Below are positions 1 to 51,105 of a stretch of DNA of 51,105 bases, in pieces (the stretch's first letter is position 1; the number at the start of each line of letters is the position of its first letter). The stretch covers positions 1 through 51,105 of the forward strand of contig PHAA01000025.1 of NCBI GenBank assembly GCA_002840245.1, in the 5' to 3' direction. The DNA is from Firmicutes bacterium HGW-Firmicutes-15 (GTDB lineage: Bacteria; Bacillota; Syntrophomonadia; Syntrophomonadales; Syntrophomonadaceae). The notes beneath the pieces are model-generated. The model did no database searches. It worked only from the letters and a program-made list of their open reading frames with translations, and had not been told where the DNA came from. A program made the position numbers and the translations under genes.

Positions 1-297
1 AGCTAGATTTTAGGGATTAATTTTTCATGCTTAACTAGGTACAGAAGGTGGGTCATTTTGTGGCCAATTATTGATCATTTTACTTGACCGCTTACACCAA
101 GCCCACCCTCACTTATAGTTTAGATTAGTACGCGGTAGTTACAATCACAATGCCCATTGCTTTTGTTACAATGCTGGGCATAATAAATAAAATGGGATTC
201 GACCCCATGATGCGGCCCCCACATCCAACAAAACTCACTTAACCTGTGAGCAAGGTTTTGTACTCACACCTATAAATATAAGTTACCGACTCAAAAC
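1..297. other. Intergenic stretch, no gene seen
   Basis: No credible reading frame. It lies downstream of the minus-strand gene at 298-759. The only structure I can point to is an imperfect hairpin at about 228-261: outer arms ACAAAA and TTTTGT, inner arms CTCAC and GTGAG. It could end transcription of that gene, though no clear U-run follows it on the minus strand. Confidence 0.5.
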
Positions 298-759
298 TTA
301 GTCTTCAATAAGATCTACAAGCCAGTTTTTTTCTTGAATCTTTGTATCAAGTTCACGATATTGTTTTGACAAAAAATCAGTTTCTTTTTGAGTATTTGCT
401 ATATTAACAGTGCTGTAGAATTTCACCTCTGATTTCGAATACCGATCAAGTTTTATTACCGTGGCCTGTATTAATGATTCTAAAACACTTCTTTTGAGAA
501 TGATGGTATCTCTTGTCGCTAATGAATCTGTAATAGATTCTCCTTTTATAAATTCTGTTAGCGAATTTGTCTTATTTATTTTTTTTATTAAGATCGTAAG
601 CTCATCAATTAAAGTATTCAATTCAGTCAATAATTCTTTCGGGTCTTCTGGTGGTTTTTCACCTTCTTGAACTTTTGCGCTCCGTGTTAACCTAGCCCTC
701 AATTGCTCGATTTTTTTTTGCTTATCTGCTCTTAAGATTAAAGCTTCTGCCAATTTCAT
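298..759 (-). CDS. DIP1984 family protein
   Basis: A 153-residue cytoplasmic protein that I recognise as the DIP1984 (septicolysin-like) family from its opening MKLAEALILRADKQKKIEQL, the RNAKVQEGE-like stretch (here RSAKVQEGEKPPEDP, about residues 26-40) and the LNTLIDELTILIKKINKTN helix that follows. Length fits the family (about 150). The sequence is almost wholly helical and charged, with heptad-like leucines suggesting coiled coils, and has no signal peptide or membrane segment. The biochemical role of the family is not established. The ATG start is supported by GGAGG seven bases upstream. It is a lone gene with no partner on its strand nearby. Confidence 0.8.
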   Translation of the reverse strand: MKLAEALILRADKQKKIEQLRARLTRSAKVQEGEKPPEDPKELLTELNTLIDELTILIKKINKTNSLTEFIKGESITDSLATRDTIILKRSVLESLIQATVIKLDRYSKSEVKFYSTVNIANTQKETDFLSKQYRELDTKIQEKNWLVDLIED

Positions 760-1090
760 TGTTTATCCTCCAATCATAAAATACTAAACATATGGATATG
801 GGAATCTCATCAACTTTATATTTCATTTACTAGTCTTTAAGATAATACGAGCTTGAATGAATTAGTATGTTATCAATCTACTGTAAAGTCATTTTAGTCA
901 ACATTTATTTCAAAATATTCAAACAAAATTAGTGCCTCCCCAATAGTACCTTTTTATAGGCATTTTTATATGATTACAATTTGACTAAACTCATTTACTC
1001 CTTGTGATGACATCCTTTTTCAATTTCGGTTTTTACCATTATTCGCCATTAATTATGGAATTTCCTGCTATTTTTCTATAATGCAGCGAA

Positions 1091-1136
1091 AAACGGCGTA
1101 GCCATCACAAAGACAGCCACGCCGTTTCTATTTTTG
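1091..1136. terminator. Terminator-like hairpin
   Basis: Perfect 9-bp stem AAACGGCGT / ACGCCGTTT (1091-1099 with 1119-1127) followed on the plus strand by CTATTTTTG. It sits immediately left of the ligA relic and may be the remains of a terminator between former convergent genes. Confidence 0.55.
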
Positions 1137-1149
1137 ATTATCCGTTTTC

Positions 1150-1215
1150 TTACTTGAGCATATTTATTAAATCGTCCTCGGCAAGAACTTTTCAGCCGAG
1201 ACTCTGGGCATTGGT
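1150..1215 (-). pseudogene. Decayed 3' end of ligA (BRCT tail)
   Basis: The reverse strand of this 66-base stretch translates as TNAQSLG-stop-KVLAEDDLINMLK-stop, matching the C-terminus of the intact ligase at 3842-5872 ([21 protein letters not shown]) with one in-frame stop where the intact copy has Ile. The two DNA stretches also align directly from the stop codon inward. Upstream of this point the similarity ends. It is therefore a relic of a second ligA copy, or of a duplicated segment that carried the ligA end. It cannot make a protein. Confidence 0.8.
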
Positions 1216-1303
1216 TATGCGCAGCAAATAGTCCTACAGCGCATAGCTTTCCCATAAAATGCAGGATATTCCATTGCTTGGTCGAAGTACTAATCAATAA
1301 AGA

Positions 1304-2197
1304 TTGAGATTTATTGAAAAATGCACAAAGAAATGAGGATAATGAATGTTATATTCCAAATACGGAATAATCTTTTTTAAATATGGACTTCCTAGTTTTT
1401 TCATCGTTTTAGCGATTGGCGTCAGGCTGTTTCATTATTTATGTAAAAAAGCAGCCAAGAATGAAAAAGCCAATGCCTTGATGGGCAAGATCCCACTTAA
1501 ACCTGAGTATCTTAAAGGGACCATTAAAGTTTTAGCCTATATTAGTATTCTTAGTTTTGCTTATGTTTCATCATTTGGGAGTGGTACGGCCAAGGCAGAT
1601 CTAAATATTGCAAATATTGCACCTCTCATTGAAGCAAATATTGACCGAAACTTTACAGACCTGGAAATACTCGGAGAAAGCTTGAAAATTGATTCGGAGC
1701 ACTGGCGAGTATATAAACCAGACAAATATGCTAGATATGCTAGATATGAGGAGGAAGCTACGATTACTGGGCCAAATAACTTTGGATCAGTAACTTTTAC
1801 GCTGTGTAGAGACCGGGATGCTGCGCGGAAACTTTATGATTCGAAGCTAGAGTCAGTTGTCTCCCAAAATATTTTACAGGAATCTGGGAACATAGGGGAA
1901 AACAGATATTATCTTACCTTGATACATGGTGTTGGTCGCACTACGGTGCTTGGACCTGCTGCTCTGGCTTTTATAACCGAGATTTTAGAGGGTCCTCCAG
2001 AATCTTATAATTTATCCATTTTGAAAAACAATCTAATTATTGATCTACATCCATATTATCATCCCGAACCAAATCTGTGTACGCTGTTAGACACCCCTTA
2101 TTTTCAAATAATGAACCCTGCTAGGGTGCCTAATCCATATGCTGATGCTTTGATCCTGGAAACGGCTGCTGTGCTCTATGCGATACCTACAGAATAA
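1304..2197 (+). repeat. Diverged direct repeat, copy 1
   Basis: First copy of a segment of about 0.85-0.9 kb repeated at 2991-3838. Similarity starts in the leader (ATTGAGATTTATTGAAAAATG in both, then CAAAGAAATGAGG) and runs through the whole coding region to the shared end GCGATACCTACAGAAT. Divergence is substantial, with small in-frame insertions, so the duplication is not recent. Confidence 0.8.
1346..2197 (+). CDS. Unknown membrane-anchored protein (paralogue 1)
   Basis: A 283-residue protein I do not recognise. Two hydrophobic segments near the N-terminus (about residues 9-30 and 58-78) flank a basic loop (KKAAKNEKANALMGK), followed by a soluble domain of about 200 residues, probably outside the cell. 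The domain has recognisable patches: NIDRNFTDLEILGE, the CRDRDAARKLYDSKLE helix, and QESGNIGENRYYLTLIHG. It is a full-length paralogue of the protein at 3032-3838, the best-conserved parts being CRDRDAARK and SGNIGENRYYLTLIHG. The ATG start has AATGAGGA about six bases upstream. Relative to its twin it carries an extra YARYAR duplication near residue 130. No function can be assigned. Confidence 0.75.
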   Translation: MLYSKYGIIFFKYGLPSFFIVLAIGVRLFHYLCKKAAKNEKANALMGKIPLKPEYLKGTIKVLAYISILSFAYVSSFGSGTAKADLNIANIAPLIEANIDRNFTDLEILGESLKIDSEHWRVYKPDKYARYARYEEEATITGPNNFGSVTFTLCRDRDAARKLYDSKLESVVSQNILQESGNIGENRYYLTLIHGVGRTTVLGPAALAFITEILEGPPESYNLSILKNNLIIDLHPYYHPEPNLCTLLDTPYFQIMNPARVPNPYADALILETAAVLYAIPTE

Positions 2198-2240
2198 GCC
2201 ATCGTCAATTTTTACAAATACATAAAGTGGGGAATTCCTA

Positions 2241-2669
2241 ATGTTTTTTTCATCCTTAAAAAATATACGGCCATCTTTTTCGCTTTTCTTACTAATTTTA
2301 TGGTGTCTTGATCTAATCTTCGTCAATGATGATTTATTGGGAGCTTTGCCAGATGGGGTAATGTTATCAATAAGCGGATTAATAGTGCTATCCTATTTTG
2401 TACTGGCAAGGAATTTCTGGATAATGTCGATAGCCGTACTAATAGTCCGTTTAATTAGAAAGGTTATTGATGCCATTTTAGCTTCTTCTAATCCAGTTGA
2501 TGCTATTAACTATATATTTAGTATTCCTCACACTGGATATCCCAGTTTTCTCATTTTTGGCTGGGAATGGCCGGTTATTAAAGCTTTGGTAATAAGTACA
2601 GCAGCAGTTTTTATTTATATTAAGTTTAGCACTTTCTTGCATGCCAGGTCCTTCAGACAATCTTTATAG
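2241..2669 (+). CDS. Unknown small integral membrane protein
   Basis: A 142-residue, very hydrophobic protein with about four predicted membrane segments (roughly residues 12-28, 40-58, 60-80 and 112-130). I do not recognise a family. The ATG is preceded by GTGGGG with normal spacing. It follows the first paralogous membrane protein by 43 bases on the same strand and probably shares its transcript. No comparable gene follows the second paralogue, whose end abuts ligA, so if this gene belonged to the duplicated unit it was lost there. Confidence 0.6.
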   Translation: MFFSSLKNIRPSFSLFLLILWCLDLIFVNDDLLGALPDGVMLSISGLIVLSYFVLARNFWIMSIAVLIVRLIRKVIDAILASSNPVDAINYIFSIPHTGYPSFLIFGWEWPVIKALVISTAAVFIYIKFSTFLHARSFRQSL

Positions 2670-3031
2670 ATTGAACTTGAAATGATTATGAGATATTCCC
2701 CGGCATTTCTACAAGGGTATGTGCAACTGCAGGCTTATGCCGCCATTAAGCAGAGAATTGATTTGCAGTGTAAGCTTCCGCATCCTGACCGAGCTCAAGT
2801 GGGCGAATATATTAGCAGACATCTTACTTATGCCGGTGCTGACCACGATATCGTTACGGACATTGCTATTGATATTCAAGTTTTCCAGCGGAATAGCCAG
2901 AATGGTTAACAAGGTTTGCACTCATAGTTTTATATGGAGCACAGAATGGAGAAAAGGACTTTAACAAGGGCAGAAGCTTCAGTGATTTTATTGAGATTTA
3001 TTGAAAAATGTACAAAGAAATGAGGTAATGA
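2670..3031 (+). other. Spacer with doubtful 75-residue reading frame
   Basis: About 360 bases between the small membrane protein and the second paralogue. A frame at 2682-2909 would encode 75 residues (QGYVQLQAYAAIKQRID... DHDIVTDIAIDIQVFQRN), but it has no good ribosome site and I recognise no family. It has a protein-like composition and could be a gene fragment. From about 2991 the sequence is the conserved leader of the duplicated membrane gene. Confidence 0.35.
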
Positions 3032-3838
3032 GTGTTGTATTCTAAACACGGATTACTCTTTTTCACATATGGATATCCTAGTTTTGTCATCGTTATAGCT
3101 ATTGGCGTCGGGCTGTTTCAATATTTATATAATAGAGCGGCTAAGAATGAAAAAGCCAACACCTTGATTGGCAAGATCCCAGTTAAACGTGAGTATCTTA
3201 AAAGAACCATTAAAGTTTTAGCCTATATTGGTATTCTTAGTTTTGCTTATGTTTCATCATTGTGTACTGGTACGGTCAAGTCAGATCTTAATATTGCGCC
3301 TCTCATTGACATAAATATTGACCGGAACTTTACATACCTGGAAGTACTCGGAGAGCGCTTAAAAATTGATCCAAAGAACTTGCGACTATATAAACCGGGC
3401 AAATATGCAGGTTTTGAGGAAGAAGTTTATATTCCTGGGCAAAATAACTATGGATCTGCAACTTTTAGACTGTGTAGAGACCGGGATGCTGCGCGGAAGA
3501 TGTATGATTCGAAGCTAGAGATGGTTGTCTCCGAAAATATTTTACAGGAATCGGGGAACATAGGCGAAAATCGATATTATCTTACTTTGATACATGGTGG
3601 TGGTCGCGGTAGGGTGCTTGGAGAGGATTATTTTGGAGGAGAATGTGATTTATCCATCTTAAAAAGCAATCTAATTATTGATGTACATCTTCCATATTAT
3701 CCTCCCGAATTGAATTTGTGTACGCTATTAGACACCCCGCTTTTTCGTATAATGCGCTCTGCCAGGGTGCCTAATTTATTTGCTGATGCTTTGATCCTGG
3801 AAACTGCTGCTCAGGTATATGCGATACCTACAGAATGA
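2991..3838 (+). repeat. Diverged direct repeat, copy 2
   Basis: Second copy of the unit described at 1304-2197. It ends with the paralogue's stop codon only three bases from the ligA stop, whereas the ligA relic at 1150-1215 lies to the left of copy 1. This fits an ancestral tandem array of the unit [membrane gene + ligA end]. Confidence 0.8.
3032..3838 (+). CDS. Unknown membrane-anchored protein (paralogue 2)
   Basis: A 268-residue paralogue of the protein at 1346-2197, with the same layout: two N-terminal hydrophobic segments (about residues 9-30 and 58-78), then an extracytoplasmic-looking domain with CRDRDAARKMYDSKLE and SGNIGENRYYLTLIHG. It starts with GTG (GTG-TTG-TAT, aligned with ATG-TTA-TAT in the twin), with ATGAGG just upstream. 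It is 15 residues shorter, mainly in the glycine/alanine-rich stretch after LIHG. Its stop lies three bases from the convergent ligA stop, leaving no room for a terminator. Function unknown. Confidence 0.75.
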   Translation: MLYSKHGLLFFTYGYPSFVIVIAIGVGLFQYLYNRAAKNEKANTLIGKIPVKREYLKRTIKVLAYIGILSFAYVSSLCTGTVKSDLNIAPLIDINIDRNFTYLEVLGERLKIDPKNLRLYKPGKYAGFEEEVYIPGQNNYGSATFRLCRDRDAARKMYDSKLEMVVSENILQESGNIGENRYYLTLIHGGGRGRVLGEDYFGGECDLSILKSNLIIDVHLPYYPPELNLCTLLDTPLFRIMRSARVPNLFADALILETAAQVYAIPTE

Positions 3839-3841
3839 GCC

Positions 3842-5902
<2,061 letters not shown>

Positions 5903-5914
5903 TCATGCAACTCT

Positions 5915-8041
5915 CTATACTATCTTCTCCAGAGGAGCCATATCTAAACGTAGCGTACGGGTCCCAGCCCTTTCAAAATCGACAATAGCAATTTCATTTT
6001 CCGCTAGCTTCAACACCGTACCCACTCCAAACTTCTTATGAATCACGGTATCACCTTCAAAGAGCTTACCACCCACTCTTTTCTTCTCATGGGGTGATTC
6101 AATCAACTCCTCCGGTATCTCCTTAATAAAGCGTGAAGGGGGATTATTCCGCTCGTAACCATATAGCAAGCGGGAAACCGCATTGGTAAGATAAAGCTTT
6201 TCCCGAGCGCGCGTTATCCCTACATAGCATAACCTGCGCTCTTCTTCCATATCCTCAGTGGTTTCAGTACGATAGGAGGGAAATACCCCCTCTTCCATTC
6301 CGGTCATAAACACGGCTGGAAACTCCAAACCCTTGGCCCCATGATAAGTCATGAGCACAACCGAATCAGTGTGATCCAGCTCATCGGTATCTTGTACCAA
6401 GGCAATACGAGCCAGAAAATCATCCAGATTTTCAATGCCCTCCCTTTCAAATTCAACCGCCAAAGACCTCAGTTCCTGCAGGTTTTCTATACGAACTTGT
6501 GCCTCAGCAACATTATTTTTCTTTAAATCTTCTACGTAACCACTCATATCCATGACCTGATCCAAGATATCTCTCACCGGAGCACCTGATTCATGGAGAT
6601 TGCCGAAATAGGTGATCATCCCGTAGAAATCCTCCAGCGTAGTGGCCATTTTCTTACTGATGCCCACAATCTCCATGGCGTTGGCCAACACCTCAATGAT
6701 GGGCATACCCTCATTTGAAGCGTACTCCTCCAACTTTTCTATGGTCTTATCCCCTATGCCTCGACGAGGAATGTTGATAACCCTGCGGAAACTCAAACGG
6801 TCGTTTTTATTGCAGACCAGCTTTAGGTAGGCTACGATGTCCCTGATTTCTTTTCTTTCGTAAAACTTGCGCGCCCCAATAATTCGGTAGGGAATATACT
6901 TACGCAAAAGAGCTTCCTCAATAATGCGTGACTGAGCATGAGTTCGGTAGAAAATGGCGGAGTCATTGTAGTTTCTGCTTTCTCTATCTACTAAATCAGC
7001 AATAGTATTAGCTACGAACTGAGCTTCTTGAAAGCTATCCCCCGCGCAGAAATAAATAATTTTGTCCCCATTCTCGTTTTCGGTATAGAGATTCTTTTCT
7101 TCCCGGTCAGAATTATTACTAATTACAGCATTAGCAGCCTGAAGAATCTGCTTGCTGGAACGATAATTCATTTCTAACTTGACCAACCTGGTATCCGGAT
7201 AGTCTTTTAAAAATTTCTTGACATTACCGGGCTCAGCACCCCTCCAACTATAGATAGACTGATCGGGGTCACCCACTGCAAAAATATTGCGATGTCTGCC
7301 CGCGAGGAGGTTGGCCCATAAATACTGAGCATAGTTGGTATCCTGGTATTCATCCACCATGACGTACTGAAACCGTCGCTGGTATTTTTCCAGGATGTCC
7401 GGGTTTTCTTTAAACAATTTGATGCTTAAGATAATCAGATCTTCGAAATCTAGAGCATTAAAATCTTTTAGGCGAGCATTATATAGTCTAAATATTCGAT
7501 AATACTTGTCCTTCGACAGCGGCGAAGCATCCAGGTTTTCGAAATATTTTTCCGGATCCCTCAGACTGTTTTTCGCTTGCTTAATAATATAAAGCAATTC
7601 ATCGGGCTTCGTCTCATAGTCGTTTTCTTCTTTCAAAATCTCTTTTATAAGGGTTTTGCTTTCTCCTTCACCTAATATGGCAAAGTTTTTCTCATAACCC
7701 AGGAAATTAATATCCATACGCAGAATTTTATAACAGGCAGCATGGAAGGTTTGAATCCAATGACCATTATAATCAGGAATTAAAGCCGCTACCCGAGCAC
7801 GCATCTCCTGCGCAGCTTTATTGGTAAATGTTATAGCCAAAATTGCATCAGGGTGAACTCCATTATCTATCAGGTTACTGATCCTGCGGGTAAGAACCTG
7901 GGTCTTACCGCTGCCTGCACCTGCCAGAACCATACATGGGCCATCGAAATGCAGGACTGCCTCCTGCTGCTGTTCATTAAGACCTTTCAAAACATCTGCC
8001 ATAAATTTACCCGCTTTCATCAATTCACTTTCAATATTCAC
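5915..8041 (-). CDS. pcrA: ATP-dependent DNA helicase PcrA (UvrD family)
   Basis: Superfamily 1A 3'-5' helicase used in repair and rolling-circle replication. About 708 residues. The sequence shows LNEQQQEAV (Q motif), Walker A AGAGSGKT (about residues 40-47), motif II VDEYQDTN, GDPDQSIYSWRGA (motif III), NYRSS (motif IV), the TYHGAKGLEF motif and the late VGITRAR motif. The C-terminus (GDTVIHKKFGVGTVLKL...) is the Tudor-like RNA polymerase-binding tail of PcrA. The GTG at 8041 has its AGGGG site only two bases away, so ATG codons at 8020 or 8002 (MADVLKGLNEQQQ) are plausible real starts. It is first in a pair with ligA and is separated from the his genes by a long palindrome. Confidence 0.97.
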   Translation of the reverse strand: MNIESELMKAGKFMADVLKGLNEQQQEAVLHFDGPCMVLAGAGSGKTQVLTRRISNLIDNGVHPDAILAITFTNKAAQEMRARVAALIPDYNGHWIQTFHAACYKILRMDINFLGYEKNFAILGEGESKTLIKEILKEENDYETKPDELLYIIKQAKNSLRDPEKYFENLDASPLSKDKYYRIFRLYNARLKDFNALDFEDLIILSIKLFKENPDILEKYQRRFQYVMVDEYQDTNYAQYLWANLLAGRHRNIFAVGDPDQSIYSWRGAEPGNVKKFLKDYPDTRLVKLEMNYRSSKQILQAANAVISNNSDREEKNLYTENENGDKIIYFCAGDSFQEAQFVANTIADLVDRESRNYNDSAIFYRTHAQSRIIEEALLRKYIPYRIIGARKFYERKEIRDIVAYLKLVCNKNDRLSFRRVINIPRRGIGDKTIEKLEEYASNEGMPIIEVLANAMEIVGISKKMATTLEDFYGMITYFGNLHESGAPVRDILDQVMDMSGYVEDLKKNNVAEAQVRIENLQELRSLAVEFEREGIENLDDFLARIALVQDTDELDHTDSVVLMTYHGAKGLEFPAVFMTGMEEGVFPSYRTETTEDMEEERRLCYVGITRAREKLYLTNAVSRLLYGYERNNPPSRFIKEIPEELIESPHEKKRVGGKLFEGDTVIHKKFGVGTVLKLAENEIAIVDFERAGTRTLRLDMAPLEKIV

Positions 8042-8109
8042 TACCCCTAATCATACCACAAAGAGAGCAACAGGTTAATCCCAGAAAATAGGACGACCGT
8101 ACGACCGCC

Positions 8110-8233
8110 CCAGGCCGTTGACAAAAGCGAATCTCAGCGTTATTTCAAAAAGCCCGTTCAATCAACGTACCTATGTACGCCTCAATCACGGGCTTTCCTC
8201 ATGCCTTGATCTTCACTTCTGTCATCAGCCTGG
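8110..8233. repeat. Long imperfect palindrome in pcrA-hisI spacer
   Basis: A 124-base inverted repeat. Outer arms CCAGGC...TGACA-AAG and CTT-TGTCA...GCCTGG pair (8110 onward with 8233 backward), an inner stem pairs AAAGCCCGT with ACGGGCTTT, and the tip is CGTAC-CTAT-GTACG (8166-8179). It lies downstream of the his genes and could fold as a large terminator-like RNA. Its length and layered structure look more like a dispersed palindromic element than a simple terminator. Confidence 0.65.
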
Positions 8234-8264
8234 CAGCTTGCCGACTTTATCTTAAGCCTCTACA

Positions 8265-8912
8265 TTATCGCCGGGATTTCAACTCTGTGAATATATCCTC
8301 CAATGCCACTCCCTGTTCCACCAAGAGTACCAGCAGATGGTAAAGTAAATCCGAGCTTTCATAAACTACTTCTGATTTATCGAGGTTCTTGGATGCAATA
8401 ATTACCTCGGCACTCTCTTCCCCCACCTTTTTCAATATCTTATCAAGCCCTTTATCGAAAAGGTAGGTAGTGTATGAGCCTTCGGGCATTTTCATTTTTC
8501 GGTCTACTATAAGATCGTAGAGTTCATACAGTATCCCCGAGTTGGCCTGGGTGCTGTATATCTTAGTTGGATCAAATACTTGCGGAGCGATTTCCTCTCC
8601 GGCGGCATTCCTATAGAAACAGGAATAGTGTCCTGTATGACAAGCGGCACCCAGCTGTTCTACCTTAATTAATAGGGTGTCCTCATCACAGTCATATAAT
8701 ATCTCTTTCACTGTCTGGATATGACCGGATGTCTCCCCCTTATTCCACAGGGATTGGCGGCTGCGCGAATAAAACCAGGTCTTCCCGGTACTCATAGTCT
8801 TTTCCAGGGATTCCGCATTCATATAGGCCATCATTAAAACCTGACCACTCTGATAATCCTGTATAATAGCGGGAACTAGACCCCGCTCGTCAAATTTAAT
8901 GGTATTAATCAT
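8265..8912 (-). CDS. hisIE: Bifunctional HisI-HisE (PR-AMP cyclohydrolase / PR-ATP pyrophosphatase)
   Basis: Steps 2 and 3 of histidine synthesis on one 215-residue chain. The N-terminal HisI half carries [12 protein letters not shown], the [11 protein letters not shown] motif and the metal-binding DCDEDTLL and [11 protein letters not shown] segments. The C-terminal HisE half (from about residue 118) has YDLIVDRK and the pyrophosphatase helix [15 protein letters not shown]. The open frame reaches to 8996, but the start is the ATG at 8912, which overlaps the hisF stop as ATGA and begins with the usual [15 protein letters not shown]; translation is probably coupled. It is the last gene of the his set. 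Confidence 0.95.
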
Positions 8913-9667
8913 AATCTTATCGCCACTCCTTTTCCCGCTAGGTATTCTTTGGCTTCTTGCACGGTATATTCCCGGTAATGAAAAATCGATGCACATAAGA
9001 CGGCATCGGCCTGGCCATCTGTTGAGGCTTCAAAAAGGTGTTCCAGGTTGCCCGCGCCGCCTGAGGCAATAACCGGAATGGAAAGGGCTTCACTCACCGC
9101 AGCGGTCAAGGGAATATCGTAGCCATCTTTGGTGCCATCTTTATCCATACTGGTAAGCAGTATTTCTCCTGCTCCTAACGCTTCTACTTTACGTGCCCAT
9201 TCCAGCACATCTATCCCGGTAGGGGTTCGGCCACCGTTTATATATACCTCCCAGCCTCCCCCTTCCCGGCTCCGGGCATCTATCGCTACAATGATACACT
9301 GGCTGCCAAACTTTCTAGCTCCCTCTGTTATGAGAGACGGCTCCTTAATGGCCGCAGAGTTTATGGAAACCTTATCTGCACCGGCATTAAGCGTGTCCCT
9401 AATGTCGTCAATACTGCGCAGTCCCCCTCCTACGGCAAAGGGTATAAAAACCTCCCGGGCCGTGTTACGGACTACCTCCAGCATGGTTTTTCTGGCTTCC
9501 GAAGACGCAGTAATATCCAGAAATACGAGTTCGTCAGCTCCCTCACGGTCATAATAGGCCGCCAACTCCACCGGATCACCAGCGTCTCTCAGGTTCACAA
9601 AATTGATTCCTTTTACAACCCTCCCGGCATGTACATCCAGGCAGGGTATTATTCTTTTGGCCAGCAT
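8909..9667 (-). CDS. hisF: Imidazole glycerol phosphate synthase cyclase subunit HisF
   Basis: TIM-barrel cyclase that joins ammonia from HisH with PRFAR to give imidazole glycerol phosphate and AICAR. 252 residues. The opening [20 protein letters not shown] contains the first catalytic Asp, and IVAIDARS the second. VGGGLRS and IASGGAG are the phosphate-binding loops. The start is the ATG at 9667, with GGAGGGAG seven bases upstream, not the longer frame to 9691. It follows hisA by 27 bases and overlaps hisIE by four. The AICAR it releases is a substrate of PurH, encoded in the same string of genes. Confidence 0.97.
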
Positions 9668-9694
9668 TATAGGACTCCCTCCGGTCGGCAAATT

Positions 9695-10420
9695 CTACTT
9701 AGCTGCATTTAATGCTTCTTCAATACTTATCTTTCCATCGTACAAGGCTTTACCTATGATTGCCCCACTTACCCCGAGGCTCTCCATTTTTTTAAGCGCC
9801 TTAATATTATCAACGCTGGATACCCCACCCGAAGCAATGATTTTCAACCCGCTGCTGCCAGCCATTTCTTCAATAGATGCAAGGTTCGGCCCCTGTAAAA
9901 GACCATCCATGGAAACATCTGTATAGATAGCGGTTTCAACCCCCATCTTCCGCATTTGTTCCCCAAATTCCAAAGCCCTTAAACTGGATTTTTCCACCCA
10001 GCCTTCTATAGCTACCATACCCTCCCGGGCATCAAGTCCCAGTATCACCTTGGTCGGGCCAAAGTCTGCCAGTAGTTCTGTAATAAATGCCGGACTGGTA
10101 ACGGCTCGGGTACCGATAATCACCCGACTGGCACCTATCTCCAAAAGACGCTCCACATCTTCCCGGCTGCGCAGCCCGCCGCCTACCTGAAAAGGGATGC
10201 TGATAGAGGCTGCAATTTCCTTTATCGCTGCCAGATTCCGGGGACTGCCCTCAAAAGCACCATCCAGATCTACCACATGAAGGAACTCTGCTCCCTGAGA
10301 CTGAAATGAAGCAGCCAGCTTGCCAGGTGTATCTGAATAGACTGTCTTGTTCTCCTTTTTGCCCTGCACCAGGCGTACACACTGTCCATCCTTTAAATCG
10401 ATAGCCGGATAAATAATCAT
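9695..10420 (-). CDS. hisA: ProFAR isomerase HisA
   Basis: Converts ProFAR to PRFAR (step 4 of the pathway) by an Amadori rearrangement. 241 residues, normal length. It is a TIM barrel homologous to HisF: catalytic Asp in IYPAIDLKDGQCVRL, second Asp in IYTDVSMDGLLQGPN, and phosphate loops VGGGLRS and IASGGVSS. The start overlaps the end of hisH by four bases. Confidence 0.97.
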   Translation of the reverse strand: MIIYPAIDLKDGQCVRLVQGKKENKTVYSDTPGKLAASFQSQGAEFLHVVDLDGAFEGSPRNLAAIKEIAASISIPFQVGGGLRSREDVERLLEIGASRVIIGTRAVTSPAFITELLADFGPTKVILGLDAREGMVAIEGWVEKSSLRALEFGEQMRKMGVETAIYTDVSMDGLLQGPNLASIEEMAGSSGLKIIASGGVSSVDNIKALKKMESLGVSGAIIGKALYDGKISIEEALNAAK

Positions 10421-11028
10421 AATGACATTTCTCCAAAATTCTTTAATATTTTAAGCCCTAGTTCACTGGACTTTTCTGGGTGGAACTGGGTAGCAAAAAG
10501 TCGCCCTTTTTCTATTGCAGAAACGAAATTTATGCCGTAATCAGTTCGGGCAGCAACTACTGCCTCATCCTCGGGAACCACATAATATGAGTGCACAAAG
10601 TAAAAATAGCTTTCACTAGAAATCCGTGCTAACAAATTGCTGGCTGGATTTATTTTTATTTGGTTCCAGCCCATGTGCGGCACTTTTAGACCAGGAGGAA
10701 GATCAAATTTTTCCACCCGGCCTTTTATTATATCCAGACCCTGATGTATCCCATTTTCATCGCTCTCGCTGAAAAGAAGCTGCAATCCCAGACAAATCCC
10801 CAAAAGTGGTGTTTGTCTCGCCACCAGTTCATGAATCGTCCGGTCAATGCCTAGTTCTCGCAAATTCTGTATTGCATCCGCAAAGGCTCCCACTCCAGGC
10901 AAAACCACCTTGTCTGCAGTCAATATCTCATCAGGGCGAGAAGTAGTAAAGGCCTCATAACCCAGCTTTAAAAAGGCATTCTTTACACTGGCCAGATTGC
11001 CCATCCCATAATCAATGATAGCTATCAA
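10417..11028 (-). CDS. hisH: Imidazole glycerol phosphate synthase glutaminase subunit HisH
   Basis: Class I glutamine amidotransferase that supplies ammonia to HisF. About 204 residues. The nucleophile Cys is in LLGICLGLQLLF and the catalytic His/Glu in TQFHPEKSSELG; the opening IAIIDYGMGNLASVKNAF is typical. The open frame extends to an ATG at 11067 inside hisB, but the TTG at 11028 has AGGGAGG nine bases upstream and gives the usual family N-terminus, so I place the start there. It lies 14 bases after hisB and overlaps hisA. Confidence 0.95.
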   Translation of the reverse strand: MIAIIDYGMGNLASVKNAFLKLGYEAFTTSRPDEILTADKVVLPGVGAFADAIQNLRELGIDRTIHELVARQTPLLGICLGLQLLFSESDENGIHQGLDIIKGRVEKFDLPPGLKVPHMGWNQIKINPASNLLARISSESYFYFVHSYYVVPEDEAVVAARTDYGINFVSAIEKGRLFATQFHPEKSSELGLKILKNFGEMSL

Positions 11029-11042
11029 TTTTACACGCCTCC

Positions 11043-11639
11043 CTAAAGTTTGCCCTTGGAGGACCATACCCCTTCAATACCGGGCGCGAAGGTGATGGCA
11101 GCTCTAAAAGCGCGAGCAAACGCCTTAAAAACAGCTTCAATGATGTGATGGGAATTTTCCCCTCGCAACAAATCAATATGTATAGTTATTCCCGCATGGT
11201 TAGCCAGGGCCTGAAAAAATTCTTTGATATTTTCCGTAGTGAGTACCCCTAATTTCTCCATTGGGACATTTACTGCATAAACCAGGTAAGGTCGACTCGA
11301 TAAATCAATGACTACTCTGGCCAAAGCCTCATCCATAGGCACGATCGCTGCCCCATAACGATTGATCCCCTGTTTCTCTCCCAGAGCCATTTTTATTGCT
11401 TCCCCCAAGCATATGCCTATGTCCTCCACCGTATGATGGTCATCTACTTCCATATCCCCCTGAGCGGTAACTTTAAGGTTACATAGACTGTGTACCGAAA
11501 ACAAAGTCAGCATATGACCAAGAAAGCTAATATCGGTATCGATTTGATTAAGGCCTTTGCCATCCAGTTCCAATTCCACGGAAATATCGGTCTCCCGAGT
11601 CTTCCTTTTGATTTCGCCTATTCTTTGTAGATCTCCCAT
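11043..11639 (-). CDS. hisB: Imidazoleglycerol-phosphate dehydratase HisB
   Basis: Manganese enzyme of step 6, the monofunctional type without a phosphatase domain (198 residues). The two internal half-repeats carry the metal-binding motifs: GHMLTLFSVH and DDHHTVEDIGICLGEA in the first, and NHAGITIHIDLLRGENSHHIIEAVFKAFARA in the second. The C-terminal WSSKGKL is typical. The ATG is one base after the hisD stop, and GGGGAG lies five bases upstream, inside hisD. Confidence 0.97.
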   Translation of the reverse strand: MGDLQRIGEIKRKTRETDISVELELDGKGLNQIDTDISFLGHMLTLFSVHSLCNLKVTAQGDMEVDDHHTVEDIGICLGEAIKMALGEKQGINRYGAAIVPMDEALARVVIDLSSRPYLVYAVNVPMEKLGVLTTENIKEFFQALANHAGITIHIDLLRGENSHHIIEAVFKAFARAFRAAITFAPGIEGVWSSKGKL

Positions 11640-11640
11640 G

Positions 11641-12927
11641 CTAACTCCCCTTTCTTACCTGCAAACAATTGGCATGCGCAGTCAGGCCCTCGACCTGGGC
11701 TAGTTTAATAATGTCATCGGCATCCTCTTCCATGCCAGCCTGAGAATAATAGATAATGCTCGAGGTCTTCATAAATGTATCAATGGTTACAGGTGAATAA
11801 AACCTTGCCGTGCCGCCGGTAGGCAGTATATGGTTGGGACCTGCCAAGTAGTCGCCGACCGGTTCGGGGGTGTTCTTCCCCATGAAAATAGCACCAGCAT
11901 TACGGATTTTACTCAGAATTTCAAAAGGCTTGTCTACCATTAATTCCAAATGCTCTGGCGCCACTTGATTAGCAACCGCGCAGGCTTCATTGATATCTTC
12001 AACCAAAATAAAGGCACCAAAATCATTCAAGGCTTTCTCGATGATTTCCCGACGGGAAAGATCTACTATTTGCCTGTCTATCTCTTTCTCGACCTTATCC
12101 AAAAGGTCTGCATCATCAGTCACCAGGATGCTGCGTGCCAGGACATCATGCTCAGCCTGGGACATCATGTCTGCCGCCAAGTAAACTGGATCTGCCTTAG
12201 AGTCAGCGACAATCAGAATTTCACTGGGACCAGCCAGCATGTCGATGTTCACGTCGCCATAGACCATTTTTTTTGCTATGGTAACATAAATGTTTCCGGG
12301 ACCACTGATAAGATCAACCTTTTTGATGGTCTGAGTTCCCCAGGCCAGACCAAAAATGGCCTGCGCGCCCCCCATCTTATAAATCTCGGTTAGTCCCAAT
12401 TCCGAGGCTGCAACCAGAGCATAAGGATTCATCTTGCCCATTCGGTCGGGAGGACTTACCATCACAATTTCCTCTACACCCGCTACCTGAGCTGGGATGG
12501 CATTCATTAAGACTGAAGATGGATAAGCTGCTGTGCCACCAGGAACATAGATGCCTACCCGCTGTAAAGGGCGGTGTAACTGACCTAAAATATTCCCCTT
12601 GGCATCTGGCTCCATCCAGGAGTTCCTTAACTGCTTACTATGGAAAGATTTAATATTATCAATGGCCTTACGAAGGGCAAAGACATAATCATCATCCACC
12701 AAATCCCAGGCCTCTTCTATCTCTTTTTCACTAACCAAGAAATTATCTTCATTGATACTAGCCCCATCATATTTTTCCGTAAAACTAAAAATCCCCTGGT
12801 TACCTTGGTTTTTAACCTCGCGAGCGATTTCAAGTACCCCTGCCTCGTACTGCCCCATATCCACCTGCCCAGCCAGCAAGAAAGCCTGTAAATCTCCAGT
12901 AGCGGTATTGATTCTCTTTATCTTCAT
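11641..12927 (-). CDS. hisD: Histidinol dehydrogenase HisD
   Basis: Zinc enzyme that oxidises histidinol to histidine in two NAD-dependent steps. 428 residues, full length. Recognisable are RPLQRVGIYVPGGTAAYPSS, ISGPGNIYVTIAKKMVYG, the zinc/substrate regions AGPSEILIVAD and SQAEHD, PEHLEL, and the late VGDYLAGPNHILPTGGTARF. ATG start with a G-rich ribosome site about seven bases upstream. It is packed between hisG and hisB with gaps of only a few bases. Confidence 0.97.
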   Translation of the reverse strand: MKIKRINTATGDLQAFLLAGQVDMGQYEAGVLEIAREVKNQGNQGIFSFTEKYDGASINEDNFLVSEKEIEEAWDLVDDDYVFALRKAIDNIKSFHSKQLRNSWMEPDAKGNILGQLHRPLQRVGIYVPGGTAAYPSSVLMNAIPAQVAGVEEIVMVSPPDRMGKMNPYALVAASELGLTEIYKMGGAQAIFGLAWGTQTIKKVDLISGPGNIYVTIAKKMVYGDVNIDMLAGPSEILIVADSKADPVYLAADMMSQAEHDVLARSILVTDDADLLDKVEKEIDRQIVDLSRREIIEKALNDFGAFILVEDINEACAVANQVAPEHLELMVDKPFEILSKIRNAGAIFMGKNTPEPVGDYLAGPNHILPTGGTARFYSPVTIDTFMKTSSIIYYSQAGMEEDADDIIKLAQVEGLTAHANCLQVRKGS

Positions 12928-12930
12928 TGC

Positions 12931-13581
12931 CTATGCCCCCTTAATCATGCCCTGAATCTTTTCCAACAGGGGTTGAATAATCTCATACTTAGTTCGATAA
13001 CTTACCCGGTTGCCGATTAAACGAGTGGTAGAATCCATTATGGTAACTAATTCAACCAGGTTATTTTCCCTGAGGGTTCGACCCGATGATACCAGGTCAA
13101 CGATTACGTCTGATAAACCCATCAAGGGAGCCAGTTCAATGTTGCCATGTAGCTTAATAACCTCAACTTGAAGTCCGTGCCGTCGAAAAAAACCTTCCGC
13201 GACCTGAGGAAATTTAGTGGCGACACGTTTATAATTCAATTCTTTGAGAGAAATACCATCCATTCCAGCAGGAATAGCTACCACAAACCGGCAGTAGCCA
13301 TATTCCAAATCCACCATTTCAAATACATCTTTACCCTGTTCGACGATTACGTCTTTGCCTACAATACCCAGATCAGCAGCTCCATGCTCCACATAGGCGG
13401 GTACGTCGGAGGGACGACAGATAATATATTTAATGCGGGGATCACCTGGGTAATCAAATACCATATTGCGGCTTTCAGAATCAACCCCATCAGTGGGTAG
13501 TCCGGCAGCATCCAATAAACCTACTGTTGGAGATAATAAAGTACCCTTGGACAGGGCAATAGTCAAACAATTATCATGCAT
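12931..13581 (-). CDS. hisG: ATP phosphoribosyltransferase catalytic subunit, short form HisG
   Basis: First committed step of histidine synthesis: PRPP plus ATP gives PR-ATP. About 216 residues without the C-terminal regulatory domain of long HisG, so it should need HisZ, encoded just upstream. Motifs: LTIALSKGTLL, the RPSDVPAYVEHGAADLGIVG region, and the PRPP loop DVIVDLVSSGRTLREN. The open frame extends to 13602, but the ATG at 13581 has AGGAGG eight bases upstream and is the start. Because it uses PRPP, it shares its substrate with PurF and with the riboswitch at 28022-28118. Confidence 0.96.
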   Translation of the reverse strand: MHDNCLTIALSKGTLLSPTVGLLDAAGLPTDGVDSESRNMVFDYPGDPRIKYIICRPSDVPAYVEHGAADLGIVGKDVIVEQGKDVFEMVDLEYGYCRFVVAIPAGMDGISLKELNYKRVATKFPQVAEGFFRRHGLQVEVIKLHGNIELAPLMGLSDVIVDLVSSGRTLRENNLVELVTIMDSTTRLIGNRVSYRTKYEIIQPLLEKIQGMIKGA

Positions 13582-13601
13582 AAAACTAACCTCCTGATTC
13601 A

Positions 13602-14762
13602 TTACTCAGCATCAAGATAAATAATAATATAATTAGTACAAGCTGCCAGCTTCTCATGTAAATCAACCCGGCTAAGGCCCTCTACGTCTAGTTCGACAAT
13701 CTTGCCTTCTTTCCTCAACTCATCCGCTTTTTGTACCATAACCTGCAAGTTATTCCCTCCCACTATATAGCGCGGGGGCTCTTCTTCCTGATTTTTCAAA
13801 ACCAGGGCCAGACGATCCATTCCCAAGGCAAATCCGGTGGCTGGACAGGAGAATCCAAATTGTGATAGAAGCTTATCATATCGTCCTCCTCCCAGGAGAC
13901 CATATCCCAACTCTGGCGAAAATCCTTCGAAAACCACACCAGTATAGTAATCCAATCCTCTTAACACGCCCATGTCCACGAGTATATGTTCTTCCACCCC
14001 CAAGCTCTTCAAGGCTGCATATACTTCCATAAGTTCCTCAACCGCTATTACCGCATTCCGGCTTTTCTCTATGTATGGCAAACTCTTCAAAACATCAAGG
14101 CCGCCATGCAAGGTCGGCAGCCTGGCAATCGTTTCTTTCAAAAGATCATTAATGGGCAACTTTTCTAACATCCTGGATAGTTCCACCAGGTCCTTTTTCT
14201 CCACCAAGTTCCTGATAACTTGCTTATCTTCAGGTTGAATGGCACTATCATCGAGCAAGCTGTTAAATATGCCAATCTGATTCAGGCTAACCTTAAAATT
14301 CTCCAAGCCAAAATCAAGTAAGGCTTTAACTGCCAGGCTGATTACTTCGGCATCAGCCCAAGCTCCCGGTGCGCCCAGCAGTTCTATGCCCATCTGCCAG
14401 AATTCCCGGTATTGAGCTAAATGCGGCTGCACATGACGAAAAACGTTAGCTGAATAATAGAGCCTGCGGGGTAATACCTCATCCTGCATATGAGTGGCTG
14501 CCAGACGAGCTATGGATACTGTCATTTCGGGACGCAAAGATACTATTCCCCCTTCCCGGTCCATGAACAGGAAGAGTTTCTCGCGGATGTTCCCTCCAAC
14601 TCCCGCCTCTACAACCTCTAATAATTCAAATGTAGGGGTTATCACTTCTTCATAACCAAAAGAAGTGAATATCTGACTAGCCTTCTTTTCCAGGCTTCTT
14701 CTGGTTTTCACCTCATCCGGCAACAAATCGCGTAATCCTTTAGGAATTTCTCTATTTCTCAT
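13602..14762 (-). CDS. hisZ: ATP phosphoribosyltransferase regulatory subunit HisZ
   Basis: A histidyl-tRNA synthetase paralogue that binds short HisG and makes it active and histidine-sensitive. 386 residues. It keeps the class II synthetase core: IPKGLRDLLPDEV, motif 2-like RLYYSANVFRHVQPHLAQYREFWQMGIELLG, and GLDYYTGVVFEGFSPELGYGLLGGGRYDKLL. It is shorter than HisRS, with only a small C-terminal part. I place the start at the ATG at 14762, with AAAGGAG seven bases upstream, which overlaps the end of the YerC-like gene by 11 bases. HisRS was considered, but the length and the neighbouring short hisG favour HisZ. Confidence 0.93.
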   Translation of the reverse strand: MRNREIPKGLRDLLPDEVKTRRSLEKKASQIFTSFGYEEVITPTFELLEVVEAGVGGNIREKLFLFMDREGGIVSLRPEMTVSIARLAATHMQDEVLPRRLYYSANVFRHVQPHLAQYREFWQMGIELLGAPGAWADAEVISLAVKALLDFGLENFKVSLNQIGIFNSLLDDSAIQPEDKQVIRNLVEKKDLVELSRMLEKLPINDLLKETIARLPTLHGGLDVLKSLPYIEKSRNAVIAVEELMEVYAALKSLGVEEHILVDMGVLRGLDYYTGVVFEGFSPELGYGLLGGGRYDKLLSQFGFSCPATGFALGMDRLALVLKNQEEEPPRYIVGGNNLQVMVQKADELRKEGKIVELDVEGLSRVDLHEKLAACTNYIIIYLDAE

Positions 14763-15063
14763 GTCCTGACTCCTTTTGCATCTTAATAAGAACTCTTTTG
14801 TACCCATCCGCTCCATAATTCAAACAACGTTTTACCCGGCTGATCGTAGCCGTGCTAGCACCTGTCTCCCGCGCCACCTCGTTGTAGGTCGTCTCGACAG
14901 AGAGCAGTTTGGCAACATTGATGCGCTGGGACATGGCTTTAATCTCTGTTATTGTACAGAGGTCATCCAGGAAACGGTATACGTCCTCTTCGTTCTGTAA
15001 ACTTAATATGGCCTGAACCAATAGGTCGCAGTTAGGTTCCTTCCAATTCGGTGTAAAATCCAT
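14752..15063 (-). CDS. YerC/YecD family TrpR-related regulator
   Basis: A 103-residue helical DNA-binding protein of the TrpR-like YerC family. The helix-turn-helix is visible in TYNEVARETGASTATISRVKRCLNYG (about residues 59-84), preceded by DLCTITEIKAMSQRINVAKLL, the family core. It overlaps hisZ by 11 bases, and family members are often found next to his genes in Firmicutes, so a role in regulating histidine synthesis is a reasonable inference. The ligand and the operator are not evident from the sequence. Confidence 0.9.
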   Translation of the reverse strand: MDFTPNWKEPNCDLLVQAILSLQNEEDVYRFLDDLCTITEIKAMSQRINVAKLLSVETTYNEVARETGASTATISRVKRCLNYGADGYKRVLIKMQKESGHEK

Positions 15064-15080
15064 CCTGATACCTCCCCTGC

Positions 15081-15746
15081 TTATAGAAGCCGGACATCAT
15101 TGATCATGATTTTCAACTCACATTGGAGATGCTCTGCGGCATGCTTGCACATTAGCATTTTAGTTAGAAAAATCTCGAAATATTCCATAACCGAGCAAAC
15201 ACTGGTGTCTATCTCCAACTTCATCACGATGGTATTATCTTCTGCATTGGCCTGAATTTTCGATTTTGTAACCGCGTAGTTTACCCTGTCTCGGGTAGTA
15301 AAGGTAGCAAAATCGGTCTTCCTCACCCTGGAACGGTGGACATCGGATTTATCAGCTAATATCAGAGCAGCCGCAACATTATTGACCGGTTTACCGTCCG
15401 CATGTTCTTCATGGTTGCCTATAGCACCCATGATAACAGCAATTTCCTCCGCTTCCATTCCCAGTTCCAATAGTATATTAAAAGCAATTATGGCTCCAGA
15501 CATGCCATGCCCGTAACGATTGACCAGATTGCCTATATCATGCAGGTAACCAGCCATAGCACCTAATTCTGCATCCCGGTTTGAAAAGCCCAACGTATTA
15601 AGGATTTCGGAACACAGCGATGAAATGTGTTCAGCGTGGTGCAAGTTATGTTCGAGTGCACCCATATTTCCAATATAAGCATTGCCCATCTTAAGATAAT
15701 CAGTAATTAACTGGTTTTTTTTGAGCGTTTCCAGAGTTATCGCCAT
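15081..15746 (-). CDS. HD-domain phosphohydrolase-like protein
   Basis: A 221-residue cytoplasmic protein with an HD-superfamily metal site: His in HNLHHAEHISSLC (about residue 35), the HD pair in GYLHDIGNL (about residues 69-70), His in GHGMSGAIIAFN, the conserved IGNHEEH stretch and the closing Asp in ALILADKSDVHRSRVR. Substrate unknown; members may be phosphohydrolases of nucleotides or second messengers. The C-terminal third looks like a small separate alpha/beta domain. It lies 17 bases before the yerC-like gene and 13 after the TPR-like membrane protein, so it is co-transcribed with the pur and his genes, which may hint at a nucleotide-related role. Confidence 0.8.
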   Translation of the reverse strand: MAITLETLKKNQLITDYLKMGNAYIGNMGALEHNLHHAEHISSLCSEILNTLGFSNRDAELGAMAGYLHDIGNLVNRYGHGMSGAIIAFNILLELGMEAEEIAVIMGAIGNHEEHADGKPVNNVAAALILADKSDVHRSRVRKTDFATFTTRDRVNYAVTKSKIQANAEDNTIVMKLEIDTSVCSVMEYFEIFLTKMLMCKHAAEHLQCELKIMINDVRLL

Positions 15747-15759
15747 GAAAATCCCATCC

Positions 15760-16290
15760 TTATTCTATACTTTTCCGAAGATTGCGTGATTCCTGTGCAG
15801 CTCTAGTATTTTTGGGCAGAGCATCAATGATCCTCTTGGCCTCATCTTTATCGCCTGCCTCGATGAGCTGCCGGGCCGTTTCCAACTGCTGGTGGGCTTC
15901 TTTTTCAGTCTGAGCCTCACTGATCTTCTCCTTCATTTGTTCCGGCTTGCCCAGCTTTTCCAAACCCGCAAATTTTTCTATCGCAGCATCATACTGACCT
16001 TCTGCCACCAGGGATGCTCCACTGGTTATTATTTTCTTAACTTGAATCCGTTCCGGCAGGTGTACGAGGTTATAAGCATATGCCCCCAATACTACTAGAA
16101 GACCAAGCGCGCAGATACTCCAAACCAAGGAATAACGGGGGGTTCTGACCATAAAGCCCAGTATAAATACAAATGGCATACCCAGCATGAATGTCGTTTT
16201 CAGGAACTCCCTAGTAGGGATGAAGTACAACATAACTCCTACGGTTATTATTAACAGCATCCTTAAATAAGGCTTGAAGTTAGCGCTCAT
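15760..16290 (-). CDS. Small membrane protein with TPR-like tail
   Basis: A 176-residue protein with about three hydrophobic segments in its first half (residues 10-24, 32-48 and 53-73), then a soluble helical tail with repeat-like helices (SLVAEGQYDAAIEKFAGLEKLG and ARQLIEAGDKDEAKRIIDALP) that resemble TPR units. I cannot assign a function. It begins ten bases after purD on the same strand and precedes the HD protein by 13 bases, so it is part of the long operon. ATG start. Confidence 0.75.
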   Translation of the reverse strand: MSANFKPYLRMLLIITVGVMLYFIPTREFLKTTFMLGMPFVFILGFMVRTPRYSLVWSICALGLLVVLGAYAYNLVHLPERIQVKKIITSGASLVAEGQYDAAIEKFAGLEKLGKPEQMKEKISEAQTEKEAHQQLETARQLIEAGDKDEAKRIIDALPKNTRAAQESRNLRKSIE

Positions 16291-16300
16291 ACCATACCTC

Positions 16301-17578
16301 CTATCGCAAGGCTCTGCGGCCTATATCACGTCGGAAATGCATCCCCTCAAAACTGAGCTTAAGAACTTCCTGATATACCTTCTGTATAGCATCCTCAATA
16401 GAATTACCACGGGATACTACTGCAAGAACCCTCCCCCCATCAGTTATCAACTGACCTTGGTTGAGGGCTGTCCCGGCATGAAAAACAATGGTTTCGGCTT
16501 CTAGTTTCTCCAGACCAGTAATCATTTTCCCTTTTTCATAGGCCGCCGGATACCCGCCAGAAGCCAGCACGACCCCCACGCAGGCTCCGGTATTGATTTC
16601 TACCTGGTAACCTTTCAAGTTGCCTGCAGCGGAGGCTTCCAGAATCGGGAACAAATCCCCTTTTATCATCGGCATCAGAACCTGAGTTTCCGGGTCACCA
16701 AAGCGTGCGTTGTATTCTAGAACTTTAGGGCCATCCGCAGTAACCATTAAGCCAGCATAGAGCACCCCTTGGTAGGGGCATCCTTCTTTTTGCATTGCTT
16801 CTATGGTAGGCTTTATTACCTCGGTTATGATACGCTGGTGTAGTTCTTCCGTATATAGCGGGGGATTAGTGTAAGCTCCCATCCCGCCTGTATTAGGTCC
16901 TTCATCATTATCAAAAACCCGCTTGTGATCCTGGGCTGACAATAAAGATACAAAATCCTGCCCATCACTTATGGCAAAGAAACTTAATTCCTCACCAACC
17001 AGGCATTCTTCAATAACAACCCGGTCGCCAGCATCACCAAAGCTCTTATCCTGCATGATGCTATGAATGGCTTCATCAGCTTCAGCTTGGCTAAGGGCTA
17101 TCACTACCCCTTTACCGGCTGCCAATCCATCTGCTTTAATAACCACCGCTTGACCGGCTTCGATATAAGTACGAGCACAAGTTTGGGCGGCAATAATGTC
17201 ATCAAAGACCTCATAGCGAGCAGTAGGAATACCATATTTTTTAAAAAGGTTTTTAGAGAATACTTTACTGCCCTCCAGTTGAGCTGCGGCCGCAGTTGGG
17301 CCAAATATTAACATCCCTTCCTGGCGGAACCGATCAACTATCCCTCTTACCAGCGGTGCTTCCGGCCCCACTACCGTTAGACTGACGTCTGACTTGCGTG
17401 CAAATGCCAGCAAGCTCTCTATGTCGGCAGCCTGAATATCAATGCACTCTGCCAGGTCTTTCATCCCGGGGTTACCCGGTGCAACATATATTTTCTCAAT
17501 TAGAGGACTCTGGGCTAACTTCCAGACCAGGGCATGTTCGCGTCCGCCCTGCCCAATAACCAATATCTTCTTTCCCAC
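16301..17578 (-). CDS. purD: Phosphoribosylamine-glycine ligase PurD (GARS)
   Basis: Second step of purine synthesis: PRA, glycine and ATP give GAR. 425 residues, with the N-terminal GQGGREHALVWKLAQSP, the ATP-grasp domain (VIKADGLAAGKGVVIA, then EECLVGEELSFFAISDG and GPNTGGMGAYTNPP) and LEYNARFGDPETQVLMP carrying metal ligands. The usual final gene of a purEBCSQLFMNHD set. ATG start; it follows purH by 26 bases. Confidence 0.97.
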   Translation of the reverse strand: MGKKILVIGQGGREHALVWKLAQSPLIEKIYVAPGNPGMKDLAECIDIQAADIESLLAFARKSDVSLTVVGPEAPLVRGIVDRFRQEGMLIFGPTAAAAQLEGSKVFSKNLFKKYGIPTARYEVFDDIIAAQTCARTYIEAGQAVVIKADGLAAGKGVVIALSQAEADEAIHSIMQDKSFGDAGDRVVIEECLVGEELSFFAISDGQDFVSLLSAQDHKRVFDNDEGPNTGGMGAYTNPPLYTEELHQRIITEVIKPTIEAMQKEGCPYQGVLYAGLMVTADGPKVLEYNARFGDPETQVLMPMIKGDLFPILEASAAGNLKGYQVEINTGACVGVVLASGGYPAAYEKGKMITGLEKLEAETIVFHAGTALNQGQLITDGGRVLAVVSRGNSIEDAIQKVYQEVLKLSFEGMHFRRDIGRRALR

Positions 17579-17604
17579 AATGACCTACCTCCGACCAGAT
17601 ATTT

Positions 17605-19122
17605 TTAATGCTTGAAATGACGTATCCCGGTAAACACCATAGCGATGCCATGGTAGTCGCACTCCTCAATGCTCTCCTGATCGTGGATAGAGCCACCCGG
17701 TTGAATAATCGCCCGGATACCTGCTCTAGCAGCTATTTCCACCGTATCCTTGAAAGGGAAGAAGGCATCTGAAGCCATAACCGCTCCCTTGCATTTTTCC
17801 ACGTCTTTTAAAGCAATCGCAGCTGAACCTACCCGATTCATCTGCCCGGCACCCACGCCCACAGTCATGCCATTTTTGGCTATCACAATCGCGTTTGATT
17901 TGACATGCTTGGCTACCTTCCAAGCCAATAAAAGTGCCTTAAGCTCTTCCTCACTGGGAGCACTCTGAGTAACTACCTTTAGGCTGTTGACATCCAGTTC
18001 TTCCTGGTCCATCTCCTGGACAACAAACCCGCCATCCACCGTTCGAATCTGCAAATCAACTGCCGCTACCAACGGCAATTCCAATACTCGGAGGTTTTTC
18101 CTCCCCCGCAGACATTCCATAGCATCGTCATCATATCCAGGGGCGATAATACACTCCATGAAAGGCTCTACTGCTTTGCGGGCGGTAACTAAATCTACCG
18201 GGCGATTAAAAGCAATAATTCCTCCGAAGGCCGAAAGTGGATCTCCAGCAAAGGCCTTGTCGAAAGCTTCATCCAAAGTACTTCCCAAAGCTGTTCCACA
18301 GGGATTGGTATGTTTGACAATTACGCAGGCTATATCTTCAAATTCCTTTACCAGTGACCATGCTGCTTGAGTATCAATGATATTATTATAGGATAGCTCC
18401 TTGCCGTTTAACTGTTTCGCATCGGCCAAACCCATACCCGGGTTCATGCTGCGATAAAAACAAGCCTTCTGGTGAGGGTTTTCCCCGTAGCGCAGTTCAT
18501 AAACCTTTTCTCCTGCCAATACCATGTTATCCAAGAAGGTTTCTCCATCAATTCCGGCCAGATAAGCAGAAATCATGGCATCATAAGCTGCTGTATGGGA
18601 GAATGCCTCCAAAGCTAGTTTAAATCTCAGTTTCTTACTCAGATCACCTTCGGTCTCCAGTTCCTTTAATACCGGCCAGTAAAACTCTGGTTTCACAATA
18701 ATTATAACGGCTTCATAGTTCTTGGCTGCCGACCTTACCATAGTAGGCCCGCCGATATCGATATTCTCAATGGCTTCTTCCAGACTAACGTCTTTTTTAC
18801 TCACCGTCTCCCGGAATGGATAAAGATTCACTACAACTATATCAATAGTTTGAATCTTATTTTCCTCAATCTGACGCAAATGGTCAGGGGTTCGGCGCGC
18901 TAAGATCCCGCCATGAATTTTCGGATGCAGGGTTTTTACCCGCCCGTCCAAAATCTCCGGGAAACCCGTAATATCTGCCACCTGGCGGACTTTGACCCCA
19001 GCTTCCTCTAGAGTGGAATAAGTTCCCCCCGTGGATATTATTTCATAGTCTAACTTTTCCAGCCCCCTGGCGAATTCAACTATTCCCTCTTTATTTGATA
19101 CACTGATAAGCGCTCTCTTCAT
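17605..19122 (-). CDS. purH: Bifunctional AICAR formyltransferase / IMP cyclohydrolase PurH
   Basis: Last two steps to IMP. 505 residues. The N-terminal cyclohydrolase (MGS-like) domain shows [48 protein letters not shown]-type sequence and [15 protein letters not shown]. The C-terminal formyltransferase shows [14 protein letters not shown], the catalytic [29 protein letters not shown] and [10 protein letters not shown]. It also consumes the AICAR released by HisF/HisH, the metabolic bridge between the pur and his genes of this array. It follows purN by 15 bases. Confidence 0.98.
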
Positions 19123-19137
19123 TGCGATGTCATCCTC

Positions 19138-19764
19138 CTAATTAATATGTACTGTCCTATCCTTGATAAAAACCCTGCCCTCCGCCAGTAGCTGTAAAGC
19201 CTGGCAGTAGCTTCGATGTTCTTCCACTAAAATTCGGGCCGAAAGACTGTCTTCGTTATCATTAGGGTACACCACCACGACTGCCTGCATAATAATAGGC
19301 CCGGTGTCCATCCCCTCATCTACAAAATGAACTGTACAGCCGCTAACTTTGACTCCATAATCCAGGGCCTGTTGCTGAGCATTCAGCCCGGTAAAAGACG
19401 GCAAAAGAGCCGGGTGAATGTTTACGATTCTCATCTTATAAGCATCCAGCATTACCTTGCCCACCAGCCTCATGTAACCGGCCAGGACAACGATATCGAT
19501 GTTCCGCGCCACTAATTGAGCCACGATTTCCGCCTCATACTGTTCCCGGTTCTGATAGCCACGCGGATCAATAAATAGGGCAGTAATTCCTGCATCCACG
19601 GCTTTACCCAGAGCCGGCGCCTCTTCCTTATCGCTTATAAGCAGGCATATTTCCGCATCTAATTCTCCCTTTTGAATCGCTTCCCATAGCGCCAAGAAAT
19701 TACTTCCTCGTCCCGAGGCCAAGACTGCTAATTTTAGCCGCCCAGGTTCCATTACTCTCATCAT
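19138..19764 (-). CDS. purN: Phosphoribosylglycinamide formyltransferase PurN
   Basis: Formyl-THF-dependent GAR transformylase, third step of the pathway. 208 residues. Motifs: [19 protein letters not shown], the formyltransferase core [10 protein letters not shown], the catalytic Asn/His in [21 protein letters not shown], and Asp in [17 protein letters not shown]. Starts with tandem ATGs that overlap the purM stop, so translation is probably coupled. Confidence 0.97.
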
Positions 19765-20798
19765 TTAATAATGACCCTCGGTTCCCTGGAATTAACCTCA
19801 CCAATAACTATAGCCTTTTCTCCTTTAACGCGCAAGTGCTTTAAAGCTTTATCGAGGTGATGTGGTGGAATAACTAGCACGTAGCCAATCCCCATGTTAA
19901 AAGTTCTATACATTTCTTCCTGAGGGACTTTCCCCAACCGAGCAATTAACTTGAATATCGCCGGGGTTTCCAGGAAGGTCGTATTAATTTCCGCTCCAAT
20001 TCCTGCTGGCATAATTCTTTGCAAGTTTTCCGCCAAACCCCCGCCAGTTATATGTGCCATACCGTGAATTTCCACTTCGTCCAGCAAGGACAATACCGAT
20101 TTAACATAAATTCGGGTAGGCGTAATTAATTCTTCCCCCAGGGTATGGCCGAGTTCATCTAACTCTTGATCCAGCCTTAATTCAGCTTTTTCCAACAACA
20201 CTTTACGTACTAGAGAATAGCCATTGGAGTGAATTCCCGAAGACGCCAGACCCACTAGTATATCGCCATCTTGAATGGTTACGCCGTTAATCAGGCGGGA
20301 GCGCTCTACTACCCCCACTGCGAAACCAGCCAAGTCGTATTCATCTTCCTTATAAAAACCAGGCATTTCAGCGGTTTCTCCCCCGATAAGGGCACAGCCA
20401 GCCTGTAAACAGCCCTCGCTCACACCCTTAACCAGCTTTTCAACCATATCCGGCTGAAGTTTCCCCAGGGCTATATAATCCAGGAAAAACAGGGGTTCAG
20501 CTCCGTGGGCTAGTATATCGTTGACACACATAGCCACCAGGTCTATCCCTACTGTATCATGCGCTCCCAGCATCTGAGCAATCTTTAGCTTGGTGCCCAC
20601 TCCATCTGTACCGGATACCAGTACCGGTTCCTGATATTTTCCGGAATTAAGGGCAAAAAGACCCCCAAAGGAGCCAATATCCGACAGTACCTCTGATCTT
20701 TTAGTTCGGTTAGTCCATTTTTTTATCAAGTCCACAGACTCATTAGCGGCATCAATATCGACTCCCGCTTCTTTATAACTCAATCCATCCTTTTCCAT
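19761..20798 (-). CDS. purM: Phosphoribosylformylglycinamidine cyclo-ligase PurM (AIRS)
   Basis: Makes AIR from FGAM with ATP. 345 residues, full length. Motifs: [19 protein letters not shown], the ATP-binding [51 protein letters not shown] and [15 protein letters not shown]. Two bases separate it from purF; it overlaps purN. Confidence 0.98.
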
Positions 20799-20800
20799 AA

Positions 20801-22198
20801 TTATTCTACACTCTCCTCACCCGCTGGATAGTCACCGCAAAAACAGGCGGCGCAAAATATTCCCGGATCGCTTTTCATGGCGGCAAACATCCCTTCCATA
20901 CCTATATAATGCAGGCTATCCGCACCTATAAATTGGCTGATCTGTTCAACATCCATCGTGCTGGCTATGAGTTCTTCCCGCCGGGAAGTATCTATGCCGT
21001 AATAACAAGGGAATTTGGTAGGTGGTGAAGCGATTACAACATGTACTTCCTTGGCCCCAACCTTGCGAAGCATCTGAACAATCTTCTTGCTGGTGGTTCC
21101 CCTAACTATGGAATCATCAATCATAATAACCCGCTTACCAGCCACAACCTCTCCAACTGCATTGAGCTTCAGCCTTACTCCCAGTTCCCTCATCTGCTGG
21201 GTAGGTTGAATAAAGGTCCGGCCTACATAGCGGTTTTTCATCAATCCTTCTTCAAATGGCAGGCCCGACTCTTCCGCATAACCCAAGGCGGCAGCAGTAC
21301 CGGAGTCAGGTACCGATATAACTATATCGGCATCTATCTTATAATCCCGGGCTAACTGCTTGCCCAGTTCCCGGCGTACTCGGTTTACATTCAATCCATC
21401 AATGGTGCTGTCAGGACGAGCAAAATAAATATATTCAAATATACAATGGGCTTTACGAGGGGATTTGATTACCTGCAGAGACCGCATCCCATTCTTATCA
21501 ATTACCACGATTTCCCCTGGATTAACATCTCTTATTAACTCAGCCCCTACAGTATCCATGGCCGCTGACTCTGAGGCCAGTATATAGTCTCCATTTAATC
21601 TCCCAATACATAAGGGACGAATCCCCATCTGATCTCGCACTCCCACCAGACGATCCTCGGTCATAATTAACAGAGCGAACGCGCCTTTTATATCAATCAT
21701 ACATTTAGCCAGGGCGTCTTCCATGGTATCCTGTGAATAGCGAGCAAGGAGGTTGGCCACTACTTCAGTATCTGTGGTCGTCTGGAATACCGAACCGTAA
21801 GTCTCCAGTCGTTTCTTTAACTCCACTGTGTTTATTAGGTTCCCGTTATGAGCCAGGGCTACCATTCCTTTAAGATAATGAAACACCAGGGGTTGAGCAT
21901 TAACTAGAGCGCTGCCTCCGGTGGTTGAATAGCGAACATGTCCGATGGCTATATTCCCTTCCAACTCAGCAATATGGTGTGATTTTACGACATCAGAAAC
22001 TAGCCCCATGCCTTTGTGCAGGTCAATTTTATGCCCGTTGGAAACAGCTATCCCCGCACTTTCCTGACCTCTGTGCTGCAAAGCATATAAACCATAGAAT
22101 GTGGTTCGGGCAGCATCGGTAGTACTGGTGGGGTTATTCATGAAAATCCCGAAAACTCCACATTCATCTCGAAATTTATCGTCTATTTCATAAAACAA
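20801..22198 (-). CDS. purF: Amidophosphoribosyltransferase PurF
   Basis: Committed step of purine synthesis: PRPP plus glutamine gives phosphoribosylamine. About 465 residues. The Ntn nucleophile Cys starts [10 protein letters not shown], after a short propeptide that is cleaved in this family. The C-terminal phosphoribosyltransferase domain has the PRPP loop [14 protein letters not shown]. The late cysteines ([13 protein letters not shown], with another upstream) fit the 4Fe-4S type found in Bacillus. The frame extends to an ATG at 22216, but a TTG at 22198 has GGAGGAG seven bases upstream and gives an 11-12 residue propeptide as usual, so I use it. It overlaps the end of purL. Confidence 0.96.
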
Positions 22199-24390
22199 TC
22201 TATTGCTCCTCCCCATATTCTGGAAGCCTCAAGCACTGGTATCCTGATTATCTCTTTGCCGTTGTTATCACAAAGCAAGCTATCTCCACCTACTGCACCA
22301 ATAACTCTCATTTCAACCCCATTTTCAATAACAACTTGTACCAAACGATCCATATTCGATCGTTTAAGGCTCGCCACTACTCGTCCAGGGGCCTCCGAGA
22401 ATAATACTCCGTCAACCCGTCCATCATCAGTATTAATCCTCACCCCACAGCCAATATTGCCCTTAATCGCTGATTCCACAGCGGCCACCATCATTCCGCC
22501 CTCAGATATATCATGACAGGACTGGAGAAGCTGTTCTTGGATTAAAATTTGCAGCAGTTCTATTAATCTTTTCTCTTCCTCCAGGTTTACCTCCGGGACT
22601 TCACCCGTTTCCAGGCCGTGACAAACACTCAGGTATTCGGAGCCACCCAGCTCATCCCGGAACCTACCGAGAAGAATAATCAGATCTCCGGCATCCTTGA
22701 AAGCCATGTCACAGCGCCGGTCTATATCCTTTAATAATCCCACCATACCTACCACGGGAGTGGGATATATGGCCCCCTGGGCCGTCTCATTGTAAAGACT
22801 CACATTACCGCTTACCACCGGGGTCTCCAAATACCGTGCGGCCTCGCTCATACCAGCAATGGAATTCTTCATCTGCCAGTATATGTTGGGCTTTTCAGGA
22901 TTGCCGAAATTCAAACAGTTGGTCAATGCTAAAGGTTTGGCTCCCACACAGGCTAGGTTGAGAGCTGCCTCACAGACGGCTAACATCCCTCCCCGATAAG
23001 GATCCAGATAAACAAAGCGACTATTGCAATCAGTAACCAGGGCAATTCCCTTGCGGGTTCCTTTTATTCGTAACACTGCCGCATCCCCGTCTCCGGGAAT
23101 GAGGGCGGTATTGGTCATCACCTGGTAATCGTACTGGGAAAATATCCACTTCTTGCTGGCTATATTAGGTGAAGCCAGGAGCTTTTCCAATGCTTCCTGA
23201 GGGTTGGCATCCAGGATCGCGGCCAAATCGTAGGACTTGCAGCGCTGGTAATAATCAGGCTCCTCTGCCACCCGCACGTATACAGGGCAGCCTTCGGTGA
23301 GCTCCATTACCGGTACCTCACCCATTACTTCATTGCCTTCCATTACCCGAAAAGCACCGCCTTCGGTCACAGTACCTATAGTTACCGCATCCAGACCCCA
23401 TTTATCAAATATTTCTTTTATTCTTCCTTCCGTACCTGGTCGGGGAACAATCAGCATCCTTTCCTGAGACTCAGACAGCATGACCTCATAAGCGCTCATA
23501 TTGGTCTCCCTACGCGGCACCTTGAGTACATCTACATCCACGCCTCGACCTCTCTTACTGACGGTTTCAGCTATGGAACTGGTCAATCCGGCTGCCCCCA
23601 AATCCTGCATGCCAGCTACCAGATCTTCTTTAATAAGTTCCAGGCAGGCTTCTATAAGGAGTTTCTCCATAAATGGATCCCCTACCTGCACCGAAGGACG
23701 CTTCTCTTTCGACTTTTCGGAAAGTTCTTCTGAGGCAAAGGTGGCCCCATGAATGCCATCGCGCCCCGTTTTGGCACCCACGATCATAATCGTACTGCCT
23801 ACCTCGCTGGCAACTGCCAGGGCAATCTCATCCGTTTGCACCAATCCTACACACATCGCGTTTACCAGAGGATTACCCTGATAAGCCTGATTAAAATATA
23901 CCTCTCCACCCACTGTGGGTATACCCAGACAGTTTCCATAATCGCCAATCCCGGCCACTACTCCAGATAGGAGTTCCCTAACCCGAGCATCACCCGGATC
24001 GCCAAAGCGCAGGGAATTTAAATTGGCGATGGGTCTGGCTCCCATAGTAAATATATCGCGAACGATGCCGCCTACACCGGTGGCAGCTCCTTGATAAGGT
24101 TCTATAGCAGAAGGATGATTGTGGCTCTCAATTTTAAATACCACGGCCTGTCCATCACCGATATCGACCACCCCGGCATTTTCGCCCGGTCCCTGAATAA
24201 CTTGCGGTCCCTCAGTAGGAAAGGTCTTTAGAAGCGGTCGCGAATTTTTGTAGCCGCAGTGTTCTGACCACATGACGGAAAAGATACCAATTTCCAGATA
24301 ATTTGGCTCCCGGCCCATAATTATTTTGATTTTGCCATATTCCTCCTCGGTGAGGCCCATCTCTCGATATGTCAGTTCTTTCACTAGCAA
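22183..24390 (-). CDS. purL: FGAM synthase subunit PurL
   Basis: ATP-dependent amidotransferase subunit converting FGAR to FGAM together with PurQ and PurS. 735 residues, the small PurL typical of Gram-positives. Motifs: [67 protein letters not shown]-like sequence, [15 protein letters not shown] and the late CHDISEGGM. Start uncertain: a TTG at 24390, or a GTG at 24384 that would overlap the purQ stop as TAGTG; AGGAGG lies just upstream of both. Confidence 0.97.
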
Positions 24391-25085
24391 CTCACCTCCT
24401 GCCAGGATTGGAGCATAGAAGCAAATATCCTATATCCATCGGTGCCACCCAGGATGTGCTCCGAGCATCTTTCTGGATGAGGCATCATACCCAGGACATT
24501 CCCCTGTTTATTTGTAATTCCAGCAATATTGGCTATTGAACCATTAGGATTAAAAACCATATCTTCTTCACCACTAGGACTGCAGTAGGTAAAGAGGATG
24601 CGTTTTTCTCTCTGTAATTCCGCTAGGGTCTCTGCATCACAGAAGTAATTACCCTCTCCGTGGGCAACAGGTATGCTTATAGTCTCATCCTGCTTTAGCA
24701 GTCTGGTGAAAGGCGTATCGTCTCGCTTCACCTGTAAATGAACCTTATCACAGATGAATTTCAGGCTGCGGTTTCTGAGCATAGCTCCAGGCAGCAGCCC
24801 TGCTTCCAAAAGGATCTGAAAGCCATTACATATCCCGATTATCAAACCACCCTGATTGGCAAATTCAATAACTGCAGGCATGATAGGTGAAAAACGAGCT
24901 ATCGCACCGGTCCGAAGATAATCACCGTAGGAAAAGCCCCCCGGCAATATTAACGCGTCATAACCCTGAACAGCAATCTCTTTATGCCAGATATAGTCAA
25001 CTTCCTGACCTAGAACTTCTTTGATTACATGATAGCAGTCAGCATCGCAGTTTGATCCGGGAAAAACGACCACACCAAATTTCAT
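24384..25085 (-). CDS. purQ: FGAM synthase glutaminase subunit PurQ
   Basis: Class I glutamine amidotransferase giving ammonia to PurL. 233 residues. It opens with [19 protein letters not shown]; the nucleophile Cys lies in [20 protein letters not shown], and His/Glu in [11 protein letters not shown]. Two bases after purS; its stop overlaps the purL start. Confidence 0.98.
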
Positions 25086-25087
25086 AA

Positions 25088-25339
25088 TTACTCTACCTCC
25101 AGCATCTCTACCCGGTAATTTTCAATGACCGGGTTGGCCAGAAGTTTATCGCTCATTTCCTTCAATTCAACCTTAGCGGTCTCGGGATCCTTAGCCTCCA
25201 ACCATACTTCTATAAATTTGCCGATTCTAACCTCGGTTACCCCAGTGTAGTTAAGTACATGCAACGATTTCTTGACCGCGCCCCCTTGGGGATCCAAGAC
25301 TCCTTCTTTCAAAGTGACATAAATGTTAGCCTTATACAC
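25088..25339 (-). CDS. purS: FGAM synthase subunit PurS
   Basis: Small 83-residue bridging subunit of the PurLQS complex. Typical sequence: [23 protein letters not shown] at the N-terminus and [17 protein letters not shown] at the C-terminus. GTG start with AGGAGG seven bases upstream. It lies 44 bases after purC, among the larger gaps in the pur set, and two bases before purQ. Confidence 0.97.
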
Positions 25340-25383
25340 CGCAATACCTCCTGAACGCTATGCGCAATTATTTATTTATCATA

Positions 25384-26097
25384 CTAAGCCAGAGCTTTTT
25401 CTATCCTTTGGACGACTTCCTGGTAGGCTTCTTCCTCCTTGCCCAAATCCCTGCGAAAACGATCCTTATCGAGTTTTTCCAGGCTCTCCTTGTCCCAAAG
25501 GCGGCAAGTATCCGGGGAGATTTCGTCACCTAGTATGACCCTTCCCTCGTATAGACCAAATTCCAGCTTAAAATCCACCAGGATAATGCCAATGCTGTCA
25601 TAGAAAGCTTTTAGAATATCGTTGATTTTATGCGCTTGAGCATGCAGTTCTTTTAACTGCTCATCTGTTGCCCAGCCCATCACTCGAGCATGATATTCAT
25701 TTATCATGGGGTCATGTAGTTCATCATCTTTATAATAGAGTTCGATAATGGTTGAAGATAATGTTAAACCTTCTTCCTCGCCTATCCTTTTGGCGAGGCT
25801 GCCTGCGACTACATTTCTAACCACTACTTCCACTGGAATTATCTTTAGATTCTTTACCAACACGTTCCGGTCATCAATCTGCTCAATTAAATGCGTCTCA
25901 ATGCCCTCATTTTCCAGTAACTTAAACAGGAGATTGGAAACCCGGTTGTTTACTATGCCTTTATTATTGATAACTCCCTTTTTTAGACCATCGAAGGCTG
26001 TGGCGTCATCTTTATATTTCATCAAAACAACCTTCTCATTATCCGTTGCGTAAATCTGTTTAGCCTTGCCTTCGTAAAGCATTACCTCTGATTTCAT
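25384..26097 (-). CDS. purC: SAICAR synthetase PurC
   Basis: Joins CAIR and aspartate with ATP. 237 residues. Motifs: LYEGKAKQIYATD, MKYKDDATAFDG, EVVVRNVVAGSLAKR, DFKLEFG and ILGDEISPDTCRLWD. ATG start, with AGGAGG and a second GAGG upstream. It follows purB by 26 bases. Confidence 0.98.
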   Translation of the reverse strand: MKSEVMLYEGKAKQIYATDNEKVVLMKYKDDATAFDGLKKGVINNKGIVNNRVSNLLFKLLENEGIETHLIEQIDDRNVLVKNLKIIPVEVVVRNVVAGSLAKRIGEEEGLTLSSTIIELYYKDDELHDPMINEYHARVMGWATDEQLKELHAQAHKINDILKAFYDSIGIILVDFKLEFGLYEGRVILGDEISPDTCRLWDKESLEKLDKDRFRRDLGKEEEAYQEVVQRIEKALA

Positions 26098-26123
26098 TTA
26101 CCTCATCCTCCTATCGTTTTGTT

Positions 26124-27419
26124 CTAATCCAACCCGCAGCGTTTGAAAATATAGTCCACATTGGACGTATAAATACCGAAATCAAATATCTTCTCGATTT
26201 CTTCTGGAGTCAGGTAAGCCATAACGTTTTCATCGGCTAACACCAGTTGCTTGAAATCCAGTTTTTCAGTCCAGCTTTGCATGGCCCTGGTCTGAACAAT
26301 ACTATAGGCTTTTTCTCTTAACATCCCTTTGCCCAATAAAGCCAACATAAGCTGCTGGGAAAATACCAATCCCAGAGTCTTATCAATATTTTGAGCCATG
26401 TTGTCTTCATATATTACCAAACCCTCCATGACTCCAATAAATTTTTGAAGTACGTAGTCCAGTAATACACAACTATCCGGAATAATAACCCGTTCTACCG
26501 AAGAATGAGTTAAATCCCTTTCATGCCATAGGGCCACGTTCTCCATGGCTGCCAGGGCATTGCCCCTCAGTACCCGCGAAAGTCCAGCTACTCGTTCGCT
26601 CATCATGGGATTGCGTTTATGGGGCATGGCCGAGGAGCCTTTCTGCCCTTTCTGGAAAGGTTCTTCCGCTTCTAAAATCTCGGTTCTCTGCAGGTTTCTT
26701 ATCTCTGTCGCCATTTTTTCCAAGGAACTAGCAATAACCGCCAGGGTAGTCATGAATTGTGCATGACGATCCCGCTGGATAACCTGGGTAGATGCTAAAC
26801 AGGTCTGCAAGCCCAGCTGGGTGCAGACATATTCCTCCACCCTGGGGTCTAGGTGGGCAAAATTGCCGACCGCACCTGAAATTGCCCCATAGGCAATGAC
26901 CTGACGAGCCTGGCAGAGACGTTCAATGTTTCTATCCATTTCGCTGTACCACACAGCCATCTTCAGCCCAAAGGTGGTAGGTTCTCCATGAATTCCGTGG
27001 GTACGACCTATACACAGGGTGTATTTATACTTGGCTGCCTTGGCGGCAATAATTTTTTTAAGTTTCTCTAGTTTCTCCATAATTAGATCCGCCGAGTCTC
27101 TCATTTGCATGGCCAGACCGGTATCTAGTATGTCGGACGAGGTCATGCCCAAATGAATGTATTTGGATTCATCACCCACATATTCTCCCACATTGGTGAG
27201 GAAAGCAATAACATCATGCCGAACCTCGGCTTCAATTTCCTGGATGCGCTCCACCTCAAAATTAGCCCGTTCCTTAATGACCTGCACGGCCTCCTGGGGA
27301 ATCTTGCCCAGGTTGGCCCAAGCTTCGCAGGCAGCAACCTCTATTTTTAACCAGTTACCCAGCTTGTTCTCTTCTGACCAAATTGCCCCCATGGAGGGCA
27401 GAGTATACCTCTCAATCAT
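26124..27419 (-). CDS. purB: Adenylosuccinate lyase PurB
   Basis: Acts twice in purine synthesis: SAICAR to AICAR and adenylosuccinate to AMP. 431 residues. Motifs: the N-terminal YTLPSMGAIWSEENKL, RHDVIAFLTNVGEYVG, LGMTSSDILDTGLA, GRTHGIHGEPTTFGLK and the signature GSSAMPHKRNPMMSE. The ATG overlaps the purE stop by one base (TAATG). Confidence 0.98.
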   Translation of the reverse strand: MIERYTLPSMGAIWSEENKLGNWLKIEVAACEAWANLGKIPQEAVQVIKERANFEVERIQEIEAEVRHDVIAFLTNVGEYVGDESKYIHLGMTSSDILDTGLAMQMRDSADLIMEKLEKLKKIIAAKAAKYKYTLCIGRTHGIHGEPTTFGLKMAVWYSEMDRNIERLCQARQVIAYGAISGAVGNFAHLDPRVEEYVCTQLGLQTCLASTQVIQRDRHAQFMTTLAVIASSLEKMATEIRNLQRTEILEAEEPFQKGQKGSSAMPHKRNPMMSERVAGLSRVLRGNALAAMENVALWHERDLTHSSVERVIIPDSCVLLDYVLQKFIGVMEGLVIYEDNMAQNIDKTLGLVFSQQLMLALLGKGMLREKAYSIVQTRAMQSWTEKLDFKQLVLADENVMAYLTPEEIEKIFDFGIYTSNVDYIFKRCGLD

Positions 27420-27940
27420 TACTGATCCCCCTTTTGTTGAAGATATTTTTCTATACCAAAGTCTTTTAGCTTACGGTCTTTTTCCAGGACATCTTCTGCC
27501 ATTTTCTGTCGGTAAAGCATGAGCTTTTCCCGTAAACTTTCATCCTTAAGGGCGAGTATTTGCAGGGCCAGAAGTGCTGCATTAGCGCTGCCGTTTATGG
27601 CCACCGTAGCTACCGGGATACCCTTCGGCATCTGTACGATTGAATAAAGAGAATCCACTCCTGATAGGGTACTAGTCTTTATAGGGACTCCGATAACTGG
27701 CAGGATGGTATAGGCAGCAATGACTCCAGGTAGGTGAGCCGCCCCCCCTGCTCCAGCAATAATCACCTCTACTCCGCACTCGGCAACGGTCAGAGCATAC
27801 TCCGCGGTTTCTTTAGGCAAACGATGAGCAGAACATACGGTTAGATCATAATCAACCCCAAACTGTTCTAATACATCGACAGCTTCCTTCATTATAGGAA
27901 GATCGGAATCGCTACCCATAATAATACCTACAGTCGGCAT
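27419..27940 (-). CDS. purE: N5-carboxyaminoimidazole ribonucleotide mutase PurE
   Basis: Carboxylation step from AIR/N5-CAIR to CAIR. About 173 residues. Motifs: [45 protein letters not shown], and [22 protein letters not shown]. The sequence looks like class I PurE, yet no purK follows as it does in Bacillus; purK may be elsewhere, or the organism may rely on high CO2. The start is the ATG at 27940 (MPTVGIIMG); GAGGAG lies about 12 bases upstream. It is the first gene of the operon, behind a riboswitch and promoter. Confidence 0.96.
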
Positions 27941-27987
27941 TCTATTCCCACACTCCTCTTTATTATTCAATAATGAAATAAATATTT

Positions 27988-28034
27988 AAGCCCAGATGGA
28001 CAGGTTCGTAAACGAAACCTATCCGCCTGGGCTT
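27988..28034 (-). terminator. Terminator-like hairpin between riboswitch and purE
   Basis: On the minus strand a long stem begins AAGCCCAG (28034-28027) and closes with CTGGGCTT (27995-27988), with an inner stem GG-TAGGTTTCG / CGAACCTGTCC. It is followed by AAATATTTATT, a weak U-rich tract. The opening strand overlaps the riboswitch's 3' AAAGCCCAGG element, so ligand-bound aptamer and terminator should exclude each other: the usual layout for an 'on' switch. Confidence 0.75.
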
Positions 28035-28118
28035 TTATCCCTATACGGTGTAGCGCCAAGGCGCCTGTGTCACTCGGACCTGTCCATGTTGAACCCATGC
28101 GGAACCCTAGACACACTT
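28022..28118 (-). ncRNA. ykkC-family riboswitch, probably PRPP-sensing
   Basis: Read on the minus strand, the leader of purE carries the ykkC-family signature blocks in order: CTAGGGTTCCGC, GGTCCGAGTGACAC, then ACACCG and AGGGATAAAAGCCCAGGCGG. The P1-type pairing GTGTC (28114-28110) with GACAC (28071-28067) is intact, and a GCGCC-TT-GGCGC hairpin lies between. ykkC RNAs divide into guanidine, ppGpp and PRPP classes; those preceding de novo purine genes in Firmicutes are the PRPP class, so I assign PRPP from gene context rather than from ligand contacts. PRPP binding would be expected to favour read-through into purE and, through the gapless array, the his genes. Confidence 0.88.
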
Positions 28119-28163
28119 TCGCGTTTCTCGCATATTAATTCATTTATAATCATTTATAACCTG

Positions 28164-28192
28164 ATATTAACAAAGCTTTGCGTCAGTGTCAA
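28164..28192 (-). promoter_or_regulatory. Promoter of the pur-his array
   Basis: Near-consensus sigma-A promoter on the minus strand: TTGACA (28192-28187), 17-base spacer, TAATAT (28169-28164). Transcription would start near 28157, giving a leader of about 215 bases that contains the riboswitch and hairpin. I see no comparable promoter in the short gaps of the array downstream. Confidence 0.85.
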
Positions 28193-28204
28193 CTTTAGTC
28201 GATA

Positions 28205-28965
28205 GCTTTAACTAGGCTAGAATATATGCTAAAGTCCACTATTATCTAAATCACACAAATTTCTACGGATTCCATACACAATAGTATAGAACTAATTGAT
28301 TGCTATTTAATTAGGTATGAAATCTTCTTGCAGCGACCTATTTATGAAGCCTCTAATATTAGCGGGCTCAATTTTGCCTATATTACAGGACATTTGACCT
28401 ACTAATTAAATAACATTTGGAGTAGCCTTCCAGCGCTTGATTACTTGAACTTGTTACAATTGGGAATAGTATGCGATTTTCAGTCAATTAATCCTCTGGA
28501 AATTATTACTTATATGGACTAGGACTTTTGTACTTATCTAATAGCAGTTAAGAAACTATACAAATTGCTTATTGCCGGTTCTTTCTCGGCATGGTACTAT
28601 AGGACTAATGACGTAGAATAAACCTCTTTATTTTTGGTTTTTTAATATACATTAATGTTAGTTCTTTACATATATATGTGTTCTTGAATAAATTGGACTT
28701 CCATGTACTACCCAACATAAATAATACAAATATCATAGACTATCGTAATTCGAGTAAGTAGTGTGCAAAGTATAAAAAATGGTAATATTTCCTTTCGGAA
28801 TTAAAACCCGTAGAGTAATAAGTGAAATTTATTTCATGGATATAACCCATGAGTATGTTTGATAATTTCTGGACAACTATCAGTTTTCACCGGAAATTAT
28901 ATGGGTATGAAAATTGCTCTTATGTAGCTGGGAAACAGAGTACTTGGCCCTAGAAGGAGAAGATT
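28205..28965. other. AT-rich intergenic region, no gene seen
   Basis: About 760 bases between the divergent pur promoter and the surface-polymer locus. All frames are broken by stops. It presumably holds the promoter of the locus starting at 28966, but I could not pick a convincing -35/-10 pair. I looked for c-di-GMP and other riboswitch signatures and saw none. Confidence 0.5.
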
Positions 28966-31900
28966 GTGATTATTGGCAGGATTGATGATAATTCCGCTGA
29001 AAAGAATACTGAGCTTGATCATCTGGATCAATTAAACGCTAAATTAAGCAATATCCTTCGTAAGAAAGATGAAAATATGTTGCTGATTGAAGAGTTGAAT
29101 CAGCAAATAGCTCTTTTAAAGAATGAATTAGACTTATATTCATTAGCTGTTAAAGGAACTCCCAATGATAGAATAAATGACAAAAGCTTTGATGCTACGA
29201 CTCCAACCGAAGTAATCAGATCTATGGCCAATCCCACTAGTGGTTCCAAGAGGATTACTTACTTAAACCGTTTTATTTCCAAGAAATCCTCTCCCGCTCC
29301 ATCTTCCTCACAATTCGATACCAAAGCGCTAGAGGAATCAGGCGACGGTACCACTGATAAAACTGCGACTCCCATCATTACAATGAAACTAGTTGCCTTT
29401 TTGAATGCCAAACATTATATGGTTTTCGGCGACAAAAGGGGCTCTACTCATGGCCATTCCTGGCAATTCCAGATTGAGGCTGAAGTATCAGTCGAAGATA
29501 GTTCCTTCATTAGATTTGAAGATCTGGAACGACATATTGGTAAAATTCTCGAACCTTATCAAAGAAATGTCTTAAATGAAATATCACCTTATAATTTAAT
29601 TGAACCGCTCACGGAAAATATTGCAGCCCTGTTTTTCAACCGACTTGATGATGATTTTAAACAGTTTAACGTCAGGTTAATTAGATTAACAGCCTGGGAA
29701 AATCCTACGAAGGGAATAGAGATTAGCCACAGGCTTAATCACTTCTTTTCTACTGGTGAAAATACAAATAAACCTACGCCTATTCAAATTGAAAGTTTGA
29801 ATCAAGCCTCAGCAACCTTGGAAGTAGCTGAGGAAAGTAGTAATGAGGACTCAGGGATGCCTAATCAGGATGCAGCTAATGATGAAGAAGAGCAGGAAGC
29901 TTGTACACCAGGTTCTTCTTCCAATAATTCATCAGATTCGGGCATTGAACATATAGATGAAACAGTAATGACAGACTCTGACTCAGTAGTTAATGAGAAA
30001 GAAAAGGAAGACCCAATAGAAAACAAGCAAGAAATTGTTGAAAGTGATAGTGATTCAACTTCGGGAGATAATGATCAACGCAATTATAAATGGTGGCATT
30101 ATGTTCTGGCAATATCACTTATTATAGGAGTCGCCGTCTGGGCCTATTGGCCGATATTGACAGCACCCCTCGATAAAATCTATCCCTATGGATCTGATGC
30201 TTGGTGTCATTTGTTTAAAGCTGATTTTTTATCCAAGGAAATTCTTAAAGGTAATTATTACCCGCAATACTATACGTATTGGCACAATGGCGTGCAACCC
30301 TTTAGATACTGGGCACCGTTGACATATTACATCATCGCCTTAATAAATCTCCTTACTAAAAATGTTTTTGTTGCGCTCAACTATTATCTTTTCGGTTGCG
30401 CTATACTGGGTGGGATATGCTGGCTGATTTTTTCTAAACGGATCGGTATATGGCAAGCAGCATTAGGCGGTATTATATGGGTTGTGTGGTTAGATAACAT
30501 TAAAGAAAGCTTTCTATCAGGAAATTATCCACGAGTGCTGACTATTGCTCTACTGCCTTTGTTGTTAGAACTTTTTATTAAAACTATGAAGGAAGAAAAA
30601 AAGGTTATTTATTTTCTCTTTGTTGCACTGCTAATTTGTGCTATAGTGCTTTGTCATCCAATGATTGCTGCAATTTACGGCGTATCCTTACTTTCTTTTG
30701 CCATTTTATTGTGGTTTTGGGGAGACATTTCCTTGAAAGGTTTAATTAGGGGAGGACTTGCTCTTTTTTCTGGACTTCTCATCTCCTCATGGTGGCTATT
30801 ACCGGCTTTAACTGGAGGTGGTGCAGGTTTTAGTGATGAATCCACCCTTAGTCCTACCCGTTTTATTGCTGCTTCAATTTCTTTCAATCCCCACATAAGA
30901 GGATCAATAAACTACTGGGGTATTAGCCTATTAGCACTTATACTGATTTTTGTTTTATCTTGGCGTTATCGGTCAACTTGGGCCAAGAGTTTATTTATAT
31001 CCGGAATATTCTATATTATCCTTACTTTCCCTGAATTCAAATTTTTACAAAATCTTTTACCATTAAATAATTTATTGTGGCCCAAAAGGTTTTCTAGTTT
31101 TTGGTCACTTGCTTTACTTTTATCTGCTTTCTCCCTTAATGCCCAATACCAATTCTCGTTTTTTAAACGAAAACTGTCGACAAAAGCAGTGTTAGCAATA
31201 GTTGTATTTTTCTTTTTAGCCGCAGATAGCTTCTTCTCTCTTCGTGTTCTAGCCCATACCACACCTTTTCCCAATACTATCCTACAATGTATTGAAAGTA
31301 TTAAGCAATATCCGGGATGGAAAGTAGCTACTCTTGATCTTAGCCGCTTGGGTTCAACTCCTTCCTATCTACTACCTACCATTGCAAACCGTGAGCAGGT
31401 TTACGGCTGGGCGTGGCAGGGCGCAACAACAGCTGGAAATGTAATGCTTATTAATACAGCAATGGAGAATAACTGGTATCCTTATATTTTTCAACGACTG
31501 GATCGCATGGGAAGCACTGATCTAATGGTTAAAGAAAATACAATTATAGGTTTATCTACTTTCGGAGAATACGCTTCCCTGGCAGGGTATGAGAAGGTAT
31601 TTTCAGATCAAAAAACCAGTCACTGGCATGGTCTTGATGGCCCTTATATTACCGTTAATCGAAAAAAAGGTATTGCTATCGGAAAATATGCAAGCAACTA
31701 TGCTTTGCAATTCCCTTCTTTGGAAATTGGAAGTTCATTAAAAATTGATGACTATAACATAGAAGAACTAAAGCAATACAAAACCGTTGTTCTAACTGGA
31801 GCTTCATGGTCTTCACAAGCAAAAGCAGAAAAAATGATTATACAATATGCCCAAGCAGGGGGCCGGGTTTTAGTTGATCTTACAGGCTTTCCCGTAAATG

Positions 31901-32574
31901 TTATGGCACGACAGCCTGCCTTTTTAGGTGTGTTCGGTGAAACAATAACAATAAACAAACCACTCACAATATCATCAAAAGATACGGAAATGAAACTTGA
32001 GCCGTTTGCTCTGGAGAACTGGGTTTGCGTTACTCCTCAACCAATAGATCAAATTTTGATCAGCTATAAGCATTACGGTAATGATGCGGCACTACTGGGT
32101 TCTAAAATTATAAGCGATACCCCCCCTATATACTTTCTAGGAGCTAATATAGCTTACCATTCATTCTTAACCCATGATAAAACAGCCATGAATATTTTAC
32201 AGGAAACCCTCGGATTATCAAGCGATTATGAGCAAGCTGAAATTATTCCCTTGCAAGAATACCATGTAAACAAAGATGGCTATTCAATGAGTTATGAAAC
32301 TAGTAATAGCATAGAAGCCATTTTACCTGTAGCAGCACTAGAAGGTATGAAGGCTCGTGTTGATGAGCAACTCATATCCACGCGCACTTATGAAAACTTA
32401 ATTATGGTAAATTTACCTGCAGGAAAGCATACCATTACTCTGGAATTAGTCGATGCTCCTATATTTATTTGGAGTAAATACTTATCCTTGTTTTCAATAT
32501 TATTTATTACTAGTTATATAGTTTTTATTAAACGCAGAAAAAAGGGGGGGAGTTTATCTGACGAAAAACCTTGA
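28966..32574 (+). CDS. Giant membrane protein with PTPS-like domain (XrtG-locus type)
   Basis: 1202 residues in four parts. Residues about 15-60 are coiled coil. About 140-258 is a 6-pyruvoyl-tetrahydropterin-synthase-like domain: zinc-type histidines in FLNAKHYMVF and STHGHSW and a Glu-rich C-terminal half, but the catalytic Cys four residues before HGH is Arg. An acidic low-complexity linker follows (about 265-370). From about 376 a polytopic region of 10 or more membrane segments begins, with a first loop (YPYGSDAWCHLFKADFL) like GT-C glycosyltransferases or the PTPS-related membrane family; then an outside domain (about 780-1165) and a last membrane segment with a basic tail. GTG start, AAGGAG upstream. 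Domains of this PTPS-like family are known near XrtG exosortases in Firmicutes, as here. Likely a surface-glycan glycosyltransferase or its partner; the reaction is unknown. Confidence 0.8.
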   Translation: MIIGRIDDNSAEKNTELDHLDQLNAKLSNILRKKDENMLLIEELNQQIALLKNELDLYSLAVKGTPNDRINDKSFDATTPTEVIRSMANPTSGSKRITYLNRFISKKSSPAPSSSQFDTKALEESGDGTTDKTATPIITMKLVAFLNAKHYMVFGDKRGSTHGHSWQFQIEAEVSVEDSSFIRFEDLERHIGKILEPYQRNVLNEISPYNLIEPLTENIAALFFNRLDDDFKQFNVRLIRLTAWENPTKGIEISHRLNHFFSTGENTNKPTPIQIESLNQASATLEVAEESSNEDSGMPNQDAANDEEEQEACTPGSSSNNSSDSGIEHIDETVMTDSDSVVNEKEKEDPIENKQEIVESDSDSTSGDNDQRNYKWWHYVLAISLIIGVAVWAYWPILTAPLDKIYPYGSDAWCHLFKADFLSKEILKGNYYPQYYTYWHNGVQPFRYWAPLTYYIIALINLLTKNVFVALNYYLFGCAILGGICWLIFSKRIGIWQAALGGIIWVVWLDNIKESFLSGNYPRVLTIALLPLLLELFIKTMKEEKKVIYFLFVALLICAIVLCHPMIAAIYGVSLLSFAILLWFWGDISLKGLIRGGLALFSGLLISSWWLLPALTGGGAGFSDESTLSPTRFIAASISFNPHIRGSINYWGISLLALILIFVLSWRYRSTWAKSLFISGIFYIILTFPEFKFLQNLLPLNNLLWPKRFSSFWSLALLLSAFSLNAQYQFSFFKRKLSTKAVLAIVVFFFLAADSFFSLRVLAHTTPFPNTILQCIESIKQYPGWKVATLDLSRLGSTPSYLLPTIANREQVYGWAWQGATTAGNVMLINTAMENNWYPYIFQRLDRMGSTDLMVKENTIIGLSTFGEYASLAGYEKVFSDQKTSHWHGLDGPYITVNRKKGIAIGKYASNYALQFPSLEIGSSLKIDDYNIEELKQYKTVVLTGASWSSQAKAEKMIIQYAQAGGRVLVDLTGFPVNVMARQPAFLGVFGETITINKPLTISSKDTEMKLEPFALENWVCVTPQPIDQILISYKHYGNDAALLGSKIISDTPPIYFLGANIAYHSFLTHDKTAMNILQETLGLSSDYEQAEIIPLQEYHVNKDGYSMSYETSNSIEAILPVAALEGMKARVDEQLISTRTYENLIMVNLPAGKHTITLELVDAPIFIWSKYLSLFSILFITSYIVFIKRRKKGGSLSDEKP

Positions 32575-32614
32575 TATTTAGATCAGTAGGAATTCTTTTT
32601 TTGGGGGGGTATCA

Positions 32615-33568
32615 GTGTATAAAGGCAAGACAGTTGCTGCGGTCATTCCAGCTCATAATGAAGAGCTTCTTATAGGAAGAGTAATAGATACCATGCCTTC
32701 CTATGTGGACAAGATTATTATAGTCGATGACTGCAGTACCGATCAAACTGCTCAAATAGTTCATAACTACCAAGTAGAGTTTCCAGAACGTATATATTTG
32801 CTCCAGCATAAGATTAATCAAGGGGTCGGGGGGGCCTTTACTACCGGGTATAAATGGTGTAGGGATCATGAAATGGATATTACTGTAGCAATGGACGGTG
32901 ATGGGCAGATGGATCCCGATGATTTGCCTGCTCTTCTTGATCCAATTGCAAATGACGAAGTAGACTATACAAAGGGCAATCGTCTGTTCTCAGGCAAAGC
33001 GTGGAAAGAAATTCCCCGTATTCGTTATCTGGGTAATGCAAGCCTTTCTTTGTTAACAAAAATTGCTTCCGGGTACTGGCATGTAGCTGATTCGCAATCT
33101 GGCTACCGGGTTGCCAATTTGAAAGTCTTGAAGACATTGAATCTTGATAATATCTATAAAAAGTATGGCATGCCGAATGATATGCTGGTAAAATTAAATA
33201 TTCATAATTTCCGAGTACGGGATGTACCAATTAGGGCGATTTATAACATCGGTGAAAAGTCAGGATTCAAACCTGTACGTATTATACCCTCTTTATCGAG
33301 GTTGATAGCCAAATTGTTCTTTATCCGCATGGTACAGAAATACATAATTCGGGATTTCCATCCCTTGATATTTTTTTACTTTTTAGCCATATTCCTTCTC
33401 GGATTGTGCGGACCAGTTCTGACAATAAGGTTAGCTATCATATGGGTTATAAATGGTCATATCCCTTCAATTAATGCGCTAGCACTTATGATGGTTACAA
33501 TCGCCGGGATACAGTTTCTTCTGTTTGCTATGTGGTTTGATATGGAAGATAATCGAGATTTACGCTAA
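32615..33568 (+). CDS. Family 2 glycosyltransferase, polyprenyl-phosphate sugar synthase-like
   Basis: 317 residues. The N-terminal catalytic domain resembles dolichol-phosphate mannose synthase: VAAVIPAHNEELLIGRVIDTMP, IIVDDCSTDQTA, NQGVGGAFTTGYKWC, and the metal-binding MDGDGQMDPDDLPALL. Two membrane segments close the protein (about residues 248-275 and 282-308). Expected to load a sugar from a nucleotide donor onto a polyprenyl phosphate on the inner face of the membrane, feeding a GT-C-type enzyme such as the upstream 1202-residue protein. GTG start after a G-rich site; 40 bases after the upstream gene. Confidence 0.87.
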   Translation: MYKGKTVAAVIPAHNEELLIGRVIDTMPSYVDKIIIVDDCSTDQTAQIVHNYQVEFPERIYLLQHKINQGVGGAFTTGYKWCRDHEMDITVAMDGDGQMDPDDLPALLDPIANDEVDYTKGNRLFSGKAWKEIPRIRYLGNASLSLLTKIASGYWHVADSQSGYRVANLKVLKTLNLDNIYKKYGMPNDMLVKLNIHNFRVRDVPIRAIYNIGEKSGFKPVRIIPSLSRLIAKLFFIRMVQKYIIRDFHPLIFFYFLAIFLLGLCGPVLTIRLAIIWVINGHIPSINALALMMVTIAGIQFLLFAMWFDMEDNRDLR

Positions 33569-33658
33569 ACTTTAGTCTTAATATCTACTATGACGCCACG
33601 TATTGAAACAGATAGTTCCATATTTGGTATATTCAATTAGAAGAAAGGATGAAATAAA

Positions 33659-34015
33659 TTGGCACAAACTCTTCCCTTAATATTTATCGATATAATTCTT
33701 CTTGTCCTGGGGCAGGTTCTTTGGAAGATGGGGGTAAGTAGAATAGGTGTTCTCCAATTAGATAATGTACTCACTGCACTAACATCCCCTTTAATCTGGA
33801 CAGGCATTGGTCTATATGGACTTGCTACAATTATATGGCTTATTGTACTATCTAGAGCAAATCTTAGTACAGTATATCCTATGCAGAGTATGGCCTATGT
33901 TTTTGGGATGATGGGAGGCATCTTCTTTTTTGGGGAAAGAGTCCCAATTATTGGATGGGTAGGTATTGCATTTATTCTACTGGGTGTTTTTCTTACCAGT
34001 ACTGGGCTGAAATAA
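33659..34015 (+). CDS. SMR/EamA-type small membrane protein (ArnE-like)
   Basis: 118 residues with four membrane segments, the layout of small multidrug resistance and of the ArnE/ArnF flippase subunits. The TVYPMQSMAYVFGMMGG stretch and the closing GWVGIAFILLGVFLTSTGLK are typical of the EamA half. Next to a polyprenyl-phosphate glycosyltransferase the most likely role is moving a lipid-linked sugar across the membrane, rather than drug export. TTG start with AAAGGATG upstream. As a single half-size protein it should act as a dimer. Confidence 0.75.
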   Translation: MAQTLPLIFIDIILLVLGQVLWKMGVSRIGVLQLDNVLTALTSPLIWTGIGLYGLATIIWLIVLSRANLSTVYPMQSMAYVFGMMGGIFFFGERVPIIGWVGIAFILLGVFLTSTGLK

Positions 34016-34017
34016 TA

Positions 34018-34040
34018 TAAAGAAGTCAGATTACTTCTTT
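34018..34040 (+). terminator. Weak hairpin before the methyltransferase gene
   Basis: AAAGAAGT / ACTTCTTT, an 8-bp stem with a 7-base loop, followed by AATAATTATTTT. A possible weak terminator or processing site between the SMR-like gene and the next gene. Confidence 0.4.
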
Positions 34041-34069
34041 AATAATTATTTTATTGAGGGGAGATTAAG

Positions 34070-34678
34070 ATGGCAACAGACCCGGATAGATTCCAAGGCC
34101 TCTCGTATTATAAGTATCATACCAACAATGTAATTTACAACAGATTGGTAAGGTCTTTTAAGAATGATATGAAAGAATTGTTAAATAGTATTGTTTTTAA
34201 GCGAGTTCTTGAAGCTGGTTGCGGTGAAGGTAAAATTACTGACCATATTAACACATGCTATCCTCAATTAGAACTTTTAGAGGGATTCGATATTAATAGT
34301 GATTTAATTCAAACAACCCAGGATTTATTAACTAACATTTCATTTAAGGTGGCTTCAATATATGAGCCTCCGTATCCTCCTGATTCATTTGATTTGGTTG
34401 TTTGTTGTGAAGTCCTAGAACACCTGGAAAAACCAGAAATCGCATTAAATCAGATATTTAATATTTCATCAAAATATATCCTGTTGAGTGTTCCCAATGA
34501 ACCAATCTGGAGTATTGCGAATATGATTAGAGGTAAATATATAAAGAGTTTCGGTAATACTCCAGGCCATATTAATCGTTGGTCAGTTAATTCTTTTCTT
34601 ACTTTAGTCGAAGATTATGGACATATTATAGGCATAAGAAAACCTTTCCCATGGACAATGGTGTTGTTAGAAAAATAA
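34070..34678 (+). CDS. Class I SAM-dependent methyltransferase
   Basis: 202 residues. Rossmann motifs: VLEAGCGEGKITDHI (SAM-binding motif I, about residues 44-58), FDINSDLI (motif II acidic residue) and FDLVVCCEVLEHLEKPEIAL (motif III/IV with the EVLEHL block). This pattern is typical of enzymes methylating small molecules, sugars or quinones. In this locus a lipid-linked sugar or a surface polymer is a reasonable target, but that is inference. ATG start with GAGGGGAG upstream. The stop abuts the convergent dehydrogenase gene with no gap. Confidence 0.85.
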   Translation: MATDPDRFQGLSYYKYHTNNVIYNRLVRSFKNDMKELLNSIVFKRVLEAGCGEGKITDHINTCYPQLELLEGFDINSDLIQTTQDLLTNISFKVASIYEPPYPPDSFDLVVCCEVLEHLEKPEIALNQIFNISSKYILLSVPNEPIWSIANMIRGKYIKSFGNTPGHINRWSVNSFLTLVEDYGHIIGIRKPFPWTMVLLEK

Positions 34679-35974
34679 TTATAGCACTTCAACCCTTTCA
34701 CTACGGAACTGTTCAAAGGCATTACGAGTATCAAATATTATATTGGAATTTTGGAAGATAAAATTATAGTCAAATCCGCTATGAGGAGTAACCATTAAAA
34801 CTACATCTGAAGCATTTAGTATTGATTTATTTAATACCTCAATGCTCCTAACTTCCGAACCATTCTGATCAGTAAAAACCGGCACCAACGGATCATAATA
34901 ATTTATATTTGAGCCATATTTCTTAAGCTTTTCATATAGCATTAAAGCGGGTGATTCCCTAACATCATTAACATCTTTCTTATATGCAATGCCAAGCATA
35001 AGAACATTTGAGCCATTCAATGCTTTTTTTTGCTTGTTCAAAATACGAAATAACTTTTCCACCGTAAAATCAACCATATTTTCGTTTATATCAGATGCCA
35101 GTTCAATCGATCTATTGTAAAAACCAAAGTGCTTTGCTTTCCAAGAGAGATATACAGGATCTAGTGGTATGCAGTGTCCGCCTATACCCGGACCTGGGTA
35201 AAAAGGCATAAATCCGAATGGCTTGGTCTTTGCCGCATTTATTACATTCCAAACATTAATACCCATTTTGTCACACATCATAGCCATTTCATTTACAAAG
35301 GCAATATTTACAGCTCGAAAAGAGTTCTCCAGTAACTTGCACATTTCAGCCTCTTCGCAACTGTTAACCACAACTGTCTGATCAACTATTAAAGAATAAA
35401 AGGCCTCAGCAAGTTCAGTAGATTTCTCTGATGCTCCGCCAATTACTTTAGGAGTATTACGAGTTTTATAAATCGGATTTCCCGGGTCAACCCTCTCTGG
35501 ACTAAACGCTGCATAAAAGTCAATATCTAATCTGCAACCAATTAATTCCAATTCGTTTACTATTAATTCTCTAGTAGTTCCAGGGTAAGTTGTCGATTCC
35601 AGGATAATTAATTTGCCCGGTTCTAAATACTTTTTTATACTTTCCATTGCTTTAAGAATAAAACTAATATCTGGTGTTTTAGATTTTGAAAGTGGTGTAG
35701 GAACCGCTATATCAATTATGTCGACATCTCGCACACAACTGTAATCCACTGTTGCATGAAGTCTATTATTTAGAACGCATGCTGATAACTCCTCATCACT
35801 TACATCCTGAACATATGATTGAGCATTTCTTATCATTTCGATCTTCTTTTCATCAATATCAATGCCCAAAACATTGAATCCAGCCTTGGCGGCTTCAACT
35901 GCTAGAGGCAGTCCAACATATCCAAGACCAATTATTGCTATTTTTGCTTCTTTACTACGTATTTTCTCCAACAT
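34679..35974 (-). CDS. UDP-sugar 6-dehydrogenase (UDP-GlcNAc/ManNAc type)
   Basis: NAD-dependent four-electron oxidation of a UDP-hexosamine to its uronic acid. 431 residues: N-terminal NAD fold IAIIGLGYVGLPLAVEAAKAG, central SFSPERVDPGNP-like stretch (here AAFSPERVDPGNPIYKTRNTPKVIGG), the catalytic Cys in GPGIGGHCIPLDPVYLSWKAK, and the C-terminal domain with GIAYKKDVNDVRESPA. The SPERVDPGN and GGHCIPLDP motifs match the WbpA/WecC group rather than UDP-glucose dehydrogenase. It is transcribed towards the sugar genes to its left and probably provides a uronic-acid precursor for the same polymer. Confidence 0.9.
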   Translation of the reverse strand: MLEKIRSKEAKIAIIGLGYVGLPLAVEAAKAGFNVLGIDIDEKKIEMIRNAQSYVQDVSDEELSACVLNNRLHATVDYSCVRDVDIIDIAVPTPLSKSKTPDISFILKAMESIKKYLEPGKLIILESTTYPGTTRELIVNELELIGCRLDIDFYAAFSPERVDPGNPIYKTRNTPKVIGGASEKSTELAEAFYSLIVDQTVVVNSCEEAEMCKLLENSFRAVNIAFVNEMAMMCDKMGINVWNVINAAKTKPFGFMPFYPGPGIGGHCIPLDPVYLSWKAKHFGFYNRSIELASDINENMVDFTVEKLFRILNKQKKALNGSNVLMLGIAYKKDVNDVRESPALMLYEKLKKYGSNINYYDPLVPVFTDQNGSEVRSIEVLNKSILNASDVVLMVTPHSGFDYNFIFQNSNIIFDTRNAFEQFRSERVEVL

Positions 35975-36074
35975 TAATTATTTCTCCATTCATTTATTAA
36001 TTTATAAAATATAAATTTTAAAAATGAAATAACACGATCAAATCATTGATTTAATTGTTACTCACCTAAAAACA

Positions 36075-37139
36075 TTATTCTGAGGCATATTTAAAACCAT
36101 CGCGCATAGTTGTTACTAATCCATCGCTTTCAGGCATTTGGCTTAGCCATTCACAAAGTTGAGTAAAATTAGAAGCATCCCAATACCACATATCATTGCC
36201 ATAACCTAAATCACCGGGATTCAGAATACTGTGTAATTCGAGAATACACCATTTTTTGTTTTTTATTGCATCCTGGAGAATTGGTAATAATTGTGTAAAG
36301 GTAGTTTTTGATGTAATTATACTGGCTGTAAGCATATATTTATTATTTGGAGGATAAACCATATTGTTTAAGACATTAATATTAGTAGAACCAACAGCTA
36401 TTCCTGACCTTGCACAAGATAATCCTGCATCTGCAAACCACTTACTATTAACAGATATATTAGCCGAATTTACGGTATTATTAGGTGAGGCAAAAGTTTC
36501 TACTTTACCATCTCTAGTTATACCCCATTGATTTAATTTAACTATACAGGCATTAAGGTCAGCTTCTGTATTCATATGTTGGTCGCCATGTGCTGCAATC
36601 TCAAATCCCAGACTATTGCAATATTGTAACTGAGTAATTGAACAAGCCCCATCTGCCCCACTCTTAGTACTCCAACTAGGATTGTACGATCCATCTGTCC
36701 ACCCCGTTATTGCAAAGGTAGTTGCTGTAAGATGATATCTCTGCATGATAGGTACTGCTACCCTGGCAAAATCTTTGCGGGCATCATCAAAAGTAAGCGT
36801 TATCATACCTTGCCCTTGAAATTTCACTTTTGGGTTAGTTGTAACCTCTGATTCTAAATAAGCTCTAGCGGCATCTCCTGGAATTATAATATTTGCTGCT
36901 TGGACACCCTGATCCGATTTAACATCAGCTCCAAGTGTTTCACTAATGACCACACTGGGAACCATAACCCTGTCATGTTTAATATTTGCTGCTTGGATAT
37001 CCTGATCCGAGTTAACATCAGCTCCAAGCGTTTCATTAATGACCCCACTGGGAACCATAACCCTGTCATGTATTAGCGGTACATCAGTATTAACGACTGC
37101 TATTATAATGAAAATAGAAATTACCAACAACATACCCAA
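36075..37139 (-). CDS. Membrane-anchored polysaccharide deacetylase family protein
   Basis: About 354 residues. An N-terminal hydrophobic segment (signal peptide or anchor), a spacer containing a duplicated 31-residue unit (residues 24-85), then a NodB-type domain from about residue 110: motif 1 ITLTFDDARKDF and motif 2 AAHGDQHMN supply the Asp-His-His metal site. Acts outside the cell on an N- or O-acetylated glycan. The first in-frame conventional start is a TTG at 37139, without a ribosome site. In the same frame AGAGGG (37184-37179) lies nine bases before an ATT at 37169, which would add LYNHRNALLLG and give a proper positively charged signal-peptide start; initiation at AUU is possible. 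Diverges from the XrtG operon. Confidence 0.83.
   Translation of the reverse strand: MGMLLVISIFIIIAVVNTDVPLIHDRVMVPSGVINETLGADVNSDQDIQAANIKHDRVMVPSVVISETLGADVKSDQGVQAANIIIPGDAARAYLESEVTTNPKVKFQGQGMITLTFDDARKDFARVAVPIMQRYHLTATTFAITGWTDGSYNPSWSTKSGADGACSITQLQYCNSLGFEIAAHGDQHMNTEADLNACIVKLNQWGITRDGKVETFASPNNTVNSANISVNSKWFADAGLSCARSGIAVGSTNINVLNNMVYPPNNKYMLTASIITSKTTFTQLLPILQDAIKNKKWCILELHSILNPGDLGYGNDMWYWDASNFTQLCEWLSQMPESDGLVTTMRDGFKYASE
36888..37070 (-). repeat. Tandem duplication in deacetylase spacer
   Basis: Two adjacent in-frame units of 93 and about 90 bases (37070-36978 and 36977-36888) encode HDRVMVPSxVIxETLGADVxSDQxxQAANI twice. I count about six differences over 90 aligned bases, so the duplication is fairly young. 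It lengthens the linker between membrane anchor and catalytic domain. Confidence 0.9.
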
Positions 37140-37325
37140 TAACAGAGCATTTCTGTGGTTATATAAAATAGTAATTCACCCTCTACAATTTCAGATAATT
37201 ATATCATAATTTTCCAATGCCTGTAATACAATTCATCTTTGCCCTATTGTAGTTTAATATAATGAAAATCTATTGTTATTAAAGTAAATTTTTGTTATTT
37301 TAAAGGAATACTTAGTAGATTCTTA

Positions 37326-37334
37326 TGTTATAAT
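37326..37334 (+). promoter_or_regulatory. Extended -10 promoter candidate of the XrtG operon
   Basis: TGTTATAAT is a perfect extended -10 element (TGn followed by TATAAT) about 110 bases before the first gene of the operon. No good -35 box is present, as is common for extended -10 promoters. It lies in the 290-base region between divergent genes. Confidence 0.5.
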
Positions 37335-37445
37335 TATGCCACTAAGATCTTTCAGTTTGGGATCAATTTGTAAGAACTATGTCTTTTATGAATTTGACGC
37401 AATAGAAATAGATTAAGAATAGAATAGTGAGAGGTGAGGTTAAGG

Positions 37446-38123
37446 ATGGTCCGAATTAATAAATGGTTTGTAGGATTTATTTCCCTGATGTTAATACTCC
37501 TAATCTATCCTTGCACAGCCTTCGCAGCTAATATCCAGATAGATGGTAATTTTGATGATTGGCAAGGGAAAGCTTCTATTGCTGATCCTACTTATGATGC
37601 CTTTCCCAGCGGCGATATAGTTAAGTTTTATTGGGCAACTAATGAAGGTGATTCTAACCTCTATTTTATGATAGATCGGCTTGGGTTCGGGGAGCATAAT
37701 GACCCCCTTCCTGTTACCTACCGCCTAAACCTGGATATTAATGATAATGGTATATACCACAATGGGATCGACCGTTATGCACTTATTACCTATGCTCCTT
37801 TTTTGGATGGTTTAATCACAGTTATGGTTTTCAAAGGTAATGATCAGTGGATAAACTACTATATAGGCAACTGGGGTGAAGGAGGCCGAGATGGAGGGCA
37901 GAAGTGTGAGTTTTCCATCCAGAGTGATGATTTGAGTAATTACCCAGGCCAGTCTTTGAGAATGTATGTTACTAGTTATGGTCTTATAGAAGACCGCGTT
38001 CCTGATACCGGTGATATACAATGGTCCCCGATACCGATTCTGGGTACGTGGGTACTTGGGGGAATCTTTGTACTTGGATTAATATTTGCATCTATTAAAA
38101 TAGTGAGAAACAAAACAACATGA
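37446..38123 (+). CDS. Secreted protein with C-terminal sorting-like tail (Firmicu-CTERM type)
   Basis: About 225 residues. An N-terminal signal peptide (VRINKWFVGFISLMLILLIYPC..., predicted cut after AFA) is followed by a beta-rich domain opening IQIDGNFDDWQG, a pattern shared with DOMON/CBM9-like domains. The C-terminus is tripartite: SPIPILGTW, a hydrophobic helix, and a short basic tail IKIVRNKTT. That layout and the exosortase gene next door fit the Firmicu-CTERM class of predicted XrtG substrates. The frame also opens at a GTG (37434), but the ATG at 37446 has GAGG six bases upstream. The stop overlaps the xrtG start. Carbohydrate binding is only an inference from the fold pattern. Confidence 0.78.
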   Translation: MVRINKWFVGFISLMLILLIYPCTAFAANIQIDGNFDDWQGKASIADPTYDAFPSGDIVKFYWATNEGDSNLYFMIDRLGFGEHNDPLPVTYRLNLDINDNGIYHNGIDRYALITYAPFLDGLITVMVFKGNDQWINYYIGNWGEGGRDGGQKCEFSIQSDDLSNYPGQSLRMYVTSYGLIEDRVPDTGDIQWSPIPILGTWVLGGIFVLGLIFASIKIVRNKTT

Positions 38124-38707
38124 TTTATGGGTCACTATCTATAGTATTGTGGATATTAATTGCATATTACCTTCATAATCACCGTATCTGGCTGTTTTAT
38201 TATATCTGGACAGCAGTTGGTTTTACCTTCATTGCCATTCTTCTACTACGCTCATCTAACGTGGAATATGCTGTGGAACAAGCAACCGGCTTATTTCTCC
38301 ATTATTCGCTGGGATTAATTGGTATCAAGACATTTATTTTCGACAAAGCTCCAGGAACGGTGCTGGTTTTACTGGCTCTCGAAAATAGCTGGACTTGTAT
38401 TGACATTGATATTGAATGCTCAGGTCTACTTGAATCCTGTGTTCTCTTGGGCCTACTAATGTTTTATCCCACCTTGACTTTGGCAAAAAGATTCCAATAT
38501 GCCTGTATCGGGGTCATCTCTCTGTTCGTGGTCAACCTCATACGCCTGATTACAGTTGTATTAACCCTTAACTTCGGGGGGCGAGATACTATGTTCATCG
38601 CTCATACCCTGGTAGGTAGACTGGTTTTTTTTGCTCTAATAATTATGGTCTATTGGTATCTATTTACTCGCCCATCATTAGCTAAGGTTAGGAGAAGAGT
38701 GGAATAA
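38120..38707 (+). CDS. xrtG: Exosortase family protein XrtG
   Basis: 195-residue polytopic membrane protein with about six membrane segments. It shows the exosortase catalytic pattern: Cys100 in IECSGLLES, Arg142 in NLIRL and His162 in IAHTLVGRL, matching the Cys/Arg/His triad of exosortases/archaeosortases. These are predicted transpeptidases that process C-terminal sorting signals; the short Gram-positive form beside this type of glycosyltransferase is XrtG. ATG start overlaps the stop of the upstream candidate substrate; its own stop overlaps the next gene (TAATG), so the three genes are tightly coupled. The activity is predicted, not shown, for this subfamily as far as I know. Confidence 0.87.
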   Translation: MIYGSLSIVLWILIAYYLHNHRIWLFYYIWTAVGFTFIAILLLRSSNVEYAVEQATGLFLHYSLGLIGIKTFIFDKAPGTVLVLLALENSWTCIDIDIECSGLLESCVLLGLLMFYPTLTLAKRFQYACIGVISLFVVNLIRLITVVLTLNFGGRDTMFIAHTLVGRLVFFALIIMVYWYLFTRPSLAKVRRRVE

Positions 38708-40071
38708 TGCTTGAATTATTTATGGAAAGAACTATAGCTTTTCTTCTGTTCTGGGGCATCTGGATGCTGGCTCCACTGGTTATTGATTTGACTACAGCAG
38801 CATTATATCTTTCAATGGTTATATTATTTCCTGAAAAAAAGGAACGCGAAGCCCTTTTAGAGTTAAATTTTTTGCCTTTGGTTTCTGTTGTTATACCTGT
38901 TCACGATTCATCCGAGACGCTATATGCTTGTCTAAAATCTGTAGTAGATCAAAAATATCCTCTGGAGAAATTACAAATAATTTGCATCAACAATGGCAGC
39001 AGTGATAATAGCTTTAATGTGTTTGGTAAATTCCAGAATGACTACCAACACGCAAGTCTTAGTTGGATTAATATGGACCGGTCCGGTAAATCTATAGCCC
39101 TCAATGCAGGTATATATATGATTAAGGGTGATTATATAATAAATGTAGATTCGGATGCTTGGTTAGATGAGTTTGCTGTCCTACGAATGGTAGAAACCTT
39201 TGAACATGACTTAACCCTGGTTGCAGCCACAGGCGCTATACATATTGATAAAAAGCTTGGAGAGCAGACTGGATTGATGGATGTCCTTCACTACTGTGAA
39301 GAAATTGAATACTTGGTAGCTTTCAACGTTGGGAGAAGGTACCAGAGTATCACCAATAACCTTTATACCCTCGCAGGAGCTTTTTCAGCGTTTCGAAGGG
39401 ATATCCTCCTTAAATCCTTTCAATATTCGGAAAGAACTGTATCAGAGGATACTGATTTGACATTTCATATTCGTAATTCAGCACAAAAAGACAATGGTCG
39501 ACTTGGCTGTGTATCTTCTGCCATAGCTTATGTTGAACCGATAGATTCGTTTAGCAAGCTCTATTCCCAAAGAGTTCGCTGGCAGCGTGGGCAAATTGAA
39601 GTTACTTCCCTATATGATCCTGGAAAAATTGGCTTCCTTCGTTCACTCAGGAGCACTAATGGGCGAACTCTGGTAGTAGATCATACACTAGCCTTTTCAC
39701 GCTTAACTTGGACATTTTTAATTCCTTTCCTTTACTTCCTAGGTTACCCTCTGAACTTAGTTATGGCAGCCTTCGGTGGAATGTATATTTGTTACCTCTT
39801 GTTGGATTTCCTATACTATCTGGTAGCTGTTAAGGAGTCTTCTGGGCCATATAAAACGGGAATTAAGAAAATATGGTGGGTAGTCTTTTTCTTACCTATA
39901 TTTCGTTCTATCACATATTGGTTTCGTATATCGGGAATTCTCTTAGCTATCACCGAACAAAGCAGTTGGAAAGTGGAAAATCCTATCGCACAATTGACGG
40001 AAGCGATAAAAGCTAGTCTAAAACATATGGTTAATAAATTCAGAAAATATTACAGCCGGATTAAATTTTGA
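38707..40071 (+). CDS. Exosortase G-associated family 2 glycosyltransferase
   Basis: 454-residue membrane glycosyltransferase. N-terminal membrane segments (residues 8-40), then a cytoplasmic GT-A domain: VSVVIPVHDSSETLYACLKSV, INNGSSDNS, GKSIALNAGIYMIKGDYIINVDSDAWLDE with the DxD metal motif (148-150), the acceptor-site SEDTDLTFHI, and the QRVRWQRGQ (QxxRW) motif of processive enzymes such as cellulose and hyaluronan synthases. Further membrane segments follow (about 335-420). It matches the glycosyltransferase clade known to travel with XrtG. It probably extrudes or builds a polysaccharide, perhaps the one to which the sorted protein is joined. The start overlaps the xrtG stop. Confidence 0.87.
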   Translation: MLELFMERTIAFLLFWGIWMLAPLVIDLTTAALYLSMVILFPEKKEREALLELNFLPLVSVVIPVHDSSETLYACLKSVVDQKYPLEKLQIICINNGSSDNSFNVFGKFQNDYQHASLSWINMDRSGKSIALNAGIYMIKGDYIINVDSDAWLDEFAVLRMVETFEHDLTLVAATGAIHIDKKLGEQTGLMDVLHYCEEIEYLVAFNVGRRYQSITNNLYTLAGAFSAFRRDILLKSFQYSERTVSEDTDLTFHIRNSAQKDNGRLGCVSSAIAYVEPIDSFSKLYSQRVRWQRGQIEVTSLYDPGKIGFLRSLRSTNGRTLVVDHTLAFSRLTWTFLIPFLYFLGYPLNLVMAAFGGMYICYLLLDFLYYLVAVKESSGPYKTGIKKIWWVVFFLPIFRSITYWFRISGILLAITEQSSWKVENPIAQLTEAIKASLKHMVNKFRKYYSRIKF

Positions 40072-40135
40072 AGTTAATAAACGTTCTCTTTTGGTTCTAT
40101 TTAAATATTGTCTAGACTAACCCATACCTATTCAA

Positions 40136-40309
40136 TTATATGCTTTCTATACTAGCTTTTAATTGGTTAATTTCTTCATGTAATCGCAGCGCCTCTTCTC
40201 GCAGATCCGGTTCGGAAGATTTCAGTAAACTTTCAAATTCGGACCCACTCTGCAGCTCATCCAGTCGGGCAACTATTCCTGCCTTAAACCACCTTATATT
40301 ATTATCCAT
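40136..40309 (-). CDS. Small coiled-coil protein
   Basis: 57 residues, charged and helical, with a likely coiled coil in its second half (EEALRLHEEINQLKASIES). I recognise no family. The start is the ATG at 40309, with AAAGGGAG eight bases upstream, rather than the longer frame to 40357. It stands alone, convergent with the end of the XrtG-associated glycosyltransferase gene. Confidence 0.6.
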   Translation of the reverse strand: MDNNIRWFKAGIVARLDELQSGSEFESLLKSSEPDLREEALRLHEEINQLKASIESI

Positions 40310-40385
40310 ATCAACAACTCCCTTTAAGGTTATTAATATACATTTTCCCAGAAACAAACCTTTTTAAAACATTTGCAGATTTTTT

Positions 40386-40416
40386 TAATTAGGGTTTGCT
40401 ACCCAAACCCTAATTA
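40386..40416. promoter_or_regulatory. Perfect 13-bp inverted repeat, possible operator
   Basis: TAATTAGGGTTTG (40386-40398), a five-base gap CTACC, then CAAACCCTAATTA (40404-40416). It sits between the divergent coiled-coil gene and the GerMN lipoprotein gene, with no U-run after it on either strand, so an operator for the divergent genes is likelier than a terminator. Confidence 0.5.
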
Positions 40417-40510
40417 CGGATTATTTCTCAGAAGATTTAGATATTTTGTGCAAGATTAATCCTATAATTTGCTATTATATATAAAGGAACTATGAAGGGA
40501 TGGTAGACTT

Positions 40511-41080
40511 ATGAAGAAACGAGCTCTCGCATTATTATTTATACTATTTATACTTGTTGCCTCTTTATTATTTAGCGGCTGTTCCAAGTCACCGGTAGGA
40601 CAGGCTCCCGTTGACCAAAATAAAACTCTCCTCGGAGATGAAAGTAATCTAATCACTACCAACTTAACCCTTTATTTCTCTGATAACCAGGCCATGTACC
40701 TGATGCCCGAGAGCCGCCAGATAAAAATCCGCAAGGATGCCAGTACTGAGTCCATGGCCGAGGCCATTGTAAACGAACTTATCGCCGGGCCCACTGATAA
40801 GAAGTTAATCGCAACGATTCCTAAGGAAACGAAGTTACTTTCTGTTAAGATTACCGATCAGGTCGCCAATGTTGACTTCAGCGAGGAGATTAGGAGCAAA
40901 CATCCGGGCGGAAGTACCGGAGAATTGATGACTCTGAACTCTTTGGTTGATTCCCTGACTGAACTCAACGGGATAAAAAAAGTACAGATATTAATTAATG
41001 GCGCAAAAGTGGATACTCTGGTAGGGCACGCAGATTTAAGCCAGCCCTTGAACCGAGATGAAAGCATTATTAAAAAATAA
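40511..41080 (+). CDS. GerMN-domain lipoprotein
   Basis: 189 residues. A signal peptide with lipobox (LLFSGC, Cys24) marks a membrane-anchored lipoprotein. A single GerMN domain follows (about residues 50-170): TLYFSDNQAMYLMPESRQI, AEAIVNELIAGPTDKKLIATIP, VDFSEEI and LTELNGIKKVQILINGAK. GerMN domains occur in the spore germination/sporulation protein GerM and in LpqB-like lipoproteins. A role in sporulation or cell-envelope assembly is likely; nothing in the surroundings narrows it. ATG start with AAGGGATG upstream. Confidence 0.87.
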   Translation: MKKRALALLFILFILVASLLFSGCSKSPVGQAPVDQNKTLLGDESNLITTNLTLYFSDNQAMYLMPESRQIKIRKDASTESMAEAIVNELIAGPTDKKLIATIPKETKLLSVKITDQVANVDFSEEIRSKHPGGSTGELMTLNSLVDSLTELNGIKKVQILINGAKVDTLVGHADLSQPLNRDESIIKK

Positions 41081-41202
41081 TAGAGGTCATAGGTTATTTA
41101 GGAGCATTGTTGTAAACATCGTCCATAGTATATCGGTACACTTTGATTTCATAATGTTTTAGACCTTCGACAACCTAAACTTATAAGACATAAAAAATCA
41201 TT

Positions 41203-41241
41203 AAAGCGTATCCTGGCAATAGTGCACAGGATACGCTTTTT
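41203..41241. terminator. Bidirectional terminator between GerMN gene and guaA
   Basis: Stem AAGCGTATCCTG / CAGGATACGCTT with an 11-base loop, flanked by A-runs to the left and TTTTT to the right, so it works on both strands. It ends the GerMN transcript (plus) and guaA (minus), which converge here. Confidence 0.9.
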
Positions 41242-41304
41242 CACCTGAATACGTAACCTCTAATATCCCTATCTTGATTCCTCAAGATTCAAATCATCCT
41301 GCCC

Positions 41305-42837
41305 TTACTCCCACTCAATGGTCCCGGGAGGCTTACTGGTAATATCATAAGCTACTCGATTTACACCCCGAACCTCATTTACAATTCGGCGGGCCATAAT
41401 GTCCAGGACTTCATATGGGATATGTGCCCATTCAGCTGTCATGGCATCATCACTGGTGACAGCCCTTATAATAATGGGATAGGCATAGGTACGCCCATCA
41501 CCCATAACCCCAACACTCCTAACCGGGGGAAGAACAGCAAAATACTGCCATATCTCCCGATCCAGACCGGCCTTCTTGATCTCCTCGCGTACAATATGAT
41601 CAGCTTCCTGTAGAATCTGCACTTTCTCCGGGGTGACTTCTTCCAGGACCCGTACTCCCAAGCCAGGGCCAGGAAAGGGTTGTCTCCATACTATTTCCTC
41701 GGCCATACCCAACTTTTCTCCAATAATTCTTACTTCATCTTTAAATAGTAGTCTGAGTGGTTCTACCAGTTCAAATTTCATATCTTCGGGCAGCCCACCT
41801 ACATTGTGATGGCTTTTGATAGTCTGCGCAGTTTTTGTACCGCTTTCAACTATGTCAGGATAAATAGTACCTTGTACCAGATAATCTATTTCCCCTAGTT
41901 TCCTAGCTTCTTCCTCGAAAACCCGAATGAATTCTTCGCCGATGATTTTACGTTTCTTTTCCGGATCGGAAACACCCTTCAATTTACTTAAAAAACGTTC
42001 TCCCGAATCTGCGAAGACCAGATTCATTTTCATTTGGTCTTTGAAGGTCCTAATTACTTGTTCGGACTCATCTTTGCGCATTAATCCGTTATCAACATAT
42101 ACACAGACCAGTTGATCTCCCACCGCTCTATGAACTAATGTAGCCGCTACGGCAGAATCCACTCCCCCGCTAAGCCCGCAGAGAATCTTCTTATCGCCAA
42201 CTTTATCACGAATCGCCTGTATCATTTCTTCTATATAATCACTCAGATCCCAGTCACCCTTTAATTTGCAAACTTCAAAAAGGAAGTTTTTTAATACTTG
42301 CTGCCCCTCAATAGTGTGCCTAACTTCCGGGTGAAATTGTACCCCGTATAATTTAGAACTGGGATTGCTGATGGCCGCTATCGGACAATTTTCTGTGCTG
42401 GCAGTAATACTAAAGCCTTCCGGTATGGAATCAATAGAATCCCCATGGCTCATCCAGACCTGAGTCTGTTTAGAAACACCCTTAAATATTAAATCATCCC
42501 CAACTGCGTCAAGCAGGGTACGTCCATATTCTCTAAGCTGACTGCCCTTTACTTCTCCCCCCAGTTGAAAGGCTATCAGCTGCATGCCATAACAGATCCC
42601 CAGAACCGGAATACCCATTGAATAAATACGCGGATCACAGGCCGGAGCATCTTTAATATGTACGCTGGCAGGACCACCAGTAAGAATTATAGCTGCGGGT
42701 TTTTTCGCTTGTACCTCTGCAAAAGGTATATCATAAGGAACCATTTCGCTGTAAACTGCCAACTCCCTGACCCGGCGGGCTATAAGCTGGTTATATTGGC
42801 CTCCGAAATCAAGGACTAATACTACTTCTTTGTCCAT
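41305..42837 (-). CDS. guaA: GMP synthase (glutamine-hydrolysing) GuaA
   Basis: Converts XMP to GMP. About 510 residues: class I amidotransferase domain ([21 protein letters not shown], nucleophile Cys in [13 protein letters not shown] with the catalytic His/Glu), ATP pyrophosphatase domain with the P-loop [14 protein letters not shown], and the C-terminal dimerisation domain ending [11 protein letters not shown]. The frame extends to 42858 inside hpt, but the ATG at 42837, with AGAGGTG upstream, gives the usual length. It follows hpt by ten bases and runs with it as a salvage/GMP operon separate from the de novo genes. Confidence 0.97.
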
Positions 42838-42847
42838 CTTTGCACCT

Positions 42848-43387
42848 CTACTTTTCATAAACTGATGGTTTTAAAATACATACCGCGGGATAGCCTCTAT
42901 AGCGTTCCGCATAATCCATTCCGCAGCCAACCACAAATTTATCTGGAATGGAATAACCCACATAATCAGGTTTGATAGGGCTTCTGCGCCGTGATGGCTT
43001 GTCCAATAGGCAGCATATCTTAAGGCTTTTAGGGCCTCTTTTGCACAATATTTCGCTGATATAGTTGAGGGTTAACCCGGTATCAATTATGTCTTCCACG
43101 ATTAGAATATTTTTTCCTTCAATTGAATAATCCAGGTCTTTTAATATACGTACCTCACCTGATGATTCTGTTGATAGGCCATAGCTGCATACATCCATAA
43201 AATCAATCTCCAGTGGCAGATCAATTTGCCGGACCAAATCGGCCATAAATATGAAGGCTCCCTTAAGTATGCCTATTACCAGAAGTTCATCCCCATTATA
43301 ATCAAGCGCTATTTGCCGGCCTAATTCCTTGATTTTCTTTTTTAGCTCTTCTTCTGTAAACAGTATGTCTACTTCATCTAAATTCAC
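42848..43387 (-). CDS. hpt: Hypoxanthine phosphoribosyltransferase
   Basis: Salvages hypoxanthine and guanine with PRPP. About 179 residues. Motifs: [22 protein letters not shown], the acidic pair and PRPP loop in [17 protein letters not shown], the purine-pocket [21 protein letters not shown], and RYRGYP. I place the start at GTG 43387 with AGGAGGGAG six bases upstream; the ATG at 43405 coincides with the likely transcription start and would lie inside the ribosome site. Together with guaA it directs purines to GMP. Confidence 0.95.
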
Positions 43388-43411
43388 AGTAAACTCCCTC
43401 CTCATCTAAGA

Positions 43412-43440
43412 ATTATAAGGGACTATCAAGGAATAAACAA
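43412..43440 (-). promoter_or_regulatory. Promoter of hpt-guaA
   Basis: On the minus strand TTGTTT (43440-43435), a 17-base spacer, and a perfect TATAAT (43417-43412). Transcription would start near 43405, leaving a very short leader. Most of this promoter lies within the left arm of the long palindrome at 43417-43580. Confidence 0.75.
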
Positions 43441-43580
43441 GGCAGAATACTCCGAGGATTTTTTTTGCTAGGCAAGGCGTCAAAGCGTGGTAATACTGGA
43501 GGTATTATCGCGTTTTGATAACGAAGTATAGCGCGAAAAAGACCGGAGTAAATGACTAGTTTATTTCTTGATAGTCCCTT
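43417..43580. repeat. Long nested palindromic element
   Basis: 164 bases. Outer arms of 22 bases, AAGGGACTATCAAGGAATAAAC at 43417-43438 against 43559-43580, match with a single mismatch. Inside are ACTCCG / CGGAGT (43449-43454, 43544-43549), a T-run against an A-run, and a tip hairpin TAATAC / GTATTA (43491-43496, 43502-43507). It carries no reading frame. It looks like a non-autonomous palindromic mobile element, or a large structured RNA. Confidence 0.75.
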
Positions 43581-43716
43581 GTAACAAGTACTAGAAGGTG
43601 CAATGCAAGCTGCCAGCCATCATTATATGTTCTTTATCAAGATTCTCTTATATGGTAGAATTTTTTAATGGCACTTTCAAAAAGTCACTTGCTTCAGAAG
43701 AAGGGAGTTATGAGAG

Positions 43717-44127
43717 TTGAAAACTGAGACCTTGAATCTACATGGATTAAATCTAAATGAGGCTCGGGAAAAAACCCGGCAAAATATAGATTGGGCTATA
43801 AAGCACGGTGTAGATGTGCTGGTCTTAAACCATGGCAAAGGACATCACAGCAGCGGTGGTTTTGGGGTTATAAAAGCAGATATCCGCAAGATGTTAAAGG
43901 AGAATACTTTCCTTAGAGACAGCGGTTACCGGGTAGTATATGGGGAGTCGAACCTAGCTATAGCTCTGAGGTACGATGAAGGTAATACCCTAATTGTAGC
44001 GCGAGGTTTGGAATCAGAGTATATAGGGGGTCAGGCTCAAAACGAAAAAAACCAGCGTATCTTCTCCGAAGAAGGGAAGCAGGACAGAAAAGCTCATAAG
44101 ACCTGGCGAAAAAACAACTCCCGCTGA
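43717..44127 (+). CDS. Smr-domain protein
   Basis: 136 residues. The Smr (MutS2 C-terminal-like) domain fills the first 90: LNLHGLNLNEAREKTRQNIDWA and VLVLNHGKGHHSSGGFGVIKADIRKML, with the LHG and the HGKG motifs linked to nuclease or nucleic-acid binding. The C-terminal tail is highly charged and probably disordered. A stand-alone Smr protein may act in RNA/ribosome quality control or DNA processing; this one cannot be assigned further. TTG start with a GGGAG site upstream. It diverges from hpt across the palindromic element. Confidence 0.8.
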   Translation: MKTETLNLHGLNLNEAREKTRQNIDWAIKHGVDVLVLNHGKGHHSSGGFGVIKADIRKMLKENTFLRDSGYRVVYGESNLAIALRYDEGNTLIVARGLESEYIGGQAQNEKNQRIFSEEGKQDRKAHKTWRKNNSR

Positions 44128-44133
44128 CCATTT

Positions 44134-44733
44134 CTATTTTCCCTTCCTTAAACGCTGTCGGGTCATATTCAGTCCTTTAATGTTGACTATTAGGCATATT
44201 AATCCAAATATAAAGCCAGCCAGGACATCACTGGCATAGTGAACATTAAGATAAACCCGGCTGAATCCTATCATGAATACCAGTAGGTAAAGTGTAGCTG
44301 CACCAAGGTATCCCCATTTGTTTTTTGTATAGCGAATAAGCAGGTACGCCATAAACCCATAAAAAGCTATGGATACCATAGCATGACCACTGGGAAAGCT
44401 GAACCCGCTAGCTGCCGTCAATGCTTCTCCTGCAGGTCTGCTTCGTTCAAACCAGTACTTCAAATATTCCATGACCGCCCAAGTGGAAAACAAACAGCTA
44501 TTCAAGAAAACAGCCTCTATAACAAGAGAACGTTTTTTTGTCCTACACAATAAATATGCGCTTACCAAGGCAGTAATAATAATAAATGTTAATGGATAAC
44601 CCATATAGGTAATAACGAGCATGCTTTTTACCAACCAGGGTCTTTGGATTTCTTGTATCCATACACTGATCATCATATCCCAGTATATAAAGAAATGTAA
44701 TAATCCATTGAAGCCAACTTCCAAACTCGACAA
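44134..44733 (-). CDS. PAP2-family membrane phosphatase
   Basis: 199 residues with about six membrane segments. The three PAP2 active-site motifs are present: KYWFERSRP (motif 1), FPSGHAM (motif 2) and [16 protein letters not shown] (motif 3). Such enzymes dephosphorylate phosphatidic acid, phosphatidylglycerol phosphate or undecaprenyl pyrophosphate outside the membrane; the last is attractive given the nearby polymer genes, but unproven. TTG start at 44733, with AGGAG ten bases upstream. It ends seven bases from the convergent Smr gene. Confidence 0.9.
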
Positions 44734-45179
44734 AATACATTTACTCCTTTATCTAAAATCCATACCGGTACTATCACATACTTACTTTTATGTTGCAAAA
44801 AGATACTTGTGATGCAATATGATACCTCATTATGATAGATTTTTTAAGTTTTTCCTCCAAGCTTCCCCTCTTCCGACTCAGTATAATTATAATAATTAAC
44901 TTTCTCCTTCTTTTATATTTATATGAATTTGTTGCTTGAACATCAACAATAATAAATGTTCCATTAACCTTTTAACGTCCATATAATTGGTTTTTGGAAC
45001 ACGTCAAATAGTGGCAAGGATATTTTGCTGCAGCATTTTGCCTAAGACAATTCCCTTTAAAATCATAATTTTTTATGCTTATTTCATTAAATATATATCA
45101 TCTTTAATTATTTGGCACATTTTTTGCATTATATATTATTGATTGCAATCGGAAATATGGTAAAAAGGAGGTGACTTAT
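44734..45179. other. AT-rich intergenic region
   Basis: About 445 bases between the PAP2 gene and the small orphan gene. No gene seen. Its right end holds a promoter candidate: TTGGCA (45112-45117) and TATTAT (45134-45139) with a 16-base spacer, followed by a short leader and a strong ribosome site. Confidence 0.5.
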
Positions 45180-45353
45180 ATGGATATTAACAGAAGCCAA
45201 ATAATGGATAACTGGGCTGAAATAATACTGGAATCTTACCCAGATGTTTCTCAGCAAACAAGCAATCATACTCAGCAAGACATTAATGCTGAATGGTGTA
45301 ATTGTTTCATGACCGATTTTGAAACCAAACGGATTTTAGCGAGAGCGGCATAA
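45180..45353 (+). CDS. 57-residue orphan protein with very strong ribosome site
   Basis: Begins at the ATG at 45180 with AAAGGAGG eight bases upstream, one of the strongest sites in the window. The sequence is polar and acidic (DINRSQIMDNWAEIILESYP...), with a Gln/Ser/Asn-rich middle, two close cysteines (EWCNCFMTDFE) and a basic C-terminus (KRILARAA). No signal peptide or membrane segment. No family recognised. It is monocistronic: a promoter candidate lies just upstream and a long hairpin terminator begins about 30 bases after the stop. A regulatory small protein or a peptide precursor are both possible; no modification enzyme lies nearby. Confidence 0.65.
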   Translation: MDINRSQIMDNWAEIILESYPDVSQQTSNHTQQDINAEWCNCFMTDFETKRILARAA

Positions 45354-45382
45354 TTATGAACGGATACGATAATCTAATAAAT

Positions 45383-45457
45383 AAGCCTCCACTTTTTAGT
45401 GAGTGTCATTGTCACCGGATGCTACTAAAACTTAAAAGTGGAGGCTTTGCATTTTTT
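45383..45457. terminator. Strong hairpin terminator
   Basis: Perfect 14-bp stem AAGCCTCCACTTTT (45383-45396) with AAAAGTGGAGGCTT (45434-45447), extended inward by TAGT / ACTA, then GCATTTTTTG. It ends the small orphan gene on the plus strand and, from the other side, the convergent sensor kinase operon. Confidence 0.9.
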
Positions 45458-45460
45458 GAA

Positions 45461-47023
45461 TCATTCTGCTGCATAAGGCAGCTCAATTAGGAAGCAGGGC
45501 CCTGTCTTATGGTTCTCAATCTTGATGGTACCCTGATGCAGGTTGACCACCTGACGTACAATAGCCAAACCTAAACCATACTGCCCTTTGTTGCCAATAG
45601 CAAAAGGTTCAAACAAGCTTGATAATTGTCCCTCATCTATAAGCGGCCCATCGTTGGCAATGCTTAGGATACCAATGCCTTCCTGTTTTTTTAAACATAT
45701 TTTAATGACTTGACGGGCATAACGGATTTGATTATCCAGAATATTTTCCAGTACCACGCGCCATTGCTCTCGATCACCCCTGATACGCAAGGAATTCACC
45801 TGGGTTTCAAACTGAATATCCACCCGCTGGCATTTGAATCTCTCCAGGCAATCTCTTAATTCCTGGTCCAGATAAAAAAGTGCCCATTCATGCTCCCGAG
45901 TAGTAAGGTAGTTTAATTTGGACAGATAGATTAAATCACCGATTCTCTTATCTAATCGATCTGTCTCTTTATTAATTACTGCCAAACTCCCTTCCAAAGT
46001 ACCATTAGGATATACTCCATCCAATATGGATTGGCTATAGCTGCGTATAATCATTACCGGCGTTTTAAGCTCGTGGGAAATGTTTTGATGATAGCTTCGC
46101 TGAGCTTCATCCTGACGCAGCAAACGGCAGCGCATTTGCTCAAAGGATTGGGCCAAGCGTCCAATCTCATCCCGCCGCTTTAGGGTTATAGGTTGCTGCA
46201 GATTGCCTTCAGCTATTTGAGTCATATGATTTTCCATTTGCACCAGAGGCTGAGTCAGGCGCCGAGCCAGCAAGATTGAGGGCAGCAAACTACCCAATAT
46301 CGCCACTAGCATAAGCCAGGTAAGCCGACCCAGCATTTGCTGAGCCAGGTCGTCGCTATAACTGCCCCAGGTATAGGATACCAAAGAAGCTGCCTGACCA
46401 TTAATTTGGTTCTTGCGGATAACATAATAGAGGGTACGCTTATTAATCTCTTTGGAATATTTGGCTACCTGGGCTATCTGCTCTTGAGCGTCATCTCTAA
46501 TGCCCTGATAAAATCCTTCCGGAAGCTCGTATGGACCTGTTGCAGATATGTCTTCATTTATTATTAGATAATTTACTATCGGTAAGCTTGCAGGTGTTAT
46601 AGCCGTAGCTATTGTAGGTATTACTGCTGAAAAAATTCCTTCACCATTATTGTTGCCACTTTCAGTGGATGAAATAAATAGTGTACCAGTATTATTGTTG
46701 CCATTTTCATTGGTTGGCAGAGTAATCATTAATGATTTAGTCTCAATTGGGCCGTCAGTCTCAATTGGACCAATGCTTGCTTTATCTTCTTCATTCTTAA
46801 TCTGAATACTTGGCTGAACTGGCATTGGGCTAGCAGATGTAGCCACTACACTGACGGCACAGTTTATGGTTGGCTCCGATCCCATCAAAATGTCAAATAC
46901 CTGCTCGGTAAAAAAATTGCGTAAGCTGTAGGGTAGAACGAGGGCAATCAGCAAAAATATACTCAAGGTAACTCCCACGCAGAAAAGCCATATTTGCACA
47001 GAAAGCGGTATGTTCCTTTTCAT
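45461..47023 (-). CDS. Membrane sensor histidine kinase
   Basis: 520 residues. Membrane segments at about 10-34 and 233-253 enclose an extracytoplasmic region of about 200 residues. HAMP (254-305) is followed by the phospho-acceptor His317 in YHQNISHELKTPVMIIRSYS, and the ATPase boxes: DNQIRYA (N box), SIANDGPLID (G1), GNKGQYGLGLAIV (G2). The sensor region is unusual: residues 60-150 are low-complexity, with GPIETDGPIETK, Thr/Ser/Asn stretches (NGNNNTGT, ESGNNNGEG) and many prolines, more like a surface linker than a folded sensor domain. ATG start overlapping the regulator stop by four bases. Confidence 0.93.
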   Translation of the reverse strand: MKRNIPLSVQIWLFCVGVTLSIFLLIALVLPYSLRNFFTEQVFDILMGSEPTINCAVSVVATSASPMPVQPSIQIKNEEDKASIGPIETDGPIETKSLMITLPTNENGNNNTGTLFISSTESGNNNGEGIFSAVIPTIATAITPASLPIVNYLIINEDISATGPYELPEGFYQGIRDDAQEQIAQVAKYSKEINKRTLYYVIRKNQINGQAASLVSYTWGSYSDDLAQQMLGRLTWLMLVAILGSLLPSILLARRLTQPLVQMENHMTQIAEGNLQQPITLKRRDEIGRLAQSFEQMRCRLLRQDEAQRSYHQNISHELKTPVMIIRSYSQSILDGVYPNGTLEGSLAVINKETDRLDKRIGDLIYLSKLNYLTTREHEWALFYLDQELRDCLERFKCQRVDIQFETQVNSLRIRGDREQWRVVLENILDNQIRYARQVIKICLKKQEGIGILSIANDGPLIDEGQLSSLFEPFAIGNKGQYGLGLAIVRQVVNLHQGTIKIENHKTGPCFLIELPYAAE

Positions 47024-47697
47024 ACTTTCACCATCCTGTAACCATACCCATATATTGTCTCTACCCTCAACTCGCCCATCTTTTTGCGCAGGCGGCGTAA
47101 TAGGTCGTCAACCACCCGATCACTGCCAAAGTAATCATTACCCCATACCTGGTCAATTATCTGCTGGCGCCCCAGGGGTATACCCATATTATTAAGCAGC
47201 AGTATTAGCAGGTCAAATTCTCGTGAAGTAAGTTCTACAGGCACTTCTTCCTGATAAACCATACGGTTGACCTTATCAATTATATATGGATTAATTTCAA
47301 GTCTGCTTGGACTCCCAACGTCCTTGCCCAACGCATATACCCGATCCAACAGCCTACGGGTACGGATAACCAATTCACGAGGCAGGAAAGGCTTAGGGAG
47401 GTAATCCTCACTCCCCATTTCCAGACCCACAATACGATCTATATCTGCATCCCGGGCTGAAATAAATATAACCGGCAAATCTTGATCATCAGCTTTTATC
47501 TCGCGCAGTAGTTGGTAGCCATCAACCCCAGGAAGCATTATGTCCAAAATCCAGAGGTGAGGGTGTTCACATATGGCAGCTTTAGCCAAGCTGCCGTTCG
47601 TAAACCCCTGCACACACCAACCCTCCTTTATTAGATAGGAGCAGAGGAGCCGGTTTAAATCTTCTTCATCTTCCACTAAGAAAATCCGATAATCCAT
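47020..47697 (-). CDS. OmpR-family response regulator
   Basis: 225 residues. Receiver domain with acidic pocket EDEED, phospho-acceptor Asp52 in LWILDIMLPGVDGYQLL, and the conserved Lys in YLPKPF. C-terminal winged helix with VELTSREFDLLILLLNN and SDRVVDDLLRRLRKKMG...YGYGYRM. Partner of the overlapping kinase. A plausible target is the secreted-protein gene 68 bases upstream on the same strand, which reads into this gene. ATG start. Confidence 0.95.
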   Translation of the reverse strand: MDYRIFLVEDEEDLNRLLCSYLIKEGWCVQGFTNGSLAKAAICEHPHLWILDIMLPGVDGYQLLREIKADDQDLPVIFISARDADIDRIVGLEMGSEDYLPKPFLPRELVIRTRRLLDRVYALGKDVGSPSRLEINPYIIDKVNRMVYQEEVPVELTSREFDLLILLLNNMGIPLGRQQIIDQVWGNDYFGSDRVVDDLLRRLRKKMGELRVETIYGYGYRMVKV

Positions 47698-47713
47698 ATT
47701 GTCTCACTCCACA

Positions 47714-47752
47714 AATGCGGAAAAAGGCTTTTCCTACGCCCTTTCCCGCATT
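47714..47752. other. Imperfect hairpin in the spacer before the regulator gene
   Basis: AATGCGG...GGC pairs with GCC...CCGCATT (47714-47752) between the secreted-protein gene and the response regulator. It has no good U-run, so it may only attenuate transcription or affect RNA stability. Confidence 0.45.
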
Positions 47753-47765
47753 ATTCATTTACTGC

Positions 47766-48407
47766 CTACTTCTCAACCTTATTCAATCCTTGTTCCATTT
47801 TAGCAGTTTGTGCGCGATAGTCATCCAGAATCTGGGGAAGAATCTTCTTAATAGCTGCCTCATTTGAGGATGATACTGCCTCGGTAAATTCACTATAAAG
47901 CTTACTGATTTTTTCGTTTAACACTTTGTCCTCCGCAGAAACGGTCGAAGTACATGGAACTACCTCGACCGTTTTACCATCTTTAGTAGTAATGGATAGT
48001 TTGCCATCCTTAGTGGTAACGGTATCAGATAATGTAACAGTAAATTCTCCACCACTACTCAGTTCATCGTTCACACGCGTGCGGTCTGCCAGACGTATAT
48101 CTCCTTCTTGTATAATAACCTGTCTTGTAATTTTGTCGTTCACGCGCGTTCGATCTGCCAAGGCTGACTTCCATTCAGTTAAGCTGCCGGAATCATAAGC
48201 CTTCACTAGCATCTCCAGGTATGCCCGTTCGTGTACATCCGAATCAAGTAGCCTGAATCCCACCTGTGAGGTGCTTACTGCCATTGTTGCTGAGATCGTT
48301 GCCGGTTCTGATTGTTCTGCAGCAGAGGCGGGAACTGTACCCCCAACTGTTAGCATGCTGCATAGCACTAACATGGTCAATAATTTTTTCCTGAGCTGTT
48401 TTTGCAT
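47766..48407 (-). CDS. Secreted protein of unknown function, upstream of two-component genes
   Basis: 213 residues. A clear signal peptide (KKLLTMLVLCSMLTVGG..., cut after ASA near residue 29). The mature part is soluble and charged and holds an internal repeat, LADRTRVND, at about residues 83 and 106, and a lysine/threonine-rich beta stretch TVTTKDGKLSITTKDGKTVEVV. The C-terminal third is helical (LNEKISKLYSEFTEAVSSSNEAAIKKILPQILDDYRAQTAKME). No family recognised. ATG start, with AAGGAG upstream. Lying immediately before the regulator and kinase on the same strand, it may be a ligand, target or modulator of the kinase. Confidence 0.75.
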   Translation of the reverse strand: MQKQLRKKLLTMLVLCSMLTVGGTVPASAAEQSEPATISATMAVSTSQVGFRLLDSDVHERAYLEMLVKAYDSGSLTEWKSALADRTRVNDKITRQVIIQEGDIRLADRTRVNDELSSGGEFTVTLSDTVTTKDGKLSITTKDGKTVEVVPCTSTVSAEDKVLNEKISKLYSEFTEAVSSSNEAAIKKILPQILDDYRAQTAKMEQGLNKVEK

Positions 48408-48607
48408 TTTTTTACCACTCCTTATAATTACTAATATTTCAGGGCCCTGTTTGCAATTCCTATTTTACCTGGCTATTTCGGCAGGATTATCTCATAAATA
48501 TGTGAAATTGTATTACATCCATAACCTACCAATAATTCAGCCTAACCGAGGGATTCAGATTCAGACCCTAATATCGGTGATACCCGAAGGGTGGGAGAGT
48601 TAGACAT
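48408..48607. other. Intergenic leader of the secreted-protein operon
   Basis: About 200 bases, no gene. Expected to contain the promoter of the minus-strand secreted protein/regulator/kinase set; I could not choose a convincing box pair. A short palindrome GGGCCC and several small hairpins are present, without a known riboswitch signature. Confidence 0.4.
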
Positions 48608-48642
48608 AAAAAAAAGCCTTGCATTTAAGCAAAGCTATTTTT
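48608..48642 (-). terminator. Terminator, near-copy of the rRNA operon terminator
   Basis: Stem AGC-TTGC / GCAA-GCT (48615-48622 with 48629-48636), with an A-run before and TATTTTT after, so it can work on both strands; on the minus strand the stem is followed by eight Ts. The sequence, including flanking GGGAG and ATAAAAAAA, nearly repeats that at 50969-51003 downstream of the 5S gene. Confidence 0.75.
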
Positions 48643-48644
48643 GG

Positions 48645-48683
48645 GTGTCATGGGGACTGTCATGGGGACGGTCCTTTTGACAC
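48645..48683. repeat. REP-like inverted repeat, left of transposase gene
   Basis: Begins GTGTCA and ends TGACAC, with GGGGAC repeated inside (ATGGGGACTGTCATGGGGAC). Its right-hand 24 bases (GGGGACGGTCCTTTTGACAC core) are found in opposite orientation at 49557-49603, so the two bracket the transposase gene. Confidence 0.85.
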
Positions 48684-48712
48684 AACTTTGCGCTCGGTAT
48701 TGCCCTTTGCTT

Positions 48713-49507
48713 CTAACTTCCTGGTCTCACTCGTTCAACCATTCCTCTATTAACTCCGAGTAACTCTGCAATCTTCCTAATTGATAGCCGGGTGTTGGTT
48801 CGCATTTCCATAATCACTGTATTCAGCTTAATCGTATCTTTAATAATATCTTCCTTGCTTGCCCCTGGCCAGGTTTTCTTCAGGTACTTATTTAAACATT
48901 CTTGTCCTTCTTCCAGGGTCCGCGCAATACCTTCGTCTTTATCCATAAATTCGGCATCCCCTTTCGCTCTGGAGAATAGCTCGAATTCTTGAATTGCCTT
49001 TGGTAAATCCGTGGATATCATTTCTAGTATAAACTCGGAATCCACTAACTTTCGTTCTGTTTTCTTTGGGTTTACATAATAATCATAACTACTCCACTTG
49101 TATTGTATAGGTTGTTCTACTAATCCGGCTTGCACCGGGTTGTTGTGTACGTATCGAATTGTTGCCATGAGATATCGTTCATCTTCAATGGCTTCGCTTT
49201 TGAATCGACCTTGAAATACATGTCCCACCCGTTGGTATTTATTATTAAAAAACATGGCATAGCTCGTTGCTATGCCTTTCATAATGCTGGATATCTCGTT
49301 TTTATCATCCCGTAGTACCATATGGACATGATTGTCCATCAAGCAATAGGCATAGACCGATAGATCAGTATCGGCTTCTTTTTTTGCCAGGGTATCTATA
49401 AACTGATGCCGGTCTTCATCATCTAAAAATATCCTTTTTCTTTCGTTGCCCCGTAGCATAATATGATAGAAACCGGTGGTACTATATTTCCGTTGCAAGC
49501 GTCCCAC
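48713..49507 (-). CDS. REP-associated tyrosine transposase-like protein (Y1/TnpA family)
   Basis: About 264 residues. IS200-type Y1 domain: STTGFYHIMLRGNERKRIF, the metal-binding HxH in YCLMDNHVHMVL, and the catalytic-helix region YVHNNPVQAGLV; the tyrosine is among the Tyr residues before it (RYLMATIRYVHNN). The C-terminus adds a helix-turn-helix (TRLSIRKIAELLGVNRGMVERV), as in many Firmicutes members. The frame extends to 49651, but GGAGG eight bases before the GTG at 49507 fixes the start. No accessory gene. Such enzymes act on flanking palindromes; matching inverted repeats lie on both sides. Confidence 0.88.
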   Translation of the reverse strand: MGRLQRKYSTTGFYHIMLRGNERKRIFLDDEDRHQFIDTLAKKEADTDLSVYAYCLMDNHVHMVLRDDKNEISSIMKGIATSYAMFFNNKYQRVGHVFQGRFKSEAIEDERYLMATIRYVHNNPVQAGLVEQPIQYKWSSYDYYVNPKKTERKLVDSEFILEMISTDLPKAIQEFELFSRAKGDAEFMDKDEGIARTLEEGQECLNKYLKKTWPGASKEDIIKDTIKLNTVIMEMRTNTRLSIRKIAELLGVNRGMVERVRPGS

Positions 49508-49556
49508 TGAATAAACCTCCATATTATTTCTGCTAGTATAACGGTTTATTTTCGAT

Positions 49557-49603
49557 GTGTCAAAAGGACCGTCCCCATGCCACACCCATGCCACACCTGA
49601 CAC
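49557..49603. repeat. REP-like inverted repeat, right of transposase gene
   Basis: Begins GTGTCAAAAGGACCGTCCCC, the reverse complement of the right end of the repeat at 48645-48683, then ATGCCACACCC in two near-copies and a closing TGACAC. The two repeats face each other about 870 bases apart. Confidence 0.85.
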
Positions 49604-49683
49604 ATTTAGATAGGCATGGCAAAACAAACTAATGTTCTGGTATAATTGCATTAGAACTAATGTTGAGGGGATAGGAAAAGACC

Positions 49684-50355
49684 ATGTTAGCAGATGGTAT
49701 AAAAAGATACAAGCATGTTATATGGGATTGGAATGGCACATTGTTGGATGATGTAAACATTGTAATTGAAGCAATGAACAACCTGTTAAAAAGACGTGAA
49801 CTGCCATTGCTTGATATAGAAATGTATAAAGATATTTTTACTTTCCCAGTTATAGACTATTATGCTAAGCTTGGGTTTGATTTTGATTTAGAACCGTTTG
49901 AGAAACTTGCTATTGAATTTCTTTCAGAATTTAATTCAGATAAATATCAGTTTAGCTTGCATATTGGAGTCGAAGAAGTATTGCATTTTATTAAAAGTAT
50001 AGGGATTAGTCAATCAATTTTATCTGCTTCTCAAGAGCAAGAATTAACCGATTCTGTCAGAAAGCTAAATATCAATGAATATTTCTTAAGAGTTGTAGGA
50101 TTAAATAATCACTATGCAATGAGCAAAATAATAAGAGGAAAAGACCTTTTGGATAATTTAGGTTTAGAACCAAATGATGTGCTGCTTATAGGAGACACCA
50201 TTCATGATTATGAAGTGTCAAAAGAAATTGGGTGTGATTGTTTGCTCATATGTAACGGTCATCAAAGCTATCAGAGGATTTCCAACTGCCATACAAGAAT
50301 TGTCAAAACAATTTCAAACGTGGTTGGGTTTTTAAAAGGCGAAGTAATCCTATAG
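49684..50355 (+). CDS. HAD-family hydrolase (phosphoglycolate phosphatase-like)
   Basis: 223 residues. HAD motif I DWNGTLLDD (nucleophile Asp, about residue 15), motif II Ser in SILSASQEQEL, motif III Lys in the SKIIRGKDLL helix, and motif IV VLLIGDTIHDYEVSKEIG. A helical cap sits between motifs I and II. The substrate is a small phosphate ester, not defined from sequence. The usual phosphoglycolate phosphatase pattern begins DxDGTLxD; here W-N replaces the middle residues, seen in a subgroup of HAD proteins. Start: ATG at 49684, with GAGGGGATAGG upstream. Confidence 0.87.
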   Translation: MLADGIKRYKHVIWDWNGTLLDDVNIVIEAMNNLLKRRELPLLDIEMYKDIFTFPVIDYYAKLGFDFDLEPFEKLAIEFLSEFNSDKYQFSLHIGVEEVLHFIKSIGISQSILSASQEQELTDSVRKLNINEYFLRVVGLNNHYAMSKIIRGKDLLDNLGLEPNDVLLIGDTIHDYEVSKEIGCDCLLICNGHQSYQRISNCHTRIVKTISNVVGFLKGEVIL

Positions 50356-50418
50356 TTGGACTAAAGGAGTCCTCTGCCGGCAATCCCTTCAAATGTTAGT
50401 AACAAAGGAGGTAGGCTT

Positions 50419-50790
50419 ATGCAACCTGAAAATGACTATCATGGCATCATAGTAAACGTGAGCCAGAGCGATAAACGTATTTTCCCCCGGCTTGAAATAT
50501 TGAGTAGCAGAACCATAATTCCCGGTATTCTTATTCTATATAAGATTAATATTAGACCGGCCAATCTGGAGGAGACTATCAACCACCTTCAGCAAAACAT
50601 GCGCGGGAAGCTTTTTTATGCTCACCTTTATCGAAATGACGAGCTTATAGTAATATTTAAGTACAGGATCTTTAAAGCAAGCCCGGATAAAACTACCTGG
50701 CAGGAGGTGCTTGCTTATGGTCGGTCACTGCACATTCCCTCCTTCTGGTTGGACTTTTCTCCATGCCGCTTTGAGGATGAACAGTTTTAG
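50419..50790 (+). CDS. Unknown small soluble protein
   Basis: 123 residues. No family recognised. Alpha/beta composition, with RIFPRLEILSSRTIIPGILILYKINI near the start and LHIPSFWLDFSPCRFEDEQ at the end; no membrane segment or signal. The ATG is preceded by AAAGGAGG with normal spacing, which supports it as a real gene. It follows the HAD gene by 63 bases on the same strand and may be co-transcribed. Confidence 0.65.
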   Translation: MQPENDYHGIIVNVSQSDKRIFPRLEILSSRTIIPGILILYKINIRPANLEETINHLQQNMRGKLFYAHLYRNDELIVIFKYRIFKASPDKTTWQEVLAYGRSLHIPSFWLDFSPCRFEDEQF

Positions 50791-50968
50791 CCATAATGGC
50801 GGTAAATACATGGTAAATCTGCATACAGAACGCAGCATTGCGCAAGGGTTGACTGCCGGGACTCAATTACTATACAACCAACTTCTTTAAGTTTCCTCTA
50901 ACCGCTCAAGAACATGAGTTGCTGAATAATTGCTCATTCTGCTCGCCCACAGCTGTGGGAGCTAGATA

Positions 50969-51003
50969 TAAAAAAAGCCTTGCACTTAAGCAAAGCTATT
51001 TTA
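50969..51003 (-). terminator. rRNA operon terminator
   Basis: On the minus strand, a stem AGC-TTGC / GCAA-GCT (50976-50983 with 50990-50997), followed by a run of Ts and ATATC, begins about 20 bases after the 3' end of the 5S gene. A perfect palindrome CCCACAGCTGTGGG (50946-50959) follows further downstream. A near-copy of the terminator lies at 48608-48642. Confidence 0.85.
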
Positions 51004-51016
51004 GTAAAAATAAATT

Positions 51017-51105
51017 CCTGGCAACGACCTACTCTCCCACAGTAAACTGCAGTACCATCGGCGCTGGAGGGCTTAACTGCCGTGTTCGGGATGGGAACGG
51101 GTGTG
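51017..51105 (-). rRNA. rrf: 5S ribosomal RNA, 3' part
   Basis: Reverse complement reads CACACCCGTTCCCATCCCGA, then ACACGG-AGTTAAGCCC, GCGCCGATGGTACTGC and GGGAGAGTAGGTCGTTGCCAGG, unmistakably the 5S core and 3' end. About 25-30 bases of the 5' end are beyond the window. It is the last gene of an rRNA operon that would continue, 23S then 16S, to the right. Confidence 0.96.

Follow-up and report, generated by a model that had tools for sequence, protein, structure and literature searches.

The 51,105-nucleotide stretch of Syntrophomonadaceae DNA analyzed here (the window) contains 22 genes, from purE to hisIE, that all lie on the minus strand with no gap larger than 44 bases. Their order is purE-B-C-S-Q-L-F-M-N-H-D, a 176-aa gene, an HD gene, yerC and hisZ-G-D-B-H-A-F-IE. 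This array raises the questions of (i) which ligand is recognized by the structured RNA in the purE leader; (ii) how that RNA would control transcription; and (iii) whether such control extends to the histidine genes. A sequence-only reading had described the array as nineteen pathway genes and three others; the array stands, while the third of the "others" is YerC/HisR and belongs inside the pathways. The genes, and a possible terminator behind them, are as follows.

27419-27940, minus strand: purE (Pfam AIRC)
26124-27419, minus strand: purB (Pfam Lyase_1 and ADSL_C)
25384-26097, minus strand: purC
25088-25339, minus strand: purS
24384-25085, minus strand: purQ
22183-24390, minus strand: purL
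20801-22216, minus strand: purF, whose product uses PRPP
19761-20798, minus strand: purM
19138-19764, minus strand: purN
17605-19122, minus strand: purH
16301-17578, minus strand: purD
15760-16290, minus strand: gene for a 176-aa membrane-like protein (no Pfam match; its place is conserved in the order)
15081-15746, minus strand: gene for a 221-aa HD-domain protein (Pfam HD, 24.1 bits; place conserved)
14752-15063, minus strand: yerC/hisR, homologue of the TrpR-family histidine repressor (TIGR02531, 128 bits; PMC9413887)
13602-14780, minus strand: hisZ (TIGR00443)
12931-13602, minus strand: hisG, whose product uses PRPP (TIGR00070)
11641-12927, minus strand: hisD
11043-11639, minus strand: hisB
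10417-11040, minus strand: hisH
9695-10420, minus strand: hisA
8909-9670, minus strand: hisF
8265-8915, minus strand: hisIE, the last gene of the array
8089-8112, minus strand: possible terminator in the interval between hisIE and pcrA (10-pair stem, TTTT; weak, with 3.8 such sites expected by chance in the scanned region)

The next gene, pcrA, lies 223 bases beyond hisIE. Upstream of purE, the leader contains the following elements.

28192-28164, minus strand: extended sigma-A-type promoter (TTGACA, a 17-base spacer with TG, TAATAT)
28129-28008, minus strand: PRPP-type (ykkC subtype 2b) aptamer with P0, P1, P2 and P3
28072, minus strand: U, a pyrimidine, at the guanidine-contact position (A in guanidine-I; pyrimidine in subtypes 2a and 2b)
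28027, minus strand: G corresponding to G96 in the T. mathranii aptamer, the base of PRPP-versus-ppGpp specificity (invariant in 43 sequences)
28034-27988, minus strand: terminator-like hairpin that uses the ligand-binding 3' strand of P3/P0 as its 5' arm
27987-27975, minus strand: U-rich, interrupted tail after the hairpin

The leader had been assigned to the PRPP class of the ykkC family. Membership in the family is borne out by Rfam, in which the sole significant match at the leader is RF00442 (Guanidine-I) at 28121-28022 on the minus strand (59.7 bits, E 4e-10), just below the gathering score of 63. The covariance-model comparison suggested in the earlier reading also favors the proposed class: a PRPP-type model derived from 24 PRPP-type RNAs from outside the window's family scores the aptamer at 107.9 bits over 28129-28008, while a model derived from 16 guanidine-type RNAs gives it only 52.0 bits. 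The aptamer thus lies at the site claimed for it, but its 3' end had been placed at 28022, and inclusion of the P0 helix moves it to about 28008. Subtype 2 aptamers are marked by conserved 5' and 3' termini, which form P0 by pairing with each other (PMC6031431), and in the window these strands read GAAAG...AGGUUUC, with 99.4% of cells paired across related leaders. The P1 pairing proposed earlier is likewise intact: over the 17 tested pairs of P0, P1, P2 and P3, 99.0% of cells are paired among 43 related leaders, and changes on both sides occur at 8 of the 17 pairs, supporting P0, P1 and P2. When the partner strand is slid by one to three bases as a control, pairing in these 43 leaders falls to 29-49%.

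The Rfam label would make this RNA a guanidine-I riboswitch, and RF00442 is indeed the top Rfam match of the leader. However, the match remains below the gathering score, the guanidine-type model scores about 56 bits lower than the PRPP-type model, and the position that contacts guanidine holds a pyrimidine (U at 28072) instead of A, a replacement that marks subtypes 2a and 2b (PMC6031431); we consider the chance that the label is correct to be negligible. The guanidine-type RNAs used as controls (L002-L005 and L136) carry GAGA or GATA, and GGGAG. A ppGpp riboswitch (subtype 2a) deserves slightly more thought, as PRPP and ppGpp aptamers are closely alike. Because the PRPP-type model separates the ppGpp class poorly, with the ppGpp-like RNAs L147 and L148 reaching 89 and 82 bits, the distinction between the two rests on G96, which marks the PRPP subtype (2b) and is missing from the ppGpp subtype (2a; PMC6031431). 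Position numbers come from an alignment of the conserved strand with the contacts that this study names; the deposited T. mathranii sequence did not serve as the reference. The window aptamer has the G96 equivalent, L147, which lies away from pur genes, has an A there, and the purine synthesis context matches that of published PRPP switches (PMC5912903), so that a ppGpp riboswitch appears very improbable. Both readings were set aside on the model scores and the diagnostic bases. A tandem guanine-PRPP leader and a T-box leader were also rejected: the Rfam search of the window returned no RF00167 match for a guanine aptamer upstream of the PRPP-type aptamer, and neither a T-box nor a purine aptamer anywhere in the window. 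Model scores and published diagnostic residues therefore support assignment of the aptamer to the PRPP type (ykkC 2b), and by analogy with the characterized members we infer that it binds PRPP.

The proposal that a terminator-like hairpin competes with the aptamer is also upheld, as the hairpin overlaps the ligand-binding strand. The leader as a whole folds with z = -4.0, beating all 200 shuffles. For the duplex formed by the two hairpin arms, z is -8.9 in the window, and 48 of 51 PRPP-type leaders fall below -3. Across related leaders 85.5% of the cells in the hairpin arms are paired, the 5' arm being fixed by the aptamer and the 3' arm changing along with it. From their shared strand, the ligand-bound P3/P0 and the hairpin are predicted to be mutually exclusive. 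The purB switch of Heliobacterium modesticaldum has the same exclusive arrangement and is turned on by PRPP, and a published homologue terminates transcription in vitro (PMC5912903). We thus regard the leader as a putative ON switch that acts by transcription antitermination, with termination and the direction of control taken from the published members. At low PRPP, the strand G96-G105 would become part of the hairpin at 28034-27988, ending transcription before purE; at high PRPP, the aptamer would hold this strand and RNA polymerase would continue through purE-purD. Read-through would then continue across the 176-aa gene, the HD gene and yerC and reach hisZ-hisIE, and a single PRPP-gated transcript would serve both PRPP-consuming pathways in the Syntrophomonadaceae.

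Transcription of the leader is expected to start near 28157. The promoter that had been proposed ahead of the ykkC-type leader, TTGACA-17-TAATAT, matches the consensus hexamers at 10 of 12 positions in the window, and at related loci 43 of 50 PRPP-type leaders are preceded by the same element with a score of at least 10/13. Conversely, in scans that used only a simple sigma-A-like consensus, a score of at least 10/13 was reached within the 90 bases ahead of the 176-aa gene, the HD gene, yerC, hisZ and hisG at 0, 0, 0, 1 and 1 of 15-22 loci each. By the same consensus, no conserved promoter was found before hisZ or hisG in the window's family, and the window array has fewer promoter-like sites (24) than shuffled sequence (32.9). 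However, the his block starts about 13 kb from the leader promoter and may depend on additional promoters that escape a simple consensus scan. The compactness of the array and the missing promoters suggest one continuous pur-his transcript.

In Firmicutes, the published operator of HisR (YerC) is a 20-bp palindrome, cacTTTAnnnnnnTAAAgtg (PMC9413887). We scanned from -80 to +15 of hisZ and hisG for this published consensus with a cut-off of 10/14; by chance, 11 of 585 windows of the same size within the hisD coding sequence attain this score. A HisR-like operator precedes hisZ or hisG at 19 of 23 loci outside the order, where the palindrome lies a few to about 35 bases before the gene, often together with a strong promoter. 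Within the order, such an operator is present at all four loci of one sister family (f2) and at two of four loci of another (f3). In the window's own family, the Syntrophomonadaceae (f1), only 1 of 27 loci has one, although these genomes share ancestry and the counts may reflect one or two losses and not independent events; in the window array, the scan for the published consensus found no palindrome before the his genes. The intergenic spaces have changed in parallel: the median hisZ-hisG gap is 3 in f1, 51 in f2 and 108 outside the order, and the median yerC-hisZ gap is -29 in f1 versus 114 outside the order. A recurrent HisR-like match of 10-13/14 before purN in f1 falls inside the coding sequence of purM, and we attribute it to conservation of that coding sequence.

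YerC/HisR itself (14752-15063, minus strand) is retained in the window with an unchanged recognition helix, though no consensus operator lies near his. This helix is identical in f1 and outside the order and so gives no sign of a shift in binding preference. As a reason for keeping the protein, HisR sites at other places in the genome were considered and rejected: the best sites inspected have no recognized histidine gene alongside, and the genome-wide count of sites is no higher than with the reversed pattern. In several f1 genomes, including G027, G012 and G002 (96-100% complete), yerC was not found.

Two other ways of reading the locus leave the histidine genes outside the PRPP switch. The switch could govern the purine genes only, with his transcribed from an unrecognized internal promoter, possibly under HisR through a divergent site. 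That most f1 genomes retain HisR with an intact recognition helix, and that outgroups have a his promoter, speaks for this, but in the consensus scans of f1 nothing conserved that resembles a promoter or a HisR site turned up ahead of yerC, hisZ or hisG, gaps in the his region are near zero and HisR is apparently absent from some of these genomes; we consider it unlikely, if the more serious of the two. The hairpin, alternatively, could be non-terminating, in which case the leader would act on purE translation or RNA stability and its effect would not reach his. The U-run 3' of the hairpin is weak and its tract interrupted in the window copy (UUAAAUAUUUAUUU), as such a reading would have it. 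Yet about 28 bases separate the end of the hairpin from the purE ribosome-binding site, U-rich tails follow the hairpin in most relatives, and termination in vitro by the published homologue also argues against it, making this alternative quite improbable. The conserved leader promoter, the lack of a comparable his promoter and the HisR operator missing relative to outgroups instead support joint PRPP control of the purine and histidine genes, as judged from sequence. With good confidence, we interpret the locus as a singlet PRPP antitermination ON switch heading a probable single PRPP-gated pur-his transcript, from which the HisR-operated his promoter has been lost. Most likely, the his operon has been fused behind a PRPP-switched purine operon. 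With somewhat less assurance, we extend this to the family: the his operon of the Syntrophomonadaceae appears to have lost its HisR-operated promoter and been captured by the purine PRPP riboswitch in one PRPP-gated transcript, with the sister families intermediate.

The order RNA-pur-his is kept in the window's family and in two other sampled families of the order. In a survey of the phylum (199 genomes, tables read by hand), at least 17 genomes (families f1, f3, f14, f35, f60, f63 and f70) have the RNA upstream and hisG no more than about 3 kb beyond purD, and linkage is looser in f16, f38 and f53. As so many of the surveyed families have this linkage, the pur-his neighborhood is not confined to the window's group. 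The leaders in f70, f63 and f16 are tandem guanine-PRPP, by Rfam or by sequence. In f70, tandem guanine-PRPP leaders (L182, 114-313) stand at the head of pur clusters, downstream of which come yerC and his with HisR-type operators; at the same locus, positions 13762-13916 between purD and yerC hold a TwoAYGGAY RNA (RF01731, 60.4 bits).

The nearest known system is the singlet PRPP riboswitch of H. modesticaldum purB (PMC5912903), which shares with the window leader the aptamer core, the P0 strands, G96, the competing terminator hairpin and a purine gene target; unlike it, the window has a complete his operon downstream, with no promoter of its own detected. The tandem guanine-PRPP riboswitch (PMC5912903) also places a PRPP aptamer before pur genes, and in f70, f63 and f16 his genes follow, but the window lacks the guanine aptamer and those relatives keep HisR-type operators before his. 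With the HisR (YerC) regulon of Firmicutes (PMC9413887), the window shares yerC directly before hisZ and the recognition helix, while the published operator cacTTTAnnnnnnTAAAgtg is absent from the array in the window's family. The ppGpp riboswitch (2a) resembles the window aptamer in overall fold and differs in having no G at position 96 (PMC6031431).

In the open-access literature, taken without the supplementary list of 257 published PRPP riboswitches, we found no report of histidine genes or a his operon under a PRPP riboswitch. PRPP riboswitches are known regulators of purine genes. The class of riboswitch is therefore already known, and his genes under a PRPP riboswitch would be the new part. 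If this is true, ample PRPP would switch on purine and histidine synthesis jointly: operon fusion would have put histidine synthesis under the PRPP switch, with the shared substrate of PurF and HisG as a single signal. The gradation from control that is still separate outside the order, by way of control partly kept in f2 and f3, to control lost in f1 would make the merging of two regulons traceable in sequence.

Several minor observations concern the surroundings of these genes. At L149 (genome G050), purD-yerC-pcrA-ligA stand together without his genes between them, and in the window pcrA-ligA come right after hisIE. An older pur-yerC-pcrA-ligA arrangement may have received the his genes by insertion next to yerC. 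The HD gene and the 176-aa membrane-like gene stand between purD and yerC across most of the order. The HD protein was considered as the missing histidinol phosphatase and set aside, as the genome encodes a HisJ-family protein at another locus. An IS200-like transposase (Pfam Y1_Tnp) is encoded at 48713-49651 on the minus strand. Opposite the purE leader, a divergent gene at 28966-32574 on the plus strand encodes a 1202-aa membrane protein with 6-pyruvoyl-tetrahydropterin-synthase-related domains.

Follow-up and report, generated by a model that had tools for sequence, protein, structure and literature searches.

A three-gene exosortase operon lies on the forward strand of the window, by which we mean the whole 51,105-nucleotide stretch of DNA analysed here. 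The first gene (37446..38123) encodes the CTERM protein, a putative partner or substrate of XrtG with a signal peptide, a secreted beta-rich domain and a tripartite C-terminal tail; the second (38120..38707) encodes the 195-residue exosortase XrtG; and the third (38707..40071) encodes an XrtG-associated GT2 glycosyltransferase that resembles polysaccharide synthases and carries D-x-D, E-D-T and Q-x-x-R-W motifs. The CTERM stop codon TGA (38121-38123) overlaps the XrtG start codon (ATG at 38120) by 4 bases (ATGA), and the XrtG stop codon TAA (38705-38707) overlaps the glycosyltransferase ATG (38707) by a single base; these positions, the overlaps and the residue numbering had been given in an earlier note made from the bare sequence, and all are correct.

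The same note had called the second gene product an exosortase homologue and the third a QxxRW glycosyltransferase of the XrtG clade, to be checked with profile models, and both identifications hold. XrtG matches TIGR03110 at 4e-31 and 108.4 bits (cut-off 102.75) and the exosortase/archaeosortase superfamily model TIGR04178 at 45.3 bits (cut-off 23), and the glycosyltransferase matches TIGR03111 at 1.5e-115 and 386.5 bits (cut-off 363.95). In whole-genome profile searches none of 14 well-known control genomes had a TIGR03110 match, and TIGR03111 matches over the cut-off (60 relatives) were confined to genomes with XrtG. The glycosyltransferase shares D-x-D, E-D, Q-x-x-R-W and C-terminal hydrophobic segments with the PgaC/IcaA and hyaluronan-synthase-type GT2 synthases, but belongs to a distinct clade, that of TIGR03111. 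The remark that Gram-positives normally use sortases is a fair one, but in XrtG an exosortase family of Gram-positives has already been catalogued, and among the relatives that we surveyed it is present in Chloroflexota as well.

Wider gene set of the XrtG system

The region 37446-40071, to which the earlier note had confined the system, proved too narrow. A single ORF at 28966..32574 (forward strand) combines a TIGR03112 6-pyruvoyl-tetrahydropterin-synthase (PTPS)-like domain with a PF10131 (PTPS_related) multi-pass membrane protein, and is the third known partner of the XrtG system. The TIGR03112 match (81-85.5 bits, cut-off 69.35) lies at 29389-29712, approximately residues 142-254, where HYM...HGH may provide zinc ligands; the PF10131 match scores 456 bits, and this part of the protein is probably GT-C-like. 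Enzyme, glycosyltransferase and PTPS-like protein thus all score over the curated cut-offs of the TIGR03110/TIGR03111/TIGR03112 system, and the window locus is an ordinary intact member of it. The window differs in having PF10131 and the PTPS-like domain in one protein, encoded at a distance of 4.9 kb from the CTERM gene, and its relatives differ in carrying CTERM-XrtG fusions that lack the catalytic cysteine. A homologue of the PTPS/PF10131 gene accompanies XrtG in most related loci, and in the nearest ones it stands directly upstream of the CTERM gene; at most other XrtG loci it is grouped with the XrtG and TIGR03111 homologues, and a CTERM-type gene precedes XrtG in nearly all unfused loci.

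Two genes that sit between the PTPS/PF10131 and CTERM genes, both on the forward strand, have homologues near several related XrtG loci: a GT2 resembling polyprenyl-phosphate-sugar synthases of the DPM1/PpgS/AglJ kind (32615..33568; PF00535, 86.8 bits, with AglJ/PpgS-like matches below cut-off), and a small EamA/EmrE-type, ArnE/ArnF-like putative lipid-sugar flippase subunit (33659..34015; ArnF 37.1 and ArnE 33.8 bits, below cut-offs). The remaining genes of the interval are a class I methyltransferase of uncertain link to the system (34070..34678, forward strand; PF13489, 59.9 bits), a nucleotide-sugar dehydrogenase that might supply sugar (34679..35974, reverse strand; TIGR03026, 426 bits, over cut-off) and a neighbouring secreted polysaccharide deacetylase (36075..37139, reverse strand; PF01522, 36.8 bits). 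A 13-bp hairpin downstream of the glycosyltransferase gene (40386..40416, forward strand) is a possible terminator found by pattern scan, which returned 2 hairpins where 2.4 were expected; promoter-like sites near the operon numbered 7 against 12.9 expected and are hence uninformative.

One study describes a complete XrtG system in Lactiplantibacillus plantarum (CTERM LP_RS09090, Xrt LP_RS09085 and GTF1-2) that is over-expressed together with cell-wall genes (PMC12854382). It has the same gene set as the window but differs in having two glycosyltransferases. The literature that we searched contained no description of XrtG biochemistry.

XrtG and its CTERM partner

The earlier note had placed Cys100, Arg142 and His162 in the expected exosortase motifs, and all three are invariant in a 28-row alignment (A3). 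Cys100 lies in E-C-S-G and is encoded by TGC at 38417..38419, where fused relatives have AAT, AAC or AGT; the codons of Arg142 (N-x-x-R, 38543..38545) and His162 (A-H-T, 38603..38605), likewise on the forward strand, specify residues that are invariant in all distinct sequences covering the sites. Ser101, which follows the cysteine, gives way to Gly in a large group of unfused Lachnospiraceae sequences. An AlphaFold2 model of the window XrtG (mean pLDDT 91.5) consists of helices 2-20, 24-43 and 47-66, a beta hairpin (71-95) and helices 98-114, 121-153 and 155-194. The basic loops, together with the exported domain that precedes helix 1 in the fused form, imply an extracytoplasmic N-terminus. 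All three catalytic residues would then face outside in the model, Cys100 where its helix begins and the other two close to the turn at 154; the positions of the helix ends suggest that they are located near the outer face. Neither sequence nor fold searches returned a related solved structure.

For the CTERM protein, the proposal of a secreted partner stands on its gene position, export signal and motif-helix-basic tail, while the family profile falls short: Firmicu_CTERM (TIGR04145) gives 19.4 bits against a cut-off of 50, and only the N-terminal part of the model is matched. Such weak matches occur in 8 of the 14 members of the alignment of CTERM proteins (A4), the window protein included. 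The tail, SPIPILG followed by a hydrophobic helix and KIVRNKTT, is visible by eye and can be aligned with those of relatives; a tripartite tail of motif, helix and basic end encoded in a gene adjoining xrtG is what characterises Firmicu-CTERM proteins, with which the window protein shares gene position, secreted domain and tail architecture, but its motif is SPIP, not GTSTGP. The style of the tail is also similar to that of IPTL-CTERM, which one A4 member matches. The sorting motif G-D-I-Q-W-S-P-I-P (residues 189-197; 38010..38036, forward strand) directly precedes the transmembrane tail, and across A4 P195 and P197 are invariant and D190 and W193 nearly so.

The window genome holds one homologue of the CTERM protein and one member of the exosortase/archaeosortase family, XrtG itself, which indicates that the two are a dedicated pair and not a general sorting system; the counts of XrtG and CTERM genes are equal in 12 other genomes too. 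The CTERM domain has no Pfam match, its best PDB sequence match is weak (2j44, E 0.042), and a fold search gave no confident match; a CBM9-like carbohydrate-binding domain, suspected from the I-D-G-x-F-x-D-W start, thus found no support in Pfam, PDB sequence or fold searches.

Fusion and loss of the cysteine in relatives

In relatives, XrtG is often found inside an ORF of about 400 residues, the first half of which is the CTERM domain. This domain ends in D-x-x-W-x-P-F-P and is followed directly by helix 1 of XrtG, the CTERM helix and basic tail being absent. The fusion occurs in many genomes, among them G026, which is assembled as a single contig, and a JCM strain, Syntrophomonas wolfei subsp. 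methylbutyratica. The catalytic cysteine is present in 61 of 61 distinct unfused XrtGs; the 15 distinct fused XrtGs that cover the site have Asn (11), Ser (3) or Cys (1). The 14 Cys-less fusions comprise 13 sequences that form one clade and a frameshifted fourteenth (L051); E-C-S-G has become E-N-S-G or E-S-S-G, or E-S-S-A in L051. They come from Syntrophomonas and Peptococcaceae, and one of them, with Asn, belongs to the same GTDB genus as the window, such that active and inactive forms of XrtG would exist within a single genus. The codons at the site are TGC/TGT, AGT and AAT/AAC, and since TGT, AGT and AAT are each one base change apart they fit a path from Cys through Ser to Asn. Two of the Cys-less fusions (L030 and L037) still score over the TIGR03110 cut-off.

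The fused sequence that keeps its cysteine (L078) is from a Lachnospiraceae metagenome bin and combines, in one ORF, a TIGR04145 match of 94.8 bits and a TIGR03110 match of 194.4 bits, both over cut-off. It is a second, independent fusion, and it rules out a strict rule by which fusion means loss of the cysteine. The arrangement differs again in Thermincola and relatives, where a CTERM domain that still has its tail follows PF10131 in a single protein, next to a Cys-bearing XrtG. Two further candidate fusions (L045 and L048, from Tepidiforma and others) were rejected, the long frames upstream of XrtG in this high-GC DNA being merely open.

In the tree the Cys-less fusions are monophyletic (support 99/95) and so have a single evolutionary origin; the 14 cases are thus not statistically independent. 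The fused clade is sister to the unfused clade that contains the window, a weaker join (84/67), and an unfused, Cys-bearing Peptococcaceae sequence (L031) falls outside both. The stem of the fused clade makes up only 0.8% of the total tree length, and by this rough argument it is unlikely that fusion and cysteine loss coincided on it by chance.

The Cys-less XrtG domain is maintained by purifying selection (omega about 0.1), since omega for close pairs is 0.08-0.14 in the fused group and 0.08-0.11 in comparable unfused pairs. All 14 Cys-less fusions have the D, W and P-F-P of the motif, whereas identity averages 67% over the domain and 53% over the linker behind it. None of E99, S101, Arg142 and His162 varies in the sequences that cover the position, and the glycosyltransferase of the fused lineage retains D-x-D, E-D-T and Q-x-x-R-W. 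In a predicted structure of the fused protein the CTERM part is modelled as a beta domain at low-to-medium confidence, and the motif and linker (residues 187-201) have pLDDT below 50, so the motif is not placed. That the motif is conserved with the known nucleophile gone speaks more for a docking element than for a site of cutting only, and the existence of CTERM fusions to two different neighbours, XrtG and PF10131, points to a physical assembly of these proteins.

A proposed tethering of the partner at a glycan-synthase complex

Our preferred reading, which we hold tentatively and at close to even confidence, is that XrtG docks or tethers a dedicated one-to-one partner at a glycan-synthase complex, and that in the fused lineage it has become a pseudo-exosortase scaffold. 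The CTERM protein would be exported and parked in the membrane by its tail, and its W-x-P-x-P motif would be recognised by XrtG on the outside of the membrane. In the window form Cys100, helped by Arg142 and His162, could then cut at the motif and hand the partner on, a chemistry that would turn the membrane-tailed precursor into its final tethered or transferred state. The essential outcome would be to keep the beta domain of the partner beside XrtG and both glycosyltransferases, the TIGR03111 protein and TIGR03112/PF10131, so that it might help to make, export or decorate a surface polymer. The gene fusion of the sister lineage would provide a permanent link, a peptide bond taking the place of the Cys100 step; tail and cysteine would have been lost, and XrtG would persist as a scaffold.

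Evidence drawn from gene and protein sequences speaks for tethering on several counts: the one-to-one occurrence, the fusions, the loss of the cysteine, the retention of the motif and of the glycosyltransferase motifs, and the purifying selection. Weighing against it, fusion with loss of the cysteine arose a single time, which leaves room for a different mode of action in the Cys-bearing form of the window; the independent fusion L078 keeps its cysteine; and the unfused sequences retain theirs without exception. The low pLDDT at motif and linker, moreover, gives docking at the active site no support, and the CTERM domain returned no confident fold match. The interest of the locus lies in this natural series of fusion and cysteine loss around it, which makes the role of XrtG directly testable: from the Cys-less fusions one would expect a tethered partner to make catalysis by XrtG dispensable, and the fusion point hints at the position of a cut. 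The series is also an argument for seeing the CTERM partner as a functional component of the machinery for glycan synthesis and not as cargo. If tethering is correct, XrtG would be a clear example of a scaffold derived from an enzyme, selection having preserved a protease-like protein that no longer catalyses but holds what was once its substrate; Cys-less XrtG fusions may already be described in the literature.

The main rival to tethering is sortase-like anchoring, in which XrtG cuts the CTERM protein, binds it as a thioester on Cys100 and passes it to a glycan or glycolipid that the adjacent glycosyltransferases have made, a reaction that the fused lineage would have given up; we consider this a real though minority possibility. 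Retention of the cysteine in all 61 unfused sequences, always with Arg and His, shows that catalysis matters in that form, and the genes always adjoin glycosyltransferases. The nearest experimental precedent in the superfamily is archaeosortase A (ArtA) of Haloferax volcanii, which requires Cys173, Arg214 and Arg253 and whose substrate becomes lipid-attached (PMC9263693). ArtA is a polytopic cysteine transpeptidase with a tripartite C-terminal signal on its substrate, as is predicted for XrtG; it differs in processing more than one substrate, in having Arg where XrtG has His as third residue, and in its reported lipid attachment (PMC9263693). However, PEP-CTERM systems typically sort many substrates, unlike an enzyme with one dedicated partner, and motif, Arg, His and glycosyltransferase are still conserved once the cysteine is lost. 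The suggestion of the earlier note, that XrtG attaches a protein to a glycan or releases it, is as an account of its essential function weakened by these relatives, since a partner fused to a Cys-less XrtG could by known cysteine chemistry be neither released nor transferred.

A further reading makes XrtG a self-tethering transpeptidase that would join the CTERM protein to its own N-terminus outside the cytoplasm, or to a partner at that place, with the scissile bond after W-x-P-x-P and a glycan-synthase subunit as the product. The Cys-less fusions do look like an encoded product of such a reaction, everything up to P-x-P being kept and the rest replaced by helix 1 of XrtG, and the cysteine would have been lost as superfluous after fusion; we nevertheless consider this unlikely. 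We are just as doubtful that the fused forms are still active and continue to cut in cis, with Ser, Asn or the conserved Ser101 as nucleophile or by cyclisation of Asn. Conservation of the motif, Ser101, Arg and His would agree with such activity, as would the possible nucleophile Ser in 3 of the 14 and the existence of a fusion with Cys; but 11 of the 14 have Asn, chemically unlike Cys or Ser, and the Gly found in place of Ser101 in unfused Lachnospiraceae means that Ser101 is no universal catalytic residue.

That XrtG is only a release protease, freeing the CTERM protein from its membrane tail into the extracellular space, would suit the tripartite tail and intact cysteine of the window; it is improbable in view of the fused lineage, in which the partner is tethered through helix 1 of XrtG, the known nucleophile is gone and the locus is still under purifying selection. 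Decay into pseudogenes or assembly artefacts, to which one might ascribe two broken fused members (L035, truncated beside prophage-like genes, and the frameshifted L051), is already disfavoured and very improbable as an account of the Cys-less copies, which occur unbroken in many independent assemblies, one of them a single-contig genome, at an omega of about 0.1.

Fused CTERM-XrtG genes

The fused locus, in which the secreted CTERM partner and the exosortase XrtG form one ORF, is present twice in the relative genome G011, on contigs C126 and C132 (L006 and L012, respectively). The two copies are far closer at silent sites in their XrtG parts (dS 0.06) than in their CTERM parts (dS 0.26), a pattern as in gene conversion. 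The fused gene of Desulforamulus putei DSM 12395 (L035) is truncated. Directly upstream of it (L035:4677-8627), a reverse transcriptase gene (PF00078) is found together with genes of phage-tail type and with an ORF of the FGE-sulfatase fold that resembles the target of a diversity-generating retroelement; the arrangement looks as if a prophage had inserted into the fused gene.

Domains joined to the partner proteins

The XrtG-associated glycosyltransferase is joined in L068 (8548-11460) and L067 to a sulfatase/LtaS-like domain (PF00884, from a domain scan of L068), a fusion whose domain content hints at polymer decoration. XrtG and the glycosyltransferase are themselves fused in frame in a Thermincola ferriacetica BL5 bin (L010/L047); the glycosyltransferase part has an internal deletion, and the locus is possibly decayed or an assembly artefact.

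In Thermincola and relatives (L044:4043-7981; also L046, L020, L022, L023 and L024), the PTPS/PF10131 membrane protein carries at its C-terminus a CTERM domain that retains its own sorting tail, and these fusions adjoin an XrtG with Cys. Within the window's glycan-related PTPS/PF10131 membrane protein, the PTPS/QueD-like, pterin-type domain (29389-29712) retains H...HGH residues, possible Zn ligands.

The Lachnospiraceae group

A large Lachnospiraceae group (L055-L058, L060, L062, L064-L066, L069-L072 and L075) has the XrtG motif E-C-G-G in place of E-C-S-G, and an additional gene separates its CTERM-type gene from XrtG.
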